A stretch of DNA of 30,276 nucleotides from the IMG/VR virus record IMGVR_UViG_3300025727_000037, positions 1 through 30,276 of that record; one strand, given 5' to 3'. The stretch is from a virus. The notes below the pieces were generated by a model, which saw only the letters and a list, made by a program, of their open reading frames with translations, had not been told where the DNA came from and ran no database searches. Below, one piece after another: positions 1 to 30,276 of this stretch. The first letter of the stretch is position 1. The number at the start of each line of letters is the position of its first letter. The position numbers and the translations under genes are program-made.

Positions 1-187
1 AGGGGATCGAAACAGAACCAACAACTGCCCCGACCGCGTTAGCGTCACCCGAAACATTCGCAGCAGAAACAACCGCCGCCCCAGAAACAACCACACCCAC
101 CGAAACAGACGCAAACAAAACACCCTGGTAAGTAGCGTTAGGTTCGCGATACTCAATGTCCGCATGACGGTAATCAAGAGCTGTCAC
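1..187 (-). CDS. Partial hypothetical protein (C-terminus cut by the window edge)
   Basis: The reading frame runs off the left edge, so only about 62 N-terminal residues are visible. The visible part reads VTALDYRHADIEYREPN and then a Val/Ala/Ser/Gly-rich stretch resembling virion surface or fibre proteins. An in-frame ATG lies at 193, but a GAGGAG ribosome-binding site ends only one base before it. The GTG at 187 lies seven bases after the same site and is preferred. The frame overlaps the end of the upstream gene by 14 bases, as is usual in this operon. I do not recognise the family. The position just after the lysis genes does not settle the function. Confidence 0.6.
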   Translation of the reverse strand, partial: MTALDYRHADIEYREPNATYQGVLFASVSVGVVVSGAAVVSAANVSGDANAVGAVVGSVSIP

Positions 188-422
188 GTTCATGCTCCTC
201 AATCAAACGGTGACGTTCCTCATGGACTTTCGTCCAAACCGTCAACCCAATAATATCCGAAGAAACATCTTCCAACCTGTCTTCCAACCTGCCCAACAAC
301 GAACCCGTCGTATGATGACCAGACATTGTTTCCTTCCGCATACGAGCAAGAACCAGCCCGAAAACACCAGTCACCAAAGCGGCACCAATAATCCCGAACG
401 AAGCAACCCACTCAGCGGACAT
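174..422 (-). CDS. DUF2746-like phage membrane protein, possible second holin
   Basis: 82 residues. Residues 5-27 (WVASFGIIGAALVTGVFGLVL) form one membrane segment. A charged C-terminal half follows, with coiled-coil-like spacing (LLGRLEDRLEDVSSDIIGL) and a His/Glu-rich end (HEERHRLIEEHE). This layout, one N-terminal helix plus an amphipathic tail with an HE..H motif, matches the DUF2746 proteins that sit beside lysins in actinobacteriophages. It lies five bases after the amidase stop, so it is co-transcribed with the endolysin. Family knowledge suggests a role in lysis or in the membrane, but no activity is proven for this group. It could be a holin partner of the r1t-like holin at 29195-29407. 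Confidence 0.7.
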   Translation of the reverse strand: MSAEWVASFGIIGAALVTGVFGLVLARMRKETMSGHHTTGSLLGRLEDRLEDVSSDIIGLTVWTKVHEERHRLIEEHERDSS

Positions 423-427
423 ACCAT

Positions 428-1150
428 TTACCCAATCAACGCTTTATACGTTTTACGGCCAACAATACCATCAGCGATCAAACCATGCGAAAACTGCCAC
501 TGCTGAACCGCAGCCCGAGACAACGGCCCAAACACGCCATCCGCCTTAGCCCCGACTTTGCCTTGAACCCAACGCACAAACGCTCCACGCATCCGAGGGC
601 GACGCAAACGCAATACCTTAACATAAGGAGGAACAGTAGAAGGATGCGGACGAACCACAGCATTAGGTGACATCTCAGCCAAATGAGCATACGCCGTGTC
701 ACCAGGACACGCAGTGGCTTTCACATCGCGATGCCCCTTGATCGTAGGATCAGCAGTAATGCGACCTATTTTTTGACCCAACTCGATGAGTTCGCGAACA
801 GCATCTACTGCTGCTTGGCTAATCGGTTGCTTCGTAGTATCGCCGATGATAACTATTGCGTAAGAGTTTTTGTTGTGGCCGCGGGTTGCTCCGGGCCGGT
901 TACCCCAACCTCGTAGTTCGTAGACGCGCCCTGAGGCTACGCCAACAGCGAAAGAATACGCAATGTCAGCCCATCCTTTGCCGCGGTGAAAGTTTTGGTA
1001 TCCGCGTAGGGTTGCGGCTTCGGCGGGGTAGGTGTCGTTGGCGAGCGTCGTGCCGCCATGATGTATAAAGATTTCACTTATAGGTTTCTTATGTTTCGTT
1101 GTCCAGCGGGGGGCTTTTGCTCCCCATCCGGCTCTATTCGTCGGTGTCAT
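428..1150 (-). CDS. Endolysin: N-acetylmuramoyl-L-alanine amidase with C-terminal peptidoglycan-binding domain
   Basis: 240 residues. Residues 1-160 are an Amidase_2/PGRP-type zinc amidase, which cuts the bond between MurNAc and L-Ala. Visible zinc ligands are H30 (IHHGG), H140 (GHRDV) and C148 (TACPG); the DIAYSFAVG segment near residue 65 is typical of the fold. A linker of about 20 residues rich in Pro and Val follows. Residues 188-240 are a PG_binding_1 domain (GKADGVFGPLS-like and ADGIVGRKT repeats). There is no signal peptide, so export needs a holin. The ATG lies inside the 3' end of a 24-codon ORF and has no strong ribosome-binding site of its own, which suggests coupled translation. 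Codon choice changes mid-gene: A/C-ending codons in the amidase half, G/T-ending in the binding domain. Confidence 0.93.
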   Translation of the reverse strand: MTPTNRAGWGAKAPRWTTKHKKPISEIFIHHGGTTLANDTYPAEAATLRGYQNFHRGKGWADIAYSFAVGVASGRVYELRGWGNRPGATRGHNKNSYAIVIIGDTTKQPISQAAVDAVRELIELGQKIGRITADPTIKGHRDVKATACPGDTAYAHLAEMSPNAVVRPHPSTVPPYVKVLRLRRPRMRGAFVRWVQGKVGAKADGVFGPLSRAAVQQWQFSHGLIADGIVGRKTYKALIG

Positions 1151-1208
1151 CGGAGGCTTCTTGCTTTAGTTGTTCGATTTCTTTTGCTTGGAGGTTGATG
1201 TTTGTCAT
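1134..1208 (-). CDS. 24-residue peptide upstream of the endolysin (possible coupling ORF)
   Basis: Starts with ATG at 1208 and reads MTNINLQAKEIEQLKQEAS then DDTDE, ending TAG. The sequence is acidic and helical, with hydrophobic residues at coiled-coil spacing. Its last 17 bases overlap the amidase start in another frame, matching the overlap style of neighbouring genes, and it fills the gap between the tail-fibre gene and the amidase. No clear Shine-Dalgarno precedes it, so it is uncertain. It may exist mainly to couple translation into the endolysin. Confidence 0.4.
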   Translation of the reverse strand: MTNINLQAKEIEQLKQEASDDTDE

Positions 1209-1224
1209 GGTTGTAGTCTACCCG

Positions 1225-1953
1225 CTAGTAGTCCAGCGTTACGGTTATTAACGCTTTGTATATGCTGGAATGGTTCGCTAGATCAGAGTAGGAAGCATCG
1301 TTGCCGCCGGTAGAAGAAAAACTTGACGTACGGTTAGCGATCCACAGTTCTTTCGTGGACAACGCCGACGCAAGGCTAGTGTTTAGTGTGAAATCTTTAG
1401 CGGTACCCCACAACCAAGAATCTTGAGTCGTCGCATCCGTTGTCATGTTCGTGAGATTAATGTCAGCACTGGCGGTACCCGAGTTGATGGTCCCGTCGTA
1501 CTGACCAAGATACCAAGTATCAGCGGTACCAGTAGTGCTGACCCCGGAACCAGTGTTGCGGAATAAAGAAACTTTCAACGCTGTGCAAGACGGGCGAGCA
1601 GCGATAGCGGTAGCAAAGTTGATGCCTGCCGTAGCATCCGTATCGGAAGTGAAATCCATGACAGTAATACCATCACCGAAACCATACGAACCGACCTTAC
1701 ATAACCCGTCGGTACGCCAACCAGAAGGCCGCCAACCCAAAGAGTTCGTCGCATAAAACGCGTAAGTAACAGGATCAGACTTAGACCAAGCCTTCACCCA
1801 GTTGCCAGTACCCGAACCCGACGAATACCAAACATGCTTCGGATTAGACCAGTTGCCGGTACCCGAACCAGTAGACCTGTTAACTTTCGTGCCGTTAGGA
1901 ACCGTCGTCCAGTTACCTGTCCCCGACCCCGTTGAACGCTTCAACGTAGCCAT
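1225..1953 (-). CDS. Tail-fibre or receptor-binding-like protein with N-terminal SGSGTGNW repeats
   Basis: 242 residues, rich in Ser, Thr, Gly and Asn, with few charges. The N-terminus holds three copies of a Gly-Ser-Thr-Gly-Asn-Trp motif at residues 7-15, 27-35 and 44-52 (STGSGTGNW, STGSGTGNW, SSGSGTGNW). The rest, with many short Thr/Ser/Asp strands, looks like an all-beta fibre tip or adhesin. It begins within the TGATG end of the preceding fibre gene and lies upstream of the endolysin, the usual place for adsorption genes. I do not recognise a named family. Fibre or adhesin is inferred from composition and context. Confidence 0.6.
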   Translation of the reverse strand: MATLKRSTGSGTGNWTTVPNGTKVNRSTGSGTGNWSNPKHVWYSSGSGTGNWVKAWSKSDPVTYAFYATNSLGWRPSGWRTDGLCKVGSYGFGDGITVMDFTSDTDATAGINFATAIAARPSCTALKVSLFRNTGSGVSTTGTADTWYLGQYDGTINSGTASADINLTNMTTDATTQDSWLWGTAKDFTLNTSLASALSTKELWIANRTSSFSSTGGNDASYSDLANHSSIYKALITVTLDY

Positions 1954-2648
1954 CAGGAACTCGTATCAATCCAGATTTCCCCAGCAGCACCAGCAGACGG
2001 AGCGGTGGAAGCAATCGTTACCTTAGCGAAACCCAACCCGTTAATATCAGCGTAAGATTGGTCAGCGGTAGCAGCAGCCTCGATGCCATCAAGTTTCGTA
2101 CCATCAGCAGCAACATCACGGCCATCAACGTTACCAGTAACAGTAATCGCACCAGAAACAGTCAACGCAGTCAAAGACCCAACAGACGTAATCGCAGGTT
2201 GAGCAGCAGTCGTCACCGTACCAGCAGTAGTAGCCGAAGTAGCCGACGTAGCAGTAGTAGCGTTACCCGAAGTGTCCTGCGTACCCGCAGCATCCACACC
2301 CGGTAAAGAAATGTTCCCCGTGCCATCAAACGACACACCCCCAATAGTGCGGGCAGTAGCCAAAGCGGTTGCCGTAGCCGCATTACCAGACGTATCGTTC
2401 GTAATCGCAGTAACAGCCCAAGTAGAAGTACCAGAACCGTTCGCTACTAAAATAGCGTTCGCGGCAGCAGCAGAAGCAGCCGAAGAACCTATACCAAGTT
2501 TAGTTTCCAACGCAAGAACCGCGCCATGCACATTTACATGGAGAAGGTCGTGTTCAAACCCTGTATCATCCATGTCTGTAGTAGACAAAATGTCTGTACG
2601 GAGAGTCCCCCCGCCCGTATCTAAAGCGTTCGGATAAGCAGTAGTCAT
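1953..2648 (-). CDS. Tail-fibre-like protein with Ala/Thr-rich collagen-free repeats
   Basis: 231 residues. The N-terminal part (residues 1-60, with LLHVNVHGAVLALETKLGIG) resembles the start of many phage fibre proteins. Residues 80-150 are repeats of the kind TSGNAATATALATARTI.GV.FDGTGNI, which are common in long phage fibres and often form trimeric beta structures. A C-terminal segment (TSVGSLTALTVSGAITVTGNVDG, then KLDGIEAAATADQ) also recurs in fibre proteins. AGEIWIDTS ends the protein. A GGAGGCGGATAA-type ribosome-binding site lies upstream of the ATG. The gene is followed by the adhesin-like gene with a one-base overlap. Fibre function is strongly suggested by repeat type and place. Confidence 0.75.
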   Translation of the reverse strand: MTTAYPNALDTGGGTLRTDILSTTDMDDTGFEHDLLHVNVHGAVLALETKLGIGSSAASAAAANAILVANGSGTSTWAVTAITNDTSGNAATATALATARTIGGVSFDGTGNISLPGVDAAGTQDTSGNATTATSATSATTAGTVTTAAQPAITSVGSLTALTVSGAITVTGNVDGRDVAADGTKLDGIEAAATADQSYADINGLGFAKVTIASTAPSAGAAGEIWIDTSS

Positions 2649-2659
2649 TTATCCGCCTC

Positions 2660-3103
2660 CTACGGGGTCAAGTCCAGCGTCCAAATACCGCTGGCATTCC
2701 AAGTAATAGTAAACGTCCCATTCGCCGAAGAATAATCAGCACCAAAATCAACTAAACAAACCAACGGATCAGAAGCCAAAGTATCGTCGTAAAGAACAGC
2801 AGCGCGAGCAGACGAAATCGTAGACGAAGCCCACGCCACATCATCCGCATCAAACACTAAAGAACCAGAAGCACCAGTCAACGAAACAGTCGTCAACGCC
2901 GCACCACCAGCAGTATAAGCAGTACCCGAAACCTCATTCGCTGACAAGTCAGCCCAATAATCGTGGGTATCGAAATCAGGGGTAGCAGAGTTCGTTATCA
3001 TCGCACACTTAAACGTGTCCGAACCAGTGTTCACAGCTAACTGGGTAGCGTCAAACACATCCCGAAAAGTCGGAACAAACAAGCCAGAAGCAGAAACAGC
3101 CAT
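2660..3103 (-). CDS. Small virion structural protein
   Basis: 147 residues beginning MAVSASGLFVPTFRDVFDAT. The sequence alternates short hydrophobic strands with Ser/Thr/Ala/Gly turns (ANEVSGTAYTAGGAALTTVS; DDVAWASSTISSARAAVLYDD; FGADYSSANGTFTITW). This pattern resembles a conserved family of short phage proteins found between capsid and tail-fibre genes and usually annotated as hypothetical or structural. It starts with ATG immediately after the 62-codon gene (shared base region at 3103) and precedes the fibre gene by 11 bases. Its place after the capsid gene suggests a decoration, head-completion or tail-tip role; the exact one cannot be told from sequence. Confidence 0.65.
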   Translation of the reverse strand: MAVSASGLFVPTFRDVFDATQLAVNTGSDTFKCAMITNSATPDFDTHDYWADLSANEVSGTAYTAGGAALTTVSLTGASGSLVFDADDVAWASSTISSARAAVLYDDTLASDPLVCLVDFGADYSSANGTFTITWNASGIWTLDLTP

Positions 3104-3291
3104 TAGTTTTTATCATCCTTCTGCACGACCTTCAAGTCCACAGATTGAGGAACAACCGTCGCATCAACGCGGCCATCCCAATGCTCAGTACGCACACCAC
3201 CAACAGAACCATCAGAATCCCGTTTAACCAGGGAAGAGTTCTTAGAACCACGGCGAGTCATAAACCCAACCGAAGCATATTTACCAGTCAC
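3103..3291 (-). CDS. Small hypothetical protein of the structural operon
   Basis: 62 residues with a GTG start that overlaps the TGA of the preceding 21-codon ORF (GTGA). Basic N-terminus (TGKYASVGFMTRRGSKNSS) and a middle reading TEHWDGRVDATVVPQSVDL, ending in Lys/Asp. No cysteine pairs or membrane segment. It lies between capsid and small structural protein with no intergenic gap. I do not recognise it. A small head or tail component is plausible from place only. Confidence 0.6.
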   Translation of the reverse strand: MTGKYASVGFMTRRGSKNSSLVKRDSDGSVGGVRTEHWDGRVDATVVPQSVDLKVVQKDDKN

Positions 3292-3353
3292 TTCTTAGAC
3301 CTCCGAGGCGTACGAACCTTTTTTTTCTTCTGCTTTTGTTTCTTATATTTCAC
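3288..3353 (-). CDS. 21-residue highly basic micropeptide downstream of the capsid gene
   Basis: GTG start at 3353, TGA at 3290-3288, overlapping the next start as GTGA. The peptide is MKYKKQKQKKKKVRTPRRSK plus a final Lys; 14 of its 21 residues are Lys or Arg. An AAGG element precedes the start. Length, coupling and the absence of any other gene in this gap favour translation. The charge would suit nucleic-acid binding or packaging inside the head, which is inference. It could also be only a coupling ORF. Confidence 0.5.
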   Translation of the reverse strand: MKYKKQKQKKKKVRTPRRSKK

Positions 3354-3377
3354 AAAAGCACCTTAATAGAGATGGAA

Positions 3378-3424
3378 ACCGACCCTGATGATTTGCCGCA
3401 AGAAAACTTGCCACCAGGGTCGGT
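3378..3424 (-). terminator. Nested hairpin directly downstream of the capsid gene
   Basis: A perfect 10-bp stem (ACCGACCCTG at 3378-3387 with CAGGGTCGGT at 3415-3424) encloses a second perfect stem (GCAAG 3398-3402 with CTTGC 3407-3411, AAAA loop). It lies 20 bases past the capsid stop on the minus strand. The following U-run is weak (TTTCC), so it may be a partial terminator or an mRNA-stabilising structure that raises capsid over downstream genes. Confidence 0.6.
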
Positions 3425-3444
3425 AAACATCATAAACTCAACTC

Positions 3445-4371
3445 CTAGTTGGAGCCAATACTTGAAGCCGACTCAATGCGGTACAGTGATTCCTCGCGGA
3501 AACGACCGAAACCACACATCGCGTACCAACCAACAGGTTGGAAACGACGAAGCTTGTCGGTAACAGGACCGAAGACGACCTGCGGATCAGCACCGTACAT
3601 AGTGCTGTACGCGTGAGCCAAGCCTTCTTGCCCAACAATCAGGGTTCCGTAAGCATCAACGGTAGAAGCACCACCGTCAGTTACCTTCAAAGCCCGAGGG
3701 GTTTGAATGAAGGTGACACCATCGAAGGTACCGATTTCGCCTTTTTTGACGTTATCGGAATCCGAACGAATCTGGAACGAACGCAAATCGGCAGTACCAG
3801 TCTGCTCAATCATGTCGTAAGCCACATCCGGGTGGATGAACCCCATGTAACAAGGACCCCAAGTAGGAGCCGAAGCTGCCCGCAAGTTAGCCACTGCTTC
3901 ACGAATGGAAGAAGAGGTTAAGGTGTCCGAAGCGGTCAAAGCCCCGCGAGAGGTTTGACCAATGTATTTAACGTTAGAACCGGCGTATGCTACGTCGGCT
4001 ACGATTTGGTCGATGCTGTCAGCGGCGTTATAACCGATGACGTTAGCAGCGTCCTCATCAACGTTGAGAAACGACTGGCCGCGCAAAGCAGCAGTAGTTT
4101 CAATAGTGTTACCGTACTCAGCAAGAGTAACAGTTACTTGGGTATCAGCCATAGCCACCGAAGTGGTATCGCTAGTTTCAGTGAGTGCAGAAGTTGCTTG
4201 CGACAGATCGCTGTACTTTGTGAACGTGACACCGCTACCACGATGAGACTGGTTCGTAGCACGAACAGTCGCATAATCAGCATGAAGCGGGTTGGCACGG
4301 AACGCAAAGTAAGCCAACTGTTGAAAAGCAACCTGATCTGAACTCAGGCTGGATTTCTGGGTGTAAGCCAT
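3445..4371 (-). CDS. Major capsid protein, N4-gp56-like (HK97 fold)
   Basis: 308 residues starting MAYTQKSSLSSDQVAFQQLA. The N-terminal third has the family pattern of an aromatic helix (AYFAFRANP), then strands with TVRATNQSHRGSGVTFTKYS and LTETSDTTSVAMADTQVTVT, and the AEYGNTIETTAALRG segment expected in N4-gp56 capsid proteins. Later features include GFIHPDVAYDMIEQ, GEIGTFDGVTFIQTP and the C-terminal QPVGWYAMCGFGRFREESLYRIES strand. Length fits the family. A scaffold-like gene lies immediately upstream and a hairpin downstream. An AGGAAAG ribosome-binding site precedes the ATG. It should be the most abundant virion protein. Confidence 0.88.
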   Translation of the reverse strand: MAYTQKSSLSSDQVAFQQLAYFAFRANPLHADYATVRATNQSHRGSGVTFTKYSDLSQATSALTETSDTTSVAMADTQVTVTLAEYGNTIETTAALRGQSFLNVDEDAANVIGYNAADSIDQIVADVAYAGSNVKYIGQTSRGALTASDTLTSSSIREAVANLRAASAPTWGPCYMGFIHPDVAYDMIEQTGTADLRSFQIRSDSDNVKKGEIGTFDGVTFIQTPRALKVTDGGASTVDAYGTLIVGQEGLAHAYSTMYGADPQVVFGPVTDKLRRFQPVGWYAMCGFGRFREESLYRIESASSIGSN

Positions 4372-4415
4372 TAGATATTACTTTCCTGTTTAGTAGTTTG
4401 AAACAGTGAAAATAA

Positions 4416-4910
4416 CTATCCTTGGACGTTGATCGAACCACCTTCAGATTGCCACAAAGCTTTTAACTCTGCGACACTCGACGCTGACCTCAAACGATCA
4501 TTAAGATCGCCGGGGACAACAGGCTGTCCTTGTAAACTGGCGGCAGCAACACGCTGCGAAGCATCTAGTTCCCCACGAAGAGTCTGAGTTTGCTCAGGTT
4601 CCGTCGGATACCATTGTTGTTCCATTGAAGATTCCGGGTTACCGGCATCAATGAAACCTGCTTCTAACGCGGCAGTGCGTATCGCTTCCGGATCGTAATC
4701 GCCTTCATATCCCTTAACGAAATATGCTTGCCGACTGTCACCAGGGTTGATGCCTGCCTTGCGAAATGCTTCTGTTCGTTCAAGGTTGAGGAGTTTGTTT
4801 TCCGCTGCTTCTGCTCTCGCTTCAGCATCGGTTGCTCTGTCCTCTAACACTCTACGAAAGTTGCGTTTCTCGCCGCCTTCTTCAACATTAGGGTCGTTAG
4901 TTTCACTCAT
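4416..4910 (-). CDS. Scaffold-like protein upstream of the capsid gene
   Basis: 164 residues from ATG 4910, chosen because GGAG lies nine bases upstream; an in-frame start at 4940 exists. The sequence is acidic and helical: residues 12-50 (EEGGEKRNFRRVLEDRATDA then EARAEAAENKLLNLERTEAF) read as a coiled coil. A short GINPGDSRQAYFVKGYEGDYDPEAIR-like domain follows, then a Gln/Pro-rich linker, and a helical end (LNDRLRSASSVAELKALWQS). Coiled coil, Glu-rich composition and place immediately before the capsid gene are typical of capsid scaffolds. The role is inferred, as scaffolds share little sequence. Confidence 0.7.
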   Translation of the reverse strand: MSETNDPNVEEGGEKRNFRRVLEDRATDAEARAEAAENKLLNLERTEAFRKAGINPGDSRQAYFVKGYEGDYDPEAIRTAALEAGFIDAGNPESSMEQQWYPTEPEQTQTLRGELDASQRVAAASLQGQPVVPGDLNDRLRSASSVAELKALWQSEGGSINVQG

Positions 4911-4925
4911 TATGTTTCGCTCCAT

Positions 4926-4996
4926 GTCCGCTAGTCGCACCCAACCGTGGAGGACGGAGGGTGGTGGGTGTTACACAAACAGCTCTCGTAGCGGAC
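4926..4996 (-). other. Structured 5' leader of the scaffold-capsid transcript
   Basis: A 7-bp perfect inverted repeat (GTCCGCT 4926-4932 and AGCGGAC 4990-4996) brackets an inner complementary pair (CACCCA/TGGGTG type, near 4938-4970). On the minus strand it lies between the putative promoter at 5030-5038 and the scaffold start. The outer right arm ends about 15 bases before the start codon, near the ribosome-binding site. It could regulate translation or protect the mRNA. The 152-base gap 4911-5062 holds no other gene. Confidence 0.45.
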
Positions 4997-5029
4997 AAAT
5001 GAAACTACGGCCAAAGGTGTCTTGGTTAA

Positions 5030-5038
5030 ACTATAGCA
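5030..5038 (-). promoter_or_regulatory. Putative extended -10 promoter (TGCTATAGT) for scaffold-capsid genes
   Basis: On the minus strand the site reads TGCTATAGT, an extended -10 element, 119 bases upstream of the scaffold start. No good -35 is visible. The same nine bases occur upstream of the holin (29414-29422, minus) and in the gap at 19875-19883 (plus), preceded each time by C or G. Being upstream of the capsid genes suggests a late promoter. Confidence 0.55.
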
Positions 5039-5062
5039 GCGGGAAACAGTGTTGAAGTGAAC

Positions 5063-5896
5063 TTACTGTGCGGAACCTAAACCAGTGAACCCGGCGGCGG
5101 TCATAGCGGGGCCACCGGTTTGAGCGAACGCTGCTTGGCGGCGTTGGCGACGTTCCTCTGTTTTGCGTCGAGCCTCAATATCCAGCCCGAACTCGCCGGA
5201 GATTATCTCCCCGGTCGTAATATCCTCCTCCTCTGACGCTGTTTCTTCAGCGAGAGTGGAGGCCGCTACTGCTTGGAAACCTTGTCGAGCAGTTGTCTCA
5301 GTAACCCCGGCGGCTTGTAAGCGTTCGGCGGTTTGCAGGTCGATGGCACCAGCCCCGGTTTCGACGGCTATGCCGCCTATCCGTGCTGTACCAAAACGTT
5401 CCCGTTCTTCAAAGATATTTGTGGCCCTCTCCGGGTCCAAATAGTAAGCGGTCAAATCTTCAGTTGTAATACCATAGTAGCGTTCCAGTTGCTCCTTGAC
5501 TTCAGGTGTCGTCGCTACAGCAACTTCTGCTGCTAAACCTACGCGTTGCGAAAACTCTTGGGGGGAAACATCTCCGGCGATCAACGCACCGAAATCGTCG
5601 GGGGCATCGTAAAACGTGGACGGCATCCCGTACATAGATAACGTACCGGCGTATTGGCGTTCCAAAGCGACATACGTTTCTTCGCTAATCGCACGGCCAG
5701 CGGAAGCCAATGCTTCCATCGCCGGGAACCTTGCCTTGTACGAATCAGACAACTGGACTTTCGCCCACACCGCACCAAAATCAGCGGTACGCTGCCACAG
5801 CCCGATCAAATCCAAATCCGTGTCATTCAACAAACCCTCCAACCCGTATTGGGTTAAAGCATTCCGAATAATATCGTCGCTAGTTTCCTCAGCCAT
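5063..5896 (-). CDS. Putative virion protein, helical, 277 residues
   Basis: Starts MAEETSDDIIRNALTQYGLE, sharing its first bases with the stop of the preceding gene. Largely alpha-helical: LWQRTADFGAVWAKVQLSDS, then FDYGA-like YAGTLSMYGMPSTFYDAPDD, then an EFSQRVGLAAEVAVATTPEV helix, a LERYYGITTEDL segment, and a Glu/Arg-rich tail (EARRKTEERRQRRQAAF) ending in Gly/Ala. No enzyme motif is seen. It belongs to a run of three overlapping genes (5063-8567) between the giant protein and the scaffold. Sequence style resembles the small proteins that accompany giant internal virion proteins in environmental actinophages. Function is not recognised; virion location is inferred. Confidence 0.6.
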   Translation of the reverse strand: MAEETSDDIIRNALTQYGLEGLLNDTDLDLIGLWQRTADFGAVWAKVQLSDSYKARFPAMEALASAGRAISEETYVALERQYAGTLSMYGMPSTFYDAPDDFGALIAGDVSPQEFSQRVGLAAEVAVATTPEVKEQLERYYGITTEDLTAYYLDPERATNIFEERERFGTARIGGIAVETGAGAIDLQTAERLQAAGVTETTARQGFQAVAASTLAEETASEEEDITTGEIISGEFGLDIEARRKTEERRQRRQAAFAQTGGPAMTAAGFTGLGSAQ

Positions 5897-7842
5897 TACC
5901 CTGTCCTCCCGAACTTCTTACCAATCGCGTCAGCAAGCTGTTGCGCTTCGCCTTTAGCCCCATCGGTGATCTTGTAATCCTCTAAACCGCGAACATACTG
6001 GCCGACTTCCGAAACAGTCATCATGCGTTCCGTCCCATCGTCGTTCAACTGGTGAATAATCGGTTGGAACCTAACATCAGTCATAAAGTCAATAGACGTA
6101 GAATCTATTTCCAACAACCGTGCTGCTTCCATCCGCATCGGAGCGAGAATCTGTTTCACCGTATACCCCTGAGCGATACGAGCATCCAAAGCAGGGAACG
6201 CTGACTGCGCTATTTGCGCTATATCGTTGCGTAAACCAAGTTCAGTTTCGTCACCCAGGAACAGGGCTTCAGCCCAAGCGTCTTTAGTTTCATCGTCGAT
6301 CAAATGCCCAACCATGTAGTCACCGGCGATTTGATCTATCACCGAATACATGTCTCCGACTTGGCCTCCGGCTTGACCGGAATCCCAATCTGCTTCCATC
6401 ACAACGTACTGGTTGACTTCGTAATCTGACCAGCCTTCAACATACGAGTCGCGAGCCAGTTCACGCATCCGTTCATCAGTCATAGTTAACCCGATGCGTC
6501 CCGCAGCGCGAGTCAAACGAACCACCTGGTTGTCTAAATGGTCGGCGGCGGACGCTGGGTCGGATGATTCTAAAAGTTGGAAATCGCGTTCTGCTTTGTC
6601 GTGTTCACCCCACCAATCGGTTTCTTTGATTTCTGCTTCTAAACGCGCTAACCCGGTGGCACTGTCGTACCAGCCTTCGGAGGCGGCTTGTTGCAGGATC
6701 GGGCCGAGTTCTTCGTGGAGTAGCCAGCGCGCTCCGTATCCGTGGGCTGCGGCGAGTGCTGCTGTTTCTTCGTCTGAGAACACATCCCCTGAAGGCACTG
6801 TCCCGCCGGTTGCTCCGCCTCCGGTGGTTGTGGTGGTTCTCACGCTAGGAGTGTAGGTCGGCACATTCGCGAGGGTTTCCCCGGTGGCTGCTTCATACAA
6901 GTCTACCGCGGCTTGGGTTCGTGGCCCCATGATTCCATCTATCGGCCCCGGCGAGAAGCCCGCTGCTGCGAGTTTTTCTTGCAACGCGAACACATCGCTG
7001 TCCCCAACGGGTTGAGTTTCATCCAACCCTTCAACAATCGCAACCTCGCCTTGCGCGACAGCAGGCTTGCCACCTCGTTGGCCGGGATCGCCAGTAAACC
7101 CGCTAGAAGGCACATCTCCAACAGGGGTGGAGACAGCAGTAGCAGGAGGAGTTACCCTTCCCGCTTCAGGGGAAAATGTGGGTGGCGCAGCGGCTTCCTC
7201 TTCGAAACGAGGACGCTCCTCCTTGGGCAGCATCTCCGGAGTAACAACACCTGTTTCCTCCAACACGCGCACAGGGGCAGCATTAAAATCAGTTAAATCA
7301 GTTTCAGTAGCAGCAACCAACTCTTCGGCAGCATCCAACGCAGCCTGAGTCCCGGCACCCATTTCGAACGCTGTCGCATACAACGGGGCAGAAGCATCCG
7401 GTTCAACCGTTACCGTCCCACCCTCAGGAGGCCAAACCTCTTCACGGCCTTCTCCGAGAATATCGGAACGCACCTTAGAGATGTCCCAATCTTGCGGGGT
7501 CTGCCCCCTCGTACCTAAGTTGCGAAGCCAACTACTGTGCGAACGATGGTTAGAGAACTCAATATCGTCAAGAAGCCCAGCGAGTTCGTTGCGATCATCT
7601 TCGTCAACATCCTGCAAAGACGCGCCAGTGCCGTAATCATCTACGATCCGGTCAAGAACAACAGATAGTTGCTCCCAACCAGCATCCCAACCCTGCTGCG
7701 TATCGTAATCCTCGCGATCACGTTGCACCGCTTCCTGCGCTTTAGCGAGTTCTTTCGCGGCTTTCTCCACCGCCTCCTCGCGGTCTTTACGACCAGCGTC
7801 TATAAAAGAATCAAGAGCGTTCGTAGGTTCATCATCAGCCAT
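5896..7842 (-). CDS. Putative virion protein with internal peptidoglycan-binding domain
   Basis: 648 residues. Residues 18-48 are a charged coiled coil (KDREEAVEKAAKELAKAQEA). Residues 200-265 are a Pro/Ala/Thr/Glu-rich linker. Residues 278-322 are a PG_binding_1-type domain (LQEKLAAAGFSPGPIDGIMG, then RTQAAVDLYEAATG), followed by a Thr/Gly linker (TTTTTGGGATGG). The C-terminal 290 residues are helical, with W/Y-rich segments (WLLHEELGPILQQAASEGWY; DEFTKDAWAEALF-like) and no visible catalytic motif. A wall-binding domain within a protein of the head-tail block suggests that it enters or touches the cell wall during DNA entry. It overlaps both neighbours by one base (TGATG). Codon preference changes within the gene. 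Confidence 0.7.
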   Translation of the reverse strand: MADDEPTNALDSFIDAGRKDREEAVEKAAKELAKAQEAVQRDREDYDTQQGWDAGWEQLSVVLDRIVDDYGTGASLQDVDEDDRNELAGLLDDIEFSNHRSHSSWLRNLGTRGQTPQDWDISKVRSDILGEGREEVWPPEGGTVTVEPDASAPLYATAFEMGAGTQAALDAAEELVAATETDLTDFNAAPVRVLEETGVVTPEMLPKEERPRFEEEAAAPPTFSPEAGRVTPPATAVSTPVGDVPSSGFTGDPGQRGGKPAVAQGEVAIVEGLDETQPVGDSDVFALQEKLAAAGFSPGPIDGIMGPRTQAAVDLYEAATGETLANVPTYTPSVRTTTTTGGGATGGTVPSGDVFSDEETAALAAAHGYGARWLLHEELGPILQQAASEGWYDSATGLARLEAEIKETDWWGEHDKAERDFQLLESSDPASAADHLDNQVVRLTRAAGRIGLTMTDERMRELARDSYVEGWSDYEVNQYVVMEADWDSGQAGGQVGDMYSVIDQIAGDYMVGHLIDDETKDAWAEALFLGDETELGLRNDIAQIAQSAFPALDARIAQGYTVKQILAPMRMEAARLLEIDSTSIDFMTDVRFQPIIHQLNDDGTERMMTVSEVGQYVRGLEDYKITDGAKGEAQQLADAIGKKFGRTG

Positions 7843-8567
7843 CAGGCTCCCCTTACCAAGCGTTCAAACACGCTTAAAGTTTTTTCAGTAGCACGGGCAG
7901 AAACCTCACCCGGAGCAGACTCAGCAAAAGCCGCTTCAACATCAGCACCAGACGGCGACTGAGACTGCGAAGTCTCCAACGAACGAATCACCGACATCGC
8001 CAACTGGCGTTCCTCAGACGAAGCGTTACGACCCAACAAGTTTTTAGCAGCAGAATCAGCCATCGAATACACTTGCGCTTCGGTAGCGCGACGGATAATC
8101 CGTGCCGGAGCAGCCTGCGGTTCAAACAAAGACGGATCAGCATCCGGCATAGCCGACAACGGGTCAACACCCTGCGTCGCATAATACGAGATAGCCCGGT
8201 TTAAGGCCGCCAACGAATCAGTAGGCCGGTCAATGTCTTCAGGGTTCGTGCCGCGAGTATAAAACCCGGCAGCGTATAAGCGTTCATTTATTTGGCGTTG
8301 ACCTTCAGGGGTAGCGTCACCGTATTGGTTCCAAATATCGCGGACAGTAACATCCGTAACTATTACGTCGTCAAAAGACCCCGTAGGGTACCAAGCGGCC
8401 TCTACATCGTCTTCCGGCCTGACCATTGACGGTTCAGTGTGGGTGACCACAGGGGCATCCAACGGCATCGAAGACCACTCGTTCCACGGGTCGTAAACCT
8501 CTCCCCCCGCAGCACCACCCGTAGCGAACCCCTGCTGGGCGGCCATCTCATCAAACTCAACAGTCAT
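7842..8567 (-). CDS. Putative virion protein, 241 residues
   Basis: Starts MTVEFDEMAAQQGFATGGAA at the stop of the giant gene. The N-terminal third is Gly/Asp/Pro-rich and probably disordered (YDPWNEWSSMPLD). The middle has VTDVTVRDIWNQYGDATPEG and INERLYAAGFYTRG, which resembles a small helical repeat also seen in the next gene. The C-terminal part is helical (EERQLAMSVIRSLETSQSQS; ATEKTLSVFERLVRG). No catalytic motif. It sits in an uninterrupted overlap chain with the giant protein and the peptidoglycan-binding protein, so a shared role in the virion is likely but unproven. Confidence 0.6.
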   Translation of the reverse strand: MTVEFDEMAAQQGFATGGAAGGEVYDPWNEWSSMPLDAPVVTHTEPSMVRPEDDVEAAWYPTGSFDDVIVTDVTVRDIWNQYGDATPEGQRQINERLYAAGFYTRGTNPEDIDRPTDSLAALNRAISYYATQGVDPLSAMPDADPSLFEPQAAPARIIRRATEAQVYSMADSAAKNLLGRNASSEERQLAMSVIRSLETSQSQSPSGADVEAAFAESAPGEVSARATEKTLSVFERLVRGA

Positions 8568-11500
8568 TACGCAGCCTCATTTTTTAACATTTGCTGACTC
8601 TCCGGCCAGGTATCACTAGACATAGGATCAAACTCCAACCAACGCCACAACAAATCACCAAACGTCGGATTCTCCGCCATCCTCATCGTTACTTCCTCCC
8701 ACGCCGCAGCCATATCCTGATTACTGGAAGCCCGCAAAGTAGACGCACCACCATTAGCGGCCCGTTCAGCTAGTTCCCCAGTAAATATATCACGCATATC
8801 GAGGTACTCAGATAATAACCGAATATCGTCGCGCCCTATCAAACGCTCATCCTCAACAATCGCCCGCATCCCATCAACCCGGTTCGACCATTTAGTCAAA
8901 TCAGGGTTCTTGTACGCTTCAGCCCACAACGGGAACTCCTCAGCAATCCGTTCAATGGCTTGCTTCTTCACCGCAGCCAACTCAGAAGCAGCAGCGACCT
9001 GCAAGTTCGGTAAACCCCGTTCACGCATCTCATTATAAATAATATCATTAATGCGGCCATACTCTTGCCAACCCTCGCGTTCACGCGAAGAAACCAAAAT
9101 CTCTTCCAACGCCAAACGTTCACGCCTCTTCACACCAGACCCAGGGCGGGTATCTTCCTCCAACTGGCGGTCATACACAGCGGCACTAAACTTCGCAGCA
9201 CCACCACCCTCGATACCGAGAATCAAACCACCAACCTCAGGGAACTGGTTAACCAAATCAATGTATTCGGCCCGCAACTCTTCGGACTCCAACGTTGCCG
9301 GTAACCCCTCATTGTTTTTAGAGAACCGGGCAGCCAAAGCAAAAAACCCTTCGTTGCCTTCATCGACAAGTAACTCCATGAACTTGTCGTCAGCGGTAGA
9401 CGGATCAGCAGATTTGAACCCGCGATACGCATCAATATACGATTGGTACGGGGAATGAAACCCGACGGACGCAGGCGAAAACGCTGATGCGATAGCGCGA
9501 ACAAACATAAATGACTTCGCATCGTTACGCACATCGGCAATAAACTCTGCGCGAGCGTTACCATCGCCGAAATCTATTTGCTCCAAATCACCGTTCGCCA
9601 TATCCGCTAAACGAGTAACCATAATCGTTGCCGCTTGCGACTCATACGAACGATCCTCCAGCAAAGAAGAAGTAATACGTTTCATCCACGCCGGTTGCAA
9701 AGAATCCAACACACCGACAGGGCCGTAAGGCAACATAAACTTTAACGCATCCTCCACTTGAGGTTCTTCCTGCACAAGCTTAGATGCCGGTATTTGAATA
9801 ATCGGCCCGAACCCTGGTAAACCCTGTGTGATCATGTTCAGCGACGACGCACGGAACCGGATAACGTTTTGGTCGTCAGCGGCACCACCAGCATATCCGG
9901 CACCCATTATGTCGGCAGCGAACTCAGGTACCCGAAACTGGAAAAACCTGTTCCCCCGGTCATCTTCAACTGTTTCAAACGTGTCACCCAACTCGACATC
10001 GGGATGGATTGCCTTAAACATTCTCGCTGTGAACACAGGGTTGTTGGCGGTCAAACCGGCCCAACGACTCAACACTTCTTGCCAAGCATTAAAGAACGGC
10101 ATAACGTTTTTCATTATCGCACCAAACTGTGAAGTTTCAGCGAGATCGTAAAGAAGGTAACGGGTTTCTTGTAACGCTTCGCGGCGGGCAGACGACTCTA
10201 ACTGCCGTAACGCGTCTTCGGAAAGTTCAAACCCTTCGCCTTTTTTGAAATCTTTCAACCGGCGGCGCATACCCATTTCGTAGATGCGTCGGAAATACGG
10301 GTTACGCGACAAAGTATCTGTCGGTAATGTCCCCATGCGTTCATACAAACCGTCAACGACTTTTTGGGCGCGATCTAGTATCCCATCGGATTTCATCATT
10401 GTTTGTTCTTGAGCGTGGATTGTCCCCACTAAACCCTGCCACGACTCGCCAACATCATCAGCGACTTTGCGTACATCATCCAACGACACGCGTTGACCCT
10501 GAGCGAGCCTCGCCCGCAACGCAGGATCAGACAACATCCGGTCAGCAGCAGAAACCGCAACCTCAGCCCAACCATCCGCACCCTGATGTTTAATCCGCAA
10601 CGCAATATCTTGAGCAAACTGGCGACCCGACGGAGTTTCGTTCATCCATCTCACCAACGCCTCAGCACGATCCGCAGCGTTACCTAACGAATCATCCCAA
10701 ATAATAGCACCCAACTCGCCGCCCCAATGATCGTTAACGACACGCTCCCAATAGTTAGCGAAATCCCTCACCCCATCAACAGTCACCGCATCATTCGGGT
10801 CCAACACCCGTGTCCACGCACCCAACTCGACAGCGAGCTTATCGTTTTGCATTTTCGTAGCGTTATCCAACAAATATCCTGTTTGCCGGTTCGCACTATT
10901 GAGTTTACGCCAAGCCAGATTCGGAGACAAAGCATCACCGAACGCTGCTTGCACTTCGTATCCGTTGATTTCTAGATTACCGACACCTAGTTCACGCAAC
11001 GCTACTTGGTCGCCAGTTTTTTTCGCTTCCTCTATTTTTGTGCGTTTCTTAATCAACTTACGCAACGCCTTGTTGTTACGAATCAAAGAACCGCCTGCAC
11101 CGGCAGCCGCACCGAACGGCCCCGCTATTACTGTTCCGAGCGCACCGGATCGAGCAGCGCGACCAACCTGTATACGGCGAGGAGATTTTGTTTTCAACGC
11201 CGACTCCAACGCGGCTTCAACATAATCGGCGCGAGAAGAAGTCAACAACTCCCACAACGGGCCGTTCCCCATCGAAGTACCTTCACCCAAAACAGATAAA
11301 CGAGACATCATCCGTAACTGTTCATCGCCGACAACACGAATAGCCCACGCTGGACGCAGCAGCATCGATGGCCGCCAAATACGCATCGCCCCAGTGATCC
11401 AGTCGCCAGCGTTATCGGTTGCTTTATACACACCGGAGAACCGCGACTTGTTGTGGCGAAGAAAACGATCCAAACCTTTAACATCTAAAGTGAAAAACGA

Positions 11501-14500
11501 TTGCTGCAACTGTGCCGGAGTCAACGGCATTTCCATCGTTGTGAGAACCCCGGTTGCGTCGTCTACCCATTCAACTGTTGACACGCCTCGTTCGGCATCG
11601 TATTTAGGGGTTTTACCCAAAGTAAACCGTGCGCCACGCGACGACTGTTCAAAATCTTTGATCAACGCATCAATCTGTGTTTTAGACGCATCCGGGTGGT
11701 GACGCAAAACAACGCGTTTAATCATCGCTGTCTGCTGCGCCTCCGCTTTGAACACGCGACCAGCGCGACCCGCCGCAGCCCACTCGCCACGGAACCTTGC
11801 TATCTCATCGGCGGAAGCCCCACCTTCCTGCATCGCACGGGCGATCTGCTCACCACTATTAGGGTCACCAGCCCAAACATGTCGTTGAGGTTTCATATCG
11901 CGAAACAACTGAACAGAACGACCCAAACGACCAGGACGATCAATGCCGTCGCCACGGTACCAAGTAGAGTGTTCTAGTTTGTCTCTAGTGTTTTTACGCC
12001 AAGACGGAGTTATTACTTCGTCTATGGAAGCCCAACCCGCTACCGCTTGGGCGTGGGACGCGGTTTCGTCGGCTAGTTCTTGCGCTGTTTGGAACGCGGC
12101 AGCGTTGGCTCCTGCGACTCCTTCTGGGATGTGCGGTCCGATGAACGCTGTGTCTGCGAATAGTCCGCGGTAAAATGTTCCGGCGGCAGGCGAGTCGGCC
12201 ATGATGCGTTCCACTGCGGAGGTTTCTCCCATGAAGAACCGCATTGGGCCTTCCATTGATTCGCGTCCGCCGGTGAATCCGCCTTCTCCGAGGTATGCGC
12301 GGGCTAGTTCGTATGATACGAGGTCGCCTCTGGCGTGGTCGGGGAAGTATTTTTCGCGGATACGCCCGGTGAGTGTGTTGAGGACTGTTTCGGCTTGTCC
12401 ATCCACGTCACCTGCTTCTTTCAGGCGGCCTTTGATGTCGTCGCGGGTTTGGACGAGTGCGTCTATTTCTTCGTCTGTTACTGTTCCGCTGCGGCGTTTC
12501 CGTGTCCGAGCGTTTCTGAGTACACGATTTGCTTCAACAAGGTCGTCTTCTAGTTTCGCTACATTTGCAACAGCAGCACCGGTAGTAGGCGACCGAGGGA
12601 TACGGGTAGCGGAAGCCCCCGAATCAACCACCCCTGACACAAACTGCAACAACCCATTATCGGCAATCGTTTTTTCCAGAACTACAGGAGAAGCCAAATC
12701 GCTGACGGGGCGCATCAAGAGTGCCTTAACGGTGTCCAACCCGACCTTCTCTACCGCCCCCTCTAAAGCCTTCTCAATCTCAGGAGACATCACCCCGCGC
12801 TTCGCAAACTCTTCCGACAAACTGTGCAATCGAAGCGACAGCCTCTCCCAGTCCGGCCCCCTCACCGCATCGTGCGGACCAGCAAAGTATCTAGTGTCCT
12901 TGCCTCTGTAATCCAAATCTTTGAACTCAGGTATCGAGTCAACGATGTTCTCAACATCGTCTAGTTGGGCAATGATTTCATCTTCCAACCCTTTGGGACT
13001 AAGTTTCGCGGCCTCATCGTTAAACCGCACATGGGGTTGCCAACTCTCCGTTGGGGTTACCCTCGACCCCAACACTCTAGGGCTTATGATAAGTTCCGAT
13101 TCGGGAGTAATGGGGCCAAGGCGCGCATCTACCGCTCCTGAAACTTCTCTGAGTTCTATCTCGAACCGCTCAATCTGATGACTCCCAGGGCGGGACACTG
13201 TTCCTGATGCTACTTTTTCTGCCCCCAGGTATTCCGCGTCGAGCGAAACCGACGGTTGGCGATCAAGCGGGTTACCTCGACGATATACCACCACGGTGCC
13301 ATTCCCGAAAGCAGGGTTTGTCCTTAAAAGATACTCTTGGCTTATAATCGCTATTTGGCGTTCAACCAAGGCTTTCACCGCCGGAGTGATGTCTCCTGCT
13401 TCTATGACGAAATCATCCGCCCAGGGTGCGATTGCCTCTTTGCCTGTTAGGGCGATTCCAGCCGGATCGTTAACGGGGCTACCCCGATAAGATAAGGCGA
13501 CCTCTTCAAAGGTGCCTCCCACCCCAGAAACGGGGGCTGTGTCCTCTAGCCCCGTTAAGGCGCGCTGCCCAATCGTGTAGTTCGCTTCACGCCTATCTGT
13601 AAAATGTCGGCGCACGATCTCATCGGCGAGGTTTTTTTCCGCAGCGGTGGCCGCAGGAAGTTCTGCGAAAGAACCGCCAAACCCTTTGAACACCCCATCC
13701 GCATCGCCTCCAACGCCGACAAGGGATTGGGTATCCCCTGTTTGCACTGCTTCTATTATGCCAAGTTTTTCTTCGTTGCCAACAGCATTCACCCGTTGCG
13801 TCGCAGAGAGGTCTGGGGCTTCCCCCCAAGAGGCTTCTCGAACTGGTGGGGCATGCCCAGCGTCGGTGGCTAACTGTTCAACATCATCTGCTAAACGAGA
13901 AAACCCGCCGCCCTCCTCAAAATAGTTAACCCGAGCAGAACGCAAACGCGCACCACGCACACCCATATATGTGTACCCAGCCAAAATATCCACATCACCG
14001 AACACGCGAAACGCAGCGTCAACGGTACCCGACATGATGTTATGAAACTGGGTACCCTCCCAACGAGCCAACTGATCTTCATCCATGATGTCGTCAGTCG
14101 CCATAGCAAACGAAACCGCTTGACCAATAGAACGAGTTTGCGCTATACGATGCGCCAACTTCCAATCATCCTTATCAAACCAAACACCAATATCGTCGCC
14201 AAAAAAACCGCCCGAACCACGCGACTCAGCGAGCGAAGCCATCGTCATCACCGTAGTCAAAGGCTCACGAATCCACTCGCGGCCAGCGTACTCCAACCCC
14301 TCCAACGCCTTCCCGCCACCCTCACGCACAGGCTCAGGCAAAGCACCAATCAACGTGCCACCAATACCATCAGGACCAATCAGATTATTGAGTTGCTCCG
14401 CGCCACGCTTCATCGCGACCCCAGAAACAGTACCCAACAACCCTTCATACTCGTCGTCAGTAAAAGGAGCCTCAACAATATCTATAACAGCGTTAACGGA

Positions 14501-14560
14501 AGTACGCCCAACCTCGAAACCAGCGTCCCAAAGTTTATCCAAGCGACTTAAAAAACTCAC
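8567..14560 (-). CDS. Giant (1997-residue) putative internal/ejected virion protein
   Basis: One uninterrupted frame from GTG 14560. Residues 1-300 are mixed helical. Residues 420-505 show an arrangement like ADP-ribosyltransferases: VVVYRRG (R427/R428), PSVSLDAEYLGAEKVA (436-451) and PESELIISP (E487, E489). Residues 665-715 are a charged coiled coil. Residues 1138-1160 are a Gly/Ala-rich hydrophobic segment (GALGTVIAGPFGAAAGAGGS), flanked by basic residues. Residues 1060-1090 (RPSMLLRPAWAIRVVGDEQL) and 1478-1500 (GAIMKNVMPFFNAWQEVLSR) are patterns I associate with very large actinophage virion proteins. The C-terminus is helical and acidic. Its place just after the portal and the lack of a tape measure suggest an internal protein ejected with DNA. 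The function of the ART-like part is inference. Confidence 0.75.
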   Translation of the reverse strand: MSFLSRLDKLWDAGFEVGRTSVNAVIDIVEAPFTDDEYEGLLGTVSGVAMKRGAEQLNNLIGPDGIGGTLIGALPEPVREGGGKALEGLEYAGREWIREPLTTVMTMASLAESRGSGGFFGDDIGVWFDKDDWKLAHRIAQTRSIGQAVSFAMATDDIMDEDQLARWEGTQFHNIMSGTVDAAFRVFGDVDILAGYTYMGVRGARLRSARVNYFEEGGGFSRLADDVEQLATDAGHAPPVREASWGEAPDLSATQRVNAVGNEEKLGIIEAVQTGDTQSLVGVGGDADGVFKGFGGSFAELPAATAAEKNLADEIVRRHFTDRREANYTIGQRALTGLEDTAPVSGVGGTFEEVALSYRGSPVNDPAGIALTGKEAIAPWADDFVIEAGDITPAVKALVERQIAIISQEYLLRTNPAFGNGTVVVYRRGNPLDRQPSVSLDAEYLGAEKVASGTVSRPGSHQIERFEIELREVSGAVDARLGPITPESELIISPRVLGSRVTPTESWQPHVRFNDEAAKLSPKGLEDEIIAQLDDVENIVDSIPEFKDLDYRGKDTRYFAGPHDAVRGPDWERLSLRLHSLSEEFAKRGVMSPEIEKALEGAVEKVGLDTVKALLMRPVSDLASPVVLEKTIADNGLLQFVSGVVDSGASATRIPRSPTTGAAVANVAKLEDDLVEANRVLRNARTRKRRSGTVTDEEIDALVQTRDDIKGRLKEAGDVDGQAETVLNTLTGRIREKYFPDHARGDLVSYELARAYLGEGGFTGGRESMEGPMRFFMGETSAVERIMADSPAAGTFYRGLFADTAFIGPHIPEGVAGANAAAFQTAQELADETASHAQAVAGWASIDEVITPSWRKNTRDKLEHSTWYRGDGIDRPGRLGRSVQLFRDMKPQRHVWAGDPNSGEQIARAMQEGGASADEIARFRGEWAAAGRAGRVFKAEAQQTAMIKRVVLRHHPDASKTQIDALIKDFEQSSRGARFTLGKTPKYDAERGVSTVEWVDDATGVLTTMEMPLTPAQLQQSFFTLDVKGLDRFLRHNKSRFSGVYKATDNAGDWITGAMRIWRPSMLLRPAWAIRVVGDEQLRMMSRLSVLGEGTSMGNGPLWELLTSSRADYVEAALESALKTKSPRRIQVGRAARSGALGTVIAGPFGAAAGAGGSLIRNNKALRKLIKKRTKIEEAKKTGDQVALRELGVGNLEINGYEVQAAFGDALSPNLAWRKLNSANRQTGYLLDNATKMQNDKLAVELGAWTRVLDPNDAVTVDGVRDFANYWERVVNDHWGGELGAIIWDDSLGNAADRAEALVRWMNETPSGRQFAQDIALRIKHQGADGWAEVAVSAADRMLSDPALRARLAQGQRVSLDDVRKVADDVGESWQGLVGTIHAQEQTMMKSDGILDRAQKVVDGLYERMGTLPTDTLSRNPYFRRIYEMGMRRRLKDFKKGEGFELSEDALRQLESSARREALQETRYLLYDLAETSQFGAIMKNVMPFFNAWQEVLSRWAGLTANNPVFTARMFKAIHPDVELGDTFETVEDDRGNRFFQFRVPEFAADIMGAGYAGGAADDQNVIRFRASSLNMITQGLPGFGPIIQIPASKLVQEEPQVEDALKFMLPYGPVGVLDSLQPAWMKRITSSLLEDRSYESQAATIMVTRLADMANGDLEQIDFGDGNARAEFIADVRNDAKSFMFVRAIASAFSPASVGFHSPYQSYIDAYRGFKSADPSTADDKFMELLVDEGNEGFFALAARFSKNNEGLPATLESEELRAEYIDLVNQFPEVGGLILGIEGGGAAKFSAAVYDRQLEEDTRPGSGVKRRERLALEEILVSSREREGWQEYGRINDIIYNEMRERGLPNLQVAAASELAAVKKQAIERIAEEFPLWAEAYKNPDLTKWSNRVDGMRAIVEDERLIGRDDIRLLSEYLDMRDIFTGELAERAANGGASTLRASSNQDMAAAWEEVTMRMAENPTFGDLLWRWLEFDPMSSDTWPESQQMLKNEAA

Positions 14561-14568
14561 ACGAACCC

Positions 14569-14949
14569 CTAGTAAACGCCGCGACCATTAACGGCCAAAT
14601 CGCGGACACGACGAACAAACATACGAAAGTTCGCTGTCGCCTCAGGTTGCGCCGCTTTAGTTTCCAACAACGGCAAATACGCAGCCAAACGCTCCGACAT
14701 TTCCTTATCGCCAGCACCCTGAGGAACAGCCAACGCCTCCGCACCCGGACCAGGACCAACCCCAGCACCCGAAGTAACAGGTTGACGAGGCTGCTCAGTA
14801 GGACGAGTCAACGGGCCAGCCGCACCCGGTTGTATCCGCGGTGTCTCCGGCAACGGAATAGCCCGCTGCGCTTCCTCCTGTTTCACCCGCTCACCGTAAC
14901 CCTGCCCACCAGCGGACTGAACTTTTTGCCCCTTACCTTTACGCGGCAT
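14569..14949 (-). CDS. Small Pro/Gly/Gln-rich protein next to the portal
   Basis: 126 residues. The N-terminus is basic (MPRKGKGQKVQSAGGQGYGE); residues 20-80 are disordered and rich in Pro, Gln and Gly (RPTEQPRQPVTSGAGVGPGP). The C-terminal 45 residues form helices (SERLAAYLPLLETKA; ANFRMFVRRVRDLA). It starts in the stop of the portal gene and ends nine bases before the giant gene. No family is recognised. The basic disordered head and helical tail would suit a portal-associated or head-completion protein, which is inferred only from place. Confidence 0.6.
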   Translation of the reverse strand: MPRKGKGQKVQSAGGQGYGERVKQEEAQRAIPLPETPRIQPGAAGPLTRPTEQPRQPVTSGAGVGPGPGAEALAVPQGAGDKEMSERLAAYLPLLETKAAQPEATANFRMFVRRVRDLAVNGRGVY

Positions 14950-16709
14950 CAGCCACCCACCTGAGATAGAAGATCACGCAACGAAGGTGTCCCAGCCGCA
15001 TTCGGGGTAGGCCCAGCCTCAGCCCCCGCACCCGGCTGGGCGATACCGGGTTGCGCTTCAGGTGCTTCAGGAGGAACTTGCGTCGCTTGACGTTCCTGCG
15101 CCTCCTCATGGACCTTCTGCACAGCCCCGGCCAAATCAGCCTTATTGTAACGAACCAACTCAACTATACGAGCAACATCACCCGGAGGTATTTGCCCCTG
15201 CGAAGCTTGCGTTTGCAACGAAGCCAACAATGCTTGCTCCAACGATTCCGCAACCACCTCGTCATGCTCCGACTCAACATCATCAACCATAGGGTCAATC
15301 TCCATAAACGATTTCTTAGACATGGTACCCATGCCGATGCGTTGCCCAGCCCCAATAATCAAACCATTCAAATCCGTACCAGGGTTAGAAAACACGACAC
15401 GGTTATGATCAGTATCGAAATGCTTATTCGGCGTGTAATCCACACGACCCTTCGCACCCTTAGCAGACACATAAAACGAAACCGCTTTATTCCCGGCGTA
15501 CGCTTTAGCCAACGCTACAGCGCGACGGTTCTCCGCCTCCATAGAAGCAGCGAACACGCGTTGCGCTTCCTGAACAGGGAAATCCACAACAGCCGACATG
15601 ACCGCATCACCGCGGCGGCCAGTCCTAATGTTCGAACCAGACTCTCCACCAAACTCAGCGGGAATACCAGCAGTCAAACGTTGCGCCCGTTCCAAACGAT
15701 CAATAGTCGGGTTAGTCATAAACCCCGGATTCAAAGTAGAATCCTTCAAATCTCCGCCCTTGACTTGACCAATCTCCCCAGTCAAACCGTTCGCAGTATT
15801 AATGATCTGCGGTTGCTCACCAGCGCGAGCCACCAACCAAGTATCAGGGAAAATCCCTTTCTGCACAGCGATAACTTCCAACGCCATCAAACGCGCCTGC
15901 GTCTGATACATCCCCAACATCCCATCGAACTGGCCTTGAGCCTGATCTAAACAAACACGCCCCGGCACAACCGCCGGACACAAACCAATACGGTTAGGGA
16001 AACGCTCCAACTCAGCGAGCGGCTCAGTCGTATAAGTAGAACGCGACCAACCAGTGTTGTCTTGCGGGACACGCCCAACAGCGATCAACACAGTTTCCTC
16101 ATGGTCAACGTATTCAACCAACTGGAAAACATCGGATTGTTCCAACGTGTCGTTGCCGCGCAAACGGTCCGCCTGGTCAGGGTAATGAAGTTTCAACCAA
16201 GCCCAAGTACGTTCGTAAGTAAAAATACAATCAGTGGGTTCCAAATCGTCCGGGCCGATAACCGGCGACGGGTAAGTAGTCAACGGATCACGAACCGTCC
16301 ACTCAACCGATTGTTTAACAGGATCGAAACGTAAAGAAACAGGTGAAGAAGCATAACCAATGAACTGACGCGCACGACGCATCATTTTCAAATCCATATG
16401 ATTCGTTTCCCACATCCCGAACAAAGCGCGACGGCGAACCCGAGCATTCTTTTCCGACGCTTTAGACTCAGGGTTCGACGGAGGACAAACAATGTCCGGC
16501 ATCGTCGAAGAAATACGCATCGCAGTTTGATCCAAACCCTGCGACACCAAGTTCGCTACAGCAGCAGACTCATACTCGTCCAACTCCGGCAACGGAACAA
16601 CAATCTCACCGTCATACGCTGAACGCACACGACGCATCCGATCCATTGCTGGACCCTGACTAGACTCCCGTTCACGGAGCAGTTCTAAAATCTTCTCAGC
16701 GGCCTTCAC
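14949..16709 (-). CDS. Portal protein
   Basis: 586 residues with a GTG start directly after the terminase stop. The portal ring is the DNA entry and exit channel of the capsid. The sequence shows the expected order: an N-terminal charged helix (EKILELLRERESSQG), then NLVSQGLDQTAMRISSTMPD, a long wing/stem section with ARQFIGYASSPVSLRFDP and VEWTVRDPLTTYPSP, and a tunnel-region stretch PTIDRLERAQRLTAGIPAEF. The C-terminus is a coiled and Pro/Gln/Ala-rich tail (AGAVQKVHEEAQERQATQVP). Length and the position immediately after the large terminase support the call. The sequence is divergent, so the assignment relies partly on context. Confidence 0.85.
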   Translation of the reverse strand: MKAAEKILELLRERESSQGPAMDRMRRVRSAYDGEIVVPLPELDEYESAAVANLVSQGLDQTAMRISSTMPDIVCPPSNPESKASEKNARVRRRALFGMWETNHMDLKMMRRARQFIGYASSPVSLRFDPVKQSVEWTVRDPLTTYPSPVIGPDDLEPTDCIFTYERTWAWLKLHYPDQADRLRGNDTLEQSDVFQLVEYVDHEETVLIAVGRVPQDNTGWSRSTYTTEPLAELERFPNRIGLCPAVVPGRVCLDQAQGQFDGMLGMYQTQARLMALEVIAVQKGIFPDTWLVARAGEQPQIINTANGLTGEIGQVKGGDLKDSTLNPGFMTNPTIDRLERAQRLTAGIPAEFGGESGSNIRTGRRGDAVMSAVVDFPVQEAQRVFAASMEAENRRAVALAKAYAGNKAVSFYVSAKGAKGRVDYTPNKHFDTDHNRVVFSNPGTDLNGLIIGAGQRIGMGTMSKKSFMEIDPMVDDVESEHDEVVAESLEQALLASLQTQASQGQIPPGDVARIVELVRYNKADLAGAVQKVHEEAQERQATQVPPEAPEAQPGIAQPGAGAEAGPTPNAAGTPSLRDLLSQVGG

Positions 16710-18623
16710 TTAACCAACCTTTTTTCTTATCCAAGACGGCCTCCACATCGGAGTCGCATCCCCCTTAGGCAAACTAATGTTCGGAAGATTATGTTCTAAA
16801 AACCATTGCGCCATAACACAGTCGTCCGTACGGGAACCAGTCCCGTCAGGAGTCCACTTAGTTACTTCGTTGATTAATAGTAGCGCATGTGGGCGAGCCT
16901 CAGTTCTTTGCCGCCCCGGAAGACGCACCAAACCATGTTTATACAACCCAGCGAGCATCTGAACACCATAATCAGGGTCACCCTTGTTGCGAGAATGCGT
17001 GTAATGAGGGATCAAATGGACACCCCTCGTAGCAGACCAGCGTTGAAAATGATCGTACTGCATAATAAACTTTTGCGCCGCATTCGCCTCAACAATCCAA
17101 TACTGGATCGGATGCCCCATGTCCATCGACCGACGCTGCCACTCCTCAGCGATGCCAGTAAACGTACCCTCCGAATGGTTCCAATCCAAAAATGTTGGCG
17201 CATCCATTTTCTGACGATACGACTCCAACAAATAACGGAACCCCGACTCCGGCACATACGCCCAAACCTGCAAAGCCCAATACTTAGAAGGCGACGGATC
17301 AGCCGTAGCGCAAATAATCACATCACCCGGCAAGTTCGCAGGCAACTCCCACAAATCACGGTCAGCATCCCAGCACCCCATGTACTCCACCCCATCGGCA
17401 CCCTTCCCACCCGAAATCCACAAAGGGTCCACAAGAACAGAAGCAGGATCAGCATCCTCCTGCTGATACAAAATAGCGTAACGATCAGGAGTAGACTGCT
17501 GAATATGCGTTAACTTACGCCAGTTCAAACGACGCGGATACAACAAGCACCCATCAGGCCACGGATCAGAAGCCATCTTATGATTCTTCTCGCACAAATC
17601 TTCGTAATGCGCTTTATACAAAATATGGTGATACCGTTTCCCACCGAGCTGCAAAGACTCCGGTATTTCCTCATCGAAGTCATCATCGTCATCCATGATT
17701 GCTTCCTTATCCAACGCATACCGGTAAATATCGTCCGAAGACATACGTTGCCCCTGCAACACCAGAAGGCCGCCCGGCTCCAACCGAGTCTCCGCCACCT
17801 CATCCCACCATTGCTTCAACTGTTCGCGAGCATCAGCGGTACGCATCTTACGAGGATCATACAAATCGTCCCAAATCACCAAATCGAAACGGCCACCCAA
17901 AAACCCCGAGTCCACACCAAACGCCGTCCAAGTAGGTTCCTTCTCAGACACAGGCATATCGCCCTCCTGGGCAACAGTAAACTGGTCGCCACGCCACACC
18001 TCTTTAATCTCAGGCTTAAACCGGCCAAAATCCTCCAACAAAACTGCTTCAGCATCCACTGCTAAACCAAGTTTCATATCCTTAGCCTCAGCCTTAACAG
18101 GGATGGTACGTTCAAACTCGTTTTTCAGGCGACGCGTATACCATTCACCCAACCGGGCTGTATGCGAACCAACCATTCCACGCAACGTCCGGTCGCGAAC
18201 CGTAGCCCACGCCGGAAGTATCCGAGTAAAAAACGTTGACTTGCCTGAACCAGGGGGAGCGTTGATAACAACGTATTCTTCTTGCGGAGAGTTCATTAAC
18301 TCCATGATGCGTCCCGTGGCTTCAACCTGCCACGGCATGAGTATCAAACCAAAATAGCGGCGAGCAAAAACTTCAATATCGTCGTACGCTTCTTTCGCCT
18401 CAGGAATCAACTCGTCGTACGGAACAACCGCAGGTTTTTTTAGTTCCTCAAAAGCAGCTTTCGCTTGCTTCCCAATAACACTACCGGTACCGTCTTCGAA
18501 ATCTTTAGCAGCGCGTTGAGAAACATTCAATCGTTTCGCCGCCGCGTAACGGGTCGCACCGCCGTCGCGGAGTTCCTGAAACTTGATCCACGTTTCCGCC
18601 GGTATCGCTCTACCTGAAACCAC
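16710..18623 (-). CDS. terL: Terminase large subunit with N-terminal helix-turn-helix extension
   Basis: 637 residues. The ATP-powered DNA-packaging motor and genome-cutting nuclease. Residues 10-45 resemble a helix-turn-helix (GGATRYAAAKRLNVSQRAAK). The ATPase has Walker A APPGSGKST (122-130) and Walker B FDLVIWDD (246-253), followed by a coupling-type segment VLQGQRMSSDD (288-298). The RNase H-like nuclease has conserved acids D442 (CATADPSPSKY), E512 (WIVEANAAQKF) and D600/D601 (RTDDCVMAQWF). An Asp-run insertion (DDDDDFDEE, 311-319) lies between the two. The GTG start overlaps the upstream stop as TAGTG. No separate small-terminase gene is recognised nearby, so the N-terminal HTH may supply DNA recognition. 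Confidence 0.93.
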   Translation of the reverse strand: MVSGRAIPAETWIKFQELRDGGATRYAAAKRLNVSQRAAKDFEDGTGSVIGKQAKAAFEELKKPAVVPYDELIPEAKEAYDDIEVFARRYFGLILMPWQVEATGRIMELMNSPQEEYVVINAPPGSGKSTFFTRILPAWATVRDRTLRGMVGSHTARLGEWYTRRLKNEFERTIPVKAEAKDMKLGLAVDAEAVLLEDFGRFKPEIKEVWRGDQFTVAQEGDMPVSEKEPTWTAFGVDSGFLGGRFDLVIWDDLYDPRKMRTADAREQLKQWWDEVAETRLEPGGLLVLQGQRMSSDDIYRYALDKEAIMDDDDDFDEEIPESLQLGGKRYHHILYKAHYEDLCEKNHKMASDPWPDGCLLYPRRLNWRKLTHIQQSTPDRYAILYQQEDADPASVLVDPLWISGGKGADGVEYMGCWDADRDLWELPANLPGDVIICATADPSPSKYWALQVWAYVPESGFRYLLESYRQKMDAPTFLDWNHSEGTFTGIAEEWQRRSMDMGHPIQYWIVEANAAQKFIMQYDHFQRWSATRGVHLIPHYTHSRNKGDPDYGVQMLAGLYKHGLVRLPGRQRTEARPHALLLINEVTKWTPDGTGSRTDDCVMAQWFLEHNLPNISLPKGDATPMWRPSWIRKKVG

Positions 18624-18823
18624 TATTTAGTCTTCCTACGTTTACGACGAGGAACCATGCCCCGATCCAATACCTTAACCGCTGAAGGCTGCCCACCATC
18701 AGCGCAACCCCCGAAACTCGTAACCTCATGCTCCCAACAAGCACCCGGAGTACCCATTGTCGGAACAATACGTTCACCGCAACGACACACCGCCAGCCGA
18801 GGATACCCCGCCTGCTTAACCAC
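18623..18823 (-). CDS. Small CxCGE-motif Cys-rich protein (second of a pair)
   Basis: 66 residues from GTG 18823, chosen because GGAGGAG ends four bases upstream and the start overlaps the preceding stop by eight bases (GTGGTTAA), the junction style used repeatedly here. Key residues are CRCGERIVPTMG, then ACWEHEV, then GGC; the C-terminus is strongly basic (RRKRRKTK). CRC, C and H could form a zinc site. It ends at the terminase start (TAGTG). A small DNA-binding or packaging accessory protein is possible. It resembles the upstream neighbour, which also has a CxCGE motif. Confidence 0.55.
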   Translation of the reverse strand: MVKQAGYPRLAVCRCGERIVPTMGTPGACWEHEVTSFGGCADGGQPSAVKVLDRGMVPRRKRRKTK

Positions 18824-19004
18824 CAGACTCCTCCACCAAAGTTTCACACGACCCTAAGGAATGGCTTGTTATCGCTGTCCAGTTTTCTTCAACGGGGCCG
18901 GGGTGGAGGGTTTGTGTTACACCGGGTTTGCCGTTGCCGACGATGATGAGGATGGTTTCTCCGCAGGAGCATTCGTGGCTCATCGTGTTTTGCTTACGAA
19001 ACAT
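18816..19004 (-). CDS. Small CxCGE-motif Cys-rich protein (first of a pair)
   Basis: 62 residues if begun at ATG 19004, which overlaps the stop of the preceding gene (TAATG); ATG 18983 is the alternative. Visible motif MSHECSCGETILIIVGNGKP, then VEENWTAITSH and GSCETL. The CSCGE, H and C residues could form a zinc site. The order CxCGE(R/T)I, Trp, His, Cys is shared with the next gene. Function not recognised. Confidence 0.5.
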   Translation of the reverse strand: MFRKQNTMSHECSCGETILIIVGNGKPGVTQTLHPGPVEENWTAITSHSLGSCETLVEESGG

Positions 19005-19795
19005 TATGTAAAACAACTCCCCGAATCGCAGCCCTCCGGCCCCTCCAAATCAAGAGCCATCTGGTCATCAACCACCCTGTCCAACGGCGCACCAAACTTC
19101 GTCATCCACATTTTGTACCCTTTCCCCAGTTCATCGCAACGATCACCCATCGCTTCCTCGATCTCAACGGCTTTCGCAAACAACGCTGGCCTCTCATTTT
19201 TCAACTCCCGCCACGACTCCATCGAATGAAACGGACAAAAAAAGCAAGCCGAACGAGGAGGCTTAGGCAACCCCACCTCCTCTATCACATCGAAACAATC
19301 CCTGCGGTGCATCCCCAAATCCAACAAAGGGTAATCCAACAACTGATCGTCAAACCCGCTGTCTGTTCTCGCCCTCTGAATCTCATCAACACTAATACCC
19401 AAACCAACTGTCGCCGGGTTCTCGCTCGTCGAACCGAGTTTACGATGCCAACGATGCACAACCTTTATTTTGTAATCGCCCGTGCATTTTCTCCGCCCAG
19501 GAGCCGTCCCCACATACATAGGGATAATGATCGAACGTGTCGGACGCAAAATGTCCTCCACTAAAGTAATCGGTTTCCCGCGCAAAGTGTTGTGAAGCTC
19601 ATGTAGTTCAATACCGTGCTTCTTCGCAAACGGTTTATGGTACTCATGGAAATATTCGATAGTCAATGGGTCTTCACTATCGTCGCCAACGTTCGCAAAC
19701 AGGAACGCGTCATACGGATCAGGTAACCGGCCCAACGCTTGCAACGCCAAAACAGCCGTCGATTGGACACCTCCACCGAAACTAAAGAACCTCAC
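19004..19795 (-). CDS. PP-loop ATP-pyrophosphatase protein, PAPS-reductase-like
   Basis: 263 residues from GTG 19795, which lies seven bases after GGGAG; a TTG at 19801 is too close to it. The N-terminus FFSFGGGVQSTAVLALQALG carries the SGG-type PP-loop (S-F-G-G-G-V-Q-S-T) of adenine-nucleotide alpha hydrolases. Cysteines recur at C104 (RKCTGDYKI), C184/C187 (ACFFCPFH) and the C-terminal C256/C261 (GCDSGSC), and could bind an iron-sulfur cluster or metal. This matches phage proteins annotated as phosphoadenosine phosphosulfate reductase family. True PAPS reduction is doubtful; sulfur transfer or base/RNA modification by adenylation is equally possible. It heads the minus-strand packaging operon. 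Confidence 0.8.
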   Translation of the reverse strand: MRFFSFGGGVQSTAVLALQALGRLPDPYDAFLFANVGDDSEDPLTIEYFHEYHKPFAKKHGIELHELHNTLRGKPITLVEDILRPTRSIIIPMYVGTAPGRRKCTGDYKIKVVHRWHRKLGSTSENPATVGLGISVDEIQRARTDSGFDDQLLDYPLLDLGMHRRDCFDVIEEVGLPKPPRSACFFCPFHSMESWRELKNERPALFAKAVEIEEAMGDRCDELGKGYKMWMTKFGAPLDRVVDDQMALDLEGPEGCDSGSCFT

Positions 19796-19874
19796 AACCA
19801 ATCTCCCTTACTCGTAGAACCACAACACTACACCAAAAACCCGCCAAACACAAGAACCTAACGCCGCCACCACC

Positions 19875-19883
19875 TGCTATAGT
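19875..19883 (+). promoter_or_regulatory. Putative extended -10 promoter (TGCTATAGT) facing the structured region
   Basis: Plus-strand TGCTATAGT, preceded by C, identical to the minus-strand sites before the capsid leader and before the holin. No -35 is visible at 16-18 bases. Transcription would begin near 19890, at the first hairpin of the structured region. Confidence 0.45.
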
Positions 19884-19889
19884 AAAACC

Positions 19890-20051
19890 AACACCGATTT
19901 TCTGGTGTTTCCCGCCTAACCCGCGAGAGGCTCGCCCGTCAGAGGGGCTTCAACCCCCTGCACCAAAAGACAAGAGTCAGCAGGGGTAGAACAGTCCAGG
20001 ACAAAGCTAGTTCAAGGCAGACTGGCCTCAACTAGCGGAGGGACCCAAGGG
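19890..20051 (+). ncRNA. Candidate structured RNA or 5' leader with competing hairpins
   Basis: Successive inverted repeats on the plus strand: AACACC/GGTGTT (19890-19909), GCGAG/CTCGC (19923-19935), AGGGG/CCCCT (19943-19959), CCCCTGC/GCAGGGG (19955-19986), and a compound hairpin GCTAGTT-AGGC/GCCT-AACTAGC (20006-20036). The third and fourth share 19955-19959, so they exclude each other, as in switching leaders. GGAGGG follows the last hairpin at once and lies nine bases before ATG 20052. I do not recognise a known riboswitch, tRNA or tmRNA. No homologue comparison was possible, so the structure is a hypothesis. Confidence 0.35.
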
Positions 20052-20354
20052 ATGCCACCGCCCAAACACACCCGCCGCCCCGACACACCCGCCACAAGTG
20101 TCACAAGTGTCATAAGTGTCACCCCCAACCAAAAACCACAAGCCACCCAAACTGCCACAAACCCACAGCCAAACAAACCCACCCCGGCAGACCACACAAA
20201 CACACCCCACAACACACACAACAAACACACACACAACACCCAAACATTCGACCCAACCAGCCACCAAAACAACCACCCCCAGTCGAAACACAACAACCCA
20301 AAAACACCCCACCACCAGCAAAAACACAAAAACACAACACAACCACACCGATAA
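20052..20354 (+). CDS. Doubtful low-complexity Thr/Pro/His/Asn-rich ORF
   Basis: 100 codons beginning MPPPKHTRRPDTPATSVTSV, then almost only Thr, Pro, His, Asn, Gln and Lys. In favour: ATG preceded by GGAGGG with nine-base spacing, just after a structured leader, and an early 9-base repeat (20094-20120) in frame. Against: the DNA is nearly pure A/C, in which stop codons cannot occur by chance, so the open frame carries little weight. If translated, the product would be disordered. It resembles no family I know. Confidence 0.2.
   Translation: MPPPKHTRRPDTPATSVTSVISVTPNQKPQATQTATNPQPNKPTPADHTNTPHNTHNKHTHNTQTFDPTSHQNNHPQSKHNNPKTPHHQQKHKNTTQPHR
20120..20350. other. A/C-only strand-asymmetric tract
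   Basis: On the plus strand this stretch is almost free of G and T, with long runs such as CACACAACACACACAACAAA. The RNA from the plus strand would be C-rich, G-poor and unstructured, the composition expected of Rho-utilisation sites. On the minus strand it is G/T-rich. Together with the G/T tract at 20440-20533 it fills the gap between the divergent operons. Three copies of a 9-base unit (ACAAGTGTC) lie just before it at 20094-20120. Confidence 0.7.
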
Positions 20355-20359
20355 TCAGT

Positions 20360-20430
20360 GGTGGCACGCGGGGGGGCTGGGCAAACCCCCGCAGGGAGGG
20401 GGTAACCCTCACCCCGCCCCGCATGCCACC
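20360..20430. other. Large G/C hairpin between the A/C and G/T tracts
   Basis: A 14-base arm at 20360-20373 (GGTGGCACGCGGGG) pairs with 20417-20430 (CCCCGCATGCCACC) with one mismatch. Inside are further complementary pairs (GCGGGGG with CCCCCGC; GGGT with ACCC) and several G runs that could form a quadruplex. It could be a cruciform, an origin structure, a packaging site or a transcription block; sequence alone cannot choose. Confidence 0.6.
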
Positions 20431-20439
20431 GGTCCGGCG

Positions 20440-20533
20440 AGACTATGGGCGGGGGTGGTGGTGGTGGTTGGTGGTGCTTTATTGTTGCCTGGGTGGTGGT
20501 GGTGTGTGTGTGTTGCCTGGGTGGTGGTGGTGC
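20440..20533. repeat. G/T tract with GTG repeats and a 22-base direct repeat
   Basis: Plus strand is almost only G and T, mainly GGT/GTG units. A 22-base sequence beginning TGTTGCCTGGG occurs at 20483-20504 and again at 20511-20532, 28 bases apart. The second copy runs directly up to the promoter at 20534. No gene is visible in it. Confidence 0.75.
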
Positions 20534-20587
20534 TTGACAAGTTAGGTCTAGGTGTGGGATACTTTAAGCGTAAGCTATCCGGCTTAC
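20534..20587 (+). promoter_or_regulatory. Promoter P1 and leader hairpin of the small membrane protein gene
   Basis: TTGACA (20534-20539), 18-base spacer, GATACT (20558-20563). The spacer holds TAGGTCTAGGT, a short direct repeat also present in P2 that could be an operator. The leader has a 6-bp hairpin GTAAGC/GCTTAC (20570-20587), then the box TAGAGAAAAGAG (20591-20602) seven bases before the start. Confidence 0.8.
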
Positions 20588-20609
20588 CTTTAGAGAAAAG
20601 AGTTTAGTT

Positions 20610-20744
20610 ATGTTAACTAGTGGAGATTACCGCAGGGTGTGTGGTGCTTTAATCGTGACAGGGGTAGTGGTGGTGGTGTGGTTGTTAGGTGGTTGGCAAC
20701 TGTTTAATGATTGCGTAGCGGTAACAGGTGCGGCTTGTTTATAA
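20610..20744 (+). CDS. 44-residue single-span membrane protein
   Basis: ATG 20610 to TAA 20744. Reads MLTSGDYRRVCGALIVTGVV, then VVVWLLGGWQLFNDCVAVTG, ending AACL. Residues 11-29 are a clear membrane helix (GALIVTGVVVVVWLLGG), with a positive N-terminal side, so the C-terminus probably faces outward. Two further cysteines lie after the helix. It has its own promoter, leader hairpin and purine-rich box of the same design as the clamp gene, which is strong support for a real gene. TTATAAAAGCTTT overlaps the stop and recurs after the clamp gene. Function unknown; small membrane proteins expressed early in phages often alter the host envelope or exclude other phages, which is inference. Confidence 0.75.
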   Translation: MLTSGDYRRVCGALIVTGVVVVVWLLGGWQLFNDCVAVTGAACL

Positions 20745-20764
20745 AAGCTTTTCTTCTGTAAAGC

Positions 20765-20817
20765 TTGACAGCTAGGTCTAGGTGTGGAATAATGACGGGG
20801 TAAGCTATCCGGCTTAC
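20765..20817 (+). promoter_or_regulatory. Promoter P2 and leader hairpin of the sliding clamp gene
   Basis: TTGACA (20765-20770), 17-base spacer containing TAGGTCTAGGTGTGG as in P1, and AATAAT (20788-20793). The leader repeats the GTAAGC/GCTTAC hairpin (20800-20817), followed by TAAAGAAAAGAG (20820-20831) nine bases before the GTG start. Confidence 0.85.
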
Positions 20818-20840
20818 CTTAAAGAAAAGAGAAAAGAACA

Positions 20841-21569
20841 GTGACTACAGAAACTACAGAAAAGGCCGAGGGAATAAGCCCCGGTACTTTAGAAACACTG
20901 ACAGTAGAGCTTGACGCTATGCGCTTTAAAGCGTGTATCGATGCGGCCCTTATTGCCGCTAGTAAAGACTACACGCGGCCCATACTGACCGGGGTTCTGA
21001 TCGTTAACCGGGGTGAATGGATCGAACTAGTGTCAACCGATAGCTACCGGTTAAGCGTGATTACCATGCCGGTATTGTCTCCGGCGGTATTCGAGCCGGT
21101 CAACATTGCTACCGATAGCTTAAAGCAACTATCTACCATGCTTAAAGGCATGAAAAGAGGGGTGGTTTCGTTGACCGTTACACCTAGCGCGGCAGGGCCG
21201 GCGGTAGTGGTAGCCACGGTAACCGGCGGGGGGCAGGAATACCCGACCCCGTCAGAACTCCACTACCGTTTAGCGGTAATAGAAGGCGAGTTCCCTAACT
21301 ACCCTAACCTTTTACCTAAGGAGGGTACTTTTTGGGGTGGCCTGGACACCGGTTCTAAGGGCGTAGGGTTTAATCCTAAGTACTTAGCCGATAGTGCTAA
21401 GTGGGCTACCATTATCCATCGAAGTTATGGCGATAAGGATTTACCGGTAATCTTTGGGGCCGTTGATCACTTAAAGCCTGCCACGCTAACGGTAAGCCAT
21501 GATCCTAACGATACCCCGGACGGGATGCCCCGGCCCGTGTACCTTTTAATGCCAGTCCGGATTAGCTAA
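20841..21569 (+). CDS. Shortened DNA polymerase III beta (sliding clamp)-like protein
   Basis: 242 residues, GTG start. Clamps encircle DNA and tether polymerases and other enzymes. Residues 19-163 match a clamp middle domain: RPILTGVLIV (46-55), STDSYRLSVITMP (65-77), IEGEFPNYPNLLPKE (147-161). The end matches the last part of clamp domain 3: GFNPKYLADSAKW (176-188) and YLLMPVRIS (234-242). Bacterial clamps have about 370 residues in three domains; here domain 1 and the first half of domain 3 appear absent. It may form a ring with another subunit number or act as a decoy for clamp-binding host proteins. It has its own promoter and a strong terminator. Codon use (many TTA, AGC, CCG) differs from the minus-strand genes. 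Confidence 0.82.
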   Translation: MTTETTEKAEGISPGTLETLTVELDAMRFKACIDAALIAASKDYTRPILTGVLIVNRGEWIELVSTDSYRLSVITMPVLSPAVFEPVNIATDSLKQLSTMLKGMKRGVVSLTVTPSAAGPAVVVATVTGGGQEYPTPSELHYRLAVIEGEFPNYPNLLPKEGTFWGGLDTGSKGVGFNPKYLADSAKWATIIHRSYGDKDLPVIFGAVDHLKPATLTVSHDPNDTPDGMPRPVYLLMPVRIS

Positions 21570-21601
21570 CGCCTTTAATCCTACTTATAAAAGCTTTACT
21601 T

Positions 21602-21636
21602 AAAAGCCTGCCTACCGTTATGGTTGGCAGGCTTTT
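21602..21636 (+). terminator. Strong intrinsic terminator after the clamp gene
   Basis: 15-base arms with one mismatch (AAAAGCCTGCCTACC at 21602-21616; GGTTGGCAGGCTTTT at 21622-21636), five-base loop, ending in a T run. The AGCCTGCC/GGCAGGCT core recurs at 22096-22122. The A-rich left arm also gives a T run on the other strand. Confidence 0.9.
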
Positions 21637-21742
21637 AAGCGTTTAAGGGGTAAAAGCGGCCCCGTAGGTCGATCCTAAGCCCCGCCGGGGTAGTGGTTGG
21701 TGGTACCTTTACCCTACGAAAAGCAGCCGGGGCCGATCATCC

Positions 21743-21809
21743 CACTAACTACCATGATCAGACACTAACTACCATGATCAGACACTAACTACCGTGATCA
21801 GACACTAAC
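21743..21809 (+). repeat. 20-bp iteron-like tandem array with TGATCA cores
   Basis: Unit CACTAACTACCATGATCAGA starts at 21743, 21763 and 21783 (the third has one A-to-G change), with a partial fourth copy at 21803-21809. The 20-bp period places each TGATCA palindrome on nearly the same helix face. It lies 30 bases upstream of promoter P3. Iteron-type replication origin or multi-site operator are the two natural readings. The 273 bases from the clamp terminator to P3 hold no gene. Confidence 0.9.
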
Positions 21810-21838
21810 CAGGCGGTGAAAGTTTTTGGGCGTAATAC

Positions 21839-21868
21839 TTGACGGGGTGGGTAAAAGTGTGGAATAAT
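21839..21868 (+). promoter_or_regulatory. Promoter P3
   Basis: TTGACG (21839-21844), 18-base spacer, AATAAT (21863-21868), followed by GACGGGG as in P2. The GTAAGC hairpin is lost (GTAAGTAGCC instead), but TAAAGAAAAGAG (21899-21910) stands five bases before the ATG. Confidence 0.8.
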
Positions 21869-21915
21869 GACGGGGCGGGGTAAGTAGCCTCGCAGCTCTA
21901 AAGAAAAGAGAAGCT

Positions 21916-22086
21916 ATGCGAATAGTAAAAGTGGCAGCCGATGATCTAGCCGAGGGTGACGAGCTACCCCGTTACGGGGTGGTTGGTGACATCGAACTAA
22001 CGAAAAGCGGGGCGGTAGTGGTCCATGCAACATGGCGCACTCTTACCCTGGCGGCAGATACCGCCGTGCCTGTCTACCGGGGTTAG
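21916..22086 (+). CDS. 56-residue hypothetical protein of the plus-strand island
   Basis: ATG 21916 to TAG 22086. Starts MRIVKVAADDLAEGDELPRY and continues GVVGDIELTKSGAVVVHATW, ending with a short hydrophobic end (LTLAADTAVPVYRG). The pattern of short strands (VVGDIEL, AVVVHATW, AVPVYRG) suggests a small beta-barrel-like fold. No cysteines or membrane segment. It has its own promoter P3, the purine-rich box, and a terminator ten bases after the stop, making it a complete single-gene unit. No family recognised. Expression under the iteron array suggests it could be controlled by whatever binds there. Confidence 0.75.
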   Translation: MRIVKVAADDLAEGDELPRYGVVGDIELTKSGAVVVHATWRTLTLAADTAVPVYRG

Positions 22087-22095
22087 CAGCCTTTT

Positions 22096-22125
22096 AGCCT
22101 GCCGCCGTTTTGGTGGCAGGCTTTT
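22096..22125 (+). terminator. Intrinsic terminator after the 56-residue gene
   Basis: Arms AGCCTGCCGCC (22096-22106) and GGTGGCAGGCT (22112-22122), 11 pairs with one G-T, five-base loop, then TTTT. It shares its core with the clamp terminator. Confidence 0.88.
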
Positions 22126-22172
22126 AGGGTGCCAACCTGGTACCGATTGACTAAAGAAAAGAGAAAAGCAAC

Positions 22173-22451
22173 GTGGACAGAATCACAGAAAAGGACCTAA
22201 AGCGGCAGCTAAAAGTGTTAAACGCTTTAACCGGTCATAAAGAAACCCCGTTCGAAGAGGTTAACGGGGCGTATGTATGGAATACCGGGACGTATTGCCT
22301 AGGCATGGCATACGGCGGCTGTCGGATAGAGCAGATAGTAAACAGCGGCGGCGGCTGTTCTGATGTATCGATGCGGGGTACACGTCGCGAGGTTTACGAA
22401 CAACTCCGGACAGCTGTCCGCGTGTTATCCGATTACCAGGCGGCGGAGTGA
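22173..22451 (+). CDS. Conserved phage hypothetical protein (AYGG-type)
   Basis: 92 residues, GTG start nine bases after TAAAGAAAAGAG (22152-22163). Visible pattern: LKVLNALTGHKETPF, then ...YVWNTGTYCLGMAYGGCRIE, then VNSGGGCSDVSMRGTRREVY, then a C-terminal helix. The same pattern (N..TG.P..P...., G.Y.L..AYGG..L....N.GGG, helix with R.(L/V)Y) is familiar from many mycobacteriophage and other phage proteins of unknown function. A compact single-domain protein with no catalytic motif. No promoter is seen between the terminator at 22125 and its start; TTGACT at 22147 lacks a -10, so it may depend on read-through. It overlaps the next start by one base. Confidence 0.8.
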   Translation: MDRITEKDLKRQLKVLNALTGHKETPFEEVNGAYVWNTGTYCLGMAYGGCRIEQIVNSGGGCSDVSMRGTRREVYEQLRTAVRVLSDYQAAE

Positions 22452-22576
22452 TGCAGGACAAGCTTGTCCACGCTTTAGGGTGGGCTATCGGGATCGTGTC
22501 CCTAGCTTTAGCGTCCCGCCCGGTCGATGATCCTAACGGGATGTTAGACCCCGACAAGTACAGAGAGGAAAGGTAA
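22451..22576 (+). CDS. 41-residue small protein with N-terminal hydrophobic helix
   Basis: ATG 22451 overlaps the previous stop (TGATG). Reads MQDKLVHALGWAIGIVSLAL, then ASRPVDDPNGMLDPDKYREE and R. Residues 6-21 are hydrophobic and could lie in or on the membrane; the rest is polar and acidic. The coupling, and the ribosome-binding site of the next gene placed across its stop (GAGGAAAGGTAA), support translation. Function unknown. Confidence 0.6.
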   Translation: MQDKLVHALGWAIGIVSLALASRPVDDPNGMLDPDKYREER

Positions 22577-22580
22577 AGAA

Positions 22581-22763
22581 ATGAAAGAAAACCGACTACA
22601 CCCCGGCGAAAAGGTTTATACCTGCCGCCATTTTTACGGCGACAAGCTCGCGCTATGCCAGGGGAAGGGTTGCGGGAACTTCATCAGTGATTGCCAAACC
22701 TGCCGGGCGACCTGTCCGGAATGTCACCCGCTGGGCATCCCGGCCGGGTCGCTCGAAGAATAA
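22581..22763 (+). CDS. 60-residue Cys-rich putative zinc protein
   Basis: ATG 22581 with GAGAGGAAAGG upstream. Seven cysteines: YTC at 15, LCQGKGC at 26 and 31, DCQTC at 38 and 41, TCPEC at 45 and 48, plus H17 and H49. The CxxC pairs suggest one or two zinc sites. Small, soluble, and last gene of the plus-strand island, followed 15 bases later by a strong terminator. Nucleic-acid or protein binding is likely from the fold type but the target is unknown. Confidence 0.75.
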   Translation: MKENRLHPGEKVYTCRHFYGDKLALCQGKGCGNFISDCQTCRATCPECHPLGIPAGSLEE

Positions 22764-22777
22764 AGCCGGTAAAGGTC

Positions 22778-22816
22778 AAGCCCCGCCCCGCCGTAAAGGT
22801 AGGGCGGGGCTTTTCT
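22778..22816 (+). terminator. Intrinsic terminator closing the plus-strand island
   Basis: An 11-bp perfect stem (AAGCCCCGCCC 22778-22788; GGGCGGGGCTT 22802-22812) with a 13-base loop and TTTTCT after it. It separates the plus-strand island from the convergent minus-strand operon. Confidence 0.92.
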
Positions 22817-22869
22817 ATGCCTAAAGCAGGCCAGCAAAAAACCAGGAAAAGTTTCCCCCCAAAAACAAC

Positions 22870-22912
22870 GAAACAGACACCTGACACGAACCAAGAAACA
22901 GACACCTGACAC
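22870..22912. repeat. Two direct repeats in the convergent intergenic region
   Basis: GAAACAGACACCTGACAC occurs at 22870-22887 and 22895-22912 (25-base period). A separate 8-bp inverted repeat (AGAACCCC 22919-22926; GGGGTTCT 22951-22958) follows. No gene is visible in 22764-23007. Confidence 0.8.
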
Positions 22913-22968
22913 AAACAGAGAACCCCCCGCCGGAAGGAGATAACCAGCGAGGGGTTCTGTAGTTTAGT

Positions 22969-23002
22969 GGCGGCGAGGAAGAAAGAGTAAGACCTCGCCG
23001 CC
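22969..23002 (-). terminator. Hairpin at the end of the minus-strand early operon
   Basis: Perfect 10-bp stem (GGCGGCGAGG 22969-22978; CCTCGCCGCC 22993-23002), 14-base loop, five bases past the last minus-strand stop. No T run follows on the minus strand, so termination may be only partial or Rho-aided. Confidence 0.65.
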
Positions 23003-23007
23003 TTGAA

Positions 23008-23325
23008 TCACTTTAGCACGGTGTCGCGCAGTTTCGCTATGTCTGCTAATAGTTTTTCTTTCGACACGGGATTCCCTGATGGCGGCAACGCCTTATACAT
23101 TGGTTCTGCTGCCCGTTTCAACGCTGCGACCTCAGCTACCACCGTAGACATAGCAGGCCACCATTCTTCCGTCGCGGCTAACCGATCCATTGCTTTACGG
23201 GTTAGTTCGTAATCCATCGCCGACAAGCGTTGATGCCAAGACATTATTGTTGCATCCAAGATTTTGGATTGCGGCCACACACTAGACATGCCGAACAAGA
23301 TACGGTCTGCTTCTTCGTTAGTCAT
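23008..23325 (-). CDS. Possible helicase-loader-like replication protein
   Basis: 105 residues, the last gene of the minus-strand early operon. Helical throughout. The pattern ILFGMSSVWPQ (9-19), LDATIMSWHQRLSAMDYELT (23-42) and AMDRLAATEEWWPAMSTVVA (45-64) resembles the small helicase-loader/replisome-organiser family typified by SPP1 G39P, where a Trp-containing helix, a D.dYe motif and a fP..s.v.ev motif occur in this order. Similarity is by eye and weak. A role in loading a replicative helicase would fit the replication block. An alternative is a general helical phage protein of unknown role. Confidence 0.55.
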   Translation of the reverse strand: MTNEEADRILFGMSSVWPQSKILDATIMSWHQRLSAMDYELTRKAMDRLAATEEWWPAMSTVVAEVAALKRAAEPMYKALPPSGNPVSKEKLLADIAKLRDTVLK

Positions 23326-23584
23326 TGCAGGCTTCTCCTTCTGCTGCTATGTAAAAGGGTTTCGCCATAACGAGTTTAGTTTCTTCGCGCCCCAACCCCC
23401 ATTGGGTGCATGCCTGGTTCCATGCGTCGGACCAGTTGTCGGCGTGTTCCAAGTATTCGGAGTACCTTTTCCCTTTGCTTTCTATTACGACTAGGAACGG
23501 GGTCATGCTGGGTCCAAACGAGCGGCGACCGCCATGTCTAACCCGCCGTACCCTGTGCAAAGACTCCCTAGTTTCAACATTCAT
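23318..23584 (-). CDS. Hypothetical protein, 88 residues
   Basis: ATG 23584, overlapping the previous stop (TAATGAATG); GAAGGA lies upstream. The basic N-terminus (HRVRRVRHGGRRSFG) is followed by MTPFLVVIESKGKRYSEYLE and DAWNQACTQWGLGREE, then KPFYIAAEG. The middle looks like a short beta-alpha domain. An internal ATG at MTPFLVVIE could be used instead, which would remove the basic arm. Family not recognised. In the same operon as several other small early-type genes. Confidence 0.6.
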   Translation of the reverse strand: MNVETRESLHRVRRVRHGGRRSFGPSMTPFLVVIESKGKRYSEYLEHADNWSDAWNQACTQWGLGREETKLVMAKPFYIAAEGEACND

Positions 23585-23742
23585 TAGTATCCTTCATCTC
23601 GTAGCTCAGATAACTTTATATCGGCAGCGATCTCAGCCCAATCTTCTTCAGACAAACACTCACAATCATCCCCTCCGAGGCCACATTCGCATTCGTCTTC
23701 GTCTGGGGCATCGTACCAACGGTCAGATAATCCTTCAACCAT
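23584..23742 (-). CDS. 52-residue acidic protein with CEC-CEC motif
   Basis: ATG 23742, selected by AAGGAGAA six bases upstream and an eight-base overlap with the preceding stop. Starts MVEGLSDRWYDAPDEDECEC and continues GLGGDDCECLSEEDWAEIAA. Two C-x-C pairs eight residues apart could bind a metal. Very acidic overall. Function unknown; small acidic early proteins in phages may mimic DNA or inhibit host enzymes, but nothing here proves it. Confidence 0.65.
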   Translation of the reverse strand: MVEGLSDRWYDAPDEDECECGLGGDDCECLSEEDWAEIAADIKLSELRDEGY

Positions 23743-23989
23743 TACGTTTCTCCTTCGCCAACCGTTGACTCCGAGCATTCCTACGGGTCTTCCCGCACGA
23801 CACGCAACGGCAACCATCGAGCCACCGCAACTCCGTCCCGTGATCCGCTTTCTTAACAACGGCCTGCTTTGCACGGTTTTTCTTTTCGGCATATTCGCGG
23901 TCACCTTCGGCGCGTAGTTTCTTAAACTCGCCCAACGAAACCGTGTCGTTCAACTCCTTAAAACTCCCGTACTCTTTCCTTATAACCAT
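23735..23989 (-). CDS. Zinc-module protein with one HGT...GCRC-x2-C motif
   Basis: 84 residues from ATG 23989 (AGGGAG five bases upstream, start inside the end of the previous gene). N-terminal VSLGEFKKLRAEGDREYAEK resembles the linker of the preceding protein. Then DHGTELRWLDGCRCVSCGKT, the putative zinc site (His, Cys, Cys, Cys), and a basic tail (RRNARSQRLAKEKR). This HGT..(Y/W)..GCRC..C signature is common in small actinophage proteins of unknown function. Nucleic-acid binding is suggested by the basic tail. It looks like a third copy of the module found twice in 23980-24504. Confidence 0.75.
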   Translation of the reverse strand: MVIRKEYGSFKELNDTVSLGEFKKLRAEGDREYAEKKNRAKQAVVKKADHGTELRWLDGCRCVSCGKTRRNARSQRLAKEKRNG

Positions 23990-24504
23990 TGATCTCCCTC
24001 TCTCCATTTCTGGTCTTCTTTGTTGGCTCGCCACCGTTTCCTGTACGACGACGCAGCGTGGCGGCAATCATCGCACCGGCACTTACCGTTACGGTAACAC
24101 GAATACGTTCCGTGTGTCAAATGGGTGTCTACTTTATGGGCAGGTTTCCGGTATTCTCCGGTCATCATGCGCCTCTTATACTGGCCCAACGTTAACTCTT
24201 TCGACAACGGCGACGCTTCGTACTCTTTAATCAACTCCGGAGACTGCTTCAAACGGTAACGTTGCTGATCGTACGCGGCCTGAGCTGCCCGGCATTCGAT
24301 GCAGCGGCAGCCGTGAACATACTCCGAACGTGTCCCGTGGTTCGGTGTCCTCGCGCCAACATAACCCCGACTGCCTCTAACTATTACGGTGCGGTCACCT
24401 TTACGGTTTTCCCCGTAGACAGGTTTCCCCGCTTTCATTGCCCGTCGCCCCACCCTGCCTGCCTTTTCTTCGCGACGCAAATACTCTTCCCTAGTGAGTC
24501 CCAT
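23980..24504 (-). CDS. Zinc-module protein with two HGT...CRC-x2-C motifs
   Basis: 174 residues from ATG 24504, chosen because GGGAGGG lies five bases upstream; the long upstream extension overlaps WhiB and is unlikely. Residues 1-50 are basic (LTREEYLRREEKAGRVGRRA). Motif 1: NHGTRSEYVHGCRCIECRAA, followed by QAAYDQQRYR. Motif 2: THGTYSCYRNGKCRCDDCRH, followed by ASSYRKRWR. Between them lies LTLGQYKRRMMTGE, similar to the next gene. Each motif offers His and three Cys. Three modules in two adjacent genes point to duplication. DNA or RNA binding is inferred from the basic helices after each motif. Confidence 0.78.
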   Translation of the reverse strand: MGLTREEYLRREEKAGRVGRRAMKAGKPVYGENRKGDRTVIVRGSRGYVGARTPNHGTRSEYVHGCRCIECRAAQAAYDQQRYRLKQSPELIKEYEASPLSKELTLGQYKRRMMTGEYRKPAHKVDTHLTHGTYSCYRNGKCRCDDCRHAASSYRKRWRANKEDQKWREGDQWL

Positions 24505-24835
24505 GAGAAACCCTCCCGCAAAAAGCATGACACTTCGCCTGCCCCAACATGATCGGAATAAACAAACCAGAACACCGGACACAAACATGAGGAACCCAAT
24601 CCTCGACCCGGCTAGTCGCCAGCAAAGTTTTACGACGAGAAGCAGACACGCCACCCCAAAACCCCAACTCCTCGCCAGCGTTCAACGCCCAAGTTAAACA
24701 CTCCTGCTGAACAGGGCAACCACCGCACACTTTGCGAGCCACAGGGGAACCCCCCGCTTCAGGGAAAAAAATGTCAGGGTCCATCCCGACACAACTAGCT
24801 TCCCTAAAAAAATCTGTATCCAACGCCTCTTTCAT
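24491..24835 (-). CDS. WhiB-family iron-sulfur regulator with C-terminal Cys4 extension
   Basis: 114 residues. WhiB-type proteins are actinobacterial [4Fe-4S] transcription factors that bind the main sigma factor. Cluster ligands are C15, C37, C40 and C46 (CGGCPVQQEC), with the G-F-W-G-G turn at 58-62 and a basic SRRKT after it. Unusually, the C-terminus adds C85-x2-C88 and C102-x3-C106 (HVCVRCSG; AKCHAFCGR), which looks like a small zinc site. AAGGAGA precedes the ATG. Phage WhiBs can redirect or block host WhiB control and affect superinfection. The gene overlaps the zinc-module gene downstream by 14 bases. Confidence 0.9.
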   Translation of the reverse strand: MKEALDTDFFREASCVGMDPDIFFPEAGGSPVARKVCGGCPVQQECLTWALNAGEELGFWGGVSASRRKTLLATSRVEDWVPHVCVRCSGLFIPIMLGQAKCHAFCGRVSHGTH

Positions 24836-24844
24836 TGTTTCTCC

Positions 24845-24946
24845 TTATTTGATAAAAACCGTAGACCCTCCAACAGGGTCACCCCATAGTAGACCAACCA
24901 AGCAAAGCAATGCAACCCCAACGACTAAAGCCAACCATTGTTTCAT
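24845..24946 (-). CDS. 33-residue membrane peptide between the two WhiB genes
   Basis: ATG 24946 overlaps the previous stop as ATGA; TAA at 24845. Reads MKQWLALVVGVALLCLVGLL, then WGDPVGGSTVFIK. Residues 4-21 are a membrane helix. A 6-bp hairpin (GACCCT 24864-24869; AGGGTC 24875-24880) in its 3' end is followed on the minus strand by a TTTTT run, so part of the transcription may stop before the WhiB gene. Coupled start and complete hydrophobic span support the gene. Function unknown. Confidence 0.65.
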   Translation of the reverse strand: MKQWLALVVGVALLCLVGLLWGDPVGGSTVFIK

Positions 24947-25122
24947 ACTCTTTGAGCATCCAACGAAGCCCTCATAAGCTGCCGCGCCATGTCGATAGCG
25001 ACCTCAGGAGGAAACGACCAAGCAGACTCCAAGCCCTCGTCGTATTCGATGCGAACAGTAACCAGAGGCCCATGTTTCGGATCGCGGGTGGCTTTAACAA
25101 AAAAGGCGCAATCCTCAATCAT
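24943..25122 (-). CDS. Hypothetical protein, 59 residues
   Basis: ATG 25122 overlaps the end of the upstream WhiB gene (ATGATTGA). Starts MIEDCAFFVKATRDPKHGPL and continues VTVRIEYDEGLESAWSFPPE, ending with a helix (VAIDMARQLMRASLDAQ). Short strands then a helix, a compact alpha/beta layout. No motif recognised. Coupled between WhiB and the 33-residue membrane peptide. Confidence 0.65.
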   Translation of the reverse strand: MIEDCAFFVKATRDPKHGPLVTVRIEYDEGLESAWSFPPEVAIDMARQLMRASLDAQRV

Positions 25123-25348
25123 CGTCCACCCACACAGACCAAGTCCGGCCACCCCATATCCCGTAAACCAGGTTCCCTCGTTGAATCTGTTGCTGCGCCC
25201 AACCGTAACAGCGACGCTTCACCGGGCAACCAGTGCAAAACTCTTTCGCCAACTCTTCGTAACGCTCCTCGAAAAAAAACTCTGTAGGTTGCCCCGAACA
25301 GGCCGCTTCGAGTCTCCATTCAGGTAACCCCGTTATTTTCCGTGTCAT
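25115..25348 (-). CDS. WhiB-family iron-sulfur regulator (short form)
   Basis: 77 residues. Ligands C17, C38, C41 and C47 (FCTGCPVKRRC), with the G-I-W-G-G turn at 63-67. It starts WRLEAACSGQPTEFFF, typical of the family's N-terminal helix and loop. The C-terminal DNA-binding basic stretch usual in cellular WhiBs is almost missing (RTWSVWVDDD, acidic end), so it may act by binding sigma factor without DNA contact. It overlaps the upstream gene by 29 bases. Together with the gene at 24491-24835 it makes a two-WhiB phage. Confidence 0.9.
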   Translation of the reverse strand: MTRKITGLPEWRLEAACSGQPTEFFFEERYEELAKEFCTGCPVKRRCYGWAQQQIQRGNLVYGIWGGRTWSVWVDDD

Positions 25349-25706
25349 GTTGCCGTACCCGCTGGATCGCTAGTTGAGTTTCAGTTAACTTCGGAACCAG
25401 TTTAGCCTCTGCCCGTAACTCTTTGGCTAATGCTACCTGCCACGCCGAAGTACCATCAGGCTTCGGTTTGCGAAAGTTCCAAGCCGACTCCAACGCGCGA
25501 CCAATGACCTGATAGGTGTACCCCATTTCTAACGCTTCAACGATACGCGCCTCAACAAGTTTACGCATACGGTCACCGGGCTGTATCGGTTTACAATAAA
25601 TAGTGGCCCGCCACGCCTGAAAAATACGGGCAGCCTGACCATCAACAACCGAATAGCGGGCATCTTGGCCGAACAGTTCTACATCAGTCACGGCAGCCAC
25701 TCTCAT
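25320..25706 (-). CDS. Hypothetical protein, 128 residues
   Basis: N-terminus LFGQDARYSVVDGQAARIFQ, then AWRATIYCKPIQPGDRMRKL, helix EARIVEALEMGYTYQVIGRA (about 53-72) that could be a helix-turn-helix, then ESAWNFRKPKPDG. The C-terminus is helical (VALAKELRAEAKLVPKL). ATG 25706 overlaps the previous gene by 23 bases; GTG 25691 is an alternative. It resembles small DNA-binding phage proteins, but I cannot name a family. Lies upstream of the short WhiB gene. Confidence 0.6.
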   Translation of the reverse strand: MRVAAVTDVELFGQDARYSVVDGQAARIFQAWRATIYCKPIQPGDRMRKLVEARIVEALEMGYTYQVIGRALESAWNFRKPKPDGTSAWQVALAKELRAEAKLVPKLTETQLAIQRVRQHDTENNGVT

Positions 25707-25941
25707 GTTTTGATTCTTCGATCTGCCCTAAAGCTTCCAACATTATTTTTTGGGCTTTAAGTTTTCTACGCATCTTTTTGACTTCCCCCATTAAATCATC
25801 CTGGACTGATTCGAACTGTTCCCACATCAACGAATACTGGTGGGCTTCGGCCATCAACTCGAAGTTTTGTTTCTCAGTTGTTTTTAGTTCTTGCAGCAAC
25901 CGGTATTTTGACCAGAACGCTTGCCTTATAGTTCTAAACAT
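25684..25941 (-). CDS. Coiled-coil protein, 85 residues
   Basis: Starts MFRTIRQAFWSKYRLLQELK. Residues 12-75 have a heptad pattern over almost the whole length (LLQELKTTEKQNFELMAEAH; FESVQDDLMGEVKKMRRKLK). Ends in KHESGCRD. Probably a dimeric helical protein. No family recognised. Its ATG overlaps the stop of the winged-helix-like gene (TAAATG). Confidence 0.6.
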   Translation of the reverse strand: MFRTIRQAFWSKYRLLQELKTTEKQNFELMAEAHQYSLMWEQFESVQDDLMGEVKKMRRKLKAQKIMLEALGQIEESKHESGCRD

Positions 25942-26214
25942 TTACGCCACACCCCATCTAGTTGCCCGCCGACCGTTTGTTTGCTTGACTTTATCCACCT
26001 CTTGAATGAGTCCCGCTTGAAACAACTCTACACGACGGGGGCGTTGCGTAGAGCCTCCCATGTTTAGCCCTTCTTGCATTTGTTTATCTGTGGCGGGGCC
26101 GTGAACGATTAGCCATTCCATGACTTTCGCTTTAAGGCTTGTGGATGATCCTGCCATCGCTAATGCTGCCTCGTATGAGGTTAACGAATGGGTTTGAAAC
26201 GGTAACTTGTTCAC
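25942..26214 (-). CDS. Winged-helix-like small protein
   Basis: 90 residues, GTG start overlapping the resolvase stop (GTGA). SSTSLKAKVMEWLIVHGPAT (22-41), then DKQMQEGLNMGGSTQRPRRV and ELFQAGLIQEVDKVK, then TNGRRATRWGV. Helix, helix, recognition helix with RPRR, then a two-stranded wing with R-A-T-R-W-G: this is the usual winged-helix order, close to MarR- or phage-type replication-initiation wings. Transcription or DNA-binding function is likely. The specific target is unknown. Some small phage proteins of this kind regulate Holliday-junction or replication genes. Confidence 0.7.
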   Translation of the reverse strand: MNKLPFQTHSLTSYEAALAMAGSSTSLKAKVMEWLIVHGPATDKQMQEGLNMGGSTQRPRRVELFQAGLIQEVDKVKQTNGRRATRWGVA

Positions 26215-26555
26215 TCTTTCTCTCCTTTATTCAACATTGCAGCGAACTGCCGCAAAGACATTACAACATACGAATCGTCCACAGCCTTACCGCGAGCCGA
26301 AACCACAGCAACACCGTAAGGCACACCAAGATTGCCAGCCTCAACTTCAGCTTCGCGAACAAACTTCGACAACTTAGACGACCACTCTTTAACATTTTTG
26401 CACTCCAACGCCCAACCAGGGACACCACTAATGTCGCCCTTATCTAACGCCCCATGAAGAGGCATGCGATCCACAGTGTACGGCAATCGTTCATTCAGAT
26501 AATCAGCGACCTGCCGTTCAAAGCGGGTACCCTTCTGCTTCGAGGGGTTAGCCAT
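26211..26555 (-). CDS. PD-(D/E)XK Holliday-junction-resolvase-like nuclease
   Basis: 114 residues from ATG 26555, eight bases inside the end of the upstream gene; two further in-frame ATGs upstream look spurious. Pattern: KGTRFERQVADYLNE (E13), LDKGDISGVPGWALECKN (D41, E51, K53), followed by VPYGVAVVSARGKAV and a final helix. E, D, E-x-K in this order are the catalytic residues of the archaeal-Hjc-like PD-(D/E)XK fold. Phage relatives resolve branched DNA before packaging. The neighbours (SSB, Rad52-like, Cas4-like nuclease) fit a recombination module. Start and activity are inferred. Confidence 0.82.
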   Translation of the reverse strand: MANPSKQKGTRFERQVADYLNERLPYTVDRMPLHGALDKGDISGVPGWALECKNVKEWSSKLSKFVREAEVEAGNLGVPYGVAVVSARGKAVDDSYVVMSLRQFAAMLNKGEKE

Positions 26556-26790
26556 CTGATGCATCCCTAAGGTCGTGGTAAGCGTGGAACGCATCCACCG
26601 CCACCCTGGTGTCATCATCGAAAGACAAAACAACCCGTGTCAAAGCAGTGGTGTAAACCAGCCGCAACAAAAGGTCTTCGGGTAGCACTACCGCTCCGTG
26701 CTTTCCAAGTTCCTCAGAAAGTAGTCCCGCTAAACCAGCCGCCGACTGCAAATGGGCATCAATAGCGTCTGCCCTCTCATCGTTAGCCAC
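26548..26790 (-). CDS. Hypothetical helical protein, downstream member of a tandem pair
   Basis: 80 residues from GTG 26790, overlapping the upstream gene by eight bases (GTGGCTAA). Starts VANDERADAIDAHLQSAAGL. Later segments LRLVYTTALTRVVLSFDDDT and VDAFHAYHDL match the upstream neighbour in the same order (ENAIDTHL; QLMVYVLTQARATLV; RRFHHL). Helical, no catalytic motif. An earlier ATG at 26874 would need the preceding gene's coding region and looks unlikely. Probable gene duplication; function unknown. Confidence 0.65.
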   Translation of the reverse strand: MANDERADAIDAHLQSAAGLAGLLSEELGKHGAVVLPEDLLLRLVYTTALTRVVLSFDDDTRVAVDAFHAYHDLRDASDG

Positions 26791-27097
26791 GGAGGGCAGC
26801 CTTTTCGCGAGCGTCGAGATGGTGGAAGCGACGGTACACCTCATGCGCCACCCCATCAAAGTTCGAATCAACAAGCGTGGCCCTTGCTTGTGTCAAAACG
26901 TACACCATCAACTGATCAAAGAGTTCTTGATCCAACTCCAAGCCTCCGGTTTCCCCGAAAGTAATCGGGCCTACCGCCTGTAGTTCAAGCAGCCTTTTAG
27001 CAGCGATCCGCGACACCTCGATCACACGGTCAAGGTGAGTGTCGATAGCGTTTTCACGCTCATCTTCCCATATTTGTTGAGTTTCTTCCTCAGTCAT
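26783..27097 (-). CDS. Hypothetical helical protein, upstream member of a tandem pair
   Basis: 104 residues. Starts MTEEETQQIWEDERENAIDT; continues HLDRVIEVSRIAAKRLLELQ; then LDQELFDQLMVYVLTQARAT and YRRFHHLDAREKAALRG. Good ribosome-binding site (AGAAGGAGAG) before the ATG. Entirely helical, with no cysteine or catalytic motif. Shares a common plan with the next gene, so the pair probably arose by duplication and may form a hetero-oligomer. It follows SSB, so a replication or recombination accessory role is possible but not shown. Confidence 0.65.
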   Translation of the reverse strand: MTEEETQQIWEDERENAIDTHLDRVIEVSRIAAKRLLELQAVGPITFGETGGLELDQELFDQLMVYVLTQARATLVDSNFDGVAHEVYRRFHHLDAREKAALRG

Positions 27098-27124
27098 AAC
27101 TACTCTCCTTCTATAGTTGGTTGG

Positions 27125-27550
27125 TTAAAACGGGTCTTCTTCAACAGCCTGCGCTGTTTCACGGCGAGAATCTTCACGGCGAGAACGACGAGTATCATCC
27201 TCGCCACGACGATCAGCTTTAGAAACAGAAGCAGTAGCCCACATCAAAGCAGGGCCGATGTCTTTCAAAGCGATCTTCGACTTTTTGCGAGTCTCGCCTT
27301 CCTTGTTTTGCCACTCGTCTTCCCGCAACGTGCCAGTGAAAGTAACCCGGTCGCCCTTATGTAAAGACTTTTCACAGTTCTCAGCGAGAGTTTCCCACGC
27401 TTCCAAGTCAATGAACAAAGATTTCGCTTCGCCCGCCTGGTCTTTGCCGTTGAACGCAGCGACCCGCAACGTTGCGACCGCCTTGCCTGAACCCGTGTAA
27501 CGCACCTCTGGGTCTGCTACTAGGTTCCCGTGTCCACTTATAGTAATCAT
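27125..27550 (-). CDS. ssb: Single-stranded DNA-binding protein
   Basis: 141 residues. OB-fold with the family start ITISGHGNLVADPEVRYTGS, the strand KAVATLRVAAF, LFIDLEAWETLAENCEKSL and KGDRVTFTGTLREDEW (residues about 68-83). After a linker rich in Arg/Glu/Asp the C-terminus is EEDPF, the acidic-hydrophobic tail that recruits partner proteins. Overlaps the end of the Rad52-like gene (ATGA). Part of the recombination module. Codon preference switches from A/C-ending at the start to G/T-ending in the tail. Confidence 0.93.
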   Translation of the reverse strand: MITISGHGNLVADPEVRYTGSGKAVATLRVAAFNGKDQAGEAKSLFIDLEAWETLAENCEKSLHKGDRVTFTGTLREDEWQNKEGETRKKSKIALKDIGPALMWATASVSKADRRGEDDTRRSRREDSRRETAQAVEEDPF

Positions 27551-28260
27551 TTGCTATCAGCCTCCTTGAGGATGTTTTGTAACTCATCTAACCGTGCTTC
27601 GACGGCTTCGGTATCAAAGAAAGTTTCCAAGTCGGATGCTTTCTCTATTGTTTTCCCCAGTACTTCTGAGGCTATTTTCCGCAACTCTTTAGCGTTTATG
27701 TCCATGCTTTTAGCACGGGCCGCTAGTTTTTTGCGGGCTTCCTGAAGCTCATTGTCTTCGGGAGATACGGCAGCAGGGGCGGTAATGTCACCGCCGGAAG
27801 GGGCGGCGGTGTGTCCGTCATCCTTTGCCCCTGCTGCCTTTTCGAATGTGCTGTCTAACGATTCGTCGCGAGCCAAATACAAGGCGACACCGAACGATTG
27901 GAACGCCTTTTTCAAAGCGTCTGAGACCGCACCCTTAAACTCGTCACCCAAATCAACAATCGAACCGGCTTTCGTGTACTTAATCTTTTGGCCGCCGAAC
28001 CCGTCGCGAGTAGAAGAATAATGCCCTTCCTCGCTGGTACCCGAAACATGCAACCGGACATGAGCTGTGATCCACTCGCCATCGAGATGGGTATCAACCA
28101 CCTCAAATGACCAGCCGAAACCAAGCACCTCGTTGGCGCGAGCAATCACCTCGCCGACAGGGATGTACGTTAACGAAGCCCCGCCTTTCTTAAGCTTCGA
28201 CTCAGATTCTTTAGGGAAATACGCAGCGAGTTCCTGCAACGCTTGTTGATGATCTTTCAT
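27547..28260 (-). CDS. Rad52-type single-strand annealing protein
   Basis: 237 residues. Residues 24-130 are the Rad52/Rad22 annealing core: SLTYIPVGEVIARANEVLGF (29-48), GWSFEVVDTHLDGEWITAHV, GGQKIKYTKAGSIVDLGDEF and KGAVSDALKKAFQSFGVALY (109-128). The last is the family signature helix. The C-terminus is Gln/Ala-rich, then a helical hairpin (KELRKIASEVLGKTIEKASD) that could be a partner-binding domain. Anneals complementary single strands in recombination. Start ATG overlaps the previous stop (ATGA). Operates with the Cas4-like nuclease, SSB and resolvase of this operon. Confidence 0.9.
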   Translation of the reverse strand: MKDHQQALQELAAYFPKESESKLKKGGASLTYIPVGEVIARANEVLGFGWSFEVVDTHLDGEWITAHVRLHVSGTSEEGHYSSTRDGFGGQKIKYTKAGSIVDLGDEFKGAVSDALKKAFQSFGVALYLARDESLDSTFEKAAGAKDDGHTAAPSGGDITAPAAVSPEDNELQEARKKLAARAKSMDINAKELRKIASEVLGKTIEKASDLETFFDTEAVEARLDELQNILKEADSK

Positions 28261-29099
28261 TCCGACTCCTTAAGCCAGTTGGATTGTATAAACGGATTAG
28301 ACATAGACACAGGGGTTTCGCCAGACGGCAACGCAGCACAATGATTACGGAAGTTACAGTAACGACAGTTCCACGGTTGGCCTTTCCCCTCATACGGTGG
28401 CGGAGAATCCACAACACCAAAACCGGGTTGAAACCTTTCGGGGACAACACCGGCCCTCACCTGGTCGGCGATCTGCTGCTGCCGCCACAGTTCATTAGTG
28501 GCAAGTTCCTCGACCGTACCCAAACCTTCAAAATCGTCGGTCAAACGGTAACGCCACTCAAGTAACTCACCGGGTTTCACACCGTCACGGTACGCACCTT
28601 CTTTAGCAAGATACACAAGATGCACAGCCTGCGCCCCCAAACCAAGAGCGTACATTGCTGCTTGAACAAGTTCCCCTTCGTCGGGATGATCAGCTTTCTT
28701 AGCCAACTTGAAACCAAACGAAGATTTCGTTTTGATCTCCAACACAAGTTTGTCAGACCCAATAGAGTACACACCGTCAGCGTGACCCGACATATCGAAA
28801 CCCAACGGAGTCAAATCCACAATCGCTTCAGCTTCAAACTCAGACCACAATGCTGCCATCGCATCCTGCAACAACTCATGCAACGTGTTGCCAAGTTTGA
28901 AAGCCAGCAACGTTTGATCCGTAAACTCATGGGCCTTCGGAACACCGGCTGCACGGAACGCTATCTTCCTAGCACAGTTGTATGATTCCGAACCACGCAG
29001 CAACGTACCTGTCGCTGTTGGTTTGTCACCGTTTCGTTCCTGCTCTAAACGCAGGTACGCTCCTACTGTCGAGGCAATGATGCCTTCTTGGTCGCTCAC
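28257..29099 (-). CDS. Cas4/RecB-like PD-(D/E)XK nuclease with four-Cys iron-sulfur site
   Basis: 280 residues, GTG start with AGGAGAT six bases upstream. Order of motifs: C42 (YNCARKIAF), H74 (GNTLHELLQ), D108 (SGHADGV), E121 and K123 (LEIKTKS), Q146 (QAAMYAL), then C245-x2-C248-x5-C254 (NCRYCNFRNHC). That is the arrangement of Cas4/AddB-type 4Fe-4S nucleases. Such phage enzymes resect ends for the annealing protein, here encoded immediately downstream. There is no CRISPR array or other cas gene, so a CRISPR role is not indicated. A sigma70-type promoter precedes it. Confidence 0.9.
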   Translation of the reverse strand: MSDQEGIIASTVGAYLRLEQERNGDKPTATGTLLRGSESYNCARKIAFRAAGVPKAHEFTDQTLLAFKLGNTLHELLQDAMAALWSEFEAEAIVDLTPLGFDMSGHADGVYSIGSDKLVLEIKTKSSFGFKLAKKADHPDEGELVQAAMYALGLGAQAVHLVYLAKEGAYRDGVKPGELLEWRYRLTDDFEGLGTVEELATNELWRQQQIADQVRAGVVPERFQPGFGVVDSPPPYEGKGQPWNCRYCNFRNHCAALPSGETPVSMSNPFIQSNWLKESE

Positions 29100-29153
29100 A
29101 ACTATCTCCTTTTCGGTTATCCAACTATTTGTTGGCTCTACTACTTACTCAGG

Positions 29154-29182
29154 ACGGTACACGACCTGTCAGGGTTTGTCAA
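29154..29182 (-). promoter_or_regulatory. Promoter of the recombination operon
   Basis: On the minus strand TTGACA (complement of 29177-29182), 17-base spacer, TACCGT (complement of 29154-29159), a TANNNT-type -10. The leader carries a 5-bp hairpin (CCAAC 29121-29125, GTTGG 29131-29135) before the AGGAGAT of the nuclease gene. Confidence 0.75.
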
Positions 29183-29194
29183 CCCTTAATATTT

Positions 29195-29407
29195 TTAGCC
29201 CCGGATTAACGATGCCGAGTTGGGGTCACCGACAGCTTGCGCTGCCCACCCTTTGATGAGTGAGAGAACGGCGGCGGCACCCGCGAGGAGTGCTGAGTCG
29301 AAACCGGACATCCCAGTATCAACGAGTGAAGCCACTGACAGCGAAGCCAGAAACGCTTGAACAAATGTTGCGAGGGCACGTTCGCCCATATCTTTAGCAT
29401 GATTCAT
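29195..29407 (-). CDS. Holin (r1t-like), away from the endolysin
   Basis: 70 residues. Starts MNHAKDMGERALATFVQAFL, then ASLSVASLVDTGMSGFDSAL, then LAGAAAVLSLIKGWAAQAVG. Two membrane helices: 12-29 and 40-58. ER..ATFVQAFLASL, the second helix ending in SLIKG and the D.NSASL end are typical of the r1t/actinophage holin family. Holins time lysis by opening the membrane for the endolysin. It lies far from the amidase gene at 428-1150, between nuclease genes. The extended -10 motif lies only six bases before the ATG, so its mRNA may be leaderless. Confidence 0.85.
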   Translation of the reverse strand: MNHAKDMGERALATFVQAFLASLSVASLVDTGMSGFDSALLAGAAAVLSLIKGWAAQAVGDPNSASLIRG

Positions 29408-29413
29408 TCCACC

Positions 29414-29422
29414 ACTATAGCA
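29414..29422 (-). promoter_or_regulatory. Putative extended -10 promoter (TGCTATAGT) for the holin
   Basis: Minus-strand TGCTATAGT, identical to the sites at 5030-5038 and 19875-19883. TATAGT is followed by GGTGGA and then the ATG, so transcription would begin at or next to the start codon. The site also lies only four bases past the end of the upstream exonuclease gene. Confidence 0.6.
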
Positions 29423-29425
29423 CGG

Positions 29426-30208
29426 TTAAGGGACGATACTTGGTTTTTCCACGGGTTCAGCGAGCCGTGAACGCGACCACGCGTTGCACCCCATGCACTG
29501 CCAACGCTGGTACACCGATACCTGGGTGCTTCGTGTGCCTTTGCGGATCAGGTCGGTAGACCCGCAGGTGGGGCAGTTGTTTGTTTGGGAGTAAACGTTG
29601 CGGTTCGGATGGTTCGGCATCCAAGGACGTATCTTGTAATAAACTTTCATCAACAAGTCAACATCTTGACGCGCATACTTGATCATCCTTCGCCACGATT
29701 TCTCATCGCCACGCATACAACCAGCCCACGTTTTGAACCCACCCGTTTCTTCCTTCACCCCCAAGTCAAGGTGCTTACCCAAGTCCCCCAACTTGTTGGA
29801 GTTAAACATGAAGTGACGGCGAGCAACCTTCAACGTGTCCACAGATTTCGGTACCGCTATCGGCCCCAACCCGTGTTTCACGAAACGAGCGTTCGCTTTA
29901 CGCATATCGAACTTATCGCCGTTGTGGGCTACCACAATGTCAGCTTCGTTCAACAACTCCCATAGTTGCTTCACAACATGGTAATCGTTTTCAGGGTCCT
30001 TCTTGTACGCAGCCGCGTAATCCGTCATCGCACAAACATGAGTTTTCTTTTCGTGTTCCCAACGATATGACACACACAGGATGTACCATTCCCGGTCGTG
30101 GGCGATCACGTTTTGCTCATAATGCCCCCACACATATGCCAAGTTCGGGGCTGTTTCAAGGTCGTAGAAAAGAACCTTTACGGGATTGTCAACAATCGTA
30201 CGAGGCAT
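29426..30208 (-). CDS. RNase H-fold (DEDD-type) exonuclease with C-terminal zinc ribbon
   Basis: 260 residues from ATG 30208, with GGGAGGG just before it. Residues 11-22 carry VLFYDLETAP (D16, E18); VVAHNGDKFDMRKANARF holds the next acid; MIKYARQDVDLLMKVY (about 179-194) holds the YxxxD-like end motif. These are the acids of 3'-5' exonucleases and polymerase proofreading domains. The C-terminal 50 residues add a zinc ribbon (NNCPTCGSTDL ... RWQCMGCNAW) that suggests nucleic-acid binding. No polymerase domain follows. A separate proofreading or processing nuclease is likely, located with the replication genes. Confidence 0.82.
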   Translation of the reverse strand: MPRTIVDNPVKVLFYDLETAPNLAYVWGHYEQNVIAHDREWYILCVSYRWEHEKKTHVCAMTDYAAAYKKDPENDYHVVKQLWELLNEADIVVAHNGDKFDMRKANARFVKHGLGPIAVPKSVDTLKVARRHFMFNSNKLGDLGKHLDLGVKEETGGFKTWAGCMRGDEKSWRRMIKYARQDVDLLMKVYYKIRPWMPNHPNRNVYSQTNNCPTCGSTDLIRKGTRSTQVSVYQRWQCMGCNAWSRSRLAEPVEKPSIVP

Positions 30209-30276
30209 GTGCCCTCCCACCAGTTCCCATCGTCGGAAAAGCGAACAGGTTGAAGTTCCAAATCTTCAACCGAAAC
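30178..30276 (-). CDS. Partial upstream gene (N-terminus outside the window)
   Basis: 33 in-frame codons (VSVEDLELQPVRFSDDGNWW, then EGTCLVRLLTIP) ending TAA at 30178, overlapping the exonuclease start by 31 bases. A long overlap is not unusual here, and the sequence looks protein-like. Too short to name. Confidence 0.45.
   Translation of the reverse strand, partial: VSVEDLELQPVRFSDDGNWWEGTCLVRLLTIP

Follow-up and report, generated by a model that had tools for sequence, protein, structure and literature searches.

A plus-strand phage gene block with repeated parts at its gene starts and differing start cassettes in relatives

Six open reading frames (o1 to o6) lie on the plus strand at 20534-22816 of a phage genome, oriented divergently to the minus-strand packaging and structural genes, and most of them begin with the same short sequence parts. 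The locus raises the question of whether such repeats mark a foreign element, a regulatory circuit, a local duplication or a general way of starting single genes. The window, the whole stretch of 30,276 nt that was analysed, belongs to a circular genome complete at 36,356 bp, of which 6,080 bp lie outside it. A preliminary description had proposed a plus-strand block of six genes with repeated start parts; the repeats proved real and the block (Table 1) non-structural, probably of the early type as judged from its sequence.

Two WhiB genes in the genome point to an actinobacterial host. Comparison of eight terminases with genome contigs, in search of a host via prophages, gave one match, in a gammaproteobacterial MAG. 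This match is probably a mis-binned phage contig, and the presumed infection of actinobacteria therefore rests on WhiB. The region 18000-25000 of the window had no near match among phage records, and we recognised no description of the phage family in the PMC literature as judged from titles and the beginnings of abstracts.

Table 1. Features of the plus-strand block and its upstream region (window coordinates)
Feature	Position	Strand	Remarks
Stretch with conserved structured RNA	19873..20084	+	upstream of the island
Predicted promoter P1	20534..20563	+	TTGACA-18-GATACT, extended -10
Leader hairpin 1	20570..20587	+	GTAAGCTATCCGGCTTAC, starts 7 nt after P1 -10
Box 1	20591..20602	+	1 mismatch to AAAGAAAAGAG; before o1; read as extended Shine-Dalgarno (SD)
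o1	20610..20744	+	44 aa; no Pfam or PHROG match
Predicted promoter P2	20765..20793	+	TTGACA-17-AATAAT, extended -10
Leader hairpin 2	20800..20817	+	GTAAGCTATCCGGCTTAC, identical to hairpin 1
Box 2	20820..20831	+	exact AAAGAAAAGAG; before o2; read as extended SD
o2	20841..21569	+	242 aa; homologue of the sliding clamp, lacking DnaN domain I
Terminator-like or stabilising hairpin	21599..21639	+	after o2; AGCCTGCC/GGCAGGCT; folded stretch -27.9 kcal/mol
Three tandem repeats	21743..21809	.	20 bp each; before P3
Predicted promoter P3	21839..21868	+	TTGACG-18-AATAAT, extended -10
Leader hairpin 3	21875..21893	+	different sequence, same spacing from P3 -10
Box 3	21899..21910	+	exact AAAGAAAAGAG; before o3; read as extended SD
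o3	21916..22086	+	56 aa; no match
Hairpin	22096..22122	+	between o3 and o4; AGCCTGCC/GGCAGGCT
Box 4	22152..22163	+	exact AAAGAAAAGAG; before o4; read as extended SD; no promoter upstream
o4	22173..22451	+	92 aa; common to relatives at same locus
o5	22448..22576	+	42 aa; overlaps o4; no box
o6	22581..22763	+	60 aa; Cys-rich by eye
Closing terminator-like hairpin	22778..22812	+	after o6; different sequence; folded stretch -32.9 kcal/mol

Promoters, leader hairpins and boxes

The three promoter copies described earlier were found, each with TG preceding the -10 element, and we read P1-P3 as promoters from their sequence. A general promoter scan of both strands over 4.5 kb, weak taken alone, gave five candidates, where shuffled sequences gave a mean of 2.8 (sd 1.7). 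The pattern TTGACN(15-16)TGNNATNNT, albeit written only after the three sites had been seen, matches P1-P3 and nothing else on either strand of the complete circle (window plus the remaining 6,080 bp).

At all three promoters a 7-bp hairpin begins 7 nt past the -10, so that the predicted transcripts would all start with a hairpin. The leader hairpin reported in two copies is exact GTAAGCTATCCGGCTTAC at 20570 and 20800, with no further copy in the window at up to three mismatches; stems of at least seven pairs start at 2.7% of island positions. P1 and P2, together with their hairpins, lie within a 71-bp repeat (20532-20602 versus 20763-20831, 84.5% identical). They represent one duplication, and the hairpin geometry therefore rests on two independent cases. 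Outside this phage, no viral contig was found with the exact 18-mer of the hairpin cassette; the two contigs that do contain it are the same as the window wherever they were compared.

The box AAAGAAAAGAG, with at most one mismatch, precedes four of the six starts (o1-o4) as had been claimed, within a few nucleotides of the start codon. Exact matches start at 20821, 21900 and 22153 and the one-mismatch copy at 20592. None of 500 island shuffles reached four boxes, and none of 100 window shuffles reached five. An extra one-mismatch match at 19966 is not at a gene start, and none occurs at this threshold on the minus strand of the window or in the other 6,080 bp. Neither o5 nor o6 has a box, o6 being preceded by an ordinary strong SD.

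The actinobacterial 16S rRNA ends in UUUCU at its 3' end. With CACCUCCUUUCU, an actinobacterial tail that may not be that of the phage's host, duplex energies at the four box genes are -6.4 to -6.8, as opposed to -2.9 with the E. coli tail; many minus-strand SDs of the phage pair more strongly than the box, reaching -9 to -12. The earlier view that the box replaces an SD was not supported: since pairing with an extended 16S tail is possible, the box is not clearly a non-SD element. It is best read, on its predicted pairing, as an extended SD for a 16S tail ending in UUUCU.

Could all this be a recent duplication of the promoter region around o1 and o2 and otherwise ordinary promoters with AG-rich ribosome sites, without any cassette logic? 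The identity of the P1 and P2 units and the absence of the exact hairpin from other phages would fit, and AG-rich ribosome-binding sites are common. We consider this explanation unlikely, however, because P3 repeats the layout with a different sequence, the box is identical at three starts and in its exact form at no non-start site in the genome, and relatives carry one-leader-per-gene sets at the same locus.

Genes, gene ends and origin of the block

Repeats at the gene ends were also borne out. TTATAAAAGCTTT occurs in two exact copies, at 20739, where it overlaps the o1 stop, and at 21585. The AGCCTGCC/GGCAGGCT terminator was found in both of its reported copies, each followed by just four T, and a third, different hairpin closes the block.

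Among the island genes a clear family was found for o2 only, the match of o4 being weak. The o2 product has a DnaN-type domain (PF02767, 42.5 bits against a cut-off of 27), and its best PDB clamp match reaches 6.3e-7. The best matches cover the clamp chains from about residues 126-225 onward, and the three-domain set of bacterial DnaN is not present in its 242 aa. An AlphaFold model of o2 was set aside for its mean pLDDT of 46.7. A protein comparison with 50,697 phage records gave no match for o2 or for the L055 copy of o4.

The statement that codon use differs from the flanking genes stood in part. The distance between island and minus-strand genes, 0.225, is in the upper tail of equal-sized minus-strand blocks (95% at 0.200), yet these blocks reach 0.250, so that the island is unusual but within their range. 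A skew shift like that of the island was seen in the plus-strand genes of seven of ten relatives (L022, L051, L052, L053, L055, G038 and G003) and one of opposite sign in the other three (L044, L048 and L061). A strand effect probably accounts for the codon difference, and foreign origin, judged from codon use, is unlikely given the same shift in the seven relatives. More broadly, the block might be a recently acquired plasmid-like element or a piece of another phage bringing its own signals, as the codon distance and the finding of o4 alone among the island genes in relatives would allow. We regard such an acquisition as highly improbable: besides the shared skew shift, the slot holds plus-strand genes in relatives too, and o4 lies at the same locus in four of them.

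Relatives at the same locus

Terminase searches found 135 relatives, of which 80 loci were kept. We analysed 28 terminase-upstream regions, comprising the window, 23 single loci and four joined at contig ends, and searched o4 and o2 in whole records for 42 of the 80. On the same strand at this locus, o4 is present in L022, L051, L053 and L055, and it is the only gene-level link between the island and those of relatives. The relatives' blocks vary gene by gene; shared-gene pairs in the blocks of seven contigs were in the same order in 324 cases and in a different order in 19. This variation agrees with the suggested transferable single-gene units, but the phage itself has three promoters for six genes, with o4-o6 lacking their own, and a block made up entirely of single-gene units is not supported. 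An ArdC anti-restriction gene opens the G003 island, which fits the proposal that such genes act against host defence.

The exact hairpin was found in no other viral contig, while relatives have other cassettes at the same place and on the same strand. Absence of the phage's cassettes from all relatives despite conserved genes, named earlier as an argument against the proposal, is therefore not cleanly applicable. Covarying hairpin cassettes, retaining structure while the sequence changes, occupy the locus in G038 and L051/L052/L053. In the repeat survey, no comparable set of start cassettes was seen in 20 of the 28 regions. One SD-like repeat is present in three copies before starts in L071.

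The G003 island (L096) contains four type II hammerhead ribozymes (Hammerhead_II, RF02276; 44.7-52.4 bits, cut-off 37), each preceding a start codon, and L156, a more distant member, has one (62 bits) before an island gene. Moreover, six contigs have a hammerhead-like leader of type III that holds the SD box inside stem III; the core nucleotides are present, with one extra A before GAAA. In stem I, two of five pairs changed on both sides (reached by 55 of 500 shuffles), and the covariation score was reached by none of 500. Rfam reports no such leader in L022, L051 and L055 (up to E 1) or in L117, L119 and L124 (up to E 10). With a strict descriptor, the four L096 hammerheads and the L022 and L055 leaders were recovered (and a second time in L086 and L089, which are the same contigs). 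The leaders of L051, L052, L053 and L117 were found with looser descriptors, which also gave rows that were judged chance and left out. L153, L154, L158 and L159, with Hammerhead_II matches, were not counted as family members, because translated comparison linked them to none of the window, L096 and L008. No hammerhead (CUGANGA...GAAA, three stems) was found in the window by Rfam or descriptor scan; Rfam matches to the window, one in one search and five in another, were set aside as all were below the gathering score.

Possible roles and known systems

The start parts look like exchangeable means, since relatives use other parts, including self-cutting RNAs, at the same place; the exchange itself is suggested by place and layout. 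We favour, with reasonable though not strong confidence, the reading that the island is probably an early block whose genes obtain their own structured 5' leader and extended SD by interchangeable means. Host RNA polymerase would read each of P1-P3, the 5'-terminal hairpin would protect the mRNA end, and the box would recruit ribosomes by pairing with the UUUCU terminus of the actinobacterial 16S rRNA. The 3' hairpins after o2, o3 and o6 may end or stabilise the messages, and transcripts started at P3 would read through into o4-o6. The relatives appear to obtain a defined structured 5' end just ahead of a gene's extended SD from RNA processing elements, either hammerhead ribozymes or long hairpins. 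As functional equivalents, the cassettes could make it easier for single genes to be gained, lost or reordered. Some bacterial mRNAs, such as ompA, begin with a protective stem-loop ahead of the ribosome site; the predicted leaders are analogous, but here the arrangement is a repeated phage cassette.

The closest known systems appear to be the Start-Associated Sequences (SAS) of mycobacteriophages and the clustered hammerheads of prophages. In Cluster K, SAS are short repeats at the ribosome-binding position of several non-structural genes, and about half have 17-bp imperfect inverted repeats upstream (ESAS), with partial 16S pairing; the authors favour DNA-binding proteins and found little support for RNA hairpins (PMC3203893). 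The phage's box is similar in its place at several non-structural genes, its predicted partial 16S pairing and the presumed actinobacterial host. However, the 13-bp Cluster K sequence GGGATAGGAGCCC has no match in the window at up to two mismatches, and the phage's repeat brings its own predicted promoter with a hairpin at the predicted +1. Compared with ESAS, the 18-nt dyad differs in sequence and precedes two of four boxes, a third box having another hairpin. The 17-bp dyad repeats of Cluster O mycobacteriophages, likened here by description only, are also short dyad-symmetric sequences in many copies in an actinophage genome.

By analogy with the ESAS proposal, the hairpins may be DNA or RNA sites at which a repressor, antiterminator or translational regulator of the phage binds, the cassette being a co-regulation signal. 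The two hairpins are identical in sequence, needlessly so for a purely structural role, tandem repeats precede P3, and DNA-binding proteins are what the Cluster K authors favoured for ESAS (PMC3203893). We nevertheless find a regulator site rather unlikely, as P3 retains the spacing and the 7-bp stem but not the sequence, o4 has a box without the GTAAGCTATCCGGCTTAC hairpin, and relatives keep structure while sequence changes.

Clustered hammerheads in prophages flank single genes, among them ardA in Agrobacterium (PMC3088659). Similarly, the type II hammerheads of G003 and L156 precede island genes, the first in G003 following ardC, whereas none was found in the window, whose cassette would create gene starts through promoters. 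More tentatively, one family slot may be a one-leader-per-gene island whose leader type is exchanged between lineages (promoter and +1 hairpin in this phage, long hairpins or tandem type II hammerheads in other lineages). In one subgroup, the hammerhead-like leader would fold the SD box of the first gene into stem III, and cleavage would release an upstream RNA ending in a pyrimidine anti-box that resembles the 16S tail and could act in trans by pairing with boxes throughout the operon. If so, islands would keep their layout, a fresh structured 5' end and ribosome site per gene, while exchanging the molecular means, which could be a transcription start, self-cleavage or, probably, processing by a nuclease. 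This would offer a testable reason for clustered phage hammerheads and start-associated repeats, whose roles PMC3088659 and PMC3203893 leave open.

The structured RNA upstream of the island is conserved, covaries and belongs to no Rfam family. RNAalifold over all 23 upstream elements gave few pairs owing to length differences, and smaller alignments were used instead; in the two hairpins counted, four of seven pairs showed changes on both sides.

Start cassettes of the plus-strand island

The repeats that the preliminary description had reported for the plus-strand island (20534-22816; ORFs o1-o6), namely promoters, hairpins, boxes and terminator-like elements, were confirmed at their positions. 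The pattern TTGACN(15-16)TGNNATNNT, composed with the sites already known, matched three times in both strands of the window and the other 6,080 bp, each time inside the island. At the promoters P1, P2 and P3, which precede o1, o2 and o3, a 7-bp hairpin begins exactly 7 nt beyond the -10 hexamer, a usual start point of transcription. A stem begun one base earlier has at most two pairs at P1 and P3, and the P2 stem can be extended upstream. P1 and P2 are copies of one another, and the P3 hairpin has a different sequence at identical spacing; thus, the geometry was kept where the sequence was not. As a background rate, such a stem begins at 2.7% of the positions in the island and at 0.8% of those in the window. 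The tandem repeats before P3 (see table) are possible operators or iterons.

The view of the island as single-gene units fits it only in part, as three promoters serve six ORFs. No promoter match precedes the fourth ORF, o4, which has a hairpin and box; o5 overlaps o4, and o6 is preceded by an ordinary strong Shine-Dalgarno (SD) sequence. For the clamp homologue o2, assembly into a two-domain ring or interference with the host clamp is possible.

The box, a short repeat before the starts of o1-o4, was found with at most one mismatch at four island sites, each just before a start. The mean in 500 dinucleotide shuffles was 0.03 and none reached four, which makes this count the strongest statistic for the island repeats. 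The box core AGAAAAGAG agrees at eight of nine letters with AGAAAGGAG, which is complementary to a 16S tail that ends in CCUCCUUUCU, as the actinobacterial tail does. This tail gives duplex energies of -6.4 to -6.8, the E. coli tail -2.9. Because of this match and these energies, the best reading of the box is an extended SD with slight mismatch, assuming an actinobacterial tail, rather than the replacement of a normal SD that had been proposed. Many minus-strand SDs of the same phage are stronger (-9 to -12). The available part of one source gives a tail ending CCUCCUUUCU for other bacteria, such as Listeria, without an actinobacterial entry (PMC6288834). Two WhiB genes (1e-18, 1e-12) point to an actinobacterial host.

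Codon use had also been described as differing from the flanking genes. The distance between island and minus-strand genes, 0.225, exceeds that of 95% of equal-sized minus-strand blocks (<0.200) but stays below the largest (0.250). At 4-fold sites, the T/A skew in the window is 0.09 for plus-strand versus 0.59 for minus-strand genes, and in seven relatives (L022, L051, L052, L053, L055, G038 and G003) -0.06 to 0.16 versus 0.42 to 0.57. Since these relatives have the same shift, it is poor evidence for a foreign origin; it looks like a strand effect common to relatives of nearer layout. The sign is reversed in L044, L048 and L061 (0.17 to 0.32 plus versus 0.03 to 0.12 minus).

The same locus in related phages

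The IMG/VR record behind the window is of an uncultured virus. The window's right end (29565-30276) is identical to the left end of another contig, which spans the window's left end as well; the genome therefore closes at 36,356 bp. A third contig has the same DNA in its overlap with the window. No further plus-strand gene block was recognised among the ORFs listed for the window and for the remaining 6 kb. The terminase large subunit has 135 IMG/VR relatives, of which 80 were kept (identity 45-100%). Its matches in cultured phages are all distant (43 records, every one below 60%, 29 of them Streptomyces phages).

Of the 42 records searched, five contained the o4 family, and one of these five is the twin of the window itself. 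In the loci L022, L051, L053 and L055, o4 is located upstream of the terminase and on the other strand; among the matches listed, a recurring hairpin together with a box like AGAAAGAAGGAAGAT precedes many island genes. Structured cassettes could be aligned in the L051/L052/L053 group (13) and in G038 (five; terminase identity 89%), with preservation of a stem of about 20 pairs despite many base changes. The L022/L055/L117/L118 group gave 30 rows, some with the box alone in common. By judgement, and counting G003 and L052, start-cassette sets occur in eight of 28 regions including the window; most other regions of this survey have no repeat at starts, and in L071 three starts carry an SD-like repeat.

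Gene order was compared between seven contigs of the L022/L051/L055 type: it is the same for 324 shared-gene pairs and different for 19, counting families with a single copy per contig only. The block evolves mainly via gene gain and loss, with some reordering. This pattern fits, but does not prove, a role of the cassettes as recombination boundaries.

Features of the window and of related loci
Feature	Location	Strand	Remarks
1997-aa protein	window 8567-14560	-	single PHROG match phrog_10618, function unknown
Terminase large subunit	window 16710-18623
Conserved structured RNA	window 19873-20084	+	also L073, L022, L051, L044, L015 and others
Abrupt change from C/A-rich to G/T-rich stretch	window 20100-20530		arms partly complementary
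Sliding-clamp homologue (o2)	window 20841-21569	+	without DnaN domain I
Three 20-bp direct (tandem) repeats	window 21743-21809		TGATCA core
GAAACAGACACCTGACAC in two direct copies	window 22862-22916		between convergent gene blocks (by eye)
Type II hammerheads before island genes	L096 (contig of G003) 11717-14079	-	Rfam; ardC adjacent
Type II hammerhead, 62 bits	L156 (distant relative) 4505-4573	+	Rfam; just before start codon

Hammerhead ribozymes as start cassettes

In the relative G003 (terminase identity 81%), the four start cassettes are type II hammerhead ribozymes, scoring 44.7-52.4 bits against the Rfam gathering score of 37. Each lies on the island strand ahead of an AG-rich site and a start codon, and the first comes after an ardC gene (PF08401, 1.3e-25; PF18818, 6e-33). 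The same four were found in L157 (99.7% identity over 5,485 bp). L156, also carrying a type II hammerhead, is a more distant member, with 39-47% translated identity to the window terminase. A strict hammerhead descriptor gave no match in three shuffled-sequence sets.

The first cassette gene of L022, L051, L052, L053, L055 and L117 has a leader arranged like a type III hammerhead: pyrimidine strand, C, stem I, CUGAYGA, stem II, A and GAAA, with the SD box as the second strand of stem III. Both-side changes occur at two of five stem I pairs, a count reached by 55 of 500 shuffles; the covariation score was reached by none of 500. Stem II, scored in a single register, is 60% paired there. These leaders have an extra A before GAAA and received no Rfam call, so we regard them as hammerhead-like candidates. 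The upstream product of their cleavage would end in an anti-box.

The Start-Associated Sequences of Cluster K phages are closest in role to the island box, and their sequence, as given in the available part of the source, is absent from the window (PMC3203893). Multiple hammerheads flanking single genes were described in prophages in 2011, and cleavage by an Agrobacterium set around ardA was demonstrated in vitro and in E. coli, according to the accessible text (PMC3088659). In the literature searched, we found no description of one slot with different kinds of start cassette across related phages.

Proposed expression and the conserved upstream RNA

From the positions, repeats and pairing potential, and from the Rfam matches of the type II ribozymes in relatives, we infer a scheme for transcription, stability, processing and timing. 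Host polymerase would initiate at P1, P2 and P3, and each RNA would open with a hairpin directly followed by the box. A 5'-end hairpin is a known means of hindering 5'-end-dependent decay. The hairpins after o2, o3 and o6 would terminate or stabilise messages. In the relatives, the block may depend on fewer promoters; new 5' ends would arise via self-cleavage or, presumably, nuclease cutting at long hairpins.

A structured element lies between divergent genes in 23 of 28 regions (20 by pattern, three by profile search); G010 gave a weak match only, and L020, L023, L027 and L082 none that was significant. Two of its hairpins are paired in 133 of 133 cells (23 sequences, 19 distinct), with both-side changes at four of seven pairs; slid controls were 27-48% paired. 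The number of pair types was reached by 424 of 500 shuffles and the covariation score by none of 500. A ten-sequence consensus has 34 pairs, and for 19 of them at least one sequence is changed on both sides. The element shows strong covariation, matches no Rfam family and is a candidate new phage ncRNA. An extended -10-like TGCTATAGT lies near its upstream end in the window, and the element may serve as leading RNA for the plus-strand block. The stretch of abrupt composition change is a possible origin or other control region.
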